Assembly: GCF_001940455.1 (NCBI RefSeq)
Contig: NZ_MKQR01000018.1
Location: 1 to 64,000 of the forward strand
Reading direction: 5' to 3'
Origin: Actinokineospora bangkokensis
Lineage (GTDB): Bacteria > Actinomycetota > Actinomycetes > Mycobacteriales > Pseudonocardiaceae
DNA length: 64,000 nt
In this document: positions 1 to 64,000 of the stretch, piece by piece
Numbering within the stretch: the stretch's first letter is position 1
Layout: the number at the start of each line of letters is the position of its first letter
Notes under the pieces: generated by a model
Seen by the model: only the letters and a program-made list of their open reading frames with translations
Told to the model about the DNA's origin: nothing
The model's database searches: none
Made by a program: the position numbers and the translations under genes

Positions 1-9
1 GGGCGGGCC

Positions 10-570
10 TCACAGGATCCAGAAGCCCTTCAGCGGACCGCCGAGGTCGAACAGGTACCACGACTCCGGGCCGATCAGCGTGTGCTCGACCTGGTACCCG
101 TCGTACCGGGTCGCCTCGAACGAGATCACGTCCGACGGGTGGTAGTTGGCGATGCTCAACCCGTTGACGTAGTGGGAGTTGTCCGGGCTGCCCACCTCGA
201 ACACCTGGTTCTCCCCGCCGCACTGCGCCCCGCGCCACCCGAGCCCGCCGACCAGCGCGTCCACGCACAGCAGGGGCAGGCCCCACTGCTTGAACCGCAG
301 CCCGCGCACCTTGCCGCCCTGCCCGTAGACCATGGGGTCCACGCTCTGGTCCCACCCGGTCTCGGTGTGCTGCCCGCACTTCCACCGGCCCCAGGTGCCG
401 TTGACCCCGCGGGCCTGCGTGCACACCACGTGGTTGGAGTACTGCCCAGCCGGCGGCAGCCCCGGCCCCGCCGAGTCCGTCCACGTCGCCGACGCGGGCG
501 CCGCCAGCCCGACCACACCCGCCGCCGCGGCCACCAGCGCCACCGCGACCCGCTTCACCGACCTGATCAC
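10..570 (-). CDS. Unknown secreted protein (186 aa)
   Basis: A Sec-type signal peptide (basic RSVKR, a hydrophobic AVALVAAAAG core and an APASA cleavage site) precedes about 155 aa of mature protein. The mature part is rich in Gly, Trp and Tyr and has four cysteines that could form two disulfides. I recognise no family. I chose the GTG at 570 because GGGGGGAG lies just upstream of it. An ATG at 585 is in frame but has no ribosome site and sits directly on the TGA of the preceding gene (TGATG). The gene follows another secreted-protein gene with almost no gap, so the two are probably one transcription unit. Export is well supported; function is unknown. Confidence 0.72.
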   Translation of the reverse strand: MIRSVKRVAVALVAAAAGVVGLAAPASATWTDSAGPGLPPAGQYSNHVVCTQARGVNGTWGRWKCGQHTETGWDQSVDPMVYGQGGKVRGLRFKQWGLPLLCVDALVGGLGWRGAQCGGENQVFEVGSPDNSHYVNGLSIANYHPSDVISFEATRYDGYQVEHTLIGPESWYLFDLGGPLKGFWIL

Positions 571-584
571 GCGTGCTCCCCCCA

Positions 585-1238
585 TCAGACGAACGACGAC
601 CAGGTCGCGGTGCCGTTGTAGAACGTGTTGATCTGCGTGCGCGGGTAGCTCCAGCCCCAGCACCCGTACTGGATCCAGCAGTGCTGCACGGCCTTCTGCA
701 TCACCGACACCGCGGACCGCCCACCCGGCCGGTCGGCGTAGTTGGTGTAGAACCCGGGCGAGAAGTTGGCCGTGCCGTCGTTGTAGTCGATGAAGTCCAG
801 CCGGTTCTTCCACCCGGTGACGACCACGTAGTCGTAGTACCACTCCACGTACTGCCGCCACGTGTACACCTGGAACCCGGTGGTCGAGTAGTACGTCACC
901 TTCACGTACGCCCAGTTGTACTCCGAGGCCTGCGCCCCGACCCCGGTCTTCGCCGCGGTCCCGGCACCGCCTGCGAGCGCCGCCTTGGCGGGCTGCCCCC
1001 GGTCGAACTCGACCTTGGTCCGGGCCGGGTCCACCACCTTGTCCGCGACCTCGGGCACCGACGCCAGCAACGCCCGATCCGCCGCCGAGGCCCGCAGGTG
1101 CACCACCCGGTCCGCTGCGGCGAACAGCTGCTCGGCGCTCGGCCCCGCCGCCGCGGAGGCCGGGCTGACCAGCCCCACCACCCCGAACACCGCGGCCAAC
1201 GCGGTGATCACCCCGCCCCAACCCCTCCGCACGCCCAT
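585..1238 (-). CDS. Unknown secreted protein, aromatic-rich (217 aa)
   Basis: The N-terminus is a clear signal peptide (MGVRRGWGG, hydrophobic stretch, SPASA). A helical Ala-rich segment up to about residue 95 follows. The C-terminal half is unusually rich in Tyr, Trp and Phe, with motifs such as YVKVTYYSTTG and QYVEWYYDY, and has two cysteines near the end; this looks like a compact beta-rich extracellular domain. GGAGGA lies six bases before the ATG. The stop overlaps the neighbourhood of the next secreted protein's start, suggesting co-expression. No family is recognised. The upstream TetR gene is on the same strand 103 bp away, so regulation by it is possible but not shown. Confidence 0.75.
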   Translation of the reverse strand: MGVRRGWGGVITALAAVFGVVGLVSPASAAAGPSAEQLFAAADRVVHLRASAADRALLASVPEVADKVVDPARTKVEFDRGQPAKAALAGGAGTAAKTGVGAQASEYNWAYVKVTYYSTTGFQVYTWRQYVEWYYDYVVVTGWKNRLDFIDYNDGTANFSPGFYTNYADRPGGRSAVSVMQKAVQHCWIQYGCWGWSYPRTQINTFYNGTATWSSFV

Positions 1239-1341
1239 GCGACATCCTCCACTCCCCCGGCGCCCTCGCAGCCGGACCCCGACCCTCCCAACCCCCAGTG
1301 GCCCCCCTCTGGACGTCCTCTGGACGCGGGGTCAGCGGGGG

Positions 1342-2022
1342 TCAGCGGGGGATGCGGGCGGCGATGCCGTCGAGGAGGAAGTCGAGGCCCGCGTCGAAGG
1401 TCTCGTCGGGGGTGAGGTGGGGGCCGTCGTGGACGACCCTGGACAGGGCGGGGTACTTGCCCTCCGCGAACTGCCTGAGCAGGTAGGGGCCGTGGGCCAC
1501 CTGCCACTCGCCCTTGTCCATCCCGGACGAGCGCTCCGCGCGGCGCTCGGCGGTCTCCTTGCGGACGGCGCCGATGACGTAGGCGTTGACGGCGGCGACG
1601 GCGGGGACGACGAGGTCCAGGGGGAGGTCGGCCAGGGCGGTGAGGACGGCGTCGCCGGTGGTGAGGGTGTTGGGGCCGAGGTGGGGGCGCCCGCCGAGCA
1701 GGTCGGTGAGCCAGTCGTGGCGGTGGGCGGCGCGGCGGGTGGCGGCGGCCAGGGAGCGCAGGACCTCGCGCCAGCCGTCGCCGGAGGGGCGGACCTCGGC
1801 GTGGACGGCGTCGAGCATGAGGTCGAGGAGTTCGTCCTTGGTGGCGATGTAGCCGTAGAGGCGCATGGGGCCGACGTCGAGGACGGCGGCGACCTTGCGC
1901 AGGGACACCGCGTCGAGGCCGTCCGCGTCGGCCAGCCGGATCGCCGCGCCGACGATGCGCTCGCGGCTCAGCGGGGCGGGCACCGGGCGGTCCGGCGGCT
2001 CCGGGCGCTCCCACACCACCAT
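1342..2022 (-). CDS. TetR-family transcriptional regulator
   Basis: This 226-aa protein has an N-terminal TetR helix-turn-helix at about residues 18-65 (SRERIVGAAIRLAD, then VSLRKVAAVLDVGPMRLYGY), followed by a C-terminal ligand-binding helical domain of the TetR_C type. It is divergent from a FAD monooxygenase at 2121, and a 30-bp palindrome lies between the two starts, the usual arrangement for a repressor controlling itself and an adjacent enzyme. The ATG at 2022 was preferred to an upstream in-frame start at 2163 because the upstream stretch is Arg/Pro-rich and overlaps the operator and the divergent gene. The inducer is unknown. Confidence 0.88.
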   Translation of the reverse strand: MVVWERPEPPDRPVPAPLSRERIVGAAIRLADADGLDAVSLRKVAAVLDVGPMRLYGYIATKDELLDLMLDAVHAEVRPSGDGWREVLRSLAAATRRAAHRHDWLTDLLGGRPHLGPNTLTTGDAVLTALADLPLDLVVPAVAAVNAYVIGAVRKETAERRAERSSGMDKGEWQVAHGPYLLRQFAEGKYPALSRVVHDGPHLTPDETFDAGLDFLLDGIAARIPR

Positions 2023-2058
2023 GCCGCAGACGGTACAGCGGGGTGCGCGATACGACGA

Positions 2059-2102
2059 ATCGACTGATACAGTGTATTGACCAATACAGCGTATCGACTG
2101 AT
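2059..2102. promoter_or_regulatory. Palindromic operator for the TetR/monooxygenase pair
   Basis: Arms GATACAGTGTATTG (2066-2079) and CAATACAGCGTATC (2082-2095) match at 12 of 14 positions around a 2-bp centre. The core TGTATTG-AC-CAATACA is perfect. A direct repeat ATCGACTGAT (2059-2068 and 2093-2102) flanks it. The site lies midway between divergent starts and is AT-richer than its surroundings. Assigning it to the adjacent TetR protein is inference from position. Confidence 0.7.
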
Positions 2103-2120
2103 CGGGGAAGCGGGGTCGCC

Positions 2121-3221
2121 GTGGAGATCGCCATCGTCGGCGCGGGCCTGGGCGGGCTGGCACTGGCCCGCGTCCTGCACGTCCACGGCATCGGTGCCGC
2201 CGTCTACGAGCGCGAGCCGTCGCGCGGCGCCCGCGGCCAAGGCGGCATGCTCGACATCCACTCCGGGCAACGCGCCCTGGACGCCGCGGGCCTCACCGAC
2301 GGGTTCCGGTCGATCGCCCGCACCGCGGGGCAGGACATGCGCCTGCTCGACCCGGACGGCACCCTCCTGTTGCAGGAGGACACCCCCGACGACGCCCCTT
2401 TCCTGCGCCCGGAGGTCGACCGGGCCGACCTGCGCGACCTCCTGCTGGACTCCCTCCCCAGGCACACCGTCCACTGGGGCCGCGCCGTCGCCTCCGCAGA
2501 AGGCGGCACCCTGCGCTTCACCGATGGCACCACTGCCCGCTACGACCTGCTCGTCGGCGCCGACGGCGCGCAGTCGCGCATCCGCCCCCTGCTCACCGAC
2601 GCCCGCCCCACCCACACCGGCCAGACCATCGTCGAACTCGGCATCCCCGACGTCGACACCACCCACCCCGACCTCGCCGCCGCCCTCGGCCGCGGCAACT
2701 ACTGGGTCCTCGGGGACGGCCAGAGCATCGGCGCGCAGCGCAACGCCAGTGGCCGCGTGCGCGTCTACGCCAGCTTCTACCGCACCGACGAGGACTGGAT
2801 CACCACCAGCGGCATCCCCTTCGACGACCCCACCGCCGCCAAGTCCCGCCTCGTCGACCTGTTCGCCGACTGGCACCCCCAGTTCCACGCCCTCATCCAG
2901 GCCTGCGACGACGAGGTCGTCCCCCGCCAGGTCCACACCCTCCCCCCGGGCCTGACCTGGCCGTCCCATCCGGACACCACCCTCATCGGGGACGCCGCCC
3001 ACCTCATGCCCCCCGTGGGCGAGGGCGCCAACATGGCCCTGCTCGACGGCGCCGAACTGGCCGGGGCGATCGCCGCCGACCCGGCCACCGCCGTCGAGCG
3101 GTACGAGCGGGAGATGTTCGCCCGCACCGCCGAGGCCGCCCACCAGTCGGCCCGCTTCCAGGAGCTGCTCTCGGCCCCCGGCGCCGCCCAGCGCATGCTC
3201 GCCTTCTTCCGACCCGGCTGA
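2121..3221 (+). CDS. FAD-dependent aromatic-type monooxygenase (TetX/UbiH-like)
   Basis: This 366-aa group A flavoprotein monooxygenase begins with the dinucleotide-binding fingerprint GAGLGGLALARVL. It has a central DGAQSRIR segment and a C-terminal flavin-phosphate motif GDAAHLMPPVGEGAN followed by MALLDGAELA, the pattern of TetX-like and p-hydroxybenzoate-hydroxylase-type enzymes that hydroxylate or inactivate small molecules using NAD(P)H and O2. The GTG at 2121 has a purine-rich GGGGAAG upstream and puts the beta-alpha-beta fold at the N-terminus. The gene is divergent from a TetR gene and probably induced through it. The substrate cannot be read from the sequence; antibiotic or phenolic detoxification is a guess. 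Confidence 0.88.
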   Translation: MEIAIVGAGLGGLALARVLHVHGIGAAVYEREPSRGARGQGGMLDIHSGQRALDAAGLTDGFRSIARTAGQDMRLLDPDGTLLLQEDTPDDAPFLRPEVDRADLRDLLLDSLPRHTVHWGRAVASAEGGTLRFTDGTTARYDLLVGADGAQSRIRPLLTDARPTHTGQTIVELGIPDVDTTHPDLAAALGRGNYWVLGDGQSIGAQRNASGRVRVYASFYRTDEDWITTSGIPFDDPTAAKSRLVDLFADWHPQFHALIQACDDEVVPRQVHTLPPGLTWPSHPDTTLIGDAAHLMPPVGEGANMALLDGAELAGAIAADPATAVERYEREMFARTAEAAHQSARFQELLSAPGAAQRMLAFFRPG

Positions 3222-3421
3222 GGACCCCGCCCGCGAAACAGCGCGGACACCGGCGCGCAACCTCTGCGAACAGATGTGTACGCAAATCGTTGTCGAGGAC
3301 GCGGCCATTGCGGTGAACGAGCTTCCGCGCCCCTCGGCGGCGGTCTTAACATCCCCCCTGGACCCGCCCTGACCTGGGCGTTTCCCCTGGTCAACCAGGC
3401 ACATCGAACCGAGGCGGGGCC

Positions 3422-6400
3422 ATGGGGTCGGTCGGGGTGGGTCGGGCGGGCAGGGCGGGCAGGGTGGGTCGGGCGGGCAGGGCGGTCGGGGCGGCCCTGG
3501 TGGCGGTCGCGCTGTGCGCCGGGGCGATCGTGCCGGTGTCGGCGGCGCCCGCCGCCGCGCCGGAGGAGGACAGCCGCACACCGCTGTCGGAGGTCGGCAA
3601 GACGCCCGAGCCCCAGGTGCCCGAACGCACCTGGGACGTGGGCGGGCGCGGGTCCTTCCAGGACCGGATCGCGATCTCCGTGCCGCCCTGGCACGACGTG
3701 GCGCCGGTGCTGTCGCTGGACTACGACTCCTCGGCGGGGAACAGCTGGGTCGGCATGGGTTGGACGCTGTCCGGCGCGAGCCGCATCACCCGCGTGGGCG
3801 CCAGGCAGGGCGCGCCCCGGTACGACGGGACCGACACCTTCACCGTCGACGGCCAGGAACTCGTCGCCTGCGCGCCGGGCAGCGCCAGCCCCAGCTGCGC
3901 GGCGGGCGGCACGCACTCGACCGAGAACGAGAGCTACGCGCGGTTCGCCCTGACCGGCACCGGCGCGGCGAGCCGGTGGACCGTCACCGCCAAGGACGGC
4001 TCGAAGCGCGTCTACGCGCCCGTGCTGCTCGCGGGCCCGGACCTGGTGCACCGGTGGGGCGTCAGCCAGGTCGTCGACACCTCGGGCAACACCACCACCT
4101 ACACCTGGGGCAGCAACCGGTTCGGCTGCTGCTGGGACCACCTCGACTCCATCGCCTACAACGGCACCGCGATCACGCTGCACTACGAGCCGCGGCCCGA
4201 CCCGGACCAGGAGGCCATCGGCAACGGCGCGCTGACCACCGCGCTCGGCCGGGTCAAGACCATCGACGTCACCGTCGACGGTGCCCGCCTGCGCTCCTAC
4301 CAGCTCAGCTACACCACCAGCGCGAGCACGTCCCGCTCGCTGCTCACCGCCGTCCGCCAGTTCGGCCGCGACGCCACCCTCGACGCGTCCGGCACGGTCA
4401 CCGGCGGCACGGCGCTGCCCGCCACCACCGCCACCTACCAGGCGGGCACACCCGGCTTCACCGCCACCGGCAACGACACCACCATGCCCTCGCACACCGG
4501 CGCCAAGTACCTCTCCCTGGACGTCAACGGCGACGGCAGGACCGACATGCTGGAGCTCTACCCCGGCTGGTCCTACGAGCGGAAGACGTGGCTGTCCACC
4601 GGCAGCGGCTTCACCCTGGCCTCGACCGCGACCGACCTGGCCTACAACGCCGACACCCGCTTCCTCGACGGCGACGTCACCGGCGACGGCAAGGCCGACC
4701 TCATCGAGCTGTTCCCGTACGGCACGAGCTGGGGCAGGCGGGTGTGGGTGTCCACCGGCACCGGCTTCACGGCGGGCGCGGTCGGCTACTCGAAGGGCCC
4801 GTTCAACAAGAATTCCCGCTTCCTCGACGTCGACGTCAACGGCGACGGCCGCACCGACGTGCTGGAGCTGTACTCCTGCGGCTTCTACCCGCTGAACTAC
4901 TGCCGCGCGACCTGGCTCTCCGACGGCAGCGGCTTCACCCTCGGCGCCGACGAGGCGGGCATCCCCTACGACGTGGACCGGCAGTTCCTCCCGCTCGACG
5001 CCGACGGCGACGGCCGCACCGACCTGCTGGAGGTCTACTCGGCGGGCTTCGGCGCGGGCGGGCGGCACCTGTGGCTGTCCAACGGCACCGGGTTCACCTC
5101 GGGCGCGACCGACACGGCGATGGGGTGGAGCACGCCCACCGCGGACGGCAGCGGCAGCCGGTTCCTCACCCTCGACGTCAACGCCGATCACAAGACCGAC
5201 CTGGTGGAACTGCTGCCCTCGGGTCTCACCTACACCCGCCGGACGTGGCTGTCGACCGGCTTCTCCTTCGTGCTCGGCGGGACGGACACCAGCATGCCCG
5301 CGGGCACCACCTCCCGGCACCTGGCCGTCGACGTCAACGGCGATCACCGGGTCGACTTGGTGGAGGTCTACCCCTGCTGCTTCAGCGCGTCGGCGCAGCG
5401 GCGCACGTGGGTGTCGACCAGCACCGGGTTCACCCTGGGCACGAGCGACACGGGCATGGGCAGCTTCTCCTGCAGCAAGGGGTCCTGCGGCAGCGACTTC
5501 CTCCCGATGGACGTCAACGGCGACGGCATGGTCGAGATGGTGGAGCTCTACACCTCGGGGTGGAACCGCGGGCGGCGGGTGTGGAGCATCGGGGGGTCCA
5601 CCCCCGACCTGCTCACCTCCAGGACCGGCGAGTGGGGCGCCACCACCTCCGTGGCCTACACGCCCTCGTCAGCGTGGGCCAACTCGAACAACCCGCCGAT
5701 CACCCAGTCCGCCACGGCCGTGACCGAGGGCGACGGCCGCGGCACGGACGCGACCACGCGGTTCGCCTACTCCGGCGGTGCGTACGACTGGTCGGAGCGG
5801 GTGTTCCTCGGCCACCGCGCGCAGCGCGAGACCCTGCCGTGCACGGCGGGTGAGACGGCCTGCCCGTACACCGAGACCCGGTACCGGCAGGACCTCGCCG
5901 CCATCGCCGAGCCGGAGCGGGTGGAGTGGCGCACGGGCGCGGGCGCGCTGCTCAGCTCCCAGGACTTCGAGTTCACCACCAACGGCGCGACGATCCCCCG
6001 CACGGCGCTGCTCACCGGCACGTGGGAGACCGCCTACACCGGCGCCGCGACTGCCTGCCCCGGCGCGGACTGCAAGCGCAAGCACACCAGCAGGCAGTAC
6101 AACGCCCACGGCGAGGTGACCCAGGAGGTCGAGCACGGCGACGAGGAGGTCACCGGGGACGAGCGCACCACCGTGCGGACCTTTGTGCCGAACACCGCCG
6201 CATACATCGTGGGCAAGCCCGCCGTCGAGACCGTGCGCGCGGGCGTCGGCCCCTCGGGTGCCAAGCTCACCGAGAAGCGGCACCACTACGACGGCGCGAC
6301 GACGTGGGACCAGGCACCAACCAAGGGGCTGGAGACCAAGACCGGCGACTGGCTGTCCACCTCGGACTCCTTCGTCGAGCAGACCCAGGAGCACGACGCG

Positions 6401-9145
6401 TGGGGCAACCTCACCGCGCGGGTCAACCCGCTCGGCGCCCGCACGGCCATGGCCTACGACCCGGCCCACCACCAGTACCAGGTCGCGGAGACCAACGCGC
6501 TCTCCCAGCAGGTGACCGCGGAGTGGGACGCGGTGTGCGGCCTGCCCACGAGGGTCACCGACGTCAACGGCCAGGCGACGACGATGACCTACGACGCCCT
6601 GTGCAGGCTGGCGCGCAAGGACTCCCCCGGCGGCGAGTTCGAGGCGCACAGCTGGGTGGACGTCGGCAACCCCGCCTCCCAGCACGAACGCGTGGAGGAA
6701 CCCGCCGCCGACGGCACGGGCACCCCGCGGTGGACCAAGCGCTACCTCGACGGCCTCCAGCGACCGTGGCGCACCGTGGAGAAGGGTCCCGACGCCGCCA
6801 CCGGGGACATCCACGAGGACACCACCTACAACCCCCGCGGGCAGATCGCGGCCACGACGGCCAAGTACTACTGGGTGGCGGGCCAGCCGAAGCCCACGAC
6901 CTACGCGACCACCAACGACTACGACGCCATCGACCGGCTGACGAAGGTCACCACGCCGGACGGGGCCACGCAGACCAAGCGCTACGGCCTGTGGTCGACC
7001 ACGACGACGGACGAGCGCGGCCACGTGTCGGTGGACCGGGTCGACGCGCAGGGCAGGCGCACCGCGCACGAGGAGGTGATCGGTGGCGCCACCACCACCG
7101 CCACCTACGCCTACGACCTGCGGGGCTACCTGACCCGCTCCACCGACCCCGCGGGCGGGGTGATCACCTACACCACGGACTCCCTGGGCCGGGAGACCCG
7201 CGTCGACGACCCGGACGCGGGCACGACCACCCACGAGTGGGACGCCGCAGGCCGCTCGACCGCCCAGGTCGACGCGCTCGGCCAGCGCACCGTGCACACC
7301 TACGACGCCCTCGACCGCAAGACGAGCAAGACCACCCGGGCGGGCACGGCGGGCGCCGTCACCGTCACCTGGGCCTACGACCAGCAGCGGGCGGGCTTCC
7401 ACAACACGGGCGAGGTCACCTCCACCACCGACCCGTCCGGCACCTCCACCACCGACTACGACCAAGCAGGCCGCGCCGTGAAGCGGGTCCGCACGACCGG
7501 CGGGACGGCTTACACCTTCCAGCACGGGTTCGACCCCGCCGACCGTCCCCTGTGGACGACGTACCCCGATGGCACCACCGTCGGCACGCCCGCCGCCCCG
7601 CTGCGCTACGACGGCGCGGGCAGGCTCGCGGCGGTCCCCGGCTTCGTCACCGCAGCCCGCTACACCGCCGACGGCGAACTGGCCAGGCTGGAGAACGCGA
7701 ACGGGACCGTCACGACGCGCTCGCACGACCCGGGGCGCGGCTGGCTGACCGGCATCTCCACCGCGCTCGGCGCCACGACGATCCAGGACCTCGCCTACAC
7801 CAGGGACGCCCGGGGCAAGATCACCCGGATCACCGCCCCGACCCCCGCCGACTCGTGGACCTACACCTACGACGACGCCGGCAGGCTCACCGGCGCCACC
7901 AACGGCGTGGCGGCGAACAACCAGACCCTCACCTACGACGGCGCGGGGAACATCACCGGCAACTCACGCCTGGGCGCGTACGGGTACGCCGCCTCCCGGC
8001 CGCACGCGGCCACCTCGGCGGGTCCCCACACCTACGCCTACAACGCCGTCGGCGCGATGACCGCGGGCGCGGGCCGCACCCTGACCTGGGACGGCGACAA
8101 CCGCCTGGCTGGCACGACCCGGGCGGGCACCACCACGACGTTCAGCTACGACGCGGACGGGGAGCGCCTGGCCCAGACCACGGGCGGCGCCACCCGCCGC
8201 TACTTCGGCGACGACTACGAGGTGGACGTGGCCACCGGCACCGCCACCGTCCTGGTCAGGGTCGGCACGACGGTGGTGGCGCGCTCCGAGGGCGGCGCCC
8301 GCCGGTGGGTGCACACCGACCACCTCGGGTCCGTGCAGGCCGAGACCGACGCCACCGGGGCGCAGGTCCACCGCTCGGCCTACCGCCCCTTCGGCGAGGT
8401 GCTGTCGGCCACCGGCACGAGCACCCGCGGCTTCACCGGCAAACCCACCGACGCCTCGGGCCTGGTGTACCTCGACGCCCGCTACTACGACCCGGAGCTG
8501 GGCCGGTTCACCGCGCCGAACCCCGTGGTGGACGGTGCGGACAACGTCGGCCTCAACCGCTACGCCTACGCCGCCAACGACCCGGTGAACCACACCGACC
8601 CCACGGGCCTCGACTGCGAGGAGGGCGGCAAGCGCTGCGACCGGGAGAACTACAACAAGCCCAACTGGCAGCAGAACGGCTGGTACTGCGGCCCGGCGGC
8701 GGTGCAGGTCGCACTGTCCGCGCAGGGCGTCATCAAGTCCCAGGACGAGATCGCCTCGGCCCTGGGCACCACCACCGACGGCACCGCGTCCTCCTACGAC
8801 ACCCGCCGCGTACTCAACCAGATGCTCGGCACCACCTACTACGACGTCAAGCTCATCGGCGGCAGCACGGCCACCCCCGAGCAGCGCGAGACCCTCAAGA
8901 ACGACATCGTCCAGGGCGTCCTGCGCAACCACCTCCCGGTCGTCAACGTCGCGGGCACCGCCACCGACACCGACGGCGACTCCCACTCCTACGCGGGCGG
9001 CCACTACCTCACCGTCACCGCGTTCGACGACCACGGCGACAAGGTCAAGATCGCCGACTCCGCCGACTCGCACGGCGTCGGCTGGTACTGGATCTCGACC
9101 GGCAACCTGGCGGACTGGATCGCCACCCGCGGCTACGCCGCCTGA
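3422..9145 (+). CDS. Secreted FG-GAP/RHS-repeat protein with C-terminal C39-like cysteine peptidase
   Basis: This 1907-aa polymorphic-toxin-type protein starts with a basic GRAGRAG leader and a hydrophobic export signal ending near VSAAPA. A SpvB-like N-terminal region (about 55-340) is followed by seven FG-GAP/VCBS-type repeats (about 360-720) with calcium-type DVNGDGRTD motifs, then a long YD/RHS shell (about 740-1680) and an RHS core motif YDPELGRF near 1690. After DPTGL comes a 170-aa tip resembling peptidase C39-like domains: Cys1756 in WYCGPAA, His1861 in GGHYLTV and Asp1879 in IADS. The RHS shell would encapsulate and release the peptidase. No immunity gene follows; the next gene is convergent. 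A 14-bp palindrome at 3386-3399 sits in the leader region. Confidence 0.88.
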   Translation: MGSVGVGRAGRAGRVGRAGRAVGAALVAVALCAGAIVPVSAAPAAAPEEDSRTPLSEVGKTPEPQVPERTWDVGGRGSFQDRIAISVPPWHDVAPVLSLDYDSSAGNSWVGMGWTLSGASRITRVGARQGAPRYDGTDTFTVDGQELVACAPGSASPSCAAGGTHSTENESYARFALTGTGAASRWTVTAKDGSKRVYAPVLLAGPDLVHRWGVSQVVDTSGNTTTYTWGSNRFGCCWDHLDSIAYNGTAITLHYEPRPDPDQEAIGNGALTTALGRVKTIDVTVDGARLRSYQLSYTTSASTSRSLLTAVRQFGRDATLDASGTVTGGTALPATTATYQAGTPGFTATGNDTTMPSHTGAKYLSLDVNGDGRTDMLELYPGWSYERKTWLSTGSGFTLASTATDLAYNADTRFLDGDVTGDGKADLIELFPYGTSWGRRVWVSTGTGFTAGAVGYSKGPFNKNSRFLDVDVNGDGRTDVLELYSCGFYPLNYCRATWLSDGSGFTLGADEAGIPYDVDRQFLPLDADGDGRTDLLEVYSAGFGAGGRHLWLSNGTGFTSGATDTAMGWSTPTADGSGSRFLTLDVNADHKTDLVELLPSGLTYTRRTWLSTGFSFVLGGTDTSMPAGTTSRHLAVDVNGDHRVDLVEVYPCCFSASAQRRTWVSTSTGFTLGTSDTGMGSFSCSKGSCGSDFLPMDVNGDGMVEMVELYTSGWNRGRRVWSIGGSTPDLLTSRTGEWGATTSVAYTPSSAWANSNNPPITQSATAVTEGDGRGTDATTRFAYSGGAYDWSERVFLGHRAQRETLPCTAGETACPYTETRYRQDLAAIAEPERVEWRTGAGALLSSQDFEFTTNGATIPRTALLTGTWETAYTGAATACPGADCKRKHTSRQYNAHGEVTQEVEHGDEEVTGDERTTVRTFVPNTAAYIVGKPAVETVRAGVGPSGAKLTEKRHHYDGATTWDQAPTKGLETKTGDWLSTSDSFVEQTQEHDAWGNLTARVNPLGARTAMAYDPAHHQYQVAETNALSQQVTAEWDAVCGLPTRVTDVNGQATTMTYDALCRLARKDSPGGEFEAHSWVDVGNPASQHERVEEPAADGTGTPRWTKRYLDGLQRPWRTVEKGPDAATGDIHEDTTYNPRGQIAATTAKYYWVAGQPKPTTYATTNDYDAIDRLTKVTTPDGATQTKRYGLWSTTTTDERGHVSVDRVDAQGRRTAHEEVIGGATTTATYAYDLRGYLTRSTDPAGGVITYTTDSLGRETRVDDPDAGTTTHEWDAAGRSTAQVDALGQRTVHTYDALDRKTSKTTRAGTAGAVTVTWAYDQQRAGFHNTGEVTSTTDPSGTSTTDYDQAGRAVKRVRTTGGTAYTFQHGFDPADRPLWTTYPDGTTVGTPAAPLRYDGAGRLAAVPGFVTAARYTADGELARLENANGTVTTRSHDPGRGWLTGISTALGATTIQDLAYTRDARGKITRITAPTPADSWTYTYDDAGRLTGATNGVAANNQTLTYDGAGNITGNSRLGAYGYAASRPHAATSAGPHTYAYNAVGAMTAGAGRTLTWDGDNRLAGTTRAGTTTTFSYDADGERLAQTTGGATRRYFGDDYEVDVATGTATVLVRVGTTVVARSEGGARRWVHTDHLGSVQAETDATGAQVHRSAYRPFGEVLSATGTSTRGFTGKPTDASGLVYLDARYYDPELGRFTAPNPVVDGADNVGLNRYAYAANDPVNHTDPTGLDCEEGGKRCDRENYNKPNWQQNGWYCGPAAVQVALSAQGVIKSQDEIASALGTTTDGTASSYDTRRVLNQMLGTTYYDVKLIGGSTATPEQRETLKNDIVQGVLRNHLPVVNVAGTATDTDGDSHSYAGGHYLTVTAFDDHGDKVKIADSADSHGVGWYWISTGNLADWIATRGYAA

Positions 9146-9165
9146 CCGGCCCGCCGCCAGGGAGG

Positions 9166-9654
9166 TCAGTGCCGCTGGTCGACGGCGTAGTCGGCGGGGA
9201 GGGTGCCGAGCTTGGCGGCGATGCGGGCGAGGGCGGCGCGGTCGGCCTTGGTGAGGCGGTCGAGGACGAGCTCGCGGACGGCCCGGACGTGCACGGGGGC
9301 CGCGGCCTGGACGACCTCGAAGCCGAGGTCGGTGAGGATCGCGAGGGTGTAGCGGCCGTCGGCGGGGTCGGGGGTCCGGGTGACCCAGGAGCGGGCCTCC
9401 AGGCGCTTGACGACGTTGGAGAGGCGGGAGAGGGAGCCGTTGGTGAGGTAGGCCAGCTCGCTCATGCGCAGGGTGCGGGCGGGGGCCTCGGAGATCTGGC
9501 TGAGGGTCATGTACTCGAACAGGGTCAGGCCCGCCGCGCGGTGCAGGGGGGCCTCCAGCCTGCCCGGCATCAGCAGCGCCAGGGAGATCAGACCGGTCCA
9601 GGCGTCCTTCTCGGCCGGGTCGAGCCAGCGCGGTGGCGGGGGGTCTGCTGTCAC
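9166..9654 (-). CDS. MarR-family transcriptional regulator
   Basis: This 162-aa winged-helix regulator has a dimerisation N-terminus, a recognition region (LRMSELAYLTNGSLSRLSNVV at about 68-88, with RLSNVVKRLEARSW) and a DPADGRYTLAILTDLG wing. It is divergent from a RidA-like gene, with an extensive inverted repeat in the gap that is a natural operator. Start chosen: GTG at 9654, with a GTGGGG stretch just upstream. A much longer open frame upstream runs through the neighbouring gene and is not credible. MarR proteins commonly repress themselves and a divergent detoxification gene and are released by small aromatic or oxidant ligands. Confidence 0.85.
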   Translation of the reverse strand: MTADPPPPRWLDPAEKDAWTGLISLALLMPGRLEAPLHRAAGLTLFEYMTLSQISEAPARTLRMSELAYLTNGSLSRLSNVVKRLEARSWVTRTPDPADGRYTLAILTDLGFEVVQAAAPVHVRAVRELVLDRLTKADRAALARIAAKLGTLPADYAVDQRH

Positions 9655-9709
9655 CGCCCCACTGTACTGACCGCTGTTGGCACTGACCGCTTGTCGACAC
9701 TGAGCACGG

Positions 9710-9764
9710 TTGACTTCAAGCGTGAACTCAAGGCATGCTGGTTTCAGTTCACGCTTGAAGTCAA
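9710..9764. repeat. Perfect 19-bp inverted repeat, probable MarR operator pair
   Basis: TTGACTTCAAGCGTGAACT at 9710-9728 is perfectly inverted at 9746-9764, with a 17-bp spacer. Each arm itself holds a palindromic core TTCA-AGCG-TGAA. Both arms lie between the MarR start and the RidA-like start, and the left arm begins with TTGACT, which could serve as a -35 element. Two upstream direct repeats ACTGACCGCT (9666-9675 and 9682-9691) lie closer to the MarR gene. The sites are read from sequence; MarR binding is inferred. Confidence 0.8.
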
Positions 9765-9783
9765 TCGGATCAGGAGCCGCACC

Positions 9784-10188
9784 ATGGCCGTATCGTTGAT
9801 CAACCCCGAGGGCCACGTCACCGTGCCCGTCTACCACCACGTCGCGGTGGCGACAGGCAGCAGGCAGGTGCACATCGCGGGCCAAGTCGCGTGGGACGGG
9901 GACGGCGAGCTGGTGGCCCCCGGCGACCTGGCGGGCCAGGTCGCACAGGTGTACCGCAAGGTCGCCAAGTCCCTCGCCGCCGCGGGCGCCACGTTCGCCG
10001 ACGTCGTGCGCATCACCTGGTACGCGGCGGGGTGGAAGCGCGAGATGTACGACGACTTCCTGGCGGGCATCGAGCAGGCGCGCCAGGAGCTCGACATCAC
10101 CACACCGCCCGCGGCCCTCATCGGCGTCGACGTCCTCTTCGAGCCCGGCATCCTGGTGGAGGCCGAGGTCACCGCGGTGCTGAGCTGA
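9784..10188 (+). CDS. RidA-family (YjgF/UK114) protein
   Basis: This is a full-length 134-aa single-domain RidA-like protein. Family members form trimers that hydrolyse reactive enamine/imine intermediates or have diverged to other small-molecule roles. Family-like segments include HIAGQVAWDGDGELV, DLAGQVAQVYRKV, AGATFADVVRITWY and a C-terminal EAEVTAVLS strand. The catalytic arginine of classical RidA, normally late in the chain, is not evident: the region reads PAALIGVDVL. It may therefore belong to a Rid subgroup without deaminase activity. GGAG lies upstream of the ATG. The gene is divergent from MarR across the inverted-repeat operator and is likely controlled by it. Confidence 0.85.
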   Translation: MAVSLINPEGHVTVPVYHHVAVATGSRQVHIAGQVAWDGDGELVAPGDLAGQVAQVYRKVAKSLAAAGATFADVVRITWYAAGWKREMYDDFLAGIEQARQELDITTPPAALIGVDVLFEPGILVEAEVTAVLS

Positions 10189-10202
10189 TCGGCACCCCGC
10201 AG

Positions 10203-10238
10203 GAGCCCCCACCGCCGGAGGAGCGGCGGCGGGGGCTC
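10203..10238. terminator. Bidirectional hairpin terminator
   Basis: GAGCCCCCACCGCC (10203-10216) pairs with GGCGGCGGGGGCTC (10225-10238) with one mismatch and an 8-nt loop. It lies between the converging RidA-like and SDR genes. There is no U tract, as is common in high-GC actinomycetes. Confidence 0.75.
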
Positions 10239-10245
10239 AGTCGTG

Positions 10246-11085
10246 TCAGCGGAACGCGGCGACGTTGCGCGCCACCCAGTCCGCGAACGGCCTGGGCGCG
10301 CGGCCCAGCACGTGCTCCACGTCCGGGCTGATGCGCACCTCCGCGGGCAGCGGCGCGCCGATGATGTCCAGGGTGTCGTCGGCCAGGTCAGCGGGGACGG
10401 CCCGCACCATGAACGCCTTGGCCTGCTCCCTCGTCAGCTCCTGGAAGCCGACCGGCTCCCCGATGGCGTCGGCGATGGCAGCCGCCTGCTGCCGGGGGGT
10501 GATCACCTCCGGGCCGGTCAGCTCGTACACCGCCCCGGAGTGCTTGTCCGCCACCAGGCACGCCGCCGCGACCTCCGCGATGTCGAGCGGGTCGACCACC
10601 GGGATCCCCACGTCGCCGAAGGGCGCGGCGACGACCCTGTCCGCGCGCACCGACCCCGCCCACCCGAGCGCGTTGGAGGCGAAACCGCCGGGTCGCAGGA
10701 TCGACCACGTGGCACCGGCCCCGCGGACCGCGTCCTCGATCTCCCGCACGACCACCCGCGTCGTCCCGCGCGGCCTGGTCGACACCCCCTGCGACGACAG
10801 CAGCACCACCCGTCCCACACCACCGGCCACCGCCCGGGCCACGACCTCGGACGGCCCCGCCGACCCGGCGTGCATGTCCCCGGACAGCAGCAGGAACAGC
10901 GCGGAGGCGCCGTCCAGCGCCCGCTCCACCTGCGCGGGGTCGGAGAGGTCGGCGGCCACGTGCCGCACCCCGGCGGGCACCTCCGCCGGCCGCCGCGACA
11001 CCGCCGTCACGTCCTGCCCCGCCCCGGCCAGCACCCGCGTCAACGCGCCGCCCACGTTCCCGGTGGCCCCGGTCACCACGATCAT
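10246..11085 (-). CDS. NmrA-like SDR-family NAD(P)-binding protein
   Basis: This 279-aa atypical short-chain dehydrogenase begins with the nucleotide-binding motif VTGATGNVGGALTRVLAG at residues 4-21 and contains VVLLSSQGV and ATWSILRPGGFASNAL segments typical of NmrA/QOR2-like NAD(P)H-binding proteins. The YxxxK catalytic pair of classical SDRs is not obvious, as in NmrA-type redox sensors and some azoreductase-like or ubiquinone-reductase-like members. GAGGAG precedes the ATG. The gene is divergent from an HxlR regulator, a frequent pairing in which HxlR controls the adjacent reductase in response to electrophiles. The substrate is unknown. Confidence 0.85.
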   Translation of the reverse strand: MIVVTGATGNVGGALTRVLAGAGQDVTAVSRRPAEVPAGVRHVAADLSDPAQVERALDGASALFLLLSGDMHAGSAGPSEVVARAVAGGVGRVVLLSSQGVSTRPRGTTRVVVREIEDAVRGAGATWSILRPGGFASNALGWAGSVRADRVVAAPFGDVGIPVVDPLDIAEVAAACLVADKHSGAVYELTGPEVITPRQQAAAIADAIGEPVGFQELTREQAKAFMVRAVPADLADDTLDIIGAPLPAEVRISPDVEHVLGRAPRPFADWVARNVAAFR

Positions 11086-11147
11086 GTCCCGCTCCTCGCT
11101 CGTTCTCCCTGTGCTCCGGCGACGCTAGGGAAAGCGGCTAACTCGTC

Positions 11148-11171
11148 GTAAGCACGTACCTCCGGGTAAGC
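11148..11171. promoter_or_regulatory. Candidate HxlR binding repeats
   Basis: GTAAGC occurs twice in direct orientation (11148-11153 and 11166-11171), 18 bp apart, in the gap between the divergent SDR and HxlR genes. The second copy overlaps TAAGCT, seven bases before the HxlR ATG, which has no Shine-Dalgarno and might be leaderless. This is weak evidence based on position and repetition only. Confidence 0.3.
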
Positions 11172-11178
11172 TCCCGAC

Positions 11179-11541
11179 ATGGCGGAAGGCGCGCAGTTCA
11201 CGGGCAGCGGCACCGGCGACCGCTATGACGTCTTTCACGCCGACTGCCCCGCGCGCGGGGTCATCGACCACATCACGAGCAAGTGGGGCATCTGGGTCCT
11301 GGTCCGGCTCCAGTCGGAGGACCTGCGCTTCTTCGAGCTGCGCGAGAGCATCCTGGGCATCAGCGAGAAGATGCTGTCGCAGACCCTGCGCGCCCTCATC
11401 GACGACGACCTCCTCTGGCGCCGCGTCGAGCCCACCACCCCGCCGCGGGTCACCTACGGGCTGACCGAGTTCGGCCGGGAGATCACCGAGCCGCTGCAGG
11501 AGCTGTTCGACCGGGTCACCACCCGGCTCGGCGGCCGGTAG
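11179..11541 (+). CDS. HxlR-family winged-helix regulator
   Basis: This 120-aa protein has the HxlR layout: Cys23 in a CPARGVIDHITSKWGIWVL segment, then FFELRESILGISEKMLSQTL (recognition helix), a wing with PPRVTYGLTEFG, and a C-terminal amphipathic helix. The Cys-Pro-hydrophobic start is the site that in HypR/QorR-type members senses disulfide or electrophile stress. The gene is divergent from the SDR gene, which is its likely target. The start ATG lacks a ribosome-binding site, so leaderless translation is possible. Confidence 0.88.
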   Translation: MAEGAQFTGSGTGDRYDVFHADCPARGVIDHITSKWGIWVLVRLQSEDLRFFELRESILGISEKMLSQTLRALIDDDLLWRRVEPTTPPRVTYGLTEFGREITEPLQELFDRVTTRLGGR

Positions 11542-11577
11542 CGCGCGCTCGACGCCCCGGGCGGCCAAGCGCCTGAA

Positions 11578-11593
11578 ATTCGTCTAGACCATT
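11578..11593. promoter_or_regulatory. DasR-like (dre) operator upstream of the glucanase
   Basis: ATTCGTCTAGACCATT matches the dre consensus ACTGGTCTAGACCAGT at 13 of 16 positions, including the full GTCTAGAC core plus CA. It overlaps a TTGACC (11592-11597) that could be a -35 element for the downstream glucan-degrading enzyme. DasR is the GntR-type repressor of chitin/GlcNAc utilisation in actinomycetes. The consensus is recalled from family knowledge; binding is inferred. Confidence 0.5.
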
Positions 11594-11709
11594 GACCGGC
11601 CTCCGCGGCGCGTGCCACAGTGCAATCACCGTTCGTCGACGATGGTCGCCCCGTGCACCGCTTTTCGCATTCCCCCTCGGAACACCCACCCCGAACAAGG
11701 GAGTCGCCG

Positions 11710-13329
11710 TTGCGCACCCGTAGAAGGCCGCGTCTCCGCAGGAAGCTGTCGGCGCTCGTCGCCGCGCTCGCGACGACCACGTCGGTGGTGGTGCTGGGCG
11801 GCGCCACCCCGGCCGCCGCCGTCGGCCCCGCCCTGCTCCCCCTGTCCATCACGAACTCCACCGGCCGCGCCGACGCCGTGCACCTGTACGTGCTCGGCAC
11901 GAACCTGAGCACCGGCAGGCTCGGCTACGTCAACGCGGCGGGCACCTTCACCGCGTGGCCCGCGGGCGGCAACCCGCCGACCCCCGCGCCCGACGTCTCC
12001 ATCCCCGGCCCCGCGGGCGGCGCCAGCAAGACGATCCAGGTGCCGCGCGGGATCTCCGGGCGGGTGTACTTCTCGATGGGCCAGAAGTTGAACTTCTACC
12101 TGACCCCGGACGGGCTCGTGCAGCCGGCGCCCTGGGCCGCGGGTGACTCCAACCGCGACATCCTGTTCGACTGGAGCGAGTTCACCTACAACGACGCGGG
12201 CCTGTGGTTGAACAGCTCGCAGGTGGACATGTTCGCCATCCCGCACACGGTGAGCGTCACCCCCGGCTCCGGAGCGGTGAAGTCCACCGGCACGGTGGTC
12301 TCCGGCGGGCGCAACGGCGTCATCAACGGCATCAAGGCGCAATCGGGTTGGGGCGGTTCGGTGTACACCCGCTCCGACGGCACCGTGCTGCGCGTGCTGG
12401 CCCCCGGCAAGGCGGCCGACGCCGGGCTGCTCAGCAGCACCTACCTCGACCCGTACATCACCTCGGCGTGGAACGCCTACACCACCAAGACGCTGACCGT
12501 CGTGCCCTTCGGCGACCAGCCGAACCTGAAGTACTTCGGCCGCACCTCGGGCACCACGATGACCTTTACCAACGCGGCGGGCCAGCGGGTCGCCTCGTTC
12601 GCCAAGCCGTCCTCGGCCAACGTCTGGGGTTGCGACGGCGCCCTGGCCGCGCCGAACGACCAGGTCGTCGGCCCGATCTCGCGCACCCTGTGCGCCGCGC
12701 TCAACCGCGGCACGCTGGGCACGGTCGACACCCAGCCCAGCACCGACGCGAGCGCCTTCTACCGCAGCAACCCCACCAACCAGTACGCCCGGCTGGTGCA
12801 CGCGAACATGCTCGACGGCAAGGCCTACGCCTTCGCCTTCGACGACGTCGGCGCCTTCGAGTCGCTGGTGCACGACGGCAGCCCCCGCGCGGCGGGCATC
12901 ACCCTGGACAGCTTCACCGGCGGCGGCACCACCCCGCCCCCGTCCTCGGGCACCCGCCTCATCAGCGACTGGAACGGCAAGTGCATCACCGTGCCGAACC
13001 AGAGCTACGCCGACGGCACCCGCTTGCAGACCTGGGGTTGCGACGGCTCCGCCGCCCAGAGCTGGACCTTCACCGGCGGCACCATCAAGACCCAGAACAA
13101 CATGTGCGTCGACGTCGCGTGGGGCTCCACGGCCAACGGCGCCGCCATCCAGATCGCCACGTGCAGCGGCAACCCCGCCCAGCAGTTCGTCCTCAGCGGC
13201 GCGGGCGACCTGGTCAACCCCCAGGCCAACAAGTGCGTCGACATCTCGGACTGGAACGGCAACAACGGCGCCGTCCTCGCCCTGTGGGAGTGCGCGGGCA
13301 CGGCCAACCAGAAGTGGCACACCGGCTGA
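11710..13329 (+). CDS. Secreted GH64 beta-1,3-glucanase with ricin-type lectin domain
   Basis: This 539-aa extracellular enzyme starts with an Arg-rich signal peptide (RTRRRPRLRRKLSALVAAL, cleavage near TPAAA). A thaumatin-like GH64 catalytic region follows (about 35-395), with family-like PLSITNSTGRADAVHLYVLG, GRVYFSMGQKLNFYL, DWSEFTYNDAGLWLNSSQVD and ASAFYRSNPTNQYARLVHAN stretches; the Glu/Asp pair in that region is the probable catalytic pair. After a TPPPSSG linker comes a ricin-B/CBM13 domain (about 410-539) with three QxW-type repeats (AQSWTF, AQQFVL, NQKWHTG). Start: TTG at 11710, six bases after AAGGGAG. It likely degrades fungal or oomycete beta-1,3-glucan. A DasR-like box lies upstream. 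Confidence 0.92.
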   Translation: MRTRRRPRLRRKLSALVAALATTTSVVVLGGATPAAAVGPALLPLSITNSTGRADAVHLYVLGTNLSTGRLGYVNAAGTFTAWPAGGNPPTPAPDVSIPGPAGGASKTIQVPRGISGRVYFSMGQKLNFYLTPDGLVQPAPWAAGDSNRDILFDWSEFTYNDAGLWLNSSQVDMFAIPHTVSVTPGSGAVKSTGTVVSGGRNGVINGIKAQSGWGGSVYTRSDGTVLRVLAPGKAADAGLLSSTYLDPYITSAWNAYTTKTLTVVPFGDQPNLKYFGRTSGTTMTFTNAAGQRVASFAKPSSANVWGCDGALAAPNDQVVGPISRTLCAALNRGTLGTVDTQPSTDASAFYRSNPTNQYARLVHANMLDGKAYAFAFDDVGAFESLVHDGSPRAAGITLDSFTGGGTTPPPSSGTRLISDWNGKCITVPNQSYADGTRLQTWGCDGSAAQSWTFTGGTIKTQNNMCVDVAWGSTANGAAIQIATCSGNPAQQFVLSGAGDLVNPQANKCVDISDWNGNNGAVLALWECAGTANQKWHTG

Positions 13330-13343
13330 CGCCCGCTCCGGTG

Positions 13344-13826
13344 TCACCAGAGGTCGACGTCGTCCTCGTCGTCGACCGGGTGCTGACGGGCGGGGCGGCG
13401 CGGTGGGGGTGGTTGCCTGCGCACGGGCGCCGGTTGGCGCAGCGGCGGAGGGTCTTCCGCCGCGTGGTAGAGCGTCTGGTCGGGTGCGTCGGGGACGCGG
13501 TCCGGCGGGAAGTGCTTGGTGATGATGGACATGGCCTCCGTCCCGGCGCCCAGGGGGGCGAAGGCCTCGGCCGCCCGGTGGGCCGCCTGGCTCCTGGCCG
13601 CGCCGACCGTCTGCTTGATCAGCTGGGTGAGGCGGGCGGGGCCGAGGTCGCAGGCGCGGTGGCCGAGGGTGATGTCCTCCAGGGCGCCGGTGATGCCGAC
13701 GGTGACGGTGACCGACCTGTCCGGGGACGCGACGGTCACCTGCTCGGTGTGCACGCGCTCGGTGAGCGCGGCGGCGCGGGCCTGGATGTCGGCCACGCGG
13801 GCCCGCAGCTGGTCGAGGGGTTCCAC
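13344..13826 (-). CDS. YbaB/EbfC-family DNA-binding-like protein of the ESX cluster
   Basis: This 160-aa protein has a YbaB-like N-terminal two thirds: a long helix (LDQLRARVADIQARAAALTERV), a beta region TVASPDRSVTVTVGITGALEDITL and a second helix ending in AHRAAEAFAPL. The tail is Pro-rich and acidic (QHPVDDEDDVDLW). YbaB-family proteins frequently sit at the end of actinobacterial ESX-substrate clusters, as here, after EspG. A GTG at 13826 with AGAGGAC upstream is the likely start; a longer frame would run into the upstream gene. It is the last of six minus-strand genes. Whether it binds DNA or has a structural role in the secretion cluster is unknown. Confidence 0.75.
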   Translation of the reverse strand: MEPLDQLRARVADIQARAAALTERVHTEQVTVASPDRSVTVTVGITGALEDITLGHRACDLGPARLTQLIKQTVGAARSQAAHRAAEAFAPLGAGTEAMSIITKHFPPDRVPDAPDQTLYHAAEDPPPLRQPAPVRRQPPPPRRPARQHPVDDEDDVDLW

Positions 13827-13836
13827 GGTCGTCCTC

Positions 13837-14574
13837 TCAGTCCACCACCGCGGCGAGGCGGCGGGCGATGCGGGCGGGGTCGGCCGGGGCCGCGCTGAGC
13901 CAGCCGTTGTCGGAGATGGCCAGGTAGCGGCCGCGCGGGGTGTCGAACCAGGTGATGACCGGGGCCAACCTGGTGCGGGCGGCGGTGACGCCGAACTGGC
14001 CACCGGAGACCCGCTCGTCCACCAGCTCGGCGAGGCGGTCGGCGTCGGTGCGCTTGCCGTGCGCCCGCTCGAACCCGTCCGCCCAGTCCGGCTCGCGGCC
14101 GCTCTGTCCCACCGGGACGGACAGGGCCTGCCCCGGGCCCGCGGGCGCCTCGGGGAGCAGGGCCACGACCTCGTCGAGGACGGCCCCGGGGCGCGTGCCC
14201 AGGACCGAGAGGGCGCCGTCCGGGTGCATCACGCCCACGACGCCCTGCCCCCGGGCCACCGCGCCGCGGGCCCGCAGGAGACCGGACGCCCCCGTGGCCG
14301 GGCAGGGGCGGTCGAGGTAGCCGACGACGTCGACGGCGAGGTCGGACTCGGCCAGCACGCCCAGCAGGACCGCCAGTTCCGGGTCCACACCGCGCGCCGA
14401 CCACAGCCCGCGCGCGGTGAGGCTGTCGCGGACCCGCTCCGCGACGCGGGCGCGCTCGGCCATCGTCGCGCCCGCGCTGGGGGCGCCGAGCGGGTGCGGC
14501 AGCCTGCCCAGCCCCAGCGCGGACCAGGTGATGTCCAGCTCGGCCTCGTCGAGCCGGTGGGTCGTGGCGATCAC
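13837..14574 (-). CDS. EspG-family ESX secretion-associated protein
   Basis: This 245-aa cytosolic protein matches the EspG family, chaperones that bind PE/PPE-type ESX substrates and keep them soluble for delivery to the secretion ATPase. Family-like segments are LDITWSALGLGRLPHPL near the N-terminus and GQFGVTAARTRLAPVITWFDTPRGRYL near the C-terminus. The start GTG overlaps the upstream PPE-like gene by 4 bp (GTGA), indicating coupled synthesis of chaperone and presumed client. The ESX membrane machinery is not encoded in the window, so the cluster must use an apparatus encoded elsewhere. Confidence 0.82.
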   Translation of the reverse strand: MIATTHRLDEAELDITWSALGLGRLPHPLGAPSAGATMAERARVAERVRDSLTARGLWSARGVDPELAVLLGVLAESDLAVDVVGYLDRPCPATGASGLLRARGAVARGQGVVGVMHPDGALSVLGTRPGAVLDEVVALLPEAPAGPGQALSVPVGQSGREPDWADGFERAHGKRTDADRLAELVDERVSGGQFGVTAARTRLAPVITWFDTPRGRYLAISDNGWLSAAPADPARIARRLAAVVD

Positions 14575-16355
14575 TGCGCCTCCCAGGTCGCGCGCTTCTT
14601 GAACGAGGCCCCGATGACCGGGGGCGGCAACCGCAGGTCGTCCTCGTCGTCGAACAGGGACTCACCCTCCACGTAGGAGGGTGCCTTGCGCTCCAGGTCC
14701 TCCGCGCCCTCGCGGGACCCGCCCGCCGCGCCGCCCGCGCCACCGGGCGGGACCTGGCGGGAACCCTGCCCGCGGGCGCCACCCGCGTGCTCGTCGGGGA
14801 CGCCCGCCGCGCCGCCCGCCTGGTACCGGCCTGCACCCGCGCCCGCGCCCTCGCCGGTGGGCCCGAACCCGCGCGCGCCCTCGGCACCGCGGCCCCCGAG
14901 CCCGCCCACGCCACCAGAACCCGCACCGCCTGCACCGAGCCCGCCGACCGAGCGGCCGAGACCCGACCCGCCACCGACCCCGCCGGGCTCCCCCGCGAGG
15001 CCCGCGCCGGATCGCCCAGCGCCGGGCAGCCCCGTGCCGGCGCGCCCGGTCGCGGGCAGGCCCGTGGTGGGCTTGCCCGAACCGAGGCCGCTGGGGCCGC
15101 GCCCGATACCGCTGAGGTCAGCAGGCGTGCGACCAGAGCCGCCGATCCCCGCACCGCCCGCACCGAGCCCACCCGCGCCGGGCTCGACGAGACCGCCGGT
15201 CCCGCGGGGGCCCGAACCGATCCCGCCCAGCCCACCCGCGGGCAGCCCACCCGTCGCGGGTACGCCGACCCCACTGGGCCCGCTGCCGATGCCCGCCACC
15301 CCGCTCGCGCTCGTCCCGGCGGAGGACTGGGCGCCCGCGGACCGGCCGACGCCGCTCGGGCCCGCGCCGCCGGTGAGCCCGGCGGCGAAGGCCTGCGCGT
15401 CGAACGCGGGCGCCGACCCGGGGGCCGATCCGGTGCTGGGGCGGGTGATCGACCCCGGGCCCGCCCCGGCGGTGAGGTCACCGGCCCCGAACGCGGCCGC
15501 CGAGGTGCCCCGGTTGCCCGCGGGGTCGCCGCCCAGCCCCAGGGACCCGCTGAACGAGCCCGACGGCCCGCCGCCCCCGCCCGGCTGCGCGGCAGCGCCT
15601 CCCGGCGGGGCCCCGACGCGGGTCGGCACCGCGGGCGCGCCCACAGCCACCGGTCGTTCCGCCACCGCACCACCCGGGCCCACCGCCGAAGCCTCGGTGG
15701 GGGTCGTCGGAGAGAGCGTGCGACCGGGCTCGGACGCCGGGTCCGTGCTCGGCTCGACGAGCACCGCGTGCTTCACGCCGCCGTCGGTGGCGCCGAGCCG
15801 GTCCGGTGGCCGGTCGAAGGCGGGCAGGGCCGCGTCGACACCGCGCGACTCGGCCTCCAGCGACGTCATCACCTCCACCGCCTGCTGGTGGGCCTGGTCG
15901 GCCCGCGCGGACAGGGCGGACAGGTCCGCGAGCGCGGCGTAGAAGCCGACCGGGCCCGCCACGGCGATCCCCTGCGCGATGGTGGCGTCCCAGTCGAACA
16001 GCACCGGCTCGGGCATCAGCGCCCGCGCCCTGGCCGCCAGCTCGCCCTGGGCGTCGATGCCGCGCGCCACGTCGCAGGCCGTGGCCGCGGTGTCCTGGCC
16101 CCAGTCGGCCAGCTCCGCCGCCGCCCGCCGGGCCTGGTCGGCCGACTCGCCCTGCCACCCGGACTCGGTGCCGCGCACCTCCTCGGCGAACTGCCTGGTC
16201 GAGCGGCCGATGGCGTCGGCGAGGTCGACCCACTCGCCCGCCAGCGCCGCCGCCGCGGCCGGGTCGGTGTCGTCGTGCACCGCCCGGTACAGCTCCTCGT
16301 GCGACCGCGAGGCCCAGTTGACCTCCTCGGTGATCGCAGGCTCCCCCCGCCTCAC
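14571..16355 (-). CDS. PPE-like/WXG-type ESX substrate with long Gly/Pro-rich C-terminus
   Basis: This 594-aa protein has about 180 residues of helical PPE/WXG-like sequence containing a turn GWQGESADQARRAAAEL. About 350 residues of low-complexity Gly/Ala/Pro sequence follow, with many short GSGPSGVG-like units, then a charged tail with FDDEDDLRLPPPVIG. The layout matches actinobacterial PPE-type secreted proteins. Two adjacent GTG codons (16358, 16355) follow GGGGAGGGGAC; the second overlaps the stop of the preceding gene as GTGA. The next gene encodes EspG, the expected chaperone. The function of the disordered C-terminus is unknown; a surface or cell-wall role is speculation. Confidence 0.75.
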   Translation of the reverse strand: MRRGEPAITEEVNWASRSHEELYRAVHDDTDPAAAAALAGEWVDLADAIGRSTRQFAEEVRGTESGWQGESADQARRAAAELADWGQDTAATACDVARGIDAQGELAARARALMPEPVLFDWDATIAQGIAVAGPVGFYAALADLSALSARADQAHQQAVEVMTSLEAESRGVDAALPAFDRPPDRLGATDGGVKHAVLVEPSTDPASEPGRTLSPTTPTEASAVGPGGAVAERPVAVGAPAVPTRVGAPPGGAAAQPGGGGGPSGSFSGSLGLGGDPAGNRGTSAAAFGAGDLTAGAGPGSITRPSTGSAPGSAPAFDAQAFAAGLTGGAGPSGVGRSAGAQSSAGTSASGVAGIGSGPSGVGVPATGGLPAGGLGGIGSGPRGTGGLVEPGAGGLGAGGAGIGGSGRTPADLSGIGRGPSGLGSGKPTTGLPATGRAGTGLPGAGRSGAGLAGEPGGVGGGSGLGRSVGGLGAGGAGSGGVGGLGGRGAEGARGFGPTGEGAGAGAGRYQAGGAAGVPDEHAGGARGQGSRQVPPGGAGGAAGGSREGAEDLERKAPSYVEGESLFDDEDDLRLPPPVIGASFKKRATWEAQ

Positions 16356-16783
16356 CACGTCCCCTCCCCGCTGATCCGCCGGAACGCGCGCGCCGCGCCC
16401 TCGTCGCTGTCCTGGAACGCCCTGATCGCCGCGTCGACGGCCACCAGCGCCGCCGACACCACCGCGAGGTAGTCGGTGAGCACCCCGGCCATGGACCCGT
16501 CCGCGCCGTCGGCCGTGCCGCCGAACTTGCGCCCCATGGCCCAGCCCACCTCGTGCCCGCCCAGCGGCACCGGCCGGTTCAGCGACCGGGCCCGCGCCAG
16601 CCACCCGGCGGCGTCGTCGTGCTGCTCGCGCAGGGCCCGGCGCAACCGGTCCCCCGCCTCGGGGTCGAGCAGGACCCGCCCGGCGGCGACCTCCTCGGCC
16701 AGCGCGCGCACCGACGCGGTGGCCGCCCGCAGCTGCTCCGGCACGGCCCCCACCTCCCCGGTCACGTCGGTCTTCTCGGTCAC
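16352..16783 (-). CDS. Small helical protein of the ESX cluster (143 aa)
   Basis: This 143-aa, all-helical, Ala-rich protein begins TEKTDVTGEVGAVPEQLRAA and has a middle GGHEVGWAMGRKFGG segment and a C-terminal helix pair ending RRISGEGTW. Size, helicity and position between two large ESX-type genes suggest a WXG100-superfamily-like or excreted small partner, but I do not see a clean WXG motif. The start GTG and the stop both overlap neighbours by 4 bp (GTGA), so its translation is coupled to both. It has no signal peptide, consistent with a type VII substrate. Confidence 0.7.
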   Translation of the reverse strand: MTEKTDVTGEVGAVPEQLRAATASVRALAEEVAAGRVLLDPEAGDRLRRALREQHDDAAGWLARARSLNRPVPLGGHEVGWAMGRKFGGTADGADGSMAGVLTDYLAVVSAALVAVDAAIRAFQDSDEGAARAFRRISGEGTW

Positions 16784-19038
16784 CGCTGCCGCGTCCTCTC
16801 GTCCTCACGGGCCTCTTCGGCCTTCTTCTGCAGCTCCCCGAGCTGGCGCAGCAGCTCGATCGGGCCCTTGCCGAACTGGTCGGCCGCCCCGCCGTACCCG
16901 CCGCTGGACAGCGCGGCGTAGGCCTGCGGGTACTCGGTGCGCAACCGCTCCTGGACCCACGCGGCCCGCTCGCGCAGCACCTGCGGGCCCGAGCCCTCCC
17001 GCAGCCACTGGTCGACCTTCGTGTAGTCCTGGCGCGCCTGCTCCCAGGTCACCGGCGCGCCCTCGGTCCGGCCGGGGCCCGCCTCACCGGTCGGCCGCCC
17101 CTCGGGCGTTCCGTCCTCGGTGGGGCGCCCACCCGCGGCGCCGTCCTCCGGCGGGCGGGAACCCGCGCCGGGGAGCGCGGCAGGCGCGCTGTCCGTCCGC
17201 TGTGGACCAGGCGGGGGTGCCTGCGCGCCGTCGTTGGGCCGCGCCCCGGTGCCGGGGCTGCCCAGCGAATCCGGCGCGGTGTTCGTCCGCGGCGGCGGTC
17301 CACTGGGGACGGCATCCGGACGCGGCTGCGCACCCAGACCACCGGGCGCGGTGTTCGTCCGCGGCGGCGGCCCGCTCGGAGCGGCGTCCGGGCGCGGCTG
17401 CGCACCCAAGCCACCAGGCGCCGTGTTCGTCCGCGGCGGCGGCCCGCTCGGCACCGCATCCGGGCGCGGCTGCGCACCCAGAGCACCAGGCGCGGTGTTC
17501 GTCCGCGGCGGCGGGGCCGGGACAGCTCCGCCCTCGGGCAGGGTGTTCGCCCGCGGCGGCGGGCCACCGCCGGGTTCACCGGGGCGCGGCTGCGCGCCGA
17601 GCCCGGCCGGAGCGGTGTCGCTGCGCGGCGGAGGTCCGAACGACGACGGCTGCGGGCGCGGCTGCGCACCCAGACCCGCCGGGGCGGTGTCGCTGCGCGG
17701 CGGGGGCCCGAACGACGACGGCTGCGGACGCGGCTGCGCACCCAGCCCCCCAGGGGCCGTGTTCGTGCGCGGGGGCGGCGCCGGAGCGGCGTCCGGGCGC
17801 GGCCCCACGGGCAGGTTCCCGCTGAACCCGGTCGGCGCCGTGTCGGACCGCTGCGGCGGCGGCGGTGCGCCGTCCGCGCGTCCCCCGCCGGGCGGTGTGA
17901 GGCCGCTGGGGCTCGTGCCGCTGCCTGGCCCGGCCGACGCCGGACGCGGGGGTCCGCCGGTGGGGGCGTCCACCCTGCCCGGACCCGCGGGCGGCGGCGC
18001 GCCGTCCGCGCTGCCCGGCCTGGCCGGGCCACCGCCGGGCGCGTCAACACCGCTCGCACCCGACGGTGGCGGTGCGCCCGGGGAGCCGGGGCGGTTGGGG
18101 CCGCCGCTGGGGGCGTCGACACCGCTCGGGTTGGTCGGCGGCGGTTGCCCGTCCGCGGTGCCGGGTCGGGTGCCGCCACCGGGGGGCGCGTCGACGCCGG
18201 GCGGCCGGTTGGGCGGCGGGGCGCCCACGACGTCCGGGCGCGCGCCCGCGCTGCCGCCCGGCTTGCCGACGCCCCTGGTCAGCGAGAACAGGCTGGTGAG
18301 CCGCTGCGCGGACCGCACGAGGGCCTGCACGGCCTGGGTCAGCTTGGAGAGCAGCTTGATCGACAGCGCGCCCGCGTGCACGACGCAGTACTCCAGCGCC
18401 ACCACCAGCGAGGCCCCGAAGGTGATCTCCGCGGTGGCCAGCCCGATGAGCACCACCGAGACGAAGTCGCCGATGGCGGCGGAGATCAGGTCGCGCACCA
18501 GGGTGCGCACCGCGGCCATCACCGCGTTGCAGGCGGCCAGGATCGTCGCCGCGGTCGAGGTCACCTTGGCGTGCAGGTCGAGCAGGGCGAGCCGGTCCTT
18601 CATCGTCGCCTGGAACGCCTCGGCGGCCGGGCCGGTCCACCCGGCCACGTCGCGGTTGAGCGCCTTCGCCAGGCCCTCCCCGGTCGTCGACAGCGCCTGG
18701 GCGACCCCGTTCAGCTCCGCGATCAGCCGCTGCACCTCGTCGGGGTCGCCGGTGACCAGGTCGAGGAAGTCCTGCAGGAAGCCGATGTGCTCGATCAGCC
18801 ACCCCACGCCCGCCGAGATCGCCGCGCCGAACGGGTTGATCGCGGTCAACCCCAGCTCCACGACCGCGCCGACGACGCCGATCCCGATCGCCGCCCCCAG
18901 GAACCCCTTGTCCTGGGCGTCGGCCTCCTTCAGCGCGTCGATGTTGAGGTAGATGCTGTAGGCGGAGTCGGCGATGCCCGCCCCGCGCAGCCGGTTCTCC
19001 TTGTTGACCCCCAGCCACGGCTGGAACGGCTTGGTCAT
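16780..19038 (-). CDS. Large WXG-like ESX-cluster protein with 24-residue Pro-rich tandem repeats
   Basis: This 752-aa protein has four parts. The first is an N-terminal PFQPWLGVNKENRLRGAG segment. Next come about 270 residues of helices with hydrophobic stretches (GIGVVGAVVELGL, FVSVVLIGLATAEITFGASL) resembling toxin-carrying WXG-type proteins. A Pro/Gly region of about 380 residues has two repeat classes: GVDAPxGG-type units, then PPPRTNTAPGGLGAQPRP-type units. The last is a charged helical C-terminal domain of about 90 residues starting near WEQARQDYTK. The ATG at 19038 overlaps the stop of the small EspC-like gene (ATGA). I see no enzymatic motif. It may be a secreted scaffold or effector of the ESX system. 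Confidence 0.72.
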   Translation of the reverse strand: MTKPFQPWLGVNKENRLRGAGIADSAYSIYLNIDALKEADAQDKGFLGAAIGIGVVGAVVELGLTAINPFGAAISAGVGWLIEHIGFLQDFLDLVTGDPDEVQRLIAELNGVAQALSTTGEGLAKALNRDVAGWTGPAAEAFQATMKDRLALLDLHAKVTSTAATILAACNAVMAAVRTLVRDLISAAIGDFVSVVLIGLATAEITFGASLVVALEYCVVHAGALSIKLLSKLTQAVQALVRSAQRLTSLFSLTRGVGKPGGSAGARPDVVGAPPPNRPPGVDAPPGGGTRPGTADGQPPPTNPSGVDAPSGGPNRPGSPGAPPPSGASGVDAPGGGPARPGSADGAPPPAGPGRVDAPTGGPPRPASAGPGSGTSPSGLTPPGGGRADGAPPPPQRSDTAPTGFSGNLPVGPRPDAAPAPPPRTNTAPGGLGAQPRPQPSSFGPPPRSDTAPAGLGAQPRPQPSSFGPPPRSDTAPAGLGAQPRPGEPGGGPPPRANTLPEGGAVPAPPPRTNTAPGALGAQPRPDAVPSGPPPRTNTAPGGLGAQPRPDAAPSGPPPRTNTAPGGLGAQPRPDAVPSGPPPRTNTAPDSLGSPGTGARPNDGAQAPPPGPQRTDSAPAALPGAGSRPPEDGAAGGRPTEDGTPEGRPTGEAGPGRTEGAPVTWEQARQDYTKVDQWLREGSGPQVLRERAAWVQERLRTEYPQAYAALSSGGYGGAADQFGKGPIELLRQLGELQKKAEEAREDERTRQR
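17279..17790 (-). repeat. 72-bp in-frame tandem repeats
   Basis: The sequence GTGTTCGTCC (or close variants) recurs at 17279, 17351, 17423 and 17495, exactly 72 bp apart. After one shortened 48-bp unit at 17543 it recurs at 17615, 17687 and 17759, again 72 bp apart. Each unit encodes 24 residues of the PPPR(T/S)(N/D)TAP(G/A)GLGAQPRP type. High nucleotide identity between copies indicates recent expansion and potential for length variation. Confidence 0.85.
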
Positions 19039-19343
19039 GCGCCCATCGACCCGGCGTTGGTGCCCTCGGTGCGCCGGTAGTCCTCGGCGGTGGCGCGCAG
19101 CGCGACCGCGTCGGCGGCCAGCGCCTCCAGCGTGTGCCGCAGCATGTCCTGCGCGGCCTGCATCGCGGTCCGCGCGGGCGCTGCGAACGCCTGCCCCAGC
19201 ACCAGCCCGAAGGCGTGCCACTGGAAGCTGTTCACCGCCTCGACGCGCCTGCGCGCCTCCGCCACCTCGTCGTGCGTGCGGTCCAGCTCAGCGGCGAACG
19301 CGCTGAGCACCTCTGGCGTAACGCCGAACTGCCCACTGGTCAT
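19035..19343 (-). CDS. EspC/WXG100-like small type VII secretion target
   Basis: This 102-aa helical hairpin-type protein (TPEVLSAFAAELDRTHDEV, then SFQWHAFGLVLGQAF at the turn and a long second helix) matches the EspC-like family of small ESX-secreted proteins better than classical WXG100: the W-x-G turn is replaced by WHAFG. It lacks a signal peptide. The ATG at 19343 is preceded by GGGGAGC with good spacing; an ATG at 19355 is also in frame. It is the first gene of the cluster, overlaps the next gene by ATGA, and so probably sets transcription and stoichiometry for all six. Confidence 0.75.
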   Translation of the reverse strand: MTSGQFGVTPEVLSAFAAELDRTHDEVAEARRRVEAVNSFQWHAFGLVLGQAFAAPARTAMQAAQDMLRHTLEALAADAVALRATAEDYRRTEGTNAGSMGA

Positions 19344-19419
19344 CGTGCTCCCCATCCCCCCGCGCCCGCCCCGTACGGCGGACGGTCACGATGCTGGCAG
19401 CCGCCAGTCAGATAGGGGA

Positions 19420-19541
19420 ATGATTCGGATCATGTCGTAATCTGCTTGTAAGGGTCTCCCTCCCCGCTCCGACCTGTCGGATGTCGCCGTGGCGCTGCCG
19501 CCGCGCCGTGAGCCACCAGGATGTGTCCTGGGTCACCCAGG
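19420..19541. promoter_or_regulatory. Candidate control region upstream of the ESX cluster and lipoprotein
   Basis: The 263-bp gap between the divergent ESX cluster and the lipoprotein holds an AT-rich imperfect palindrome ATGATTCGGATCAT (19420-19433) close to the ESX side. It also holds a perfect palindrome CCTGGGT-C-ACCCAGG (19527-19541) closer to the lipoprotein. Either may be a regulator site. No binding protein can be assigned. Confidence 0.35.
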
Positions 19542-19619
19542 CTGCACCCGGGCCACCCGGTAGTCGTCCCTGCACCTGAGGCACGGACCGCGCTTTCCCC
19601 TCGATGACAGGAGAATCCC

Positions 19620-20249
19620 ATGATCAAGCGCATCGCCACCGCGACCGCCGCACTGGCGGGCGCCGCCACCCTCGCCGCCTGCGGCCCGTCCGACTCCGCC
19701 ACACCCGCACCCCAGAGCCAGGCCCAGAGCCCGCCCCGGACCACCTCGGCCCCCTCGTCCACCGAGTCCGCCAACGCCACGACCGCCGCGACCACCACCG
19801 GCGCGTCCACCGAGACCCCGCGCTGCGCGACCTCAGCCCTCAAGCTCGAAGTCGGCACCCCCGTGGAGGACCAGGACTCCCCCGGCCAGTTCACGATGGA
19901 CCTGACCTACCGCAACACCTCCCAGCGCACCTGCGCCCTCTACGGCGTCCCCGGCGTCGACCTCCAGGGCCCCGACAACCCCAACGGCCCCGTCTACCAC
20001 CTCCCCCGCGTCGACAACGGCGTCAAGTACAACGAGGTCCCCCCAGGCTCCGCCGCCTCGGCCTCCCTCACCTTCCTCGTCCCCGACGGCCCCGCCGAGA
20101 CCTGGATCCCCACCACCATCGTCACCACGCCCCCCGGCCAGACCACCCAGCTGACCGCCCCCTGGCCCAACGGCTCCCCCGTCCTCCGCCAGGACGCCGC
20201 CACCCGCCCCGGCACCTACGTCAACGGCATCCTCGGCACCACCTCCTGA
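19620..20249 (+). CDS. Secreted lipoprotein, DUF4232-like
   Basis: This 209-aa lipoprotein has a signal MIKRIATATAALAGAATLAA with lipobox LAAC (Cys21 would be lipidated). A disordered Thr/Ser/Ala-rich linker to about residue 65 leads to a beta-rich domain with FTMDLTYRNTSQRTCALYG and GSAASASLTFLV. This resembles DUF4232 proteins, common actinomycete surface lipoproteins with an immunoglobulin-like fold. Two cysteines in the domain probably pair. AGGAG lies seven bases before the ATG. Function is unknown. It is divergent from the ESX cluster and convergent with a TetR gene, with no obvious operon partners. Confidence 0.8.
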   Translation: MIKRIATATAALAGAATLAACGPSDSATPAPQSQAQSPPRTTSAPSSTESANATTAATTTGASTETPRCATSALKLEVGTPVEDQDSPGQFTMDLTYRNTSQRTCALYGVPGVDLQGPDNPNGPVYHLPRVDNGVKYNEVPPGSAASASLTFLVPDGPAETWIPTTIVTTPPGQTTQLTAPWPNGSPVLRQDAATRPGTYVNGILGTTS

Positions 20250-20264
20250 CCCCCACCACCTCGA

Positions 20265-20867
20265 TCACGGGGAAGTGGCCAGGGAGGCGATGTGGTCGAG
20301 GGCCGCCTCCAGGGCCGTGCGCATGGGGGTGATGTCCCGTTGTGCTTGCGCCAGCAGGATTCCCCCTTCGAGCGCGGCGACCAGCAGGGTGGCGAGCCGG
20401 TGGGGGTCGGCCGTGGGCGGGAGGACGCCGGTGGCGGTCATGGTGGTGAGCCCGGCGGCGAGGTGGGCGATCCAGTCGTGGAAGGCGGTGGAGAGGGTGG
20501 CGCGGGTCTGGGGGTCCGTCTCGGCCAGTTGGGGGACGAGGGAGCCGAGGCGGCAGCCGCCCGCGGCGTTGTCGGCGGCGATGAGGGCGATGTTGGCCTC
20601 GACCCAGGCGCGCAGGGCGGGCAGGGTGTCGACCGGGCCCTGGTTGGCCACCAGTTCCGCGGCGCGGTGGACGGCGACGGCCCGGAGGAGGTCGTCGCGG
20701 TCGGTGAAGTAGTGGTAGAGCTGCGAGCCGGAGACGTCGGCCGCCGCTTGGACGTCGGCCAGGGCCACCTGGGCCGCGCCGCGGTGGAACACCAGGTCGG
20801 CGGCGGCCGCGACGATGCGCGCGCGGGTCGCCAGGCCCTTGGCCGTCAGGGGTCGGTCGGTCGCCAT
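20265..20867 (-). CDS. TetR-family transcriptional regulator
   Basis: This 200-aa protein has an N-terminal helix-turn-helix (ATRARIVAAAADLVFHRGA then ALADVQAAADVSGSQLYHYF, about 11-55) and a TetR C-terminal domain with a GGCRLGSLVPQLAE motif typical of the YcdC/LmrA-like branch. It is divergent from an alpha/beta hydrolase gene 81 bp away, the probable target. The ATG at 20867 fits the family start; an in-frame ATG at 20888 would add seven residues. Neither has a clear ribosome-binding site. The ligand is unknown. Confidence 0.85.
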   Translation of the reverse strand: MATDRPLTAKGLATRARIVAAAADLVFHRGAAQVALADVQAAADVSGSQLYHYFTDRDDLLRAVAVHRAAELVANQGPVDTLPALRAWVEANIALIAADNAAGGCRLGSLVPQLAETDPQTRATLSTAFHDWIAHLAAGLTTMTATGVLPPTADPHRLATLLVAALEGGILLAQAQRDITPMRTALEAALDHIASLATSP

Positions 20868-20948
20868 GCCGAGAACAGTACCCGGCATTCCATTTTTCTG
20901 GGTTGCTCACCCCAATACGGTGGGACCACAGTCGACGAGAGGAAACCC

Positions 20949-21809
20949 GTGGTCCACCACCGCTACGCCACAGTGCAGGGGCGCAAGCTGTTCTACCGGG
21001 AGGCGGGCGCGCCCGACGCCCCCGCGATCGTGCTGCTGCACGGCTACCCGACCAGCTCGTTCATGTTCCGCGACCTCATCCCGCGCCTGGCCGACCGCTT
21101 CCGGGTCATCGCCCCCGACCACCTGGGCTTCGGCCTGTCCGACGCACCCCCGGTCGAGGAGTTCGACTACACCTTCGACGCGCTCGCGGACCTGACCGCG
21201 GGCCTGCTGGCCACCCTCGGCGTCGAGCGCTACGCCGTCTACACCCAGGACTACGGCGCCCCGATCGCGTGGCGGCTCGCCATCGCCGACCCGGCGGCCA
21301 TCACCGCCGTCATCAGCCAGAACGGCAACGCCTACGACGACGGCTTCACCGACGACTTCTGGGCGCCGGTGTGGGCGTGGGGGCGCGAGCAGACCCCCGA
21401 GACCGAGGCGGGCGTGCGCCCCGCGCTGTCCCTCGACGCGATCCGCTGGCAGTACACCCACGGCGTCCCCGACCAGACCGCCATCAGCCCCGACACCTGG
21501 CTGCACGACCACGCCGCCGTGTCCCGCCCCGGCAACGACGCCGTGCAGCTGCGCCTGTTCGCGGACTACACCAACAACCCGCCGCTCTACCCCGCCCTGC
21601 ACCAGGTCCTGCGCGACACCCGCGTCCCCGTCCTCGCGATCTGGGGCAGGCACGACGAGATCTTCGCCCCCGCTGGCGCGCAGGCCTTCCTCCGCGACGC
21701 CCCGCACGCCGAGGTCCACCTGCTCGACGGCGGCCACTTCCTTCTGGAGAGCCACCTCGACGACGCCGCCCCGATCATCGTCGACTTCCTGGCCCGCAAC
21801 GCGGTCTAG
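20949..21809 (+). CDS. Alpha/beta hydrolase, haloalkane dehalogenase/epoxide hydrolase-like
   Basis: This 286-aa alpha/beta-fold hydrolase has the oxyanion region LLHGYPTSSFMFRDLIPRLA, the nucleophile elbow QDYGAPIAWRLA (Asp nucleophile as in dehalogenases and epoxide hydrolases, where esterases have Ser), the acid region IWGRHDEIFAPAG and the catalytic His in GGHFLLESH. The likely chemistry is hydrolytic opening of epoxides or halogenated compounds, though many such proteins have unknown substrates. The GTG at 20949 follows GAGAGGAAA. The gene is divergent from TetR and so probably repressed by it. A GC hairpin directly follows the stop. Confidence 0.85.
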   Translation: MVHHRYATVQGRKLFYREAGAPDAPAIVLLHGYPTSSFMFRDLIPRLADRFRVIAPDHLGFGLSDAPPVEEFDYTFDALADLTAGLLATLGVERYAVYTQDYGAPIAWRLAIADPAAITAVISQNGNAYDDGFTDDFWAPVWAWGREQTPETEAGVRPALSLDAIRWQYTHGVPDQTAISPDTWLHDHAAVSRPGNDAVQLRLFADYTNNPPLYPALHQVLRDTRVPVLAIWGRHDEIFAPAGAQAFLRDAPHAEVHLLDGGHFLLESHLDDAAPIIVDFLARNAV

Positions 21810-21829
21810 GCGGGGTTCCACACCCCGCC
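21809..21829 (+). terminator. Hairpin after the hydrolase gene
   Basis: GGCGGGG (21809-21815) pairs perfectly with CCCCGCC (21823-21829) across a 7-nt loop, starting at the last base of the stop codon. There is no U tract. A second GC-rich inverted pair follows immediately. Confidence 0.55.
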
Positions 21830-21887
21830 GCCCACCCTGCGGCGGCGCCCCCGTCCGTCCGCTCGGGATTCGGCCCGCGCGCCGACG

Positions 21888-22880
21888 GTGGTCGCCGCGC
21901 TCCCACCGGGTAACGGGAGCGCGCCGGAAAGCGAGCTGAGCCTGCCCGAGCTGCGGGAGGTGTGGCTCATGCTCAAGGACGTCGAGTCGTTCCACTTCAC
22001 CGCCGACCGCAAGGCGGAGCTGCGCAGGGACCTCGACGACCGGGAGGACCCGGTGAAGACCACCGAGCGCGAGCGGGTGGCGCGCGAGCGCGCCGAGGCG
22101 CAGCAGGCGGTCGAGCGGCGGCTGCGCCTGCAGGGCTTGGCCGCCCTGGGCGGGGACGGGGCCACCTGGACGGCCCGCCGGGAGCAGATCGAGGAGTGGT
22201 GGGCGGGGGTGAAGGCGGCGGAGGCCGGGGAGACGTGGGCGGGCGCGTACGCGGCCAACCGCCTCTCCGCCCGGCAGATCGGCGCCAACCACAAGGACGC
22301 GCTGGGCCTGCACGACCTCAGCGCCTCCCTGCTGGACGGGTCGAAGCCCACGGTGCTGGAGCAGCTGAAGCACTACGGCGACGCCATCGTGGTGTTCATG
22401 CCCGTGCCCAGCGAGACCGACGCGCAGGTCTTCCACGCCATCTCCACCCTCGCGGAGCCGGACGAGCCGGTGCTGCGCGGCTACCGCAACAACCTCACCC
22501 GCGTCCGCTTGGCCCAAGGCAGCGACATGCACACCATCTTCGTCGACGACGGCGCGGGCCCGCCCGCCCCGGTCCGCGCCCGCTACGGCATCACCGGCCG
22601 CGTGCAGCGCGCCAAGGGCGCCCCGGAGGTCCTCGCCGACGAGGTCGACATCGATGCCCGCCGCACCAACGCCCTCCAGCACAGCAAGATCCTCGGCGCG
22701 GGCGCCACCCAGGCGGTCAACGAGATCGTCGTCGCCTACCGCAAGCACGCCTCCCCGGTCTTCCCCTGCTTCGCCAAGTGGGACCAGGCGACCCAACGCT
22801 TCAACGTCCTCAAGGACGGCAACCCCTCCACCCCCACCGGCGCCTACATCACCAACACCGGCACCTGGCACGACGCCTGA
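21888..22880 (+). CDS. Protein of unknown function (330 aa)
   Basis: I do not recognise this family. The first 130 residues are charged and helical (LPELREVWLMLKDVESFHF; RERAEAQQAVERRLRLQGL). The C-terminal 200 residues look like a soluble alpha/beta domain with AIVVFMPVPSETDAQVF, GYRNNLTRVRLAQGSDMHT and VNEIVVAYRKHASPVFPC. There is no signal peptide or membrane segment, so it is probably cytoplasmic. GTG 21888 is the longest start; an ATG at 21969 preceded by GGGAGG is a good alternative that would remove 27 residues. It stands alone between hairpins, with no functional hint from its neighbours. Confidence 0.65.
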   Translation: MVAALPPGNGSAPESELSLPELREVWLMLKDVESFHFTADRKAELRRDLDDREDPVKTTERERVARERAEAQQAVERRLRLQGLAALGGDGATWTARREQIEEWWAGVKAAEAGETWAGAYAANRLSARQIGANHKDALGLHDLSASLLDGSKPTVLEQLKHYGDAIVVFMPVPSETDAQVFHAISTLAEPDEPVLRGYRNNLTRVRLAQGSDMHTIFVDDGAGPPAPVRARYGITGRVQRAKGAPEVLADEVDIDARRTNALQHSKILGAGATQAVNEIVVAYRKHASPVFPCFAKWDQATQRFNVLKDGNPSTPTGAYITNTGTWHDA

Positions 22881-22886
22881 TCGGCG

Positions 22887-22916
22887 GGCGGGCCCGCGCC
22901 CCGGCGTGGGCCCGCC
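22887..22916. terminator. Bidirectional hairpin terminator
   Basis: GGCGGGCCC (22887-22895) pairs perfectly with GGGCCCGCC (22908-22916), with a 12-nt loop. It lies between the converging unknown gene and the LysR gene. Confidence 0.7.
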
Positions 22917-22935
22917 GCGGTTGCGAGCGCGGGGG

Positions 22936-23847
22936 TCAGAGGGTGGTCTGGTAGTCGCGGGCGCCTTCGACGAGGAGTTGGTGCATCGCGAGTTCGGCGG
23001 GGGCGCGGAGGCGGTCCTGGCGGTGGGCCAACAGGATTCGGCGGGCCGGGACGTCGCCGGTGAGGGTGAGGACGCGGACGTCGGGGTGGGGGTTGCGGAC
23101 CGCGGTGCGGGGGGCGAGGGCGATGCCGAGGCCGACGCTGACCATGGCTTGCGCCTCCTGGTAGTCGTTGGCCTCGAAGGCGATGCGGGGGGTGAAGCCC
23201 GCGGCCCGGCAGCTGCGGTCGAGGACCTCGCCGACGGGGTGGTCGTGGCCGCGCACGACCCAGTCCTCCTCGGCGAGCTCGGCCATGGCGGTCTGGCGGC
23301 GGCGGGCGAGGCGGTGGTCGGCGGCGACGATGAGGACCGTGGGGTCCTCCAGCAGCGGGGTGAGGGCGAACTCGGCCGGGTCGGTGCGGCTCCACTGGTA
23401 GTCCCAGAGCAGGGAGATGCCGACCACGCCGCTCTCCAGCAGGGCGATCAGCTCGTCGAAGCGGGCGCTGCGCACGTCCAGGCGCAGGTCGGGGTGTTCG
23501 CGGCGGAAGCGGCTGACCACCCGGGGCAGCAGGGCGCTGGCGGCGGTGGGGAAGGTGCCGACCGACACCGTGCCCCGGCGCAGGCCCGCCAGCTCGGCCA
23601 GGTCGGCCTCGGCGGCGCGCAGCCTGCGCAGCACGTGCCGGGCGTGGTCGGCCAGGACCACCCCGGCCTCGGTGGGGCGCACGCCCCGGGGCAGGCGGTG
23701 CAGCAGCGGCTGCCCGGCCTCGACCTCCAGCCTGCGCAGCTGCTGGGAGACCGCCGAGGGCGAGTAGCCGAGCTGGTCGGCCGCCGCGGTCATCGAGCCG
23801 GTGTCCACCACCGCGGCGAGCAGCGCCAACCGCCTGACGTCCAGCAC
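22936..23847 (-). CDS. LysR-family transcriptional regulator
   Basis: This 303-aa LysR-type protein has an N-terminal winged helix (LDVRRLALLAAVVDTGSMTAA, then SPSAVSQQLRRLEVEAG) and a co-inducer-binding domain (TVSVGTFPTAASALLPRVV, GLGIALAPRTAV). The GTG at 23847 has GGGAGG upstream and gives the canonical LysR N-terminus; longer in-frame starts exist at 23886 and above. It is divergent from the prpF-like/transporter pair with a palindromic box in the gap, so it is almost certainly their activator, responding to the transported acid or a breakdown product. Identity of the co-inducer is inference only. Confidence 0.9.
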   Translation of the reverse strand: MLDVRRLALLAAVVDTGSMTAAADQLGYSPSAVSQQLRRLEVEAGQPLLHRLPRGVRPTEAGVVLADHARHVLRRLRAAEADLAELAGLRRGTVSVGTFPTAASALLPRVVSRFRREHPDLRLDVRSARFDELIALLESGVVGISLLWDYQWSRTDPAEFALTPLLEDPTVLIVAADHRLARRRQTAMAELAEEDWVVRGHDHPVGEVLDRSCRAAGFTPRIAFEANDYQEAQAMVSVGLGIALAPRTAVRNPHPDVRVLTLTGDVPARRILLAHRQDRLRAPAELAMHQLLVEGARDYQTTL

Positions 23848-23984
23848 CGGGGGCCTCCCGCGTCGACTCGTTCCACTGCTCCGCATGACGTCCTGAGCCA
23901 CATCCGTGCGGATCTGCTTCACCCTAGAACACCAGGCCAACGCGTCACAGCCCTGCTGAACACACCATCTGGTCGAATGAAACG

Positions 23985-23999
23985 TGAAGCAGAGCTTCA
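23985..23999. promoter_or_regulatory. Candidate LysR box
   Basis: TGAAGC-AGA-GCTTCA is a perfect 6-bp dyad in the 255-bp gap between the LysR gene and the prpF-like gene, nearer to lysR. It has the T...A outer bases and size of LysR-type activator sites. Assignment to this LysR protein is by position. Confidence 0.5.
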
Positions 24000-24102
24000 T
24001 GGCAGTCCACAAACTCGCGATTGTGCTACAGCGTCGCCGGGGTCACCGTTGCCGTCATCCGAACCCGGTGAGGGCGGCGGCCACCGCCCCGGAGGAGTGG
24101 TT

Positions 24103-25194
24103 GTGCGAGAGATCCCCGCGACGTGGATGCGCGGCGGGACCAGCAAGTGCTGGGTCTTCGACCGCGAGGCGCTGGCCGTGCCCGGCCGGTCGCTGGACGA
24201 GGTGCTGCTGCGCCTCTACGGCAGCCCGGACCCGCGCCAGGTCGACGGGGTGGGCGGGGCGACCTCCACCACCAGCAAGGCCGTCGTGCTCTCCCCCGGG
24301 CAGCGCCGCGGCGTCGACGTCGAGTACACCTTCGCCCAGGTCGGCATCACCGACGGGCGGGTCGACTGGACCAGCAACTGCGGCAACTGCTCGGCGGTCA
24401 TCGGCCCGCACGCGCTGCGCCGGGGCTGGGTGCGCCCGACCGGCGACCGCACCGAGGTGCGGGTGCGCAACACCAACACCGACCAGTTGATCGTGATCGA
24501 GGTGCCGACCCCCGGCGGCCGCCTGGTCGAGGAGGGCGAGGACCGCGACCCCGGGGTCGCCCAGCCCGGCCTCGGCGTGCGGCTGTGGTTCGTCGACCCG
24601 GCGGGCCGCACCACCGGCGCGCTGCTGCCCACCGGCCACGCCGTCGACGTGCTGCACGGCGTGCGGGTCTCCCTCGTCGACGCCGGGGCGCCGGTGGTCG
24701 TCGTCCCGGCCCCCGCCCTGGGCCTCACCGGCCTGGAGGCGCCCGCCGACCTCGACGCCGACACCGACCTGCTCGACCGCCTGGAGCGGCTGCGCCGCGC
24801 CGCCGCGGTGCGCATGGGGCTGGCGAGCACCCCGGAGGCCGCCGCCCGCGCCACCCCCAAGCTCGCCCTGGTCGGCCCCGGCGTGCCCGGGCGCTCCGAC
24901 GCGGCGGTCCGGATGCTGTCCATGGGCCGCACCCACCCCGCGCTGGCCATCACCGGCAGCGTCGCGCTCACCCTCGCGGCCGGAAACACCGGCACCGTGG
25001 TCTCCGATTACACCGGCATCCCCGAGGAGGTGCTGCGCCTGGACACCCCGGCCGGGGTCGTCACCACCCACCCCGGCACCCGCGACGGCCTGCCCGCCGT
25101 GGCCGTGCGGCGCACCACCCGCCGCCTCGGTGACGCCACCCTCGCCCTGCCCGAGGCCCAGGGCACCGGTTCCCGCACCGCCACCGCCGCCTGA
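24103..25194 (+). CDS. PrpF-family aconitate-type isomerase
   Basis: This 363-aa protein belongs to the PrpF family (diaminopimelate-epimerase-like fold), which isomerises double bonds in 2-methyl-aconitate, oxalomesaconate or related tricarboxylates without metal or cofactor. It shows the family start PATWMRGGTSKCWVF, GGATSTTSKAVVLSP, the SNCGNCSA active-site region and a late HPALAITGSVALTLAAG segment. GGAGGAG lies five bases before the GTG at 24103. The following gene encodes a MatC-type transporter 58 bp downstream and a divergent LysR gene precedes it, so the module probably imports and isomerises a di- or tricarboxylate. PrpD and AcnD partners are absent here, so methylcitrate-cycle function is not established. 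Confidence 0.88.
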   Translation: MREIPATWMRGGTSKCWVFDREALAVPGRSLDEVLLRLYGSPDPRQVDGVGGATSTTSKAVVLSPGQRRGVDVEYTFAQVGITDGRVDWTSNCGNCSAVIGPHALRRGWVRPTGDRTEVRVRNTNTDQLIVIEVPTPGGRLVEEGEDRDPGVAQPGLGVRLWFVDPAGRTTGALLPTGHAVDVLHGVRVSLVDAGAPVVVVPAPALGLTGLEAPADLDADTDLLDRLERLRRAAAVRMGLASTPEAAARATPKLALVGPGVPGRSDAAVRMLSMGRTHPALAITGSVALTLAAGNTGTVVSDYTGIPEEVLRLDTPAGVVTTHPGTRDGLPAVAVRRTTRRLGDATLALPEAQGTGSRTATAA

Positions 25195-25252
25195 CCCCGA
25201 CCCGCCGCCGGGCCGCCGGGGCCGCCGGGCGCCTGATCCCCCGAGGACAACG

Positions 25253-26554
25253 ATGTCACCGCAGATTGTCGCCATCCTGGTTCTGGCGGGCGTGTTCGCC
25301 ACCGCCACCGTGCTCCCGATCAACATCGGGATCCTCGCCCTGATCGCCTCCTTCGTCGTCGGCACGTTCGTGTTCGGCCTGGAGGAGAAGGAGATCTTCG
25401 CGGGGTTCCCGGTCTCGCTGTTCATCACCGTCGTCGGCGTCACCTACCTGTTCTCGGTCGCCAAGCTCAACGGGACGATCGACCTGCTCGTGCGCGGCGG
25501 GGTCCGGCTCGTGCGCGGGCGGGCGAACCTGGTGCCGTGGGTGCTGTTCGTCGTCGCCGCCCTGCTGACGGCGCTGGGCACCTTCACCCCCGCGGCCGTG
25601 GCGCTGCTGGTGCCGATCGGCATGAGCTTCGCCTTCGCCCACCGGATCAGCCCGCTGATGATCGGCATGATGGTCATCTGCGGGGCGCACGCGGGCGCGT
25701 TCTCCCCGATGGCGGTGTCCGGGGCGCTGGTGTTCGGCATCGCCGCCGAGTCGGGCCTGGTGGTCTCGCACGCGGTGCTGTTCTTCGCCAGCCTCGGGTT
25801 CAACCTGCTGCTCGCCGCGATCACCTACGCCCTGCTGCGCCGCCGGGGTGAGGAGAGCTTCGTCGAGCGGCCCCCCGCCGACGACGCGCACCCCGAGGTC
25901 GACCTGCCCGCGGGCGGTGGCGGGGTCGCCACGGCCGTGCGGACCGCGCCGACCACCGTCACCTGGCACCAGCGCCTGACGCTCACCGCCCTGGTCGGCC
26001 TGGTCGTGGGTGCCCTGGCCTTCCACCTGCAGATCGGCTTCCTGGCCCTCGCGGCGGGCGCCGTGCTGGCCCTGCTGGACCGCGACGTGCTCGGCAAGGC
26101 CGTCGAGGGCATCAGCTGGCCGACGATCCTGCTGGTCGCGGGCATGGTCACCTACGTCGGCGTGCTGGAGCACTCCGGCACGATCGACTGGGTCTCCCAC
26201 GGCGCCGTCGGCGTCGGCGCGCCGCTGCTGGTCGTCCTGGTGCTCTGCGTGCTCGTCGGGGTGACCTCGGCGTTCGCGTCCTCGACCGCCATCCTCACCG
26301 CGGTCATCCCGATGGCGGTCCCGCTGCTGCTCACCGGCGCCCTGCCCGCCGCGGGCGTCATCGCGGCGATGGCCATCTCCACCACGATCGTCGACGTCTC
26401 GCCCTTCTCCACCAACGGCGCCCTCGTGCTGGCCAACGCCCGGGGGGTGGACCGCACCCGCTTCTACCGCCAGGTCATCGGCTACACCTGCGCGATCGTC
26501 GGCCTCGGCCCGATCGCGGCGTGGGCCGTCCTCGTCCTGCCGGGGCTGGTCTGA
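25253..26554 (+). CDS. MatC/SLC13-type dicarboxylate transporter
   Basis: This 433-aa polytopic membrane protein has about ten to eleven hydrophobic segments and an N-terminus like the MatC malonate carrier (VLPINIGILALIASFVVGTFV). Inverted-repeat features of ion-transporter superfamily carriers are visible, with SPMAVSGALVFGI in one half and DVSPFSTNGALVLAN in the other; these Ser/Thr-Pro-Asn loops bind carboxylate and sodium in relatives. A loop near residues 205-235 is cytoplasmic and charged. It follows the PrpF-like gene as the second gene of the LysR-controlled unit and probably supplies its substrate. The exact carboxylate is not deducible. Confidence 0.87.
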   Translation: MSPQIVAILVLAGVFATATVLPINIGILALIASFVVGTFVFGLEEKEIFAGFPVSLFITVVGVTYLFSVAKLNGTIDLLVRGGVRLVRGRANLVPWVLFVVAALLTALGTFTPAAVALLVPIGMSFAFAHRISPLMIGMMVICGAHAGAFSPMAVSGALVFGIAAESGLVVSHAVLFFASLGFNLLLAAITYALLRRRGEESFVERPPADDAHPEVDLPAGGGGVATAVRTAPTTVTWHQRLTLTALVGLVVGALAFHLQIGFLALAAGAVLALLDRDVLGKAVEGISWPTILLVAGMVTYVGVLEHSGTIDWVSHGAVGVGAPLLVVLVLCVLVGVTSAFASSTAILTAVIPMAVPLLLTGALPAAGVIAAMAISTTIVDVSPFSTNGALVLANARGVDRTRFYRQVIGYTCAIVGLGPIAAWAVLVLPGLV

Positions 26555-26561
26555 GCGCCGG

Positions 26562-27494
26562 TCAGTGCACCAGCACGACCTTGCCCCGGGCGTGGCCGGT
26601 CCCGATCAGCTCGTGCGCGGCGGCGACGTCCGCGAGCGGGAACGACCCGGCGACCGGGATCCGCAGCCCGCCCTGCTCGGCCAGCCGGACGGCGGCGTCC
26701 AGGCCGTGCAGGGCGGGCTCGTCCGGCGGGCCGAGGGCGGTTCCCGGTGTGGTGTGGGAGAAGTGGACGCCGTGGGCCGCGGCGGCGGTGTCGGCGATGG
26801 TGACGACCCGGGCGGGGTCGCCGGTGAGGCGGATGAGGTCGGGCAGCGCCCCGCCCGCGCTGTCGAACACCGCGTCGACCCGGGGGGCCAGGGCGCGGAC
26901 GCGCTCGACCAGGCCGGGGCCGTAGGTGGTCGGCTCCGCGCCGAGGGTGCGCAGGAAGTCGTGGTTGCGCTCGCTCGCCGTCCCGATCACCCGGGCTCCC
27001 CGCGCGACCGCGACCTGCACCGCGATCGACCCGGTGCCGCCCGCCGCGCCGTTGACCAGCACGGTCTGCCCGGCGGTCACGCCGAGGCGGTCGAGGACCC
27101 GGAAGGAGGTCTCCACCGCACCGGTGGCCCCCGCCGCCTCCTCCCAGGTCCAGGCACCGGGTTTGGGCGCCCACAGGGACAGGACGGTGAAGTCGGCGTT
27201 GGCCCCGCGCTCCGCCGTCGTCGTGGCACCGAAGACCTCGTCACCGACGCGCACACCGCGCACCCCCGCCCCGACCTCGTCCACCACCCCCGCGGCGTCG
27301 AACCCGGTGCGGAACGGGAACTCGACCGCCAGCACCTCCCGCATCGACCCGGACCGCACGCGGACCTCCCCCGGCGACACCGCGGAAGCCCGCACGGCGA
27401 TCCGGACCTGCCCCGCCCCGGCGTGCGGCTCGGGGACGTCCACCACCCGCAGGACGCTCGGCGGGCCGTACTCGGAGAACTCGACTGCTCGCAT
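26562..27494 (-). CDS. NADP-dependent zinc-free quinone oxidoreductase-like protein
   Basis: This 310-aa medium-chain dehydrogenase/reductase has a GroES-like N-terminal half (MRAVEFSEYGPPSVLRVVDV; RTGFDAAGVVDEVGAG) and a Rossmann half with VLVNGAAGGTGSIAVQVAVARGA. The zinc-binding Cys/His set of alcohol dehydrogenases is missing, which places it with QOR-type NADPH:quinone reductases and crotonyl-reductase relatives. The ATG at 27494 gives the canonical family start. Its end converges with the transporter gene with only seven bases between them. It appears to be a single-gene unit, possibly involved in detoxifying quinones or enones; the substrate is unknown. Confidence 0.88.
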   Translation of the reverse strand: MRAVEFSEYGPPSVLRVVDVPEPHAGAGQVRIAVRASAVSPGEVRVRSGSMREVLAVEFPFRTGFDAAGVVDEVGAGVRGVRVGDEVFGATTTAERGANADFTVLSLWAPKPGAWTWEEAAGATGAVETSFRVLDRLGVTAGQTVLVNGAAGGTGSIAVQVAVARGARVIGTASERNHDFLRTLGAEPTTYGPGLVERVRALAPRVDAVFDSAGGALPDLIRLTGDPARVVTIADTAAAAHGVHFSHTTPGTALGPPDEPALHGLDAAVRLAEQGGLRIPVAGSFPLADVAAAHELIGTGHARGKVVLVH

Positions 27495-27654
27495 GAGCCC
27501 GACCCTAGGCACCGTCCACCCCGGCCGACCGCAAGTGAGAGCGATGCCGACCGAGGTGGATCAGTCCGCCGCACCCGCTCCCCATCAGGGGTAACGGCGC
27601 CGAGAACGGGCCGATGAAGACACTGTCGATCACCGAACCCCCGAAGGCGGCCCC

Positions 27655-27975
27655 GTGACCCCTGACGCGACCACCCCACCCGACTCCGACGACCCCGCCG
27701 CGGCGGCGCGGTCGACCAGCCCCGCGGGCGGCGGCAGGACGGGCGGCACCGACGGCGCGAAGAGCAGCAAGTTCCGCCCGCCCCTGCCCGGTGCGGGCGC
27801 GCCGGTGCCCCAGTCCGGCAAGCAACTCGGCACCGGCGCGGGCATCGGTGACCTCGGCAAGGCGGCCCCCGGCACCGGGGACAGCGCCGCTGACGCCGCC
27901 CTGATGCAGGGGTTCGGCGGCGGCAAGGCGAACACCACCGCGAACCGCGGCGGCGCCCAGTCCACAAACGGCTGA
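27655..27975 (+). CDS. Possible small disordered protein (106 aa)
   Basis: This short frame has strong third-position GC and a GTG start preceded by AAGGCGG. The product is low-complexity and rich in Gly, Ala, Ser, Thr and Pro (GGGRTGGTDGAKSSKF, GTGAGIGDLGKAAPG), with no signal peptide or domain, so it would be intrinsically disordered. A GC hairpin follows immediately after the stop, which supports it being a real transcription unit. I recognise no family. It could also be a chance frame between the oxidoreductase and PucR genes. Confidence 0.45.
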   Translation: MTPDATTPPDSDDPAAAARSTSPAGGGRTGGTDGAKSSKFRPPLPGAGAPVPQSGKQLGTGAGIGDLGKAAPGTGDSAADAALMQGFGGGKANTTANRGGAQSTNG

Positions 27976-28017
27976 CACGCGCGTCCGGGGTGGCCGCCGA
28001 GCCGCCCCGGGCGCGTG
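27976..28017 (+). terminator. Hairpin terminator
   Basis: CACGCGC (27976-27982) and CCGGGG (27985-27990) pair with CCCCGG (28005-28010) and GCGCGTG (28011-28017), with a 2-base bulge, directly after the stop of the small gene at 27655. Confidence 0.6.
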
Positions 28018-28149
28018 CTCCCGGGCCACCACCGTCCTCTGGGAACCGCCGGACCGACTGTGGCGCCGGTCACGTCCGCGTGACGAGTCGCCGTCGCGCG
28101 GTGTCTGTACACCGCACGGACCAGGAGGGGTAGCGGTGACGGAGGTGCG

Positions 28150-29286
28150 ATGTCGGCGCGGGACCGAGGATTCCCGGCTGTGCTCGACGCGCCGCTGGCC
28201 GAGTACCTGCGGCTCCGGATCCCCGTGGTGGTCGAGAGCGTTGTCGCGGCTGTCCGTTCGAGCGCGCCTGGCTGCCAGGCAGACGCCGGGGAACTCCGCG
28301 CCGCGGTAGGGGTGGCTGTCGAGCACGGTGTCGCGCTGGCATCGGAGACAGGTGCGGATCAGCAGCGGTGGGTTTCTGCCATGCGGGCAATGGGTTCCAC
28401 CGCCGCCGCACACGGTCTCAGCGCTACCGACTTGTTCTCCGCTGTCCACACCGGGGCTCGCGCAGCCCTGCGAGACATGCACAACCTGACTGACACCTCG
28501 CTAGTCGACCAACGACAACTGTTAGCACTGACGGACGCAGTCTTCGCTTACACCGAAGCGTTGTGCAGTGTCGTCGGTGAGGGTCATCGCGCGAGACAGG
28601 CCGCCGTGTCGTCGTCGGGAGCGCGGGATGCGTTGGCCGCGTTGTTGCTGGGAGCCCAGCCGGCCTCCCGGGAGCGCGTCATCGAAGCGGCTGCTGCGGC
28701 GCACTGGGTGGTGCCTGACAAGGTGGTCGTTGTGGCGTTCGCGGGCGAGGGATTGCCCGAGCACCAGTGCGACGCCGAGGTGCTGACGCTGGAAAGCGCT
28801 CCCGCCCCGAGCCTTGTCGTCCCCACCGGGCACAAGATCCTCACCGAGGTCGAGGACGTGAGCGGTCTCCGCGTTGCCCTCAGCCCGGAGGTGGACCCCG
28901 TCGACGTCCAGCACGGTCACCGGCTCGCCAGGCGAGCCCTCGAACTGGCGACCACCGGCGCCCTCCGCCCGGCGGGGGTCATCCGGTGCGAGGAGCACCT
29001 GACGGCGTTGATGCACCCGGCCGGTCGGATGCTCGTCGAGCAGTTCGAGCGGTCGATCGACAGTGCTCTCGCAGGCCTCCCGGAATCGCGCAAGCGGCGG
29101 TTGCAGCACACGCTGCGCGCGTGGGCTCAGGCGCGCGGGCACCAGGCGGGGATGGCCCAGGTGCTCGGGGTGCACCCGACCACCATCAGCTACCGGATGG
29201 CTCAGCTGGAGAAGGTCCTGGGCGACCGCCTGCACGACCCGCAGTGGCAGTTCATGCTCAGGCTCGCCCAGCGCGAGCAGGACTGA
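28150..29286 (+). CDS. PucR-family helix-turn-helix regulator
   Basis: This 378-aa cytoplasmic regulator has an N-terminal RsbT-co-antagonist-like sensory region (VVESVVAAVRSSAPG; MRAMGSTAAAHGLSATDLF), a degenerate GGDEF/CdaR-like middle and the PucR C-terminal helix-turn-helix (LRAWAQARGHQAGMAQVLG, then HPTTISYRMAQLEKVLG). GGAGGTG lies just before the ATG at 28150. Such proteins in actinomycetes are often orphan regulators of secondary metabolism or catabolism. Neither adjacent gene looks like an obvious target. Codon usage is slightly less GC-extreme than its neighbours (GTTGTC, TTAGCA), a mild hint of different history. Confidence 0.87.
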   Translation: MSARDRGFPAVLDAPLAEYLRLRIPVVVESVVAAVRSSAPGCQADAGELRAAVGVAVEHGVALASETGADQQRWVSAMRAMGSTAAAHGLSATDLFSAVHTGARAALRDMHNLTDTSLVDQRQLLALTDAVFAYTEALCSVVGEGHRARQAAVSSSGARDALAALLLGAQPASRERVIEAAAAAHWVVPDKVVVVAFAGEGLPEHQCDAEVLTLESAPAPSLVVPTGHKILTEVEDVSGLRVALSPEVDPVDVQHGHRLARRALELATTGALRPAGVIRCEEHLTALMHPAGRMLVEQFERSIDSALAGLPESRKRRLQHTLRAWAQARGHQAGMAQVLGVHPTTISYRMAQLEKVLGDRLHDPQWQFMLRLAQREQD

Positions 29287-29520
29287 GCCCTGTCCGTCCG
29301 ATGGGGACACCGGAGTACCGAACATCGTGCGCACATCGGCGACTGGCTGCCTACGAAGGTGAGCAAGGAGCGCGTTGCGCAGGCGTGAACCGCATAACCG
29401 CCGCTCAGAGCGTTGTCACCGCCGTCTCCGGCGCCCTAACGTGGGCGCTTGAAACCGCTGCGGCGTCGAGGGGGTCGGGATGCTCAGGGGACTGCGCACG
29501 CCACCCGGACGCCTGCCGTG

Positions 29521-30225
29521 ATGTCGGCGGAGAGCCCCGTCGGAGGGCCTAGAGCGCACCAGCACACCTACGACGACGACTTCGACGTGGTGTTGGTGGG
29601 GTTGATCGACCGCGACCGCGCGGGGGACACCACGGCGCTGACGCGGTTGGTGGAACTCGTGCGCCCGCACGTGGTGCGCTACGCGCGCAACCGGCTGGGC
29701 GTGGGCAGCACGGCCCAGTCCAGCGCGGAGGACGTGGCGCAGGAGGTGTGCCTGGCCCTGCTCGGTGCCCTGCCGGGCTACCGCCGCGAGACGCGACCGG
29801 TGATGGCGTTCGTCCACGGGATCGCCGCGCACAAGATCGCTGACGTGCACCGGGCCCGCGGCCGGGACCGGTCGGACCCGGTGTGGGAGATCTCGGACTC
29901 CGTCGACACCGCGCCCGGGCCCGAGCAGGTGGCGTTGCAGAACGAACTGGGGGACACGGCCCGGAAGCTGATCGCGGTCCTGCCCCTCGCGCAACAGGAG
30001 ATCCTGCGGCTGCGGCTGATGGTGGGGTTGAGCGCGGAGGAGACCGCCGCGCGGATGGGCTCCACAGCGGGCGCCATCCGGGTCGCCCAGCACCGGGCCC
30101 TGGCCGCGCTGCGCCGGAGCCTGCGCGACGGCCGCGCGGCCCGGCTGGGGCTAGAGCCTGTCCGTCAGCGCCGCGGCTCGGGGCGCGCGGAGGCAGGCGG
30201 GAGGACGAGCCAGAGCGCCAGGTAG
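29521..30225 (+). CDS. shbA: RNA polymerase sigma factor, ShbA/SigD-like
   Basis: This 234-aa sigma-70-family protein has sigma region 2 (LVELVRPHVVRYARNRLG; EDVAQEVCLALLGALPGYR; FVHGIAAHKIADVHRARGR) and region 4 (VLPLAQQEILRLRLMVGLS, then GSTAGAIRVAQHRALAALR). These segments closely follow the ShbA/SigD group of actinomycetes, in which ShbA drives transcription of the principal sigma factor gene. It lacks the usual groESL neighbours. An ATG at 29521 or the preceding GTG at 29518 is the likely start; no clear ribosome site is seen. Its 3' end overlaps the convergent PspC gene by 61 bp, so the two transcripts are mutually antisense. Confidence 0.85.
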   Translation: MSAESPVGGPRAHQHTYDDDFDVVLVGLIDRDRAGDTTALTRLVELVRPHVVRYARNRLGVGSTAQSSAEDVAQEVCLALLGALPGYRRETRPVMAFVHGIAAHKIADVHRARGRDRSDPVWEISDSVDTAPGPEQVALQNELGDTARKLIAVLPLAQQEILRLRLMVGLSAEETAARMGSTAGAIRVAQHRALAALRRSLRDGRAARLGLEPVRQRRGSGRAEAGGRTSQSAR

Positions 30226-30431
30226 AGCAGGACGCTGCTGATGGGGAACAGCGCCAGGGCGGCGAACAGCGCGCGCAGGACCCACGGGGACACCGGGAGG
30301 CGAGCGGCCAGCCCGGCGCAGACGCCGCCGAGGACCTTGCCGTGCGCGGCGCGGGTGATCCCCAGGCCCGCCAAGGTGCGGTGGACGGGTCCGCGGGCCT
30401 TGACGGCCAAGCCGACGAGGTTGGTGGTCAT
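30165..30431 (-). CDS. PspC-domain membrane protein
   Basis: This 88-aa protein carries a PspC domain (GKVLGGVCAGLAARLPVSPWVLRALFAAL) with one or two membrane helices and a basic tail. PspC proteins act in envelope-stress sensing. It lies downstream of the Asp23/AmaP operon on the same strand, 87 bp after AmaP, and probably belongs to the same envelope-stress response. Its 3' end overlaps the convergent sigma-factor gene. The ATG has GGAGCAGCC-type purines in the vicinity on the coding strand. Confidence 0.85.
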   Translation of the reverse strand: MTTNLVGLAVKARGPVHRTLAGLGITRAAHGKVLGGVCAGLAARLPVSPWVLRALFAALALFPISSVLLYLALWLVLPPASARPEPRR

Positions 30432-30518
30432 GGCTGCTCCTTCGGTGGGGAGACGTCGGCGCCCGCGCGCGGGTTCGAGCGCGCGGGCGCCGGTGGTCGG
30501 GAGGGGCGGGTGCCCGTG

Positions 30519-31091
30519 TCAGAGGGCGCGGGCGCCGGTGCTGGTGGAGAAGCGGAACTCGATGCCCGCGGGCAGCTCGTCGAGGTCCAGCGCCTGGCGC
30601 AACCGGGGCAGTCCCTCGGTCTCGATGCGGTGGCGGATGTCGGCGGGGTCGCCGTCCTGCTCGACGGTCACCCGCAGCACCACGGCGGGGTTGGCGCGGG
30701 TGCCGGTGAGGGTGCCGTGCGCGGCGTGCACGCCCGGGTACGCGCCGACCTCGGCCAGCAGCGGCTCGACCGCGGTCTTCGCCGGGAGCTCGGTGCGCCC
30801 GGTGCCCGGGTCCGCCTCCAGGTGCCAGGTGTGGGTCTTCGGGGCGCGGGCGAGCTGGGCGACGAGCCAGCGCAGCGCCAGCAGCCCCAGGACGACCGCC
30901 CCGGCGGCGACGGCGTAGAGCACCCAGGTCGGCGGGGGCTGCGTGCCCGGGACCAGGGTGGTGCCCGGGTCGAGCACCCGCAGGACGCGGAAGTGGGTGG
31001 CCAGGGCGAACGCCCCGGCGGCGGCGAGGACGAGCCCGGTGACCGCGAGCAGGCCGCGGTTGAGCCGGGCGGGCCGGTTGTGGGTCGTCAT
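30519..31091 (-). CDS. amaP: AmaP-like alkaline-shock membrane anchor protein
   Basis: This 190-aa protein has two N-terminal membrane helices (GLLAVTGLVLAAAGAFALAT; VLYAVAAGAVVLGLLALRWL) followed by a soluble alpha/beta domain of about 115 residues ending GIEFRFSTSTGARAL. The arrangement matches AmaP, which tethers Asp23 to the inner membrane in Gram-positives. The gene overlaps the preceding DUF6286 gene by 4 bp and is in the Asp23 operon, supporting the assignment. It is the last strongly coupled gene of the operon. Confidence 0.78.
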   Translation of the reverse strand: MTTHNRPARLNRGLLAVTGLVLAAAGAFALATHFRVLRVLDPGTTLVPGTQPPPTWVLYAVAAGAVVLGLLALRWLVAQLARAPKTHTWHLEADPGTGRTELPAKTAVEPLLAEVGAYPGVHAAHGTLTGTRANPAVVLRVTVEQDGDPADIRHRIETEGLPRLRQALDLDELPAGIEFRFSTSTGARAL

Positions 31092-31615
31092 GGCGCGCTC
31101 CTCTCGGCGTGCGCGGTGACCGCGACAGTGGGTCGGACGGCCGGGTCGATCTGGTCGAGCCGGTGCTCCACGGCGGTGCGCACGGCGTCGGCCATGCCCT
31201 CGGTGGAGATCCGGTGGGTGCGCACCCGCACGGTGACCCGCTTGCGGGACAGCGACACCTTCGCCTTGGCCACGCCGTCGACGCGCTCGGCGGCGATGCG
31301 CAGCGTGGAGCGGTAGCTGTGGCGGGACGCGCCGGAGTCGGGCGTGCCCTGCAACGGCAGCACGACGGGCTTGCCGGGCAGCACGGCGGCGAGCACGAGG
31401 ACGAGCCCGACCACGGCGAAGGCCCCGCCCGCGATCGCGGGGGCCAGGTCGGTCCACCGGGTGCCGTGCAGCGCACCGGCGACGGTCTCGTACCGGACCC
31501 ACGGCGCCTGCCCGAGCAGCATCTGGATCGCGACCACGGCGACGAGCACGCAGGCCGCGAGGACGACGAGCGCGGTCAGCGCGGCGGGCGCGCTGCGGCG
31601 GGGGTGGCGCTTCAC
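31088..31615 (-). CDS. DUF6286-type membrane protein of the Asp23 operon
   Basis: This 175-aa protein has two membrane helices (ALTALVVLAACVLVAVVAIQML; IAGGAFAVVGLVLVLAAVLPG) and a C-terminal cytoplasmic domain with SYRSTLRIAAERVDGVAKAK and VTVRVRTHRIS. Asp23-associated DUF6286 proteins have this architecture, and the C-terminal domain itself looks Asp23-like. The GTG start overlaps the Asp23 stop upstream (GTGA) and the stop overlaps the AmaP start (ATGA), giving a tightly coupled chain. It probably contributes to membrane attachment of the Asp23 polymer. Confidence 0.78.
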   Translation of the reverse strand: MKRHPRRSAPAALTALVVLAACVLVAVVAIQMLLGQAPWVRYETVAGALHGTRWTDLAPAIAGGAFAVVGLVLVLAAVLPGKPVVLPLQGTPDSGASRHSYRSTLRIAAERVDGVAKAKVSLSRKRVTVRVRTHRISTEGMADAVRTAVEHRLDQIDPAVRPTVAVTAHAERSAP

Positions 31616-32001
31616 CGGACCCTCCTGGTGGTCGTGGCGCCGCTGAGCAGCGCGGTGACGGTGATGTCCACGCGGGACACGTCCAGCCCGGTCAGCTCGT
31701 GCACCCGGCGCACCAGGTGCTCGCGGGCGGCGTCGGTGGTGCGGGCGACCGAGGCCGGGTAGGACACCGACAGCCGCACGTCCAGGCTCGCCGTCCCGCC
31801 CGCGACCTTCGCGGTGACCTTGGCGCTGTTGTCCAGGTCCTCGGCGCCCACGGCGATGCCCAGCACCCGGCCCGCCGCACCCCCGACACCGTCGACCTCG
31901 CGGGCGGCGCGGGCCGCGATCCGCTCGACGACGGTGCCGGAGACGGTCAGCGCGCCCCGCTCCCCCGGTTCGACCGGGCCGCTCTGCGCGGTGGTGGGCA
32001 T
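31612..32001 (-). CDS. Asp23/Gls24-family envelope stress protein
   Basis: This 129-aa protein has the Asp23 fold signature: GTVVERIAARAAREVDGVGG, then VAGGTASLDVRLSVSYPASV and LTGLDVSRVDITVTALL. Asp23 proteins form membrane-associated assemblies that protect the envelope under alkaline or cell-wall stress. The ATG at 32001 lies 2 bp from the stop of the 58-aa membrane-protein gene, and its stop overlaps the DUF6286 start. One of several divergent Asp23 paralogues here. Confidence 0.88.
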   Translation of the reverse strand: MPTTAQSGPVEPGERGALTVSGTVVERIAARAAREVDGVGGAAGRVLGIAVGAEDLDNSAKVTAKVAGGTASLDVRLSVSYPASVARTTDAAREHLVRRVHELTGLDVSRVDITVTALLSGATTTRRVR

Positions 32002-32003
32002 GG

Positions 32004-32180
32004 TCAGCCCCTGTCCCGGCCGGTGAGCTGGGCGAGGTCGAGCTTGCCGTCGAGGTAGCGCCCGACGAGCAGCCCGACGGCGCCGAACAGCAGCACGATC
32101 AGGAACGCGCCGAAGCCGCCGAACGCCGCGGTGGCGCCGAGCGCCACACCGGTGAGCAGGCCCAGGGTGGACGAGGACAT
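32004..32180 (-). CDS. Small DUF2273-like membrane protein (58 aa)
   Basis: A short ATG-started frame encodes 58 residues: MSSSTLGLLTGVALGATA, two close hydrophobic segments separated by FGGFG, and a charged tail RYLDGKLDLAQLTGRDRG. The size, the glycine-rich hydrophobic pair and the RYLDGKLDL tail match the small DUF2273-type proteins that accompany asp23/amaP genes. AAGGAGATCCC precedes the start on the coding strand. It sits between two Asp23-family genes with gaps of 2 bp (downstream) and 58 bp (upstream), clearly within the operon. Confidence 0.82.
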   Translation of the reverse strand: MSSSTLGLLTGVALGATAAFGGFGAFLIVLLFGAVGLLVGRYLDGKLDLAQLTGRDRG

Positions 32181-32238
32181 GGGATCTCCTTGCTGGGTGC
32201 CGAACGGCCCGCGAGGAGAGGGAGCCGATCGGGGGTGG

Positions 32239-32535
32239 TCAGGAACTGGGGTCGTCGGGCGTGGCGGGGGCGTAGTCCGACACCAGGACGTGCACCGGGC
32301 GGTCGAGCGGGCCGACCGCGGCGCGCACGTCCGTGCCGATCTCGGCCACGGTGGCCGGGTAGCGGCCGACCACGCTGACGGTCACCTCGTCGGGGCGCAC
32401 GCGCACCCCGGTGACGCGCCTGCCGGGCAGCAGCGTGGCGACCTCGCCGAACCGCCCGCCGTGCAGGTCCGCCACCCCGGGGGCGGCCCGCACGGCGGCG
32501 GCGATCACGTCTGGGTCGAGCCGGGGGCCGGTCAC
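32239..32535 (-). CDS. Asp23-like short protein (98 aa)
   Basis: This 98-aa soluble protein starts VTGPRLDPDVIAAAVRAAPG, continues TGVRVRPDEVTVSVVGRYPA and ends in a short acidic tail. The helix-strand-strand-helix order and the spacing of hydrophobic residues match a shortened Asp23 domain. The GTG start overlaps the stop of the preceding full-length Asp23 gene (GTGA), and the 58-aa membrane-protein gene follows. It is probably a second subunit type of the Asp23 assembly; no catalytic motif is seen. Confidence 0.72.
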   Translation of the reverse strand: MTGPRLDPDVIAAAVRAAPGVADLHGGRFGEVATLLPGRRVTGVRVRPDEVTVSVVGRYPATVAEIGTDVRAAVGPLDRPVHVLVSDYAPATPDDPSS

Positions 32536-32993
32536 TGGACCCGGGCGGGGGTGGTCTTGGTGTCCTCGTCGTCGTTGTCCCCGGGGATGTGCACGTCGGA
32601 GACGTTGATGTTGACCTCGACGACCTCCAGGCCGGTGGTGCGCTCCACCGCGGTGATCACGTTGCGGCGCACCGAGGCGGCCAGGTCCGCGATGGACACC
32701 CCGTACTCGACGAGGATCTCCAGGTCGACCGCGGCCTGCTTCTCCCCGACCTCGACCGACACGCCCTGGCTCACCGACGCCGAGGCGCCCGGGATGCGCT
32801 CGCGGATCGCCCCGAACGCGCGGGAGATGCCGCCGCCGAGGGCGAACACCCCCGACACCTCGCGGGCGGCGAGCCCGGCGACCTTGGCGACCACGGTGTC
32901 GGCGATCGTGGTGGTGCCGTGGTCGGAGGACAGCTTGCCGCCGGTGGTGGCGACCTGGCTCGACGCGGCGGTGTTCTTCGTGGGGGCGGTCAT
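32532..32993 (-). CDS. Asp23/Gls24-family envelope stress protein (operon leader)
   Basis: This 153-aa protein is the most canonical Asp23 member of the window: TTTIADTVVAKVAGLAAREV, VFALGGGISRAFGAIRERIP, VEVGEKQAAVDLEILVEYGV and LEVVEVNINVSDVHI, with disordered N- and C-terminal tails. The start is the ATG at 32993, preceded by AGGAGGAACC. It is the first gene of the minus-strand operon leading to AmaP and is divergent from csbD across a 260-bp gap, so both may respond to the same stress promoter region. Confidence 0.9.
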   Translation of the reverse strand: MTAPTKNTAASSQVATTGGKLSSDHGTTTIADTVVAKVAGLAAREVSGVFALGGGISRAFGAIRERIPGASASVSQGVSVEVGEKQAAVDLEILVEYGVSIADLAASVRRNVITAVERTTGLEVVEVNINVSDVHIPGDNDDEDTKTTPARVQ

Positions 32994-33253
32994 GGTTCCT
33001 CCTCCTTGCGATGGCTTCCCGCGCAGCGGGCTGACTACGGGGCCGAGCGGGCTCCGCTCGACGTCCACACCGGTAGGACACGGCCATCGCGCAGAACGTC
33101 ACGACCTCATTCGTGTGTCCCCCGTCACCATCGGGTGCTCACCGCGAGTGAGCGCCATCACGCATCAGAGCCCGTGACGAACCGCCTGCCCCCGGTGTCC
33201 TAGCTGGTGCACGGGGCTCGACCACGAGCGCCGCCGAGCAGGAGGAGAGCGTC

Positions 33254-33460
33254 ATGTCGTTGGGCGACAAGATCAGCAACAAGGCCGAGGACCTCGGCGG
33301 CAAGGCCAAGGAGGCCACCGGCAAGGTCACCGGTGACGAGGAGCTCCAGGCCGAGGGCAAGTCCGACCAGGCCAAGGCGGGCCTCAAGGACGCCGTCGAG
33401 GACGTCAAGGACGCCGTGGGCGAGGCCGTCGACAAGGTCAAGGGCGTCTTCAAGAAGTAA
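33254..33460 (+). CDS. CsbD-family general stress protein
   Basis: This 68-aa, highly charged helical protein has the CsbD pattern: GDKISNKAEDLGGKAKEATG, then KVTGDEELQAEGKSDQAKAG and VKGVFKK. CsbD proteins are abundant small stress proteins of unknown mechanism, controlled by general-stress sigma factors. AGGAGGAG precedes the ATG with ideal spacing. A strong hairpin terminator follows. It is divergent from the Asp23 operon and flanked by a second Asp23 cluster, all parts of one envelope/general-stress island. Confidence 0.9.
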   Translation: MSLGDKISNKAEDLGGKAKEATGKVTGDEELQAEGKSDQAKAGLKDAVEDVKDAVGEAVDKVKGVFKK

Positions 33461-33477
33461 GCCCGCACCACCGAGCC

Positions 33478-33514
33478 ACGGGCCCGGACGCCGCATCCGC
33501 GGCGCCGGGCCCGT
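33478..33514. terminator. Strong hairpin terminator after csbD
   Basis: ACGGGCCCGG (33478-33487) pairs perfectly with CCGGGCCCGT (33505-33514). The interior adds a second short stem GCCGC/GCGGC. It lies between csbD and the converging Asp23-like gene and probably serves both. Confidence 0.78.
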
Positions 33515-33552
33515 TCGCCATTCCGCGACTCGTCGCGCCGCGACGGGCGGTG

Positions 33553-33885
33553 TCAGGCGCCGACCGTGCGGTCCAGCTCGCCCGGTTCCGAGGGGTCGAA
33601 GGCGGCCTTGTCCACGTCGGCGGCGACCAGGTGGATGTCGGCGGCCTCCCACGCGGTGCCGCGCACCGCCTCCCGGACGGCCTCGCCCGCGGTCGCCAGC
33701 AGCGGCGCCAGCGGGAAGGCGAGGACGACGAGGTGGACGGTGATGCCGCGGTCATCGATGTCGATGGCGAACGCGTCGGCCTCGAACGGCACCCAGGACC
33801 CGGTGACGGGCGCGGCGGGCCGCACCCCGGGCACGTGGCGCAGGGCCGCGAGGATCGCGTCGACGGCCTCGGTGCGGGCGGTCAC
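33553..33885 (-). CDS. Asp23-like short protein (110 aa)
   Basis: This 110-aa protein opens TARTEAVDAILAALRHVPG and has a strand region AFAIDIDDRGITVHLVVLAF followed by an amphipathic helix and AADIHLVAADVDKAAF. It appears to be a divergent Asp23-domain protein similar in layout to the 98-aa paralogue at 32239. Its GTG overlaps the stop of the preceding Asp23 gene (GTGA). It is the last gene of the operon headed by the ECF sigma factor, so it is presumably co-regulated with it. Confidence 0.68.
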   Translation of the reverse strand: MTARTEAVDAILAALRHVPGVRPAAPVTGSWVPFEADAFAIDIDDRGITVHLVVLAFPLAPLLATAGEAVREAVRGTAWEAADIHLVAADVDKAAFDPSEPGELDRTVGA

Positions 33886-34301
33886 GGCGCACCCCTGTCG
33901 GTGATGGTCAGCACGGACACGGCCACCGCCCGCAGGCGGATGCCGGTGGCGTGCAGGACCCGGTCGCGCACGGCCCGCTGCACCGCCCTGGCCACGGCCG
34001 TGACCTGGTCGAACCCGTCGACCGCGAGGTCGAGTTCGACCTCGACCCCGCCGTCGCGCTGGTCGACGCGCACCCGCACGCCGTCGGCGGGGGCGGGGGT
34101 CACCCCCGCCAGCCGCAGCCTGGCCTGGTGCACCACGGTGCCCACGAGGTCGGTCACCCCCACCTCCAGCCGGACCACCCCGGCCACCCCGGCGGCCGCG
34201 TCCGCCGCCAAGGCGGCGAGCACGGGTGTGCCCACCGCCCACGTGCACCGGCTGTCGGTGCCCGCGGTGGCCTCCACCGGCGGAACTGCCACAGTCAGCA
34301 C
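33882..34301 (-). CDS. Asp23/Gls24-family protein (139 aa)
   Basis: This 139-aa Asp23-type protein has AALAADAAAGVAGVVRLEVG, VRVRVDQRDGGVEVELDLAV and RAVQRAVRDRVLHATGIRL segments. The order of helices and strands is that of Asp23 with a longer N-terminal arm. AGGAGGAGAGCC lies directly before the GTG at 34301. It is third in the operon of ECF sigma factor, zinc anti-sigma/Asp23 fusion, this protein and a short Asp23-like protein. Products probably join or sense the Asp23 envelope scaffold. Confidence 0.78.
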   Translation of the reverse strand: MLTVAVPPVEATAGTDSRCTWAVGTPVLAALAADAAAGVAGVVRLEVGVTDLVGTVVHQARLRLAGVTPAPADGVRVRVDQRDGGVEVELDLAVDGFDQVTAVARAVQRAVRDRVLHATGIRLRAVAVSVLTITDRGAP

Positions 34302-34319
34302 GGCTCTCCTCCTAGCGCG

Positions 34320-34862
34320 TCACGGGTCGAGCAGGTCGACCACGGTGAGGTCAAGGGTGACGTTGGGCCAGCCGATGCGCGCGGTGACCGCCGCCAGCAC
34401 CCGCTCGCGCACCACCCGCACGGTCGCGGGCGACAGGTGCTCGCCGTCCACGGCGATCTCCAGGTCCGCCCCGATCGCCCCCGACCCGGTCTCCGACACC
34501 CGGCACCGGCGGGCCTGCACGCCCGGCACGCCGTCCGCGGCCCACCGGATCACCGCCGCGGCGGCCTGGGCGCTGATCCTGGCGGTGTCCGCGCCCTCGG
34601 TGAACAGCTCCACCCGGTCGCCCCGGCGCAGGTCGGCCCGCACCGCGGACATGATCCGCGACGTCAGCCCCGGCGGGGGTTCGAGGTCCTCCTCGGCCAG
34701 CTCCGCCGTCGCCTGCCGCAGCACCAGCAGGCTCGCCCGGACCGCCGTGCAGTCCGGGCAGCTCAGCTGGTGCTCGTCGGGGTCGTCGAGCCCGGCCCAC
34801 ACCCCCTCCACGTCGCGCCCGCACGGCAGCGCGTAACCCCGCGTGTCCGGCTCTAACGCCAC
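34320..34862 (-). CDS. Zinc anti-sigma factor fused to an Asp23-like domain
   Basis: The 180-aa product starts with about 45 residues holding a ZAS-type zinc anti-sigma motif: Cys14, then His31-x3-Cys35-x2-Cys38 (HQLSCPDC). A helical linker (about 55-75) follows, then an Asp23-like C-terminal domain (about 85-180) with AAAAVIRWAADGVPGVQA, IGADLEIAVDGEHLSP and WPNVTLDLTVVDLLD. No membrane segment is present. The GTG lies inside the end of the sigma-factor gene (10-bp overlap) after GAGGTGATG, so it is translationally coupled to its presumed target. The fusion suggests that the Asp23 scaffold itself may modulate sigma-factor release; this is inference. Confidence 0.8.
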   Translation of the reverse strand: MALEPDTRGYALPCGRDVEGVWAGLDDPDEHQLSCPDCTAVRASLLVLRQATAELAEEDLEPPPGLTSRIMSAVRADLRRGDRVELFTEGADTARISAQAAAAVIRWAADGVPGVQARRCRVSETGSGAIGADLEIAVDGEHLSPATVRVVRERVLAAVTARIGWPNVTLDLTVVDLLDP

Positions 34863-35446
34863 GGCGACATCACCTCGACCAACTGGGCGCGCGCCCGCGC
34901 GATCCGCCCCCGCACGGTGGCTCCGCTGACGCCCACCACCTGCGCGATCTCCTCGTAGGACCGGCCGTGCACTTCCCGCAGCAACCAGCACACCCGCAGC
35001 TGCGGCGACAACCCGGCCAACGCCTCGGTCAACGCGCGCATCCCCGCACCGGCCTCCGCGGCGCGCGACGGGTCGCCCAAGGCCCCCACCGCGGGCAACC
35101 GCTCCGCGTCGGCCTCCTCCGCCACCGGTCTGCGCGACCGGATCAGGTTGAGGCACCGGTTCGACGCCGTGCGGAACAACCACCCGGAGAACGCCGCGTC
35201 GGTCTGCAACTGCGACAACCGCCGCCACGCCGCCACGAACACCTCCTGGGTCACGTCCTCCGCATCCGCGCGGGAGCCGAGCATACGGACCGCGAACCGG
35301 AAGATCGGACCCTGATACCGCACCACCAACCGCTCGTAGGCCCCCACGTCCCCACCGCGGGCGCGGGCCACCAGGACCTCGTCGCCGTCCGCGGGGTCCT
35401 CGGCTCTCCCCGGGGAGCCGTCGAGTTCCACCGCGCTGCTCGTCAT
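34853..35446 (-). CDS. ECF sigma factor (SigE/RpoE-like)
   Basis: This 197-aa extracytoplasmic-function sigma factor has region 2 (YERLVVRYQGPIFRFAVRML; EDVTQEVFVAAWRRLSQLQ; FSGWLFRTASNRCLNLIR) and region 4 (LSPQLRVCWLLREVHGRSY, then EEIAQVVGVSGATVRGRIA). It is followed and overlapped by a zinc anti-sigma factor, the usual regulatory partner. The rest of the operon encodes Asp23-type proteins, so the likely regulon is envelope stress, possibly including the neighbouring Asp23/AmaP operon. The start ATG at 35446 has AGGAGACC upstream. Confidence 0.9.
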   Translation of the reverse strand: MTSSAVELDGSPGRAEDPADGDEVLVARARGGDVGAYERLVVRYQGPIFRFAVRMLGSRADAEDVTQEVFVAAWRRLSQLQTDAAFSGWLFRTASNRCLNLIRSRRPVAEEADAERLPAVGALGDPSRAAEAGAGMRALTEALAGLSPQLRVCWLLREVHGRSYEEIAQVVGVSGATVRGRIARARAQLVEVMSPWR

Positions 35447-35596
35447 ACCCACGGTCTCCTCGCCGCCCGGTCCGAGATGGACACCTGGGAAGAACCCCGC
35501 ACGCCCGTTGCTCACACAATCACCGGCGTGACTCTGGTCACAATCGCTTGGTCGACCACGTCCCCGTCGACGTGACGCGCCTCGCACCGAACTTGT

Positions 35597-35607
35597 TAGG
35601 ACTCCTA
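35597..35607. promoter_or_regulatory. Short palindrome in the ahpD-like promoter
   Basis: TAGGA-C-TCCTA is a perfect 11-bp palindrome 73 bp before the AhpD-like start and overlaps a TTGTTA (35594-35599) that could be a -35 element. The MarR protein encoded just downstream of the ahpD-like gene is a candidate binder. This is a short site, so chance occurrence is possible. Confidence 0.4.
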
Positions 35608-35680
35608 CCGACCTTGTGGCAGGGTCGACGTCGTCGCCACCGGACCCCGACCGGACCAGCAACCAGCGAGGAGAACGACC

Positions 35681-36226
35681 ATGTCCCGCATCGCGCTCGT
35701 CGACCCCAAGACCGCCGACGGTGAGGCCGCCGCCCTGCTCACCGAGATCACCCGCGCGTTCGGCACCGCGCCCGCCATGTTCCGGGCCGTCGCGAACTCC
35801 CCCGCGGCCCTGAAGATGATGTGGGCGGGCTTCGGCGCCCTCGGCGGCGGCACGCTGGGCGCGCGGCTCGGCGAGCAGGTGGCCGTGCTCGTGGCCGACC
35901 GCAACAGCTGCGAGTACTGCCTGGCCGCGCACACCGCCCTGGGCCGCAAGGCGGGCGTCTCCGCCGAGGACATGGCCCAAGCGCAGGCAGGCCACTCCCA
36001 CGACCCGCGCACCGCAGCGGCCCTGGCCTTCGCCGCCAAGCTCGTCGAGGACCGCGCGCAGGTGACCGACGAGGACGTGACCGCCCTGCGCGCCGCGGGC
36101 TTCGACGACGAGCAGGTCGTGGAACTGCTCGCGCACGTCGCGCTGAACCTGTTCACCAACTACGTCAACGTGGCCCTGGCCGTGCCAGTGGACTTCCCCA
36201 AGGTCGCGCTCACCAAGTCCGCGTGA
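35681..36226 (+). CDS. AhpD-like carboxymuconolactone decarboxylase-family peroxidase
   Basis: This 181-aa all-helical protein has the AhpD/CMD redox motif: RNSCEYCLAAHTALGRK, with the CxxC pair plus the following His forming the peroxidatic centre. FTNYVNVALAVPVDFP near the C-terminus is typical of AhpD-like alkylhydroperoxidase-domain proteins. The probable role is reduction of peroxides or another thiol-dependent redox reaction. AGCGAGGAG lies before the ATG. A GC hairpin and then a MarR gene follow, suggesting a redox-responsive pair. The true reductant and substrate are unknown. Confidence 0.88.
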   Translation: MSRIALVDPKTADGEAAALLTEITRAFGTAPAMFRAVANSPAALKMMWAGFGALGGGTLGARLGEQVAVLVADRNSCEYCLAAHTALGRKAGVSAEDMAQAQAGHSHDPRTAAALAFAAKLVEDRAQVTDEDVTALRAAGFDDEQVVELLAHVALNLFTNYVNVALAVPVDFPKVALTKSA

Positions 36227-36234
36227 TCGCGCTC

Positions 36235-36264
36235 GCGGGGGCGGGCGGGCCCACCCGCCCCCGC
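36235..36264 (+). terminator. Hairpin between ahpD-like and MarR genes
   Basis: GCGGGGGCGGG (36235-36245) pairs perfectly with CCCGCCCCCGC (36254-36264) across an 8-nt loop, nine bases after the ahpD-like stop. TACGAT (36268-36273), just after it, could be the -10 of a separate MarR promoter. Confidence 0.65.
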
Positions 36265-36306
36265 GGGTACGATCCCCGGCGAGCGGTCCCGGACGAGGCG
36301 GTGGGC

Positions 36307-36912
36307 ATGGCCGAGCAGCAGACCGGCGACGGCGAGCCCCTCGACCGCCGCCTGGCCGACGCCATCGAACGGCTCGGCCACGGCCTGCGCTCCCTGGCCC
36401 AGCGCACCGCCCGCGAACACGGCCTGACCCCGTTGCAGCAACAGGCGGTCCTGGCCTTGTCCCGCCACCCCTCCGTGCGCCGCGAGGTCAGCGCCCTGGC
36501 CGCGGAGTTCGACGTCACCACCCCCACGATGTCCGACGCCATCAGCGCCCTGGAGCGCAAGGACCTCATCACCCGCTCCCCCGGCCCCGACGGCCGCCGC
36601 CGCCTGCTGACCCTCACCCCCACCGGCGCCGACATCGCCCGCCAACTGCAACCCTGGGACGGCCCCCTCCTGGCAGCCCTCGACGCCACCCCCAAGCCCG
36701 ACCAGGCCACGACCCTGCACACCCTGCTCAACGCCATCGCGGTGCTGCAACGCCAGAACGTCGTCCGCCTCATGCGCACCTGCACCAGCTGCCGCTTCTT
36801 CGCCCGCGACACCTACGAAGATCCCGCGGCCCCCCACCACTGCAACCTCCTGCGGCTCCCCCTCCCCCTCGCAGACCTCCGCACCGACTGCCCCGAGCAC
36901 GAACCCGCCTGA
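36307..36912 (+). CDS. MarR-family regulator with C-terminal cysteine cluster
   Basis: This 201-aa protein has a MarR winged helix (EHGLTPLQQQAVLALSRHPS; EFDVTTPTMSDAISALERK; PGPDGRRRLLTLTPTG) followed by an unusual tail: MRTCTSCRFF, then a PHHCNLL segment, PLPLADLRTDCPEH. The four cysteines (CxxC, HC and a final C) and nearby histidines could bind zinc or an iron-sulfur cluster, giving a redox-sensing repressor. ATG 36307 and GTG 36301 are both possible starts. Its position after an AhpD-like peroxidase gene supports a role in oxidative or thiol stress. The metal and signal are inferred. Confidence 0.85.
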   Translation: MAEQQTGDGEPLDRRLADAIERLGHGLRSLAQRTAREHGLTPLQQQAVLALSRHPSVRREVSALAAEFDVTTPTMSDAISALERKDLITRSPGPDGRRRLLTLTPTGADIARQLQPWDGPLLAALDATPKPDQATTLHTLLNAIAVLQRQNVVRLMRTCTSCRFFARDTYEDPAAPHHCNLLRLPLPLADLRTDCPEHEPA

Positions 36913-36926
36913 CCCCGCGCCTGGCC

Positions 36927-37730
36927 CTACCCCCGACCGCGCTCGGCGGCGCGGTGCCGAGCAGCCGCTTCCGCGAAAACGAGGAAGCTCACCGTCGCCA
37001 CAGCGTCCACGGCCAACGCGGGCTCGTGCGCGGCGAGAGCAGCCTCCACCGCAGCGGCGAACACCGCCGACGACGCCGAATCCGGCACGTCCGCGCACGT
37101 CGCCTCGGCCTTCGCCACCACCGCGAGCACCGCGGGGAGCTGTTCCGGTTCCACCGCACCGGGAACGCGCCGCGGCACCGTCCCGCCGTGCAGGTAGCGC
37201 CCGGTGTACTTGAGCAGCGCCGTGTCGAGCGGCCCGAGGGTCACGCCCCGCCGAGCACGATCCCGATTCGCGTCGTACTCCCACACCAGGTCCTGATCAC
37301 CAATCGCACGCGCCCCCGCCTCGAACGCCGCGAACAGCTTGCCCTCGTTCAGCAACTCCGGCCGAGCCCCGTGCGCGATGAGCTGCCGCCACCCCACCCC
37401 CTCCCGGGCGAAGTACGCCTCAACCTCGTCCTCCGACCCGCCCAGCACCACGCCGATCGCCCGCTGCACCGCCACGGTCCCCGGCGCGGCTCCTCCCCCT
37501 GAGCGCCCCGCCGCCAGGCACAAGTCCTCCAGCACCCGCCAGAGCAGCAAGTGCCGCACCAGGTTCCCCCGAAGGACGTCGAACTGCTCGACGGTGATCG
37601 GAAAGCGGAACTCCCGGATGTCATACCCCCGGTTGAAGTCCACCCCGATCTCGACCAGCAGCACCTCCCCATCCCGCACGACCCGTGGAGCCCACGGGCT
37701 CCCCACCACCCTGTGCACGACCTCGCCCAT
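36927..37730 (-). CDS. DUF6357-like protein of unknown function
   Basis: This 267-aa soluble protein begins MGEVVHRVVGSPWAPRVVRD and contains FPITVEQFDVLRGNLVRHLL, DEVEAYFAREGVGWRQLIAHG, EYDANRDRARRGVTLGPLDT and LLKYTGRYLHGGTVP. From memory this resembles the actinobacterial DUF6357 family, which has no known function; the match is tentative. There is no signal peptide or membrane segment. It is divergent from the 84-aa gene at 37773 with only 42 bp between starts, so the two probably share a control region and perhaps a function. Confidence 0.72.
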   Translation of the reverse strand: MGEVVHRVVGSPWAPRVVRDGEVLLVEIGVDFNRGYDIREFRFPITVEQFDVLRGNLVRHLLLWRVLEDLCLAAGRSGGGAAPGTVAVQRAIGVVLGGSEDEVEAYFAREGVGWRQLIAHGARPELLNEGKLFAAFEAGARAIGDQDLVWEYDANRDRARRGVTLGPLDTALLKYTGRYLHGGTVPRRVPGAVEPEQLPAVLAVVAKAEATCADVPDSASSAVFAAAVEAALAAHEPALAVDAVATVSFLVFAEAAARHRAAERGRG

Positions 37731-37772
37731 GCCGCCAGTCCACCACAACGGGACCTGCGCGAGGATGTCGCC

Positions 37773-38027
37773 ATGGACCTGCGCGATCTGAGCGACCTGA
37801 TGGAAATCCTCGGCGACCAAGGGGTCGCCACACTGCTCCAATTCAACCAGGAGCGGTTGGCCGACAACGGCAAGCCGTGGACCGTCATCCTCACCGGACC
37901 CGCTGTGGGGCCCATCAGGATCATCGACTACGACGGGGACACGCTGCCGGAGTGCCTGAACGTCGTGCTGAACAAGCTGCGCGAACAGCCCGGGGACTGG
38001 TCCTGGCTCCCCATCGACTTTTCGTAG
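37773..38027 (+). CDS. Small acidic protein of unknown function, paralogue A (84 aa)
   Basis: The product starts MDLRDLSDLMEILGDQGVAT and includes FNQERLADNGKPWTVILTGP, IDYDGDTLPECLNVVLNKL and GDWSWLPIDF. A close paralogue is encoded at 42585-42827 on the other strand, sharing ERLADNG, PWT, LTGP, GP, YDGDTLPECL and PGDWSWLP. Both genes have GAGGATG plus a short spacer before the ATG. I recognise no family; such small acidic, Trp-containing proteins are often immunity or antitoxin-like, but that is a guess. A strong hairpin follows the stop. Confidence 0.75.
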   Translation: MDLRDLSDLMEILGDQGVATLLQFNQERLADNGKPWTVILTGPAVGPIRIIDYDGDTLPECLNVVLNKLREQPGDWSWLPIDFS

Positions 38028-38049
38028 CGCCTTCCAGCAGGCGTGAAAG

Positions 38050-38080
38050 GGCCGGTACCAGAAGTCATCCGGTACCGGCC
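38050..38080 (+). terminator. Hairpin terminator after paralogue A
   Basis: GGCCGGTACC (38050-38059) pairs perfectly with GGTACCGGCC (38071-38080), with an 11-nt loop, 23 bp after the stop. The 155 bp from here to the end of the caspase gene is less GC-rich and contains no gene I can support. Confidence 0.72.
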
Positions 38081-38235
38081 GCGTCCCTCCCCAGCGCGCG
38101 TTCAGGCCCCTACGGGGTCAGGCAGGTCCACACGATCCCGTTCATACCCGGTAATCGTTTTCGCATTGTTTGACGGCATGGCGGTGCACGCTACAGGGGC
38201 GGATAACCGCCCCGGTCGCGCTACGGCGTCGATTC

Positions 38236-39450
38236 CTAAAACTTCCCCAAGCAGTCGACCGCCACAGTGATCGCGACTTTCGAGCCCGCCGCGACCAACC
38301 CGCGCGGACCCACGCCGGTGGTCATGCACCTGCCCTCGTCGAGGGGCAGGTAGTAGCCGTCCGGCACCCGCACCTCGGCGACGACACCGAGTCGGACCAG
38401 CCGGTCCATGGCAACGGGCGCGGGGAGGCCCAGGTAGTCGGCTTCCTCGATCCGCACCATGGCCGCCTCTTCAGCGGTGGTCGCGGCAGCAGTGGTCGGA
38501 ACCGCGGAAGAACTGGTCGCCCCCGTCGGCCCGACGTGATCGTCACCCTGATTGACAATCACGACAAATACGACTGCGAACACCACCGCCACGACCGCGA
38601 ACCACGCCCACCGGAGCCCACCGGCCGATTCAGGCGCAACACTCGACGCGCTCACCCCCGGCGGGACAACTGCCAAGGACCGGGTGCGCACCGAGGGCGC
38701 ACGGCAGAGATGGATAGGCCCATCGACCTGCTGCATGCTCGTCGGGGTCTGACTCCCGCCACTGCGCGCCCGAACCCGATCGCGCACGAAGTCGAACAAC
38801 TCACCGGTGTCGACCACCCCATCCCCGCCGAGGTCGGCCTCACCGGTCCGCAACCCCTCCACCACCGCCCCCGTGAACAACGACGGCTCCGACTTCCCCC
38901 GCAGCTCATCCCCGCTCTGCTCATAGGCGAACTGGATCCGGGTGGAGGCCGTCATCACCACCCACCCACGCCCCTCCCGCGCCAACTGCTCCAGCACGTC
39001 GACGTCCCCGCCCCCCTTCACCCCCGCCGGGAACGCCCCACCGAAGCAGCAATCCAGCAGCAGGACCACCCGCTGCGCGCGGGTCTGGTCCGTCAACACC
39101 CGCACGAACTCAGCCGTCACCGCCGTCGAAGCCAGCAGGTCGTGCCGCGTGTCAGTGGCGACGAAGTTCAACCGCCCCGCCCGGTCCTTCACCCCATGAC
39201 CGGAGATGTAGAGCAGCACCAGGTCATCCCGCTCCGCCCGCGCGAAGAACTCGTCCAGCCGAACGCGCAACCGATGCGCGGGCACGTTGCGCAGGACCTC
39301 AACCTCATACCCGCCGATCTCGGGATCCACCAACACATCCCGGAGCGCAGCGGCATCGTGCGAGGGCGCCCGCAACCTCCGGAAGGCCGCGTCCTCATGC
39401 CGATCAGTGGCGATCAACAACGCGCGCCGAACCCCAGACCCCGTGACCAC
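38236..39450 (-). CDS. Membrane-anchored caspase-family peptidase with PASTA-like domain
   Basis: This 404-aa protein has an N-terminal caspase (C14) domain: RRALLIATDRHED start, His85 in YISGHGV and the catalytic-Cys motif LLDCCFGGAF (Cys135). An acidic or Asp specificity pocket is likely but not certain. A linker leads to one membrane helix near 273-297 (FAVVAVVFAVVFVVIV). After a Ser/Thr/Ala-rich stretch comes an extracytoplasmic PASTA-like domain (GLPAPVAMDRLVRLGVV; GLVAAGSKVAITVAV). The GTG at 39450 gives the usual caspase start; an upstream in-frame start at 39582 is less likely. It may couple a wall or peptidoglycan signal to proteolysis, which is inference. Confidence 0.82.
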   Translation of the reverse strand: MVTGSGVRRALLIATDRHEDAAFRRLRAPSHDAAALRDVLVDPEIGGYEVEVLRNVPAHRLRVRLDEFFARAERDDLVLLYISGHGVKDRAGRLNFVATDTRHDLLASTAVTAEFVRVLTDQTRAQRVVLLLDCCFGGAFPAGVKGGGDVDVLEQLAREGRGWVVMTASTRIQFAYEQSGDELRGKSEPSLFTGAVVEGLRTGEADLGGDGVVDTGELFDFVRDRVRARSGGSQTPTSMQQVDGPIHLCRAPSVRTRSLAVVPPGVSASSVAPESAGGLRWAWFAVVAVVFAVVFVVIVNQGDDHVGPTGATSSSAVPTTAAATTAEEAAMVRIEEADYLGLPAPVAMDRLVRLGVVAEVRVPDGYYLPLDEGRCMTTGVGPRGLVAAGSKVAITVAVDCLGKF

Positions 39451-39594
39451 ACCCCCAGTATCGCCCACGGCTCCATCAGGTGCGTTCACCGCAGACGATC
39501 TGCGTCTGCCAACAACCCCAATGCCGCGGAACAGCACGAAACACCTGGTCGCCCGATTCCACCCGCCGTCGTCAGCGCTCACACGGCGTGGGTG

Positions 39595-39624
39595 TTGTCA
39601 GAAATGTTTTCACTTCGCTATTGT
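39595..39624 (+). promoter_or_regulatory. Candidate promoter for the ABC transporter
   Basis: TTGTCA (39595-39600) and TATTGT (39619-39624) are separated by 18 bp inside an AT-rich island, about 155 bp before the permease start. Orientation and position fit transcription of the permease/ATPase pair through the downstream palindrome. Confidence 0.45.
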
Positions 39625-39723
39625 CGCTGTCGGGGGGAGCGCCGACGCACTGGGGAGTCTGATCGGTGACTGCTGGGATCCGGGGTACATCCGAGGAGCA
39701 GCTCCAGCGTGGGTTTGACCGGA

Positions 39724-39751
39724 CCTGCGGGGAGGGCGCCCTCCCCGCAGG
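39724..39751. repeat. 28-bp perfect palindrome in the transporter leader
   Basis: CCTGCGGGGAGGGC (39724-39737) is followed directly by its exact complement GCCCTCCCCGCAGG (39738-39751) with no spacer. It sits 27 bp before the permease TTG and after the candidate promoter. It could be a repressor operator on DNA or a hairpin in the leader RNA close to the ribosome site. Confidence 0.8.
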
Positions 39752-39778
39752 CTCGTCCGCACTCGGGGGGATCAGAGC

Positions 39779-41812
39779 TTGGCCACCAAGAGCTTGAGGT
39801 TCGTGCTGGTCGCGAACTGGGTGTTCGCGTGCTTCCTCGCGTTCACCGCACTCGTCTTCTGGGACGAGGACACACCGCTCCCCGTGCAGGGGGGTGTGGT
39901 CGTCGGCGCGTGGGACAAGGGCAGACCGGCAGGCGAGGTGCGCGCGGACGTCGAGCGCTTCGCGCTCGAACACCACATCACCATGGGCCGGATGACGTCG
40001 GAGCTGGACGGGGGGCGCACGCTCTACCTCGTCGACGGGGACCCGGCTGTGGGGGCGGGCGAGTGGTTGCAGGGCCGGTACACCGACTTCTCGCACTCGG
40101 CCAGGACGGTCGTGCGGCCGTTCGACGAGGCCGGGGAGCGGGAGCCCACAGGCCGCTACGTCGTGTTCGGCAGCGACGGCAAAGCCGCGGAGCTCACCGG
40201 CTTCTTCACCACGCACGGGTTGACGGTGACGCGGTCGTTCACGCGGTGGAGCCTCGATCCGCGCGACCTGCTCATCCAGGACTCCCAACTGGTGGCGCTG
40301 GGGATGATGGTGCTGGTCTCGGTCGCGGTGGCCGCGGCGGGCGTTCTCGTCGGCGCCAGGGCGTACGGCGTGAACCGGCTGCACGGGGTGGGGTACCGGG
40401 GCTTGCTGGGCAACGACCTCCGCCAGATCGGGACGTGGTGGGCGGGGTCGGGGGCGGTCGCGCTCGTCGCCGCGACAGGGGCGCTGTCCTTCTACAACGG
40501 ACTCTCCAACTTCGGGCTGTACTTGGTGGTGGCACTGGCCATCGGTGCGGCGCTCGTCGCGGCGGCCGTCTGCGCGCACGCGCTGGTGCTGCTGTTGATG
40601 ATGCGGTTGCGGGTTCTCGCGGCGGTCAAGGGAGAGCTGCCGGGCCGGTCGGCCGCCGCGGTGGCCTACGTGCTGCGCGTGGTGACCGTCATCGCGACCG
40701 TGGTCCTGGTGCAGCAGGCGATCTCCACCGGCCTGGACCTGGGCAGGCGATCGGAGGTGTTCGCGGCCTACCAGCGGGCCGGGGCCACGTCCAAGGTGTC
40801 GCTGGGCAACGTGTGGTCCCAGGATGACCAGCAGGCGATCCGCGCGCGGGTCGGGTCGTGGCTGCGCGCCGAGGACCAGGGCGGGCACCTGCTGCTGGCC
40901 GGGCGCCAGTACCTCCAGGGCGCGGGCTCGGACCTGGTGTTCGTCAACGACAACTTCCTGCGCGACCAGCCCGTTCGGCTCGCGGACGGGGCCTCCTTCG
41001 TGCCGGACCGGCCGACCGCGCTCATCCCGCCGCAGCTGTGGGGGCGGCGCGACGAGGTGCTGGCGGGGGTGCGGGAGAACCCCAGCCTGGGCCCGGACGT
41101 GGCGTTCGCGGCGGTCAAGTCCGCGGGCTCGGACGTGTTCACCTACACCTCCGCCGGTGTCGGCCCCGCGCAAGCCCGATCCGACGACAACTCGTTCGCC
41201 ACCGACCCCGTCCTGGTGTACCTGCCGTCGAGGATGGGTCTGCTGACCGACTACGGGTACATGGCCTTCGCCTCCCAGGCGCGCGTGCTGTTCCCAGACC
41301 CCGCCGCGGTGACGTCGGCGGTCGACCGCGACCCGGCCCTCGGCGCCTTCGTCGTCGGCGTCACGCCCATCGCCGACCAGGCCGCGGCCGAGCAGCGCTC
41401 GATCCTCCAGGACTTCCGGTTGGCCCTCTTCAGCTCCCTGGCAGGCGTGCTGGTCCTGCTCATCACCGGCGTCGGCGCGGTGCTCATCCACACCCGCCGC
41501 AACGCGCAGTGGATCTTCGCCCGGCACGTGAGCGGCTGGCGCTTCACCGCCGTGCACCGGTCGCTGCTGGCCTTCGAGGCGGTGGTCACCCTCGTCGTCC
41601 TCGGCTGGTTGCCCTACCAGGCCTGGAAGGCGGGCCGTGACCTCGACGAGTACCGCGCCCTGGGCATCCCGGCCCCGTTCGAGGCCACACCCCTCGGTGC
41701 CGCCGAGTGGGCGGCCACCGGCACCCTCGCCGCCCTCACCGCGGGCGGCGTCCTGATCTCCCTGGCCCGAGCCCACCACCGCGTCGTCCGCGACGGCGCC
41801 TCCGAGGCCTGA
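39779..41812 (+). CDS. Bacteriocin-associated integral membrane protein (ABC permease)
   Basis: This 677-aa membrane protein has an N-terminal helix (FVLVANWVFACFLAFTALVF), an extracytoplasmic domain, three central helices with a conserved-type NRLHGVGYRGLLGNDLRQIG coupling loop, a second large outside domain and three C-terminal helices. The layout matches the bacteriocin-associated integral membrane family that pairs with lactococcin-972-type ABC ATPases for export or self-protection. Start: TTG at 39779, eight bases after GGGGGG. The ATPase gene follows after 18 bp. No precursor peptide gene is seen nearby, so it could serve immunity against external peptides. Confidence 0.8.
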   Translation: MATKSLRFVLVANWVFACFLAFTALVFWDEDTPLPVQGGVVVGAWDKGRPAGEVRADVERFALEHHITMGRMTSELDGGRTLYLVDGDPAVGAGEWLQGRYTDFSHSARTVVRPFDEAGEREPTGRYVVFGSDGKAAELTGFFTTHGLTVTRSFTRWSLDPRDLLIQDSQLVALGMMVLVSVAVAAAGVLVGARAYGVNRLHGVGYRGLLGNDLRQIGTWWAGSGAVALVAATGALSFYNGLSNFGLYLVVALAIGAALVAAAVCAHALVLLLMMRLRVLAAVKGELPGRSAAAVAYVLRVVTVIATVVLVQQAISTGLDLGRRSEVFAAYQRAGATSKVSLGNVWSQDDQQAIRARVGSWLRAEDQGGHLLLAGRQYLQGAGSDLVFVNDNFLRDQPVRLADGASFVPDRPTALIPPQLWGRRDEVLAGVRENPSLGPDVAFAAVKSAGSDVFTYTSAGVGPAQARSDDNSFATDPVLVYLPSRMGLLTDYGYMAFASQARVLFPDPAAVTSAVDRDPALGAFVVGVTPIADQAAAEQRSILQDFRLALFSSLAGVLVLLITGVGAVLIHTRRNAQWIFARHVSGWRFTAVHRSLLAFEAVVTLVVLGWLPYQAWKAGRDLDEYRALGIPAPFEATPLGAAEWAATGTLAALTAGGVLISLARAHHRVVRDGASEA

Positions 41813-41830
41813 ACACCGAACGGAGCCACC

Positions 41831-42463
41831 GTGCTGACCACCCGAGCCCTCACCATGGCCTACGGCCCCCGCACGCTCTGGCGCGACCTCGACCTGACCG
41901 TCGAGCGCGGCAGGCTGACAGCGCTGACCGGCCCGAGCGGGTCGGGCAAGTCCACGCTCCTCAACTGCCTCGGCCTGCTCGAAACCCCCACCGCGGGCCG
42001 GATCACCTTCCACGGCACCACCCTGACCGGCCTGCGCCCCGGCGCGGTCCGCCGCTTCCGCCGCGACCACCTCGGCTATCTCTTCCAGAACTACGCCCTC
42101 GTCGAGAACGCCACCATCGCCCAGAACCTCGACGTGGCCCTCCGAGCCCGCGGCCACCGCGGCCGCCCGGCCCGCGCCGCGGCCGCCCACGCCCTCACCC
42201 GGGTCGGCCTCGCGGACCGGGAACAGGACCGCGTGAGCAAGCTGTCCGGCGGCGAACAACAACGCGTCGCCGTCGCCCGCCTCATGGTCAAGCAGCCCAG
42301 CCTGGTCCTGGCCGACGAACCCACCGGCGCACTGGACCACGCCAACACCGCCACGGTCGTCACCCTCCTCCGCGCCATGGCCGACGAAGGAGCCTGCGTC
42401 GTGATCGCCACCCACGACACCTGGGTCCGCGACCAGTGCGACGACGTGATCGACGTGGGGTAG
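41831..42463 (+). CDS. ABC transporter ATP-binding protein (lactococcin-972 export group)
   Basis: This 210-aa ATPase has Walker A GPSGSGKST (34-42), a Q-loop in LFQNYALVEN (Gln86), signature LSGGEQQR (138-145), Walker B SLVLADEP (157-164) and a switch His in VIATHD. The YLFQNYALVENATI stretch is typical of the bacteriocin-export ABC group. The GTG start follows ACGGAGCC and is 18 bp after the permease stop. With the 677-aa permease it should form a MacB-like transporter at the cytoplasmic membrane. Confidence 0.92.
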   Translation: MLTTRALTMAYGPRTLWRDLDLTVERGRLTALTGPSGSGKSTLLNCLGLLETPTAGRITFHGTTLTGLRPGAVRRFRRDHLGYLFQNYALVENATIAQNLDVALRARGHRGRPARAAAAHALTRVGLADREQDRVSKLSGGEQQRVAVARLMVKQPSLVLADEPTGALDHANTATVVTLLRAMADEGACVVIATHDTWVRDQCDDVIDVG

Positions 42464-42584
42464 GAAAGTGGCCGGACGTGGGGGAGTCCCCCTGACGCTC
42501 CCGACACCGTCCGATGGCAGCGCGCACGCGTCCGTTCGCCGGAGGCCCCGGGCACGTCAACACCACGGCCGGGGTTCTGTGCTG

Positions 42585-42827
42585 TCAGAAGTCGTCCGGC
42601 AGCCAGGACCAATCCCCAGGCTGGTCGCACAACTTGTTCAGCACGACGTACAGGCACTCCGGCAACGTGTCCCCGTCGTAGCGGATGAACCCGTTGGGAC
42701 CCACACCCGGTCCGGTGAGCACGGCGGTCCACGGGTCACCGTTGTCGGCCAACCGCTCCTCGTCGAACTTCACCAACACGCTCACCCCTCGCGTGCCGAG
42801 ACCCTCCATCAATCGGGCGAGGTCCAT
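42585..42827 (-). CDS. Small acidic protein of unknown function, paralogue B (80 aa)
   Basis: This is a paralogue of the 84-aa protein at 37773: MDLARLMEGLGTRGVSVLVK, then FDEERLADNGDPWTAVLTGP, YDGDTLPECLYVVLNKL and PGDWSWLPDDF. The ATG at 42827 was chosen because the spacing from GAGAGGATG matches that of paralogue A; two upstream in-frame ATGs exist. It converges with the ABC ATPase gene. Conservation is strongest in YDGDTLPEC and the C-terminal PGDWSWLP, so the fold is probably shared. Function is unknown. Confidence 0.72.
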   Translation of the reverse strand: MDLARLMEGLGTRGVSVLVKFDEERLADNGDPWTAVLTGPGVGPNGFIRYDGDTLPECLYVVLNKLCDQPGDWSWLPDDF

Positions 42828-42871
42828 GCCGGTCATCCTCTCAGCACCCGCGCAACGCCGCAGAGATCTCT

Positions 42872-43134
42872 TCAAGAGCTTCCCAACTTACCTTTGCCCA
42901 CCTCGCTGGAGCGTTCGGAGTTGCGCAGTATGGCGACCAGGTCGGCAGCGATCTCGGCCCAGTCCCGGTAGACGACGCGGGCTCGCGGGAGCACAGGTCG
43001 CGGGTATCGACGGCCTGGTCGGACACGGTGCCGACGCGGCCCTGTTCGGCTTGGCGCAGAAGTGAGAGCGCGGCGCGGCGTGAGGTGAGGAATCCACGCA
43101 GTTCCTGGTCGTGGTCACGGCATCGAACGTCACC
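42872..43134 (-). pseudogene. Remnant of an XRE/MmyB-type regulator
   Basis: Two fragments in different frames remain. An upstream part reads DHDQELRGFLTSRRAALSLL, like the N-terminus of MmyB-type helix-turn-helix proteins. A downstream part reads VVYRDWAEIAADLVAILRN and ends at a stop at 42872, like the ligand-binding domain of the same family. The intervening 150 or so residues are missing and the frames do not join, so this looks like a decayed, internally deleted regulator gene. The resemblance rests on short motifs, so confidence is moderate. Confidence 0.45.
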
Positions 43135-43211
43135 TGCGGGCCCGCCGCCGCGCAGGCCCCGAGTGGCCGCGCTGGCTCGTGGCGAGCAGGTCGTGGCGAC
43201 CGCGCTGGTGA

Positions 43212-43528
43212 CCTGGCGGGCTCGACCGGCGTCACCGCCTGACCGAGAAACGCCTCTCCACCGACGTCCGCTTCGAGGACGTCGCCGAGGTGAGCCTGGC
43301 ACCCCGCACCCTGGCCCGCCGCTTCGCCACCGAAACGGGCATGACCTGGCGCGCGGCCCCGCGCCGGATGCGGATGCTGCGGGCGGTGGAGGAACTGGCC
43401 GCGGCCGACACCCCGTGACCACCATCGCCTTCCGCATCGGCTACGCCTCACTCTCAGCCTTCAACGCCGCCTTCCAGGACCTCACCGGCCGCACCCCGAG
43501 CGACTACCGCGCCAGCTTCCGCCCCTGA
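43212..43528 (+). pseudogene. Frameshifted, truncated AraC-family regulator
   Basis: One frame encodes PRTLARRFATETGMTW and RRMRMLRAVEELAAADTP, then stops at 43416. The next frame continues VTTIAFRIGYASLSAFNAA and LTGRTPSDYRASF to a stop at 43526. Joined, these form the two helix-turn-helix motifs of an AraC C-terminal domain. Adding one G near 43415 would restore the frame. The effector domain is absent, and an in-frame stop lies at 43209. A sequencing error could explain the frameshift but not the missing N-terminus. Confidence 0.65.
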
Positions 43529-43812
43529 CCCACTCCCCCTGCGCCAACGGCACAACAGGATCTCGGGACGCCCTTGGTCTCAACTGGTCGATGCGCCGAC
43601 CGCGGGATGATCTTGTCCGGGCCGGTGATCGGAGACTGTCGAGTTGGCGTGCAGAACCGTGTTAGGACCCGAGGACCGGGAGGTCACCTCCCGCGAATTG
43701 AGGTGGAAGAACTGCCGCTCGAACACGTTGGCGCAACGATCGGTTGGGACCAAGCTCCCCTCCACAGGGCGGAGATGCGGAGTCTCGGCGACTGCGGTGA
43801 GCAGTCGCGCTT
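43529..43812. other. Non-coding or decayed stretch
   Basis: No gene could be supported in these 284 bp. A 61-codon minus-strand frame around 43580-43765 shows no family resemblance, and base composition is less GC-rich than in neighbouring genes. It separates the decayed AraC gene from the 3' end of the RHS/immunity operon, so it may be leftover toxin-tip or regulator DNA. Confidence 0.4.
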
Positions 43813-44142
43813 TCAGTCGACCACCTCTGTGATCCTCAAGATGCCCACGGTGCGAGGTCCTTCGAGGACGAGGACGACAACGCCCACTTGGAGCTTGGGG
43901 CGCGCCAACTGCTCGGCCAGGAAGCCGACCCTTGTGGCAGACCAGTCACCGGGGACAGCGGGCTGGAGGAGAATGCTCAACCGCTCAGCGGACGGCTCGG
44001 ATTCGCGCTGCCCTTCCTGCGTGGTGAACTCGCAGGTCGCCGCATACACCGTCGCGGTGGGAGGGCCGGACACCCGGCCCCCCTCGGTCGCGTCGAGCCA
44101 GGCGACGGAACCGAAGGCGGCCGGGTGGTCGATGCGATTCAT
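43813..44142 (-). CDS. Probable immunity protein for the RHS toxin (109 aa)
   Basis: This 109-aa soluble protein begins MNRIDHPAAFGSVAWLDATE and has beta-rich segments TATVYAATCEFTTQEG, LSILLQPAVPGDW and LQVGVVVLVLEGPRTVGIL. It directly follows the RHS gene and its ATG overlaps that gene's stop (ATGA), the typical location of an RHS cognate immunity gene. The sequence is less GC-rich than the RHS shell, as is the toxin tip, consistent with exchange of the tip/immunity cassette as a unit. I recognise no immunity family; the assignment rests on position. Confidence 0.75.
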   Translation of the reverse strand: MNRIDHPAAFGSVAWLDATEGGRVSGPPTATVYAATCEFTTQEGQRESEPSAERLSILLQPAVPGDWSATRVGFLAEQLARPKLQVGVVVLVLEGPRTVGILRITEVVD

Positions 44143-47100
44143 GAACCGAAGATCCTCACGTTCTGCGAGTACTGGTTGATGCGTTCGAGCATACCTTGAT
44201 CGGCGTAGACCCCAGGGCCGATGCCATCCAAGTTGCCAGTTTCGTGGTGCAGTTCGTCGAACAACTTCCTGGGAATCTTGGTCTCGATGGTCAGGGCGTC
44301 GTCACCGTTCATCACCTGCCCCCACTTGTCGGCATCCTTCCCGCTCAGCGCGAACCACTTGCCTTCCATCTGGCCTGCGCCGAGGGTGAACTTGTTGCCT
44401 GCGTCGGCGATGGCGTCGAACTCCCTGCCGTCGACCGTGCGGTAGATGGAGACCATGTCCTCTGCACCAGCGGCGGTGCCTTCCGCCCGGCTTGCGGCGT
44501 TGGCGCCCTTGGCGGCGTTGGTCTCGGCCTTGGTCCCCGCGGAAATGGCCTCGTCGACGATGTGGATGCCCTTGGCGGTGGCGACGAGGCCACCGGGGGC
44601 GACGACGACCGGGGGGCCGGTGGCTTCGATGAGGCCGAGGGCGATGGCGCCGCAGGGTTCGGCGATGGCGCAGATCGTGCCTGCGACGACGCCTCCGAAG
44701 ATGAGCCAGCGGGTGCCGTTGCTGAGCTCCTCCGGGGGTTCGTAGCCGGGGAGGGGGTCGAGGGCGTAGTCGTGGTCGACGAGGGGGTACCACTCGCCGA
44801 GGTCGTTGTAGAAGTGCTGGCGCAGGTCTTGGAGCTTGGGGGGTGTGGCGAGCTTGGTCACGTCGAGGGCGAGTTTGCCGTTGTTGCCGACCTTGGCCGG
44901 GTAGCCGCCGTGGCCGGAGGCCCAGCCCTTGCCGCCGTTGCAGGAGTCGCACTTGCTGACGGTGCTGGTGTTGCCCTGGCTCTTGGGTGCGCTGGGCGGT
45001 GGGGCTGTCGCCGAGCACAGCAGGCAGCCCCAAGCGCTCATCGGCTTGCCCGCGAGGAACTCGCAGCTGTCGCAGAACAGGCCCGTGGGGTCGGCGTGGT
45101 CGACGGGGTTGTTGTTGGCGTAGGCGTAGCCGTTCCAGGACTGGGGGTTGTCCGGGTCCAGGATCGGGTCGACCGAGGTGAAGCGGCCGATGGTGGGGTC
45201 GTACTCGCGGGCGCCGACGTGCACCAGGGTCGTGGTGTCCTGGTAGCCGCCGATGAAGGTGTGCTTGTCCGACCAGGAGGACGGGGCGGTGCCGCGGGTG
45301 TTGCCGTAGGGGTCCTGGTAGCGGCGGGTGACGGCCAGGTTGGACGCCTTGACCGTCGCGGTGCTGGTGCCGTGGTGGTCGAGGACCTTCCAGGTCAGGC
45401 CCGCGGTGGTGCGGACGGCGACCTGGGTGCCGCCGTGGGCGTAGAAGCGGGTGCCGGAGGCGGTGGTGGTCCCCGCGGCGACGAACAGCTCGGTGTCGCC
45501 GACGGCGAGGGTGGTGCCGGTGTGGTCGCGGGTGATCAGGCGGTTGCCCGCGGCGTCGTAGAGGTAGCTGGACTGCTTGCCGGTGTTGTCGGTCGCGGTG
45601 GCGACGTGGCCCTCGGCGTCGTAGGTGAAGGTGTGGGTGGTGCCGCCCTTCGCCCTGGTCAGGGTGTTGCCCGTGGCGTCGTAGGTGTAGGAGTCGGTGG
45701 TGGTGCCCCCGGGTCCGGTGGTGGTCGCGGAGGTGACCGCGTGCGGCTTGGCCGCGCCCGCCGCCGGGTAGGTGAGGGTGCTGGTGGTGTCCCCGGCGCT
45801 GGTGTGGTCGGTCTCGGTCAGCCGGTTGCCGGTGGCGTCGTGGGTCCAGTCGGTCCAGAACGGCGCCGCGCCGCCCAGGCCCGCGGTGGTGGGCGCCGCG
45901 AGGCAGTCGCCCGAGGCCGGGGTCCAGGCCCGGTTGAGGCGCTGGAGGTGGTCGTAGCCGAAGCACTGGGTGTCGTTGACGTCGGTGATCTTGGTCAGCG
46001 ACCCGGACGGGGTGTAGGTGTAGCCGCGGTTGGTGACCCACTGGTCGGTGGTGGTGGCCCGCACCGTCGCCGAGGAGGCCAGGCGGCCGGTCGCGTCGTC
46101 GTAGGTCCAGGTCGTGGAGACCTGGTTGGGGTCGTTCTGGTCGGCCAGGTTGACCCGCAGCGGCTGGCCGAAGGCGTTGTACTCGGTGAGCGAGACCAGG
46201 TGCGTCCCCGTCCCGCCCCCGCCGTTGGCCGCGTACAGGTCGGTCGGCTTGCCCAGGGCGTTGTAGCTGCGGAACTGGGTCTCGGCGGGCAGCCCGCCGA
46301 TGCCGGGTGAGCTCTCCTTGGTCACCGCGCCGGTCAGCGGGTCGTACTCGACGCCGAAGGTGTAGGTGCCCGACAGGCCGGTCTCCCCGCTGGGGATGGT
46401 GATCTTGCTGCCGGTGGAGCGCCCGGCGGCGTCGTAGCCCGCCGCGGCCACGACGTAGGCCTTGCCGCCGGAGAACCGGACCGCGCTGGTCTGCTTGCCC
46501 TTGAGCAGGGTGTCGTAGACGAACTGGGTCAGCTTGGTACCGGAGGTGTTGGTGTCGTACGAGGCGGTCTTGCGGCCGAGGTTGTCGTAGGTGTAGGCGA
46601 TGGTCTTGCCGCGGGCGTCGGTGGAGCTGGTGAGCTGCCCCGCGTTGTCGTAGGTGTAGGTCGACGAGCCGGTGTCGGGGTCGGTCTGGGCGACCTTGTA
46701 CCCGCGCAGGTCGGTGGTGAACGACCAGGTGTTCTGCCCGGTGGCGTCGGTGACCGTGGCCAGCGCGCCCGCGCGGTCGTAGGTGAACGTGGTGGTGTCG
46801 GCCGGGTCGGTGGGCCCGGTGTTCAGGCGGTTGTGGAACAGCAGCACCTTGGTCCGCTGCCCGGTGCCGTTGTTGACCGTGGCGGTGGCCGTCCCGCCCA
46901 GGGGCGGGATCGTGGTGACCCGGTCACCCCCGTAGGTGGTCAGCGTCTCCCACTGGAACTGCCCGTTGCGCTGGAAGGCCGACCGGGTGGCGCGGTTGGC
47001 CGAGTCGTAGGTGTTCACCGTCGTGCGCGGCACCGCGCTGTCCTGCACGACCAGCAGCGTCCCCTGGGGTGCCGCGCTGTTCCAGTAGGAGTCGTGCTTC

Positions 47101-50100
47101 TTCCAGTCGCGGCCCTGCGAGTCGTAGAACTGGTCGGTGACCAGGCGCCCACCCGCCGAGTACGAGGTGGGTTCCTGGGTCTGCACGGTGCGGCCGAGGC
47201 CGTCGATGATCGTGTAGGTCGCCGAGTACTGCCCGTTGGCCAGCAGCCGCGATGAGGTGGTGGTGTTCGGGGCGGTCGTGCTCACCGAGTACGCGAAGGT
47301 CGCGTCCGCCGGGGCACCACCGGCCCTGCTGTGCCCGGGCAGCCAGGTGGCGGTCACCCTGCCCAGCGGATCGTAGGCGGTGTCGGTGCGCAACCCGGCC
47401 GGGTCGGTCTCGGTGACCGGGAGCCCGGAGACCGGGTCGTAGTCGGTGGACGAGGTCAGCGGGGTGGGCACGTTCGAGATCGTCACCGGCGGGCTGGTCT
47501 TGGTGACCTTGGTGACCGGCCCGGTGGCGGGGGTGTAGGCGACGGTGGACACCCGGCCGAGCGCGTCGGTCGTCGACACCGGGCGCCCGTAGGTGCCGTC
47601 GTAGGAGGTGCTGGTGGTGGTGAAGGCCTCAGCGCCCCCGGTCGGCCACGCCGACAGCGACGCGACCTGGGTGGTCTTGCCCGCCGTCGGCGCGGCGCCG
47701 AAGGCCTGGCCGTCGTAGCTGTTGCGGGTGTCGGCGATGATGTTGCCCGGCCCCGCGGGGTTGTTCGCGCACTGGCCGGACACCTTCTGCACCGAACTGG
47801 GGTAGGAGTGGATCCACGCGGCGGTGTTGGCGACGTAAGCGGTGCGCGTGCAGGTGGTCTGGCCGGGGTCGGCGGTGTCGCCCTCCTCCTGGAGCTCGGT
47901 GGGCAGGCCCTTGTCGTTGTGGGTGGTCACCTTGCGCGAGGTGCGCCAGGTGTTCGTGGCGTTGATGAACGTGCGGGTCCGGCTGGTGGCCGTGCCGGTC
48001 AGGAACGAGCGCAGGCCCGCGGCGTCGGTGCCGGTGGCCGCCGAGGACCAGGGGTCGTTCAGCGTGGTGGTGATGACGTTGCCGTCGAGCAGCGACTGGG
48101 CCTCGCGGGTGAACCCGGCGTGCTGGTCGGAGTCCGGGATGGACTCGTTGAGCGAGTTGGTCACCTGCACCGAGCGGGTGCCCGTGGCGGCCTTGTCACC
48201 GTCCATCCCCCGCATGAACCGGTGCTTGACGACTGTGCGCGGGCCTGCGGGGTCACCGGGGTTGCCCGTGGTGGTGGTGACGTCGGCGAACCCGCGCCAC
48301 AGCGACCAGGTGCGGTAGGCGGGGTCGCCGAGGGTGTTCTCGTCGAAGTGCCAGGCGCCGCCGCCCTCGTAGTCGTAGTGCGTGCGGTTCTGCACCGAGT
48401 TGACCGTGCGGCCGTCGGAGTAGACGTCGGTGACGACGTACTTGTTGAACCAGTCGAGCACCGGGTTGGGCGTGCTGCCCGGCGACCAGTACACCGGGTA
48501 GCACAGGGTGGTGTTGGTGGCCGGGGTCGGTGCCCCGCCCTGGCAGTCGGGCGCGGAGTAGTCGACGGTCAACGTGCCGCCGAGCTCCCCGGTGACGTTG
48601 GTGATGCGGTACCGCGACAGGCTGGTGTAGTTCTGGCTGGCGTAGGTGCGGTTGGACTTGGCGGTGCCGCCGAAGGTGGTGGGCGGCATGCCGGCCGAGC
48701 CGCCGACCAGGCCGGTGCGGGTGATCCCGGAGAACCACAGCGCCGGGCTGCCCCCGTCCCCGGTGGCCGGGAACGAGTGCGTGAGGTTCCACCGGTCGCG
48801 GTCGGCCCAGCCGCTGCCGCTGGCCACCTGGGTGGTGATCGCGGTCAGCCGCTTGCGGGTGAAGAACACCGGCGCGACGCCCTGGCAGGTCGCGCCCTGG
48901 TTGCAGATCTGGTCGGCGGGCACGTCCGGCCATGAGGCCGCGTTGGCCGGGGTGAGCTGGGCGGGGTCGCAGGTGACCGACCCGGAGGGCAGGCAGCGCT
49001 CCGCGGTGTCGAAGACGACGCGGGCCGGGGCCTGGCCGTAGGCACCGCCGCCGACGCCGCTGTTGAGCCCGTACTCCATGCGCAGCAGGTAGCTGCCGCG
49101 GGTGTAGGCCGTGCCCGCGGAGGTGGTGTTGAGGTTGCGGCCGTAGTGGTTGACCTCGGGCTGGTAGTAGTAGGTGATCTGGTTGCCGTTGGTGTCGACG
49201 ACGTAGTCCAGGTTCCAGCGGTAGGCCTGCTGGCACCACGATGCGGCGAAGGTGGCCGCGTTGCACGGCTCACCGGCGTTGTTGCCGAACACCGGGACGG
49301 TGTTGGTGGACTGGGTCTCCGGCTTGCCCGCGACCCAGCCGGGCAGCCGGTTGAGCCCGAAGTAGTACTGGGTGCCGTCGGTGGTGGTGACCCGCCAGTG
49401 CTCGCCGTCGCGCGCGCCGTTGTTGGCACCGGTCAGGCGCTCGACCCGGGACCCGTCGTCGTTCTTGGGGTGCCAGGCACCGGTCGCGGCGTCCTTCACC
49501 AGCGGGCCGCTGGCCGAGCCCAGCGACAGCGAGGCGTTGTCGGTGGCCCAGCACTGGTCGCCGGTCTTGGTCTGGCCGTTGTTGCCGCCGAGGTCGGCGG
49601 CGCAGGACTTGTAGGTGCGCTCGATGTAGCCGCCCACCGACAGGCCCCACCCGTCGCCGACCCAGGAGGCCTGGTTGTTGGTGGCCGAGGTGGCCCCGTC
49701 CACGCTGCCGGAGCTGTAGTCCAGCGACAGGCCCGGCGCCTTGCCGAACGGGGGCGCGGGCAGGGTGATGGGGTAGTCGTAGGTGAACGCTCCGCTGGAC
49801 CCGCCCGCGCTCCAGGAACCGGCGGGCGAGAGCGAGGTGGCGGCCAGGTTGCCGCCGCCGCCGGAGGCCTCGGGCACCGCGGCGACGACCATCGGCGTCG
49901 CCGCGAGCTGCTTGCGCTGGGCGTCGCCGGACCCGGTGGTGGTCACCGCGGTCGGCAGGGTGGCCTGGCCGCGGACGTGGTTGTCCAGCGAGTTGGTGGC
50001 GGGCAGCTTGGTGGCCACGCGGCACTGGGGCTTGTCGGGCGTGGTCAGGATGCAGCCGGGGTAGCCGACCAGGGTCAGCCTGCGCCCGTAGTCGGCACCG

Positions 50101-50597
50101 TAGCTGCCCGCGATCGCGCTGTAGTCGACGTCGAGGGACAGCGGTCCGGTCACCTCACCGGACACCGGGGTGACCGTCATGAGCAGGCCGGGCACGCGCG
50201 CCCGGTCCGAGGCGGCCCGGTCGAGGGTTTCGAGCTTGACCCGACCGGGGGCGCCCTTCGCCGCGGCCCGGCCGAGCGTGGCCGGGCCCGCGGCGCGCGC
50301 GGTGGCGGCCAGGTCGACCTCGACGGCCGCGGCCGCGGGCCAGGCCACCGCCGGTGGGGTGGTCAACGCCTGCTTGACCGACTGCGGCGCGGGCAGCGGG
50401 CGCAGCGGGGCGGTCCCGCCGTCCACCGAGCGCTGCGCCTGGGTGCCGGGCAGGTTCCACCCCAGCCCGTGCCACCCCGACTGGTCCGGTGCGGCCAGCG
50501 CCGTCACCGCCGTGCTCAGCAGCAGCCCCGCCATCGCGACCGTGGTCGCGAGCGTCCGCCGCCGCCATCGTTGCGTGCCCGTCCTGCTCCGCGTCAT
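44139..50597 (-). CDS. Secreted RHS-repeat polymorphic toxin with variable C-terminal tip
   Basis: This 2152-aa protein has a signal peptide (TRSRTGTQRWRRRTLATTVA, hydrophobic stretch, cleavage near TALAAP), a SpvB/TcdB-like N-terminal region (about 240-800), a YD/RHS repeat shell (about 1000-1790) and the RHS core motif REYDPTIGRFTSVDP near 1800. After DPTGLFCDSCEF comes a Cys-rich pretoxin region (CDSC, CLLC, CDSCNGG) and a hydrophobic stretch WLIFGGVVAGTICAIAEPCG. The roughly 105-aa tip has YRTVDGREF, EGKWFALSGKDADKWG and GPGVYADQGMLERIN. The YR...GKWFALS pattern suggests an ADP-ribosyltransferase-like toxin, tentatively. The preceding gene encodes a LamG protein and the following gene a probable immunity protein. 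Confidence 0.87.
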   Translation of the reverse strand: MTRSRTGTQRWRRRTLATTVAMAGLLLSTAVTALAAPDQSGWHGLGWNLPGTQAQRSVDGGTAPLRPLPAPQSVKQALTTPPAVAWPAAAAVEVDLAATARAAGPATLGRAAAKGAPGRVKLETLDRAASDRARVPGLLMTVTPVSGEVTGPLSLDVDYSAIAGSYGADYGRRLTLVGYPGCILTTPDKPQCRVATKLPATNSLDNHVRGQATLPTAVTTTGSGDAQRKQLAATPMVVAAVPEASGGGGNLAATSLSPAGSWSAGGSSGAFTYDYPITLPAPPFGKAPGLSLDYSSGSVDGATSATNNQASWVGDGWGLSVGGYIERTYKSCAADLGGNNGQTKTGDQCWATDNASLSLGSASGPLVKDAATGAWHPKNDDGSRVERLTGANNGARDGEHWRVTTTDGTQYYFGLNRLPGWVAGKPETQSTNTVPVFGNNAGEPCNAATFAASWCQQAYRWNLDYVVDTNGNQITYYYQPEVNHYGRNLNTTSAGTAYTRGSYLLRMEYGLNSGVGGGAYGQAPARVVFDTAERCLPSGSVTCDPAQLTPANAASWPDVPADQICNQGATCQGVAPVFFTRKRLTAITTQVASGSGWADRDRWNLTHSFPATGDGGSPALWFSGITRTGLVGGSAGMPPTTFGGTAKSNRTYASQNYTSLSRYRITNVTGELGGTLTVDYSAPDCQGGAPTPATNTTLCYPVYWSPGSTPNPVLDWFNKYVVTDVYSDGRTVNSVQNRTHYDYEGGGAWHFDENTLGDPAYRTWSLWRGFADVTTTTGNPGDPAGPRTVVKHRFMRGMDGDKAATGTRSVQVTNSLNESIPDSDQHAGFTREAQSLLDGNVITTTLNDPWSSAATGTDAAGLRSFLTGTATSRTRTFINATNTWRTSRKVTTHNDKGLPTELQEEGDTADPGQTTCTRTAYVANTAAWIHSYPSSVQKVSGQCANNPAGPGNIIADTRNSYDGQAFGAAPTAGKTTQVASLSAWPTGGAEAFTTTSTSYDGTYGRPVSTTDALGRVSTVAYTPATGPVTKVTKTSPPVTISNVPTPLTSSTDYDPVSGLPVTETDPAGLRTDTAYDPLGRVTATWLPGHSRAGGAPADATFAYSVSTTAPNTTTSSRLLANGQYSATYTIIDGLGRTVQTQEPTSYSAGGRLVTDQFYDSQGRDWKKHDSYWNSAAPQGTLLVVQDSAVPRTTVNTYDSANRATRSAFQRNGQFQWETLTTYGGDRVTTIPPLGGTATATVNNGTGQRTKVLLFHNRLNTGPTDPADTTTFTYDRAGALATVTDATGQNTWSFTTDLRGYKVAQTDPDTGSSTYTYDNAGQLTSSTDARGKTIAYTYDNLGRKTASYDTNTSGTKLTQFVYDTLLKGKQTSAVRFSGGKAYVVAAAGYDAAGRSTGSKITIPSGETGLSGTYTFGVEYDPLTGAVTKESSPGIGGLPAETQFRSYNALGKPTDLYAANGGGGTGTHLVSLTEYNAFGQPLRVNLADQNDPNQVSTTWTYDDATGRLASSATVRATTTDQWVTNRGYTYTPSGSLTKITDVNDTQCFGYDHLQRLNRAWTPASGDCLAAPTTAGLGGAAPFWTDWTHDATGNRLTETDHTSAGDTTSTLTYPAAGAAKPHAVTSATTTGPGGTTTDSYTYDATGNTLTRAKGGTTHTFTYDAEGHVATATDNTGKQSSYLYDAAGNRLITRDHTGTTLAVGDTELFVAAGTTTASGTRFYAHGGTQVAVRTTAGLTWKVLDHHGTSTATVKASNLAVTRRYQDPYGNTRGTAPSSWSDKHTFIGGYQDTTTLVHVGAREYDPTIGRFTSVDPILDPDNPQSWNGYAYANNNPVDHADPTGLFCDSCEFLAGKPMSAWGCLLCSATAPPPSAPKSQGNTSTVSKCDSCNGGKGWASGHGGYPAKVGNNGKLALDVTKLATPPKLQDLRQHFYNDLGEWYPLVDHDYALDPLPGYEPPEELSNGTRWLIFGGVVAGTICAIAEPCGAIALGLIEATGPPVVVAPGGLVATAKGIHIVDEAISAGTKAETNAAKGANAASRAEGTAAGAEDMVSIYRTVDGREFDAIADAGNKFTLGAGQMEGKWFALSGKDADKWGQVMNGDDALTIETKIPRKLFDELHHETGNLDGIGPGVYADQGMLERINQYSQNVRIFGS

Positions 50598-50626
50598 GCC
50601 GCACTACCCCCAAGGAAGTTCGGTCG

Positions 50627-50657
50627 GGCAGCACCCGCGCCGCGCGCGGGTGCTGCC
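50627..50657. terminator. Perfect hairpin between LamG and RHS genes
   Basis: GGCAGCACCCGCGC (50627-50640) pairs perfectly with GCGCGGGTGCTGCC (50644-50657) with a 3-nt loop. It lies in the 124-bp gap between the LamG stop and the RHS start, 29 bp before the RHS ATG. It may act as a partial terminator or attenuator setting RHS expression below that of the LamG protein. Confidence 0.7.
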
Positions 50658-50721
50658 AGGACTGCTCTGCTGCTGCCGACTGCTGGTGCTCGACTGGTCG
50701 TGCCCGTGGGAGGGCCGGGCC

Positions 50722-53700
50722 TCAGGTGCCCGCCCTGAACAGGGCCCGCGGGTCGTCGGTGGTCTGGTCGTCCTTGATCTGCTTCTCCACGCGCAGCCCC
50801 GCGTAGAGCCGGATGCCCGCGAGGCCACCGCGCCACGGTGTCGTCGGGGTGCCGGAGGCGTTGCCCGCCCCGGCCACGACCTGGCCCCAGTTGTTCTGGC
50901 TGCTGACCCCGGTCGAGCACCCGGTCACCCCCTGCGCAGCGCCGGAGGACGTCCGCTCGGTGGCTTGGAGCTGGCCGTTGACCCAGAAGCAGGCGGTCTT
51001 GGTCGTGGCGTCGTAGCTGCCCGCCAAGTGCGTCCAGAGACCCGTCGGGGCGGCGTCGCTGAACAGCGTGCGCCCGCCGGGACCGGTGATGGTGAACGCC
51101 CACCGGCCACCCGCCTCCGAGCGCCGCTCCAGCGCCATCGGCGAGCCGGAGGCGTCGGCGATGGTCACCGCGGTGCCCGTGCCGGTGATGCCGTCGTCGC
51201 GCACCCACGCCTCGACCGTGTAGGACTTCGTGGTGTAGAGGAAGTCCGGTCGCGTCCAGGCCACCCGGCCACCGGAACCGGTGAACTCGGTGTAGGCGGC
51301 GTCGGCGGTGGCCACCTGCGCGACCGAGCCGCTTGCCGTGGCCGTCGGCGTGCCCAGGCTCCAGGTGCCGTTGGAGTAGGAGCGCCCGGCCAGGCCCGCG
51401 ACCTGGCTGGCCGTCAGCGCCCGCTGCCACAGCTGCACGTTGTCGATGTCGCCGTTGAACGGGTGCACCGGGTTGCCGCTGAACTCGTAGGCGCCCACGG
51501 TCACGTTGCCGGTCGCGTCCCAGGGCACCCCGCCGTAGGACCGCTGGGCGACCAGCACCCCGTCGAGGTACATCAGCAGCTGCTTGGAGTCGTTGTTGTA
51601 GACGCCGGTCACCATCGTCCACGTCCCCGTGGTGGTGGCGCTGCCGTCCCGGTACACCCAGTCGGTCGCCGTGGAGCTGGAGTCCTCGCGGTTGAGCCCG
51701 AAGATCCAGGCCTGCACGTCGGGCGAGTACCGCAGCTGGAAGCCCGGCCGGGTGGTGCCGGACTGGCCGACGACCGCCTGGTAGCCCTGCAGGCTGCCCA
51801 GCTTCACCCACGCCGAGACGGTGAACGACTGGGAGGTGTTGACCGCCCGGGAGGTCGAGTGGCTGAAGCTGCCGGTCGTGCCGTTGTAGCGCAGCGCGGT
51901 GCCGGTCTTGCCCGGCACCCACTGGGCGCCGGTGGTGATCATGTTGTTCTCGTAGCCCGCCCCGTTGTTGCTGGAGTCGGCGGTGGTCGTGCCGGTGCCC
52001 TCGTCGAACTTCCAGTAGCCCTGCAGCGAGGGCACCGGCGCGGGCACGTAGTCGCCGTCGAACTCGTTGCCGGTGGCACCGGTGGCCAGCTTCGGGCCCG
52101 CGCCCTCACCCAGGCCGTAGGCGGCGCGCGGGACGGCGGTGTTGGCCAGGTCGTGCACGTCCTGCGGGGACAGCACCCGCTGCCAGGCCTGGGCGTCGTC
52201 GACGGTGCCGGGGAAGTGGTCGACCCGGTTGCCGTTGTACTTGCCCGCGCCGAAGACGAACGGGCCGGTGGCGTTCCACGCCGCGGTCGACCCGGTCGCC
52301 GACCCGACCTTGCGGCCGTCGACGTAGAGGGAGACCTGCTTGGCGGGCGCGTCGTAGGTGGCGGTCAGGTGCGTCCAGGTGTTCAGCAGCGGCACCGCCG
52401 AGCTGTCCGAGGACGTGGCCACCGTGGCGGCGACGCCGGACTGGTCCGTGGAGGGCATCACGACGGCCCACTTGTTCTGTGTGTGGTTGTACTGCAGGAA
52501 GAACGAGCTGACGGAGTTCCCGTCCTGCGACAGCACGGTGTGGAAGGTGTTGGCGTCGGTCATGTACACCCACGCCGCCACCGAGAACGACTGCGCGGTG
52601 TTGAGCACCGGTGCCGAGGTCTCCAGGAACCCGGTGGAGGTCAGGAACATCCCGCCCCGGGTGCCGTCCTTGAGGCCCAGTTCGTCGGTCTGGGTCCAGG
52701 AGTTGCCCTTGCTCCAGCCCTGCGCCCACGCCGCGTCGCCGCGCAGCGCCAGCGGGTGCGGGGTCTGGCCGGGGTTGAGCGCGCCGACCTGGTCGCTGGC
52801 CGAGGTGCCCCAGGTGTCGTCGATCGACCAGGCGCCCTTGAGCAGGGCGGCCGAGGTCAGCGGGGCCACCACGTACGCGCAGGACGCGCCGCTGGCCACC
52901 AGGCCGCCCGCGCAGCTCGCGTTGGGCCCGGGGGTCCCCGCCTTGTTCACCGCGCGGACCTTCACCAGGTTCTGCGTGGCGTACACCGCGGTGGTGTTCA
53001 GCGCGGCGGTGGCGATCGGCTTGCCCGCGCTGTCGGTGCCCTGCACCGCCGCCACGGACGGGGAGCCCTGGGTCGACGGCTCGCTGCCGTCGGTGGTGTA
53101 GACGAACCGGTCGATGTCGTAGAAGCCGCTGGTGGCCATGTCGACCTTCACCGTGAACGCCGCGGTGTCACCCTGGTTCTGCGGGGAGTTGGACGGCGCC
53201 AGGACGGGGGCCAGCGGCACGGTGCTGTCCACGGAGAACTCGCAGTCCCAGTCCCACCGCGGCGACTCCCGCTCGCCGTCGGTGACCTTCACCGCCCACT
53301 TGTAGATGCCGTCGGCGCCGATCCACCCGGCGGGCACGGTCACCTGCGCCAGCGCCCCCGCGTTGGGGCCCGGGGTGCCGATCCACGGCACCGAGCTGAA
53401 GTTGTCGCGGTAGGAGCCGGGGGTGTCCTGGCCGTACGGGCCGCCGCTGGTGGCCACCTTCACCCCGAGCGAGCCGCCGTCGGGGTCGGACACCCAGGCC
53501 TGCACGGTCGGGGTCTTGGTGGCGATCCACGGCCGGTTGGCACCCTTGACGCACGGCACGGACCCGCGCTCCATCGCGTGCCCGACGGGGTTGTTGGGCA
53601 CGGAGTTGTAGTGCACCTCCAGGTAGGGGTTGAGCCCGAACCTGCGCCACGAGTAGGTGTTGCCCTCCTGCTCGCCCTTGAGCAGGAACGTGATGTCGGG

Positions 53701-55032
53701 CCACCCGCCCGCCGCCGACGAGGTCGCCGCCGCCGTCGCCGGGAACTGCATGGCGACGTTGGCCGCCTGGCCCTGGTTGGTGGTGTTGCTGTTGCCCTGG
53801 TAGACCCACCCGCCCGGCTGCGCGTTCCACGTCGTGCCGGGGCCGATCGGGTTCACCAGGTAGAGCTCGGTGGGCTTGGCGTTGGCCGACCCCCACCAGG
53901 AGTAGTTCAACGTCGTGTTCAACGTCGCCCACTTGATGTCCTTGCCCGCGATGGCGCTGCTGTTCATGCGCAGGTAGGTGCGGGAGATGCCGGAGGAGTC
54001 GGTGGTCTGGTACCCCGACTTCAGGTCGTTGAGCGAACCGCCGGTGGCGTTCCAGTTGGCCGCGTTCGGGTAGCCGGACTGCACCACGGTGTGCGCCGCC
54101 TTGCCGCATGCCGAGCAGCTGTAGTCGGGGTCCAGGAACACCGGGTAGGTGGTCGCCGGGTCGTTCAGGAAGGCCTGGTCCGGCACGATCGACACGGTGC
54201 CCGCGCCCAGCTCGGTGCCCATCGCCGCGGTGCGGCGGCCCTTGCCCGCGCCCCGGCCGCCGTCGTCACCGGAGTCCCACATCCGGGTGGAGCCGCCGGT
54301 GAACACCGGGGCGCCCGCGTCGTCCAGCACCTCCAGGTTCGGCTTGTCGGCGCTCGCCGCACCGGGGACGGCCCGCACCCGGGTGCCCTTGGTGTGCGAC
54401 CGGAACGACACCTTGCGCAGCGCGGGGTTGCGCGCGGCCTCGGCGCTCTTGACCACCAGGACCTCCGAGAACCCCAGGACGTCCGCGGTCACCCGCAGGT
54501 CCACGCCCGGCAGGACCTCGGGGTAGGTGGCGACGGGCCCGTCGAGCCGAGGCACCGGCAGGTCTGACGACCACCCGAGCCCCACCTCCTTGCCCTGGTG
54601 GGCCATGCGCACCAGGGGCTTGGCCGCGGAACCCGCACCACCCCCGGAGATCGCCAGGTCCACCGCGGCGGCCCGGGGCGCGATGGTCCCGTCCGACCGC
54701 ACCACCAGCGTGGTGTCCACCGGCGTCCACCCCGCCCCCGAGCGCACCCGCACCGGCCGCTCGTAGGAGCGCAGGGTGAAGCTGCCATCGGGGTTGGCGA
54801 CGACCTCCTCGGTCTCGGTCACCTTCCCGCCGACCACCACAGGAGCGCCCGACCGCCGGGCAGCCGCCTGAGCGGACACCTCGTCCACAGCTCCCGTCGC
54901 CGCAGCGGGTGCCGCGGTCCGCGTCTCAGCGGACGCGGGCACGACGACACCCACCACCGTCACCGCGGAAGCGCACAGCGCAGCCAGGAGTCCCCTGGAC
55001 AGGGACGTGCGCATGCCAAGTACAGCCTTCAC
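50722..55032 (-). CDS. Secreted protein with three LamG-like domains, RHS operon partner
   Basis: This 1436-aa secreted protein has a signal peptide (MRTSLSRGLLAALCASAVT, cleavage near VPASAE) and a long N-terminal half containing DNRLRE-like beta regions (SYERPVRVRSGAGWTPVDT; TYPVFLDPDYSCSACG). Three concanavalin-like LamG domains follow, near 811-964 (AQSFSVAAWVYMTD), 1054-1211 (SQSFTVSAWVKLGS) and 1254-1414 (KSYTVEAWVRDDG). LamG domains bind glycans or proteins. It immediately precedes the RHS gene, a pairing repeatedly seen in actinomycetes, and may anchor, deliver or present the toxin. GTG 55032, preceded by GGGGGC, was preferred; ATG 55014 is an alternative. Confidence 0.87.
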   Translation of the reverse strand: MKAVLGMRTSLSRGLLAALCASAVTVVGVVVPASAETRTAAPAAATGAVDEVSAQAAARRSGAPVVVGGKVTETEEVVANPDGSFTLRSYERPVRVRSGAGWTPVDTTLVVRSDGTIAPRAAAVDLAISGGGAGSAAKPLVRMAHQGKEVGLGWSSDLPVPRLDGPVATYPEVLPGVDLRVTADVLGFSEVLVVKSAEAARNPALRKVSFRSHTKGTRVRAVPGAASADKPNLEVLDDAGAPVFTGGSTRMWDSGDDGGRGAGKGRRTAAMGTELGAGTVSIVPDQAFLNDPATTYPVFLDPDYSCSACGKAAHTVVQSGYPNAANWNATGGSLNDLKSGYQTTDSSGISRTYLRMNSSAIAGKDIKWATLNTTLNYSWWGSANAKPTELYLVNPIGPGTTWNAQPGGWVYQGNSNTTNQGQAANVAMQFPATAAATSSAAGGWPDITFLLKGEQEGNTYSWRRFGLNPYLEVHYNSVPNNPVGHAMERGSVPCVKGANRPWIATKTPTVQAWVSDPDGGSLGVKVATSGGPYGQDTPGSYRDNFSSVPWIGTPGPNAGALAQVTVPAGWIGADGIYKWAVKVTDGERESPRWDWDCEFSVDSTVPLAPVLAPSNSPQNQGDTAAFTVKVDMATSGFYDIDRFVYTTDGSEPSTQGSPSVAAVQGTDSAGKPIATAALNTTAVYATQNLVKVRAVNKAGTPGPNASCAGGLVASGASCAYVVAPLTSAALLKGAWSIDDTWGTSASDQVGALNPGQTPHPLALRGDAAWAQGWSKGNSWTQTDELGLKDGTRGGMFLTSTGFLETSAPVLNTAQSFSVAAWVYMTDANTFHTVLSQDGNSVSSFFLQYNHTQNKWAVVMPSTDQSGVAATVATSSDSSAVPLLNTWTHLTATYDAPAKQVSLYVDGRKVGSATGSTAAWNATGPFVFGAGKYNGNRVDHFPGTVDDAQAWQRVLSPQDVHDLANTAVPRAAYGLGEGAGPKLATGATGNEFDGDYVPAPVPSLQGYWKFDEGTGTTTADSSNNGAGYENNMITTGAQWVPGKTGTALRYNGTTGSFSHSTSRAVNTSQSFTVSAWVKLGSLQGYQAVVGQSGTTRPGFQLRYSPDVQAWIFGLNREDSSSTATDWVYRDGSATTTGTWTMVTGVYNNDSKQLLMYLDGVLVAQRSYGGVPWDATGNVTVGAYEFSGNPVHPFNGDIDNVQLWQRALTASQVAGLAGRSYSNGTWSLGTPTATASGSVAQVATADAAYTEFTGSGGRVAWTRPDFLYTTKSYTVEAWVRDDGITGTGTAVTIADASGSPMALERRSEAGGRWAFTITGPGGRTLFSDAAPTGLWTHLAGSYDATTKTACFWVNGQLQATERTSSGAAQGVTGCSTGVSSQNNWGQVVAGAGNASGTPTTPWRGGLAGIRLYAGLRVEKQIKDDQTTDDPRALFRAGT

Positions 55033-55609
55033 GTGGAAGCCCCCAGAGCCATCCAGGCCCCATGCGGGACCCATTCGCCAAGACCGGGGAAGTGAAGCAC
55101 GAATAAAGCGAACGCGTAACTAGCCCATTGGAGTTACCCCGAACACCACGCGACACTGAAACAAGAATCAGTTCGGTAAAAACACACCGCAATATCGAGA
55201 AGGCGCCGACAACAGAGACTCCTCGATTTACCCGGCAGCAGGTCATCACTGTGATGACGCTGCGGTAGTCCCAGTAGCAGCGATGGCCCCAGCGCGTCGA
55301 GCAACCCGTTTGCGGGGGGTGCGGACCACCGCGAATAGTCCTCGCACGTTGGTGGACACCTGGCGCAGACACCAGATTGGTGTGGGCGTGGACGGCGGGG
55401 CAAGTGACCGGCTCCTGATCGGAGTCCCCAGCACCAGAGCCCTTCGGGCTCAAGCCGCGATCGCCCGTGATCAGGCATTCGCCCTCCCAGGCGGCCCACC
55501 TGAGTCCCGCGCTCGCGCGGCTGCCGATGATGGCTGCCGTCGTTTTGGGATGTTCCCCGTGGTTGCCCACTGGTCGTCCGACGGCGGAAACCCGCGCAAC
55601 GGGCCGCCA
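55033..55609. other. Leader and promoter region of the LamG-RHS operon
   Basis: No credible gene was found in these 577 bp. The 55100-55260 part is markedly AT-richer than the window average, as expected for the promoter and leader of the minus-strand LamG-RHS operon, and contains a perfect palindrome at 55242-55258. The 55280-55600 part is mixed in composition with no conserved frame and may be a decayed remnant. I could not place convincing -35/-10 elements. Confidence 0.55.
55242..55258. promoter_or_regulatory. Perfect palindrome, candidate operator of the LamG-RHS operon
   Basis: GTCATCAC-T-GTGATGAC is a perfect 8+1+8 palindrome about 210 bp before the LamG start, within the AT-richer leader region. 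Its size and symmetry suit a dimeric GntR- or TetR-type regulator. No regulator gene lies beside it. Confidence 0.5.
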
Positions 55610-55831
55610 TCACTGGTTCTCGATCTTGACGAGTTCCAGCAGATCACGTCGGACAGCGGCGGGCTTGGCCGCGAAGATGCAGCGCCACAGCAGCGAGGCC
55701 GCCACGGGGAGGGCCGTCGCCACCAGTGCGGCGGCGTACAGCCAGGACGACCCGGTGGTGACGGCGGCACCGACCAGGGCAGAGGGGGTAGCCGCGAATG
55801 CGGCTCCGGACAAGGCGTGTCGCTTCTTCAT
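55610..55831 (-). CDS. Small putative membrane protein (73 aa)
   Basis: The predicted product begins MKKRHALSGAAFAATPSALV and has one or two hydrophobic segments (SALVGAAVTTGSSWLYAAAL; ALPVAASLLW) and a basic-acidic tail ending RRDLLELVKIENQ. This is the pattern of a small integral membrane protein with a cytoplasmic tail. The ATG at 55831 has no clear ribosome site; in-frame starts at 55885 and 55912 are possible. It is divergent from the HTH-receiver gene and upstream of the LamG-RHS operon on the same strand. Function and even expression are uncertain. Confidence 0.5.
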   Translation of the reverse strand: MKKRHALSGAAFAATPSALVGAAVTTGSSWLYAAALVATALPVAASLLWRCIFAAKPAAVRRDLLELVKIENQ

Positions 55832-55965
55832 GCCCAGAGAGTGCGGCCGCACCGATGACGTCTCGAACGACTTGAGCGGTGACATCCCGGTGACCCCCGC
55901 CAGGACCGTCACCGCGGGCGCGCGCGACTGGTCACCAAGCCGTCATCCTCCCTGCTCGGCCTCGT

Positions 55966-55971
55966 TATGAT
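55966..55971 (+). promoter_or_regulatory. -10 element for a probable leaderless transcript
   Basis: TATGAT lies exactly seven bases before the A of the ATG at 55978, so transcription would begin at the start codon itself. No Shine-Dalgarno is present. A weak -35 candidate lies near 55942-55948. Leaderless genes with this spacing are common in actinomycetes. Confidence 0.65.
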
Positions 55972-55977
55972 CACCGC

Positions 55978-56937
55978 ATGCGGGCGCCCCTGTCGAGCGG
56001 TTTTCGCGTGGCCATCCTCGGCCCACCGACCGTCCTGCTCCCTGACGGGGAGCGCACGGCCCTGCGCAAGCTCAACGCCGACCTGCTCGTCGCGCTGGCC
56101 CTCGCGGGCCCGGCGGGGCGGACGAAGGCGTGGTTGCACGAGGCGATCTGGGGCCCGCAGGAGAGCAACCACGTGGCCAAGGCCGTCAGCAGGTTGCGGC
56201 GGATCGTCGATGTCGCGTCCCCCCCGGCGGGCGGCCCGTACGTGCTCAAGGTGGATGTGGCGGAGATCGACGCGTGGGCGTTCCGGAGCGGGGTTGACGA
56301 GCTGACAGCGGGGTCGGCGGTCGAGGAGGTCGATGCGCTGCTCGGGATGTGGCGGGGCAACCCCGCGGACAACCAGTTGGCCATCCGGGCGGGGGCGTGG
56401 GTGGAGGTGATGTCCGCCAGGAACCGGTTGGTCGACCACGTCCTCGGCATGACCAGCGGCGCACGGGCGGGGTTGACCCGGTGGGCGGCGTTCTGCGAGG
56501 TGTTCCACCGGGAGTCGGGGCGCTGGTCGGGCGCGTCAGCCGCGCGACCGGACCGCAAACGGGTCCTGGTGGTCGACGACCTGATCGGGCAGAGCGTGGC
56601 ACTGGTCCTCGGGGCTCGCTACGACTGCCACGTGGTGGAGTCGATCGCGCAGTGGAACACGATGGTGCGGGAGCAGCACCCGCTCGACTTCGCCTGCGCG
56701 CTGGTCGACCGCCACCTCACCGACGGCATGGCCGACGCCTACGGCGAAGCCGTCGTGCGAGACCTGCGCGCGCTGCGACCGGGCATGCCGATCGCCTTCA
56801 TGTCGGCGGGGCTCCCGCACGGCGACCTGGACAACATCAAACTCCGGCTGGGCGTGGACAGCGTGATCATCAAGGCGAACGACGAGCACGGCCCGCTGAC
56901 CGACCTGCTGGACACCGTCGACCGCCTGACCAGGTGA
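55978..56937 (+). CDS. Regulator with N-terminal winged helix and C-terminal receiver domain
   Basis: This 319-aa protein has a SARP/OmpR-like winged helix at about 8-78 (RKLNADLLVALALAGPAGRT, KAVSRLRRIV), a helical linker (80-190) and a response-regulator receiver (194-319). Key receiver residues are intact: acidic pair Asp200/Asp201, phospho-acceptor Asp244 in ALVDRHL, Ser276 in AFMSAG and Lys299 in VIIKAND. Output-before-receiver order is the reverse of normal response regulators. It converges, five bases apart, with a gene for an HATPase-domain protein that could be its kinase. The start codon follows a TATGAT box at leaderless spacing. Confidence 0.8.
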   Translation: MRAPLSSGFRVAILGPPTVLLPDGERTALRKLNADLLVALALAGPAGRTKAWLHEAIWGPQESNHVAKAVSRLRRIVDVASPPAGGPYVLKVDVAEIDAWAFRSGVDELTAGSAVEEVDALLGMWRGNPADNQLAIRAGAWVEVMSARNRLVDHVLGMTSGARAGLTRWAAFCEVFHRESGRWSGASAARPDRKRVLVVDDLIGQSVALVLGARYDCHVVESIAQWNTMVREQHPLDFACALVDRHLTDGMADAYGEAVVRDLRALRPGMPIAFMSAGLPHGDLDNIKLRLGVDSVIIKANDEHGPLTDLLDTVDRLTR

Positions 56938-56942
56938 TGTGG

Positions 56943-59405
56943 TCAGTCCGCCAGCGGTAGCCAGATCGCCACGTGGGCGCCGCCGAGGCTCGACCGGGTG
57001 CCGAGCACCTTTAGGCGGCCCCGGCTCGCCTGCAGGTTGCGCTGGACCAGCCGCAGCCCCTCCCCGCCGGGCATCCCGGCGCGGTGGCGCGCGTGGTCCA
57101 ACTCGACCCTGGGGACGTTGCCGAAGCCAGGGCCGCTGTCCTCGATGTCGACCACCGCGAACCGCTCCACCGCGTCGGTGCGGTGGCGCACGGTGACGCG
57201 CACGACGCGGCGGGGCGAGTCCGCGCCGCGCATGGCCTGCTCGGCGTTGTGCAGCAGGTCGACCACGGCCAGCCGGACGAGCAGTTCGACGGCGTGGACG
57301 ACGGCGTGGCCGTCGGTGTGGTCGACCAGGGTCACCGCCATCCGCCCGGCGGCCTTCTCCACCTCCACCTGGACCGCGACCAGGTCGATGAGGTCGACGT
57401 CGGTGGCGCGCAGCAGCGAGTTGACGTCGTGGCGCTCGATGGCCTCGACCTGCGCGATGAGCTCGTGGTGCGTGGCTATCCTGCGCTCGAGCCGCTGGCG
57501 CCTGGTCGGCTCGCTGGTGCGGCCGAGCTCCTCCTCCAGCAGGCCCAGGGAGTACTCGTAGCCGCTGCGGACGTGCCGGTTCTGCCGCTCGGTGCGGGCC
57601 AGCAGGACCAATCGCGCGTGTTCTTCGACCTCGTCGACATCCCGGTGCAACCGGTGCAGCTCCGCCACCGCCCACGACGTGAGGTGCTCCCCGGCGAGCA
57701 GGGTCACCAATCCCTGACCCGGCAGCCCGATCTCGGTGCCGGGCAGGGCGAGACCGACGTCCTCCAACCTGAGCACGGCCGCGTCGACGTCGAGCCGCGC
57801 CTGGTCGAGGTACCACTCCGGGGCGCGGCCCCAGTCGCGCTCGTACTCCACCATGAACTGCAGGGTCAGCTGCTCCACCTCGTGGTCCAGCTCGCCGTGC
57901 GGAACCCGGTCGCGCCCGAGGCGAGCGGCGCAGAGCAGCAGCGCGGCGCACACCACCCCCGCCGCCCGGTCGTCGACCAGCGGTGCGAACACCGCCGCGC
58001 GCACGGCCTCCACCGAGTCGACGTCCGACCGCAGCTCGGTCAGGTCGTCGTGGGTGAGCCTGCCCGGCCTGCGCACGACCTGGCTGAGCTTGCGCAGCAC
58101 CGCGGCCAGGGCGGCGGGCACCTCGGCGGTGTAGTACATCACCATGTCCGGCACCTCGGGCGAGGCGCGCAGCCCCAACAGGTCGAACACCCACAGCAGG
58201 GTGGCGCGGACAGCGGCGCGGTCATCCAGGCTCTCGTCGAGCGGGCGCACCACCCGGTCGAAGGACAGCTGGGCGCAGACGGCGCGGAGAACGTTGATCT
58301 TGCGCCACCTCGGGGTCGGCGCCCGGCCCGCGAGATCACGTTCCATCAACCGGAACAGCAACCGCGGCTCCAGCCGGGCCACGCCGTCCGGCGCCTCGCC
58401 GCCCCCCGCGGTGTCCAACCACAGCACCGTGCTCCCGTCCGGAACCGGGGCGTCCGGACCGATGTGCAGCGGCAGGCTCCTCGGCAGCGCCAGCCAGTCC
58501 AGGCCGAAGTCGTGGAAACCGTGGAGCGCCACCGTGAACCCCTGCCCGGCCCTGGTGACGCGGTGCTTGATCGGGGACTCCTCGACCGCGCCGTCGAGCG
58601 CGTCGGCCAACTCCAGTGCGGACCGCTCGTCCACGGCCTCGTGGACAGCGGCCAGGGCCGCGATCAACCGACGCCCCGGCTCGTCGACGGGCAGGTGCAG
58701 CTCGAAATCAGGGGGCGCCTTCTCCACGCCGGTGAACCACCTCAGCACCAGCGGGTCGGAGAACCGCCCGTACTCCCACCGAGGCGGGTTGGCCACGGCG
58801 GTCGGGTTGCCCCGCCAGGACTCGGTGTCGAGGTCGGTGACGATCCGCTGGGCGACCGCGTACTCCCCGGCCTCCAGGCACGCTTTCGCGCCCGCTCGCC
58901 GTTCGGCGTCGAGACCGTCGAACCCCGCCTCGATGCTCGCGCGCAGCTCCGAGGTCAGGCTGTCGAGCTGTGCCCGGAATTCCTCCAGCGCGGCCTTGGC
59001 CTCGCTCTCGGAGTCCTCGACGAGGGCTGCCCAGGGCTGCTCGGCCTCGGACAACCCCAGCGCCCGGGCCCTGATCTCCAGCCGGTGGGCCAGTGGTCGC
59101 AGCTCGGCGCGGACCCCCGCGACCCGGCGGTGGACCCGGCCGGTCAGCTCGGCGGTCTCCTCAGCGGAAAGGCCGAGCCCGGGCAGGGCCAGCATCCGCT
59201 TGGCGGCCGCGAAGTCCCCGCTGTCGATCAGCCGCTGCACGCCGTCACCCACATCGGCCACCGGCCGGAGCAGGTCATCGAGCAACGCCTCGGCCGCATC
59301 GGCGTCAACCCCGTTCGCGGCGACGGCGAACAGCCGCGGCCGCCGCCACGCCGCCCTCGCCTGCCCGGCCACCTCCGCCAGGAGTCGCTCGTCAGCCCCG
59401 CTCAC
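56943..59405 (-). CDS. Large protein with C-terminal histidine-kinase-type ATPase domain
   Basis: This 820-aa soluble protein ends in a GHKL ATPase domain: N-box DLLHNAEQAMRG near 715, G1 box DIEDSGPGFGNV near 750 and G2 box GGEGLRLVQRNL near 778. A helical segment before it (ERRIATHHELIAQVEAIERH, near 650) holds adjacent His residues that could be phosphorylated as in a dimerisation/phosphotransfer domain. The first 600 residues are helical, with no membrane segments or recognised sensor domain. GTG 59405 overlaps the PLD-like gene by 14 bp. It may be an atypical cytosolic kinase for the convergent receiver protein, or an ATPase of the helicase system. Confidence 0.75.
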   Translation of the reverse strand: MSGADERLLAEVAGQARAAWRRPRLFAVAANGVDADAAEALLDDLLRPVADVGDGVQRLIDSGDFAAAKRMLALPGLGLSAEETAELTGRVHRRVAGVRAELRPLAHRLEIRARALGLSEAEQPWAALVEDSESEAKAALEEFRAQLDSLTSELRASIEAGFDGLDAERRAGAKACLEAGEYAVAQRIVTDLDTESWRGNPTAVANPPRWEYGRFSDPLVLRWFTGVEKAPPDFELHLPVDEPGRRLIAALAAVHEAVDERSALELADALDGAVEESPIKHRVTRAGQGFTVALHGFHDFGLDWLALPRSLPLHIGPDAPVPDGSTVLWLDTAGGGEAPDGVARLEPRLLFRLMERDLAGRAPTPRWRKINVLRAVCAQLSFDRVVRPLDESLDDRAAVRATLLWVFDLLGLRASPEVPDMVMYYTAEVPAALAAVLRKLSQVVRRPGRLTHDDLTELRSDVDSVEAVRAAVFAPLVDDRAAGVVCAALLLCAARLGRDRVPHGELDHEVEQLTLQFMVEYERDWGRAPEWYLDQARLDVDAAVLRLEDVGLALPGTEIGLPGQGLVTLLAGEHLTSWAVAELHRLHRDVDEVEEHARLVLLARTERQNRHVRSGYEYSLGLLEEELGRTSEPTRRQRLERRIATHHELIAQVEAIERHDVNSLLRATDVDLIDLVAVQVEVEKAAGRMAVTLVDHTDGHAVVHAVELLVRLAVVDLLHNAEQAMRGADSPRRVVRVTVRHRTDAVERFAVVDIEDSGPGFGNVPRVELDHARHRAGMPGGEGLRLVQRNLQASRGRLKVLGTRSSLGGAHVAIWLPLAD

Positions 59406-62400
59406 GGATCCCCCAATCGAGGATGTCCTTCATCGAATCCAACGCGTGGTCGGTCAGGTGGCGCTCGGGGGCCGGGTGCGAGGCCAGGTCGGCGCGCAGG
59501 TGAGACCACAGGTCGGCCAGCGCGACGGCGAACGGGCGCGTCACCTCGACCTGGTGCCTGCCCTCGGCCGAGTTGCCGGTGGCGAACGCGGCGACGACCT
59601 GCGCAGCATCCCGCACAGCGCTGAGGCGGTTCAGGTAGGCCCACCGCTTGGTGCTGTGGATCGTGTTCTTCTTGTGCCCGATCGCCACCACACCCGCCGA
59701 CGTCCTGTCGAGGAACGCGGGCAGGTTCCCCACTTCGGGCCGCTGGACCCACTCCGCGGCGGCCGTGAGGTCCCTGCGGTCGATGATGTCCTGGAGATGC
59801 CCGAACAGGCCGTTGGGGTGGAACAGGCGACCGTGGGTCTTGATGCCGACCTCGAAGGTGAAGAGCACCTGGGCCGCGGCCGCCTGCGCCTCGGCCGCCG
59901 CCTCCCACGCCTCGGCCAGTGCGCTCTCGCGCCTGTGCTTGAGCAGCTCGACGCGCGCCAGGGCAGCGGCGCCCGGGTCGTCCACGGCGGGCGGCAGGTC
60001 CACGACGGCCCTGGCCAACCTGCGCCAGCACCTCGCCATGCCCTCGGTCCCCTCCAGCGAGCGCAGCACCTCCCGCAGCTCGTGCGCGACATCCGCCCGG
60101 ACCACCGACCGCGGCCCGCCCGGCCAGGCCAACACCTGGGAGGTGGCGTGGGCGATGAGCGCTGCGGCGACGGCGGGGGTCAGGTCGTCCTCCACCGCGG
60201 CGGTCGACAGCGCCTCCGCGACCCAGTCCGTCCCGGCAGCGGCCCCCGCGAAGCACAACGCCTCCGGCAGGGGGGAAGCAGGCTGGGACAGCCGCAGCAC
60301 CCACGCCTCCACGAAGCGGCGCTCGGCCCACAGGTCCTCGATGAGCCAGTGGGCCCACTGGACCAGGTCTTGCGGGACCGCCGCGAGGCGACCCCGCAGA
60401 GCCGCCGCCGTGACCAGGCGCAGGACATCGGTGCTCGCTCCGACGACCCGCAGTTCCGACAACAACGTCGCCGGGCTCGACCCCGCCCCCACCGCGTCGA
60501 CGACCAGGTCGGCCCTCGCCGCCGGGTCGGTGCAGGCGTCCAGCTCCGCCAGCAATCGATGACCACGCGTGCTGACGCCGTCGAGCGCGGGGACGGTCCG
60601 GCGACGGGGTGCCACGGAGACCCCGCCCAGTTCGGCGGCGACGCGGCTCGCCACGTCCCCGCCGGAGATCCGCACGCTCAACTCAGCGGGCAGCCTCCGG
60701 CCGGGTCCGGCGCTGTGGAAGCCCTCGTGGGCCAGGAAGTCGAAGCTGCCGATGACGGCGTCGTCATCGCAGACCAGTGCTCGTGACGTGGCCTCGACCC
60801 TGCGCGAGCGCAGCAGCGCCGACGACCCCTCGGCGGCCGCGGCCAGTTCCAGCCTGGCGTCGTCGGAGCCCTTTTCCACGTACCTGTGGAACACGTCCAC
60901 GCGGGTGCCCAAGGCCACCCGCTCGCGAACCAGGTCCAGCAGCCGCTTGTTCACGACCTTCGACGACAGCCGCTCCCCGGAGACCACCACCTGCCGGGTC
61001 GCGGCGCGGAGGCCGTCCCAGAACGCGTCCCGGTGCCCGGTGTCCTCGACGAGGGTGGCCGAGGGCAGCGTCCGCCCGGCCAGCACCCTCGTCACCTCGG
61101 TGGTGCACCGGCGCCAGGCCAGTGCCCATGCCCTGGCCGTGGCATCGGCGGCGGTGACGTCCTGGTCGAGCGGGGTGGGCAGGGGCAGCCAGGTGAGGCC
61201 CGCCGAGGCGGGGGGCGGGGGGTCGGGGCGGAAGTCCCTCGTGCGGAAGCGGACCGCTGCGGCGGTCACCGCGTCGGGGGCGGCCGTGCGGGCCCAGCGC
61301 AGCAGCTCCCCGGCGAACTGGCAGGTGCCGGACCCCGACGCGGAGATGACGGCGGCGAGGTGGTCGGCTCCCCTGTCGAGCTTGCCGAGGAAGGAGTACC
61401 CGCCGAGGAGGGCGGTGTGGTCGTCGGCGACCACGAAGTTCGCGTTCACGTTCGAGGGCTTGCGCGCCACCAGCACGTTCGAGTCGTTGAGGTGGTGGTC
61501 GGCCGCCCGCAGCCGGAGTTCCTGGAACGCGTTGTCCACCCTGTCGTCGGCGGCCTCCGCGCGCCGCCGGTTCCACAGGAGCACGAGCTGGACACCGTGC
61601 AGCACGGCGTCCTGGAGCGCGGGCAGCAGGTCGGCCACGCCCTCGTAGCGCAGGGAGGAGACCACGATGACCAGCTGCCGCTCGGCGCGGCGGATGACCG
61701 AGCGCACCGCCTCGCGGTGGTCGGCGCACGAGCGCACCAGGTCGACCTGGACCTCCCCGTCCACGCGGGCGGCGATTTGGTTCCTGGTGGTGGCGATGGC
61801 GTCTTCCAGCTGCTGGTGCAGCGCGGTCCTCGTTCCTGCCGCGGCGGTCTGCGCGTCCTCGGTCAGGGCGAGCAGCTTGTCGATGCTCCGGTCGAGCGAC
61901 GGGGGATCGGCCAACCTGGACTCCGCGGTCCCGCGCACCTTGGCGGCGAAGGCGTGCCGCGGGCGCTGCTGGATGAACTGGCCGAGGAGCCTGCCGATCC
62001 GCTGGTACTGCGCGGCGCTGCGGAAGGAGTCCTCCGCGGCGGTCACCCGCAGGTCACCGCTCACCGGGTCCTCGCGGGCGGTGATGTCGATCGGGAACCA
62101 CGCCCTCCTGACCGCAGCGGGTGCGAGGGCCGCGGGGACGATCCTGGTCTCCAGGACGCGCTGGGCGCGCCCCTGCGGCTTGGCAGGCTCGTCCGGGGAC
62201 GACCGGTCGAGCCTGCGCTCGCGCAGCAGCTCCTCCACAGCGCGCACGACGGCACCGCCGCTCACCTTGTCGACGGTGGCGTTGAACAGGCGATCACCGG
62301 GCACGACCACGTCGCGGCTCGGCGGGTGGGAGTAGCCCGCCCGCCCGGTGAGGTGGCCGCTGACGCGGTCGAACCACAGGTCGACGGTCTCCAGCGTGTA

Positions 62401-62763
62401 CTCGCCACCCTCCAGCTCGCGCTCACCGCCTGCTTGGAAGATCCGCACGATGTCCGGCGTCGGCGCGACCAAGCCGCGGTAGAGGTCGAGGCTGACGTAC
62501 TCGCGCCGCCAGAGGTCGAAGATCAGGTCGAGGGTCATCCGCTCGCCCAGGTTGAACCGGTCCACCAGGGTGCTCAGCCCTATGCCCGCGCGCTCGGCGG
62601 GCACCGCCGCCCGCTCGGTCTCCCCCGGCTCCCGCCTGGACAGCCACAGCAGCACGATCCCGCGCAGCACCGAGGTCTCGATCCTGGACAGCTCCGTGCC
62701 GTACCCGAGCCGGATGCGGACCTGGACGGACTCGTACGGGAGGAACACCCGGATGCCGGGCAT
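59392..62763 (-). CDS. PLD-fold protein with degenerate active sites (1123 aa)
   Basis: The N-terminus (about 1-110) looks like a winged-helix region (LRGIVLLWLSRREPG; LVDRFNLGERMTLDLIFDLW). Two phospholipase-D-like halves follow: one near 441 with NANFVVADDHTALLGG, where the HxK of the HKD motif reads NxN, and one near 664 with LVCDDDAVIGSFDFL, lacking HxK. Upstream of each is a typical fold segment (LVIVVSSLRYEG; QVVVSGERLSS). The last 400 residues are helical. The start overlaps the helicase stop (TGATG). Loss of HKD histidines suggests nucleic-acid binding or scaffolding and not phosphodiesterase activity, though alternative chemistry cannot be excluded. Confidence 0.72.
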   Translation of the reverse strand: MPGIRVFLPYESVQVRIRLGYGTELSRIETSVLRGIVLLWLSRREPGETERAAVPAERAGIGLSTLVDRFNLGERMTLDLIFDLWRREYVSLDLYRGLVAPTPDIVRIFQAGGERELEGGEYTLETVDLWFDRVSGHLTGRAGYSHPPSRDVVVPGDRLFNATVDKVSGGAVVRAVEELLRERRLDRSSPDEPAKPQGRAQRVLETRIVPAALAPAAVRRAWFPIDITAREDPVSGDLRVTAAEDSFRSAAQYQRIGRLLGQFIQQRPRHAFAAKVRGTAESRLADPPSLDRSIDKLLALTEDAQTAAAGTRTALHQQLEDAIATTRNQIAARVDGEVQVDLVRSCADHREAVRSVIRRAERQLVIVVSSLRYEGVADLLPALQDAVLHGVQLVLLWNRRRAEAADDRVDNAFQELRLRAADHHLNDSNVLVARKPSNVNANFVVADDHTALLGGYSFLGKLDRGADHLAAVISASGSGTCQFAGELLRWARTAAPDAVTAAAVRFRTRDFRPDPPPPASAGLTWLPLPTPLDQDVTAADATARAWALAWRRCTTEVTRVLAGRTLPSATLVEDTGHRDAFWDGLRAATRQVVVSGERLSSKVVNKRLLDLVRERVALGTRVDVFHRYVEKGSDDARLELAAAAEGSSALLRSRRVEATSRALVCDDDAVIGSFDFLAHEGFHSAGPGRRLPAELSVRISGGDVASRVAAELGGVSVAPRRRTVPALDGVSTRGHRLLAELDACTDPAARADLVVDAVGAGSSPATLLSELRVVGASTDVLRLVTAAALRGRLAAVPQDLVQWAHWLIEDLWAERRFVEAWVLRLSQPASPLPEALCFAGAAAGTDWVAEALSTAAVEDDLTPAVAAALIAHATSQVLAWPGGPRSVVRADVAHELREVLRSLEGTEGMARCWRRLARAVVDLPPAVDDPGAAALARVELLKHRRESALAEAWEAAAEAQAAAAQVLFTFEVGIKTHGRLFHPNGLFGHLQDIIDRRDLTAAAEWVQRPEVGNLPAFLDRTSAGVVAIGHKKNTIHSTKRWAYLNRLSAVRDAAQVVAAFATGNSAEGRHQVEVTRPFAVALADLWSHLRADLASHPAPERHLTDHALDSMKDILDWGIRERG

Positions 62764-64000
62764 CAGATCGCCTCCGGGTCATCGGCGGGCACCACGGTGC
62801 CGAATCGCTCGACGAGGGCGCACACGTCCGACCACATGGGACCGCCGTGGTCGTGGAAGTGCTGGAAGGCGCCCACGATGACCAGGTGTTCGCGGGCGCG
62901 GGAGAACAGCACGTTGACCAGCTCCGGCTCGTGCAGGTGCCCGATGTTGGCCCAGGGGCGGTCAGCGGAGTCCGGCCTGGCCCGGTCGCGCACCAGCGAC
63001 ACCACGACGACGTTGGCCTCGCGCCCTTGGAAGGCGTGGATGGTCGAGACGTGCGGGCGGGTCTCAGCCCAGGAGTTGAACTGCTCCACCTGCCTGCGGT
63101 AGGGGGTGAGCACGGCGATGGGGTGGTCGCCGTACCCGTGGCGGCCGCGCGCGGGCTCAGGGCTGAGCGACCTGAGGAAGGACCGCACGACCTGGACCTC
63201 GCCCGGGTTCTGCCAGGCCGGTTGCTCCGCGCAGGAGGGCACGGCGCTGGTGTCGAGCCAGACGACCGAGCGCCGTGCCGCGACCCGCGGGTGGCGCAGC
63301 ACGGGAACGTCATCGCGGCCGGTGGCCAGCATGCCCTCGGCGTCGAGGTCGACGTGCCCGTCGGAGCCCGCCTGCTCCACCGGGTAGAAGGCCCTGCTGA
63401 CGATCTCGCAGATGTCCGGTCGCATCCGGTACTGGGTCCGCAGGGTGTGCCGGGGCGGTCGTGCGACGGGCTTGGGCCCGTCGACGAAGAGGTTGCCGAA
63501 GAGGTCGAACACCTTGACGTAGTCGTCCTTGCGGTTCCCGTGCACCAGCAGGTCGTCGTCGGTCGAGGCCGCGCAGCGGTCCAGGAACTGCACGATCTCC
63601 CGCCTGCGGTGCGCAGGCAGCTGCCGGTGGTCGCCGACCAGCGCCCACCGGGTGCCGCGGCTCAGCGGGATCGCCAGCTCGGTGGGCCAGGCCTTGGCGG
63701 CCTCCTCGATGACGACCAGGTCGAAGATGTCGGTGGCCGCCGAGCGCTCGAGCGCCGACGGGGTCGCCGACGAGCAGGTGGCGAAGACCAGGTTCGCGGC
63801 CCGCTGCACCCGGTCGATCAGCTCGGGCAGGCCGTCGCGGATCGCCGCCTCCCACCCGCTGAGCAGCAGCGGGGTGCCGATGTCGTTCTCCGCCTCCGCC
63901 TCCGCCAGGAGTTCCCTGGTGCGCTTGAGGATGTCGCCCTGGCGCAGTTCGGCCAGGTTGTTGATCAGGAACGGCGCGATCGCGCTGTCGACCTTGTCCT
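62763..64000 (-). CDS. UPF1/DNA2-like SF1 helicase (N-terminus beyond window)
   Basis: At least 411 C-terminal residues are present; the frame stays open to the window edge, so the Walker A part lies outside. Visible SF1 motifs: Walker B-like DLVVIEEAAKAWPTE, motif III GDHRQLP, TQYRMRPDICEIVSRAFYP (motif IV region), TPYRRQVEQF, motif V TIHAFQGREANVVVVSLVRD and motif VI NVLFSRAREHLVIVG. These match DNA2/NAM7-type 5'-3' helicases acting on RNA or DNA. Its stop overlaps the start of the PLD-like gene (TGATG), so the two are co-translated. Confidence 0.87.
   Translation of the reverse strand, partial: DKVDSAIAPFLINNLAELRQGDILKRTRELLAEAEAENDIGTPLLLSGWEAAIRDGLPELIDRVQRAANLVFATCSSATPSALERSAATDIFDLVVIEEAAKAWPTELAIPLSRGTRWALVGDHRQLPAHRRREIVQFLDRCAASTDDDLLVHGNRKDDYVKVFDLFGNLFVDGPKPVARPPRHTLRTQYRMRPDICEIVSRAFYPVEQAGSDGHVDLDAEGMLATGRDDVPVLRHPRVAARRSVVWLDTSAVPSCAEQPAWQNPGEVQVVRSFLRSLSPEPARGRHGYGDHPIAVLTPYRRQVEQFNSWAETRPHVSTIHAFQGREANVVVVSLVRDRARPDSADRPWANIGHLHEPELVNVLFSRAREHLVIVGAFQHFHDHGGPMWSDVCALVERFGTVVPADDPEAI

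Follow-up and report, generated by a model that had tools for sequence, protein, structure and literature searches.

Four genes at the end of a 64,000-nucleotide stretch of the Actinokineospora bangkokensis genome (the window) raise the question of what a helicase, a PLD protein, a GHKL protein and a receiver protein do together. The four gene calls of the initial annotation, with their coordinates, overlaps and convergent receiver gene, were confirmed from the ORFs. The SF1 helicase gene, an mkoA homologue, is on the minus strand and has its 3' part at 62763-64000. Extending the locus past the window showed that this ORF runs to position 66440 of the contig (1225 aa) and revealed an N-terminal kinase-like domain. 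It overlaps by 1 bp (TGATG) the gene for the PLD protein, an mkoB homologue (59392-62763, minus strand, 1123 aa), which overlaps by 14 bp the gene for the GHKL protein, a histidine kinase (56943-59405, minus strand, 820 aa). The response regulator gene (55978-56937, plus strand, 319 aa) is convergent with the kinase gene and 5 bp away from it.

The helicase and PLD core is of an already known type, as the PADLOC models for Mokosh type I matched both proteins: the helicase with PDLC03920 (MkoA, E 5.8e-226, residues 41-1219) and the PLD protein with PDLC03922 (MkoB, E 3.8e-106, residues 4-712). As in Mokosh type I, an SF1 helicase with an N-terminal kinase-like domain adjoins a PLD-family gene. 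The initial annotation had matched the locus to no known system. This does not hold for the core, but it stands for the kinase and the receiver, which are the unlisted part. PADLOC gave no match for any of the seven kinases scanned or for the window receiver protein. The models used find only MkoA and MkoB and miss the kinase, the receiver and a caspase-like alternative described below. The helicase part of MkoA (Pfam AAA_11, 5.8e-29; AAA_12, 1.5e-28) has its Walker A motif from residue 740 and intact helicase motifs. Its N-terminal domain matched Pkinase at 2e-4, under the Pfam cut-off, and is degenerate, with HRN from residue 182 and RFE from residue 205 but no HRD or DFG. A match of the helicase to PLuB of NCBIfam scored 64 bits (cut-off 999) and was rejected; this name was absent from the papers listed in a literature search. 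DISARM, too, has a helicase plus a PLD protein, and a resemblance to it had been suggested. It was rejected because the DrmC match was weak (E 0.003) and a search of the four window proteins, allowing E values as high as 1, found neither DrmA nor DrmB.

The window MkoB has lost both HKD motifs, as first noted. The HKD pattern was absent from MkoB in all 10 kinase-linked loci, whereas at least one was kept in 12/12 two-gene controls lacking the kinase (51 records of two-gene MkoB on plasmids were found, and 10 of them were used). Mokosh type I also differs in being a two-gene system, with a kinase or receiver nearby in 0/12 of the loci examined; both are added in the window locus, and the kinase gene is joined on in every one of the 10 loci. 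The window MkoB is about twice as long, exceeding the part that matches two-gene MkoB by ~400 aa (controls 466-622 aa, n=12). The loss of HKD is compatible with a non-canonical nuclease in MkoB.

The genes had been taken to belong together, and the MkoA-MkoB-kinase set was indeed found in 9 further loci, five of them with a receiver, at 19-67% identity to the window proteins. The lack of co-occurrence that had been named as refuting the grouping was not observed. The kinase gene adjoins mkoAB in 10/10 loci, window included, and its ORF always overlaps that of mkoB (in S. cacaoi from the longest start only). The receiver gene, present in 6/10, is always tail-to-tail with the kinase gene, at -17 to +14 bp; the receiver profile found nothing in the other four kinase loci. 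Values of dN/dS between the window and S. cacaoi were 0.47-0.63 across the four genes. The recurrence and these values together indicate that the grouping is more than chance. On the tree, kinase-linked MkoA forms one clade with 100/100 support. Inside it, a single clade has lost the receiver and has a caspase-like/STAND/WD40 gene joined to the row, while keeping a kinase-like protein with its ATP-site residues.

Beyond its ATPase, the GHKL protein has the transmitter of a histidine kinase. The initial description as a GHKL ATPase was thus correct for the domain it named, but incomplete. A mostly helical N-terminal part of ~570 aa is followed by a DHp-like hairpin (573-656) and a CA ATPase domain (~665-820) with the ATP-site residues N720, D756, G758, G760, G781 and G783. 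Sequence and fold matches span the DHp plus CA of sensor kinases, and the structural matches cover mainly residues 599-820. The response regulator has a wHTH (~16-79), a middle segment that we take to be partly BTAD-like, although no tool matched it, and a receiver (~196-302). Its phospho-acceptor residues (D200/D201, D244, S276 and K299) are intact, as had been stated, and the acidic pair, Asp and Lys are kept in all six loci with a receiver. A profile of the six receivers matched MtrA (2gwr, E 8.6e-9) across the receiver and, weakly, the wHTH; single-sequence Pfam searches gave only 0.044 and 0.036.

The reading that we prefer, with chances close to even, is that this is a defence-type locus derived from Mokosh, with a two-component relay taking the place of the nuclease output. 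MkoA, as an SF1 helicase with a pseudokinase, and MkoB, as a pseudo-PLD scaffold that binds nucleic acid, would form a complex that recognizes abnormal nucleic acid, for example RNA or DNA intermediates of a phage. The core itself is identified by homology; the complex and its target are predictions. Engagement or ATP cycling may be relayed to the histidine kinase of this gene row, by way of its large N-terminal part. The kinase would then autophosphorylate on a His of the DHp, probably H611, and the phosphate would pass to D244 of the receiver; the folds and residues are observed, and the choice of His and the reaction are proposed. Finally, the output domain of the receiver would act. In the window, the wHTH probably switches transcription, plausibly of the response regulator gene itself and of a divergent gene for a small hydrophobic protein. 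In a relative, G047, the output may be the death-like bDLD3 domain of the receiver (E 1.4e-14), matching one in a neighbouring protein (bDLD3 2.3e-23, plus TCAD9), and in the sister clade the caspase-like/STAND/WD40 gene may serve instead of a receiver. Since these outputs differ among relatives, the core would serve as a sensor to which various outputs can be coupled. Judged from the genes' sequences, the cluster is suggested to raise an alarm rather than cut. The signal-gated nucleic-acid surveillance role first proposed for this locus is possible. Points against the preferred reading are the unsettled register of the phospho-His and the single motif loss described below, the small gene being recognized in only half of the receiver loci, the absence of defence genes recognized by eye in the flanks, and the room that HKD loss leaves for a non-canonical nuclease.

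Another explanation is that the two-component pair regulates mko expression and is not an output, while MkoAB still acts on nucleic acid through the helicase or a non-canonical site in MkoB. The wHTH of the window receiver protein, its gene lying apart on the opposite strand and the intact helicase motifs of MkoA all fit this explanation. We consider it not very likely, since the overlap of the kinase and mkoB ORFs in all 10 loci, the coincidence of HKD loss with the kinase and the kinase-like protein kept by the caspase clade without a receiver argue against it. So does the G047 receiver, in which Pfam found a death-like domain and no wHTH.

It is unlikely, too, that the GHKL protein acts as a structural ATPase switch, as MORC or Hsp90 proteins do, with the receiver as a phosphorylation-independent adaptor and no His-Asp transfer. 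Against this stand the matches across DHp plus CA and the receiver residues kept in 6/6. Which His of the window kinase is phosphorylated, however, is unsettled. The candidate, H611, lies within a helix (573-629). Among 13 structural rows for HK853, five put 611 on residue 260 (rmsd 6.3-6.8), four start in another register and four cover the CA only. What we take to be the His of WalK, EnvZ and CpxA falls 5-7 residues earlier than H611 in their structural rows. An HxxxN/G motif, chosen after looking, is in the DHp stretch of 6/6 kinases with a receiver and 0/4 without one; in a MAFFT alignment, its six His fall in three columns, within 6 positions. Two of the four receiver-less kinases still have a His near this site and, therefore, only the absence of the motif is claimed. 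On the tree, the motif and the receiver were lost together in one event, which thus counts as one observation. The caspase clade, without the motif yet with its ATP-site residues, is consistent with an ATPase switch, as are the receivers without histidine kinases described for conflict systems in the available part of PMC8195603.

That the locus is not anti-phage, and has a role in the surveillance of host RNA or DNA or in blocking plasmids or competitors, is quite improbable: no defence genes were recognized in the flanks viewed by eye and the parts of the literature available held no test of Mokosh in actinobacteria, but the patchy occurrence (MkoB in 4/200 genomes of the order) and the caspase-like, bDLD3 and 8xMP neighbours in related loci fit conflict systems better than housekeeping.

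None of the four same-genus genomes among those 200 had MkoB. In the phylum, MkoB matched in 26/396 genomes; those inspected were the window's own genome, G387 and G088, together with three places that match by the N-terminus only, and the remainder were mostly partial PLD matches. At least four full-length kinase matches were found in 394 genomes of the class, a lower bound with two candidates scored per genome, and all four listed lie beside MkoAB. The scan of genome contigs missed G047, G718 and G779 and is hence incomplete. A tblastn search of 72,556 plasmid records for the kinase variant gave only weak matches (three for the kinase and one for MkoB, E 0.1-0.8). In a search for an empty site across 16 same-genus genomes, own included, one downstream flank and the upstream laminin-G protein had scattered partial matches.

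Two known arrangements resemble the two-component relay preferred here. Detocs, a defensive two-component system, has three genes, for a sensor kinase, a receiver and a receiver-effector, and its best-described effector degrades ATP; to our knowledge, it has no helicase or PLD protein. The window locus differs in having helicase and PLD genes and one receiver, the only one within 20 kb by profile search, with a wHTH, or bDLD3 in G047. The likeness is the use of a histidine kinase and receiver as a relay between sensing and effector, as the available part of PMC11249213 describes. The bDLD3 and ternary conflict systems (available parts of PMC7159879 and PMC8195603) share bDLD3 with the G047 receiver and its neighbour, and TCAD9 with the neighbour. 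They differ in that the sensor here would be MkoAB with a histidine kinase and in that no MoxR-vWA core was seen by eye near G047.

More broadly, the Mokosh pair may be at root a nucleic-acid sensor with a swappable output, a view to which we give somewhat less than an even chance. One lineage would have dropped the nuclease and would signal via the kinase, either to a wHTH that switches transcription or to a death-like domain that recruits a partner; a sublineage would have swapped again, to the caspase-like/STAND/WD40 gene. The result would be a two-component alarm that works inside the cell, without a nuclease, and is set off by viral nucleic acid. If true, this is a testable case of an immune system passing from cutting to signalling, and of a bacterial two-component system whose trigger is nucleic acid within the cell. 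If the nuclease-dead lineage still protects, the conserved role of MkoB would be as a scaffold or in sensing, and cutting would be one replaceable output.

The gene for the small hydrophobic protein, a candidate fifth gene, encodes 73 aa at 55610-55831 on the minus strand and diverges from the response regulator gene. Homologues occupy this position in S. cacaoi (55% identity) and S. sp. TRM49041 (30%); the gene was recognized in only 3/6 receiver loci, one of them weakly, and its profile gave one match among 200 order genomes, in the own genome. Hydropathy is modest, with a 19-residue maximum of 1.83 in the window and 1.52 in S. cacaoi. The intergenic region between the two genes (55832-55977) is, from its sequence only, a possible operator, with short repeats, listed without comparison to chance, and one promoter-like match near the response regulator start.

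The positions that the initial annotation assigned to the four genes were verified in the window sequence. The window occupies positions 1-64000 of its contig, which is 307,652 bases long and belongs to a 7.45-Mb genome. When the contig was extended past 64000, the helicase gene (minus strand) was whole, running from 62763 to 66440 and encoding 1225 aa. Genes were called with a simple script trained on the window genes, and start positions are approximate. The helicase, in which the SF1 motifs are intact, matched the PADLOC MkoA model over almost its full length (E 5.8e-226, residues 41-1219), and the 1123-aa PLD protein matched the MkoB model (E 3.8e-106, residues 4-712). The PADLOC 2.0 (2023) models gave no match for the histidine kinase, the 820-aa GHKL protein (0/7 kinases searched), or for the window receiver. 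The helicase also has an N-terminal kinase-like domain, found below the cut-off for Pfam Pkinase (E 2e-4). This domain looks like a pseudokinase from its motifs, because HRN and RFE replace HRD and DFG. The MkoA of the two-gene locus of R. etli (Mokosh type I, without a kinase) resembles it, with HRN and GFE, and the actinobacterial two-gene MkoA of genomes G387 and G088 carry HRD.

The co-occurrence of these genes was examined in related genomes. MkoB was detected in 4/200 genomes of the order, namely our genome, Klenkia soli (G113), Mycolicibacterium sp. P1-5 (G142) and G047. The kinase gene adjoins mkoB in all four. A single-sequence kinase search of the order genomes found 3/200: our genome and G047 matched over the full length, and the third match was weak and ordinary. 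Genome contigs were also scanned with the alignment of MkoB, and among the 35 pattern matches six loci were confirmed, in Streptomyces cacaoi, Streptomyces sp. TRM49041, Actinacidiphila acididurans, Nocardia gamkensis, K. soli and Mycolicibacterium sp. P1-5. A kinase profile found at least four full-length matches in 394 genomes of the class (our genome, G142, G718 and G779), each adjoining MkoAB. The total was 10 distinct loci, and the proposed association held for mkoA, mkoB and the kinase gene, which occur together in identical order in 10/10; the receiver gene is present in six.

The HKD pattern was not found in MkoB of any of the 10 kinase-linked loci; MkoB of TRM49041 retains the His at the first HKD place and has lost the Lys. 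As controls, 12 two-gene loci were used: 10 plasmid loci out of 51 matching records, plus those of G387 and G088, the two further genomes in the phylum search where an MkoB match covers most of the model. HKD was present in 12/12 controls (both copies in 10, one in two), and the kinase and receiver profiles had no match in the 11.7-16 kb around each of the 12. In a 14-row MkoA tree, the 10 kinase-linked rows were split from the four two-gene rows with 100/100 support; the tree is midpoint rooted, and long branches among the two-gene rows raised a warning. Should the root fall between these two groups, the loss of the nuclease motif and the gain of the kinase would share one branch and count as one event rather than ten. 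Since the HKD motif was tested and is absent, the locus was not counted as a plain Mokosh member.

In a single-sequence Pfam search, the window receiver gave two subthreshold matches (0.044 and 0.036). A profile of six receiver homologues matched MtrA (2gwr) across the receiver (E 8.6e-9) and covered the wHTH weakly, and the acidic pair, Asp and Lys are conserved in 6/6. In these six loci, the receiver gene lies on the strand opposite the kinase gene, tail-to-tail, with spacing of -17 to +14 bp. This spacing (56937-56943 in the window) is too short for a terminator in the window and the five related loci, and mutual antisense transcription of the two genes is possible. The receiver profile had zero matches in the stretches of the other four loci.

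The genes accompanying the receiver vary. The G047 receiver has bDLD3 (E 1.4e-14) in place of the wHTH region of other receivers, and a TCAD9-bDLD3 gene lies nearby (bDLD3 E 2.3e-23). In Actinacidiphila, the genes beside the receiver gene include one of type S1/weak TIR_2 and one for an 8xMP membrane protein, and a protein-kinase gene is present at the Klenkia locus. A small hydrophobic gene (55610-55831, minus strand) is common to the window and S. cacaoi, 55% identical and in the matching divergent place; TRM49041 has a weak match, and the profile of the small gene matched 1/200 order genomes. By eye, GTCACCGCG/GGTGAC-like words were seen in the divergent intergenic regions of the window (55832-55977) and the fetched stretch L024 (16940-17140), and these words might be candidate operators.

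The four receiver-less loci (G142, N. gamkensis, G718 and G779) form one clade in the MkoA tree (100/100). In all four, a caspase-like/STAND/WD40 gene lies immediately upstream of mkoA and overlaps the longest mkoA ORF (L022:2559-6401, L029:2485-6315, L094:15011-18829 and L095:3-3686; the G779 copy is incomplete, cut by the limits of the fetched stretch). The caspase assignment was made by eye, as Pfam named other regions only; the His in GHG/SHG and the Cys in E-T/S/A-C are kept in 4/4 in an alignment of all copies. For the rest of the gene, the assignments come from Pfam, run on three of the four copies: an AAA_16/STAND region together with WD40 repeats. An alpha/beta-hydrolase-like gene, named by eye, lies just ahead of it in L022 and L029.

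Protein identities, folds, gene order, motif presence or loss and co-conservation were established for the locus. We propose that MkoAB would sense nucleic acid and drive the histidine kinase, that phosphate would pass from a DHp His, with H611 as candidate, to D244 of the receiver, and that the receiver's output domain would carry the response. According to PMC11291487, which cites earlier work, Mokosh degrades foreign viral transcripts. A sensor core with exchangeable outputs fits most of the facts. One main rival explanation is that the two-component pair merely regulates the genes. The other is that the GHKL protein operates without phosphotransfer. An HxxxN/G motif, picked after looking, is present in the kinase DHp stretch at 6/6 receiver loci and missing in the four receiver-less kinases. 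In a MAFFT alignment its six His are spread over three columns within six positions, and two of the four receiver-less kinases have a His among those columns.

No description of this arrangement was found in the titles and abstract starts searched, a scope outside which most subscription papers and bioRxiv lie. Burroughs and Aravind 2020 (J Bacteriol) reportedly treat histidine-kinase-based immune systems and could be an earlier description of this arrangement. We regard the locus as a variant of Mokosh.

The locus adjoins genes for an RHS-repeat protein (44139-50597, minus strand, 2152 aa) and a laminin-G-like-domain protein (50722-55074, minus strand, 1450 aa). ARAGORN called a tRNA-Gly (ccc) at 50386-50476 on the plus strand, inside the start of the 2152-aa ORF; this tRNA call is probably a false positive. 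Inspection by eye of the contig around the extended helicase gene recognised no defence genes; TetR-like and SDR-like genes, also named by eye, lie past it. A second Mokosh-like pair was seen in the same genome (L098, contig C4:5000-20000, minus strand, 5211-6335 and 6332-9118). It encodes a 928-aa MkoA-type helicase (PADLOC E 7.3e-55), for which Pfam gave no kinase match at E 0.001. The partner is a 374-aa protein whose match to MkoB (E 2.4e-13) is confined to the N-terminal region of the latter. MkoB matches limited to this region were also seen in genomes G438 and G355.
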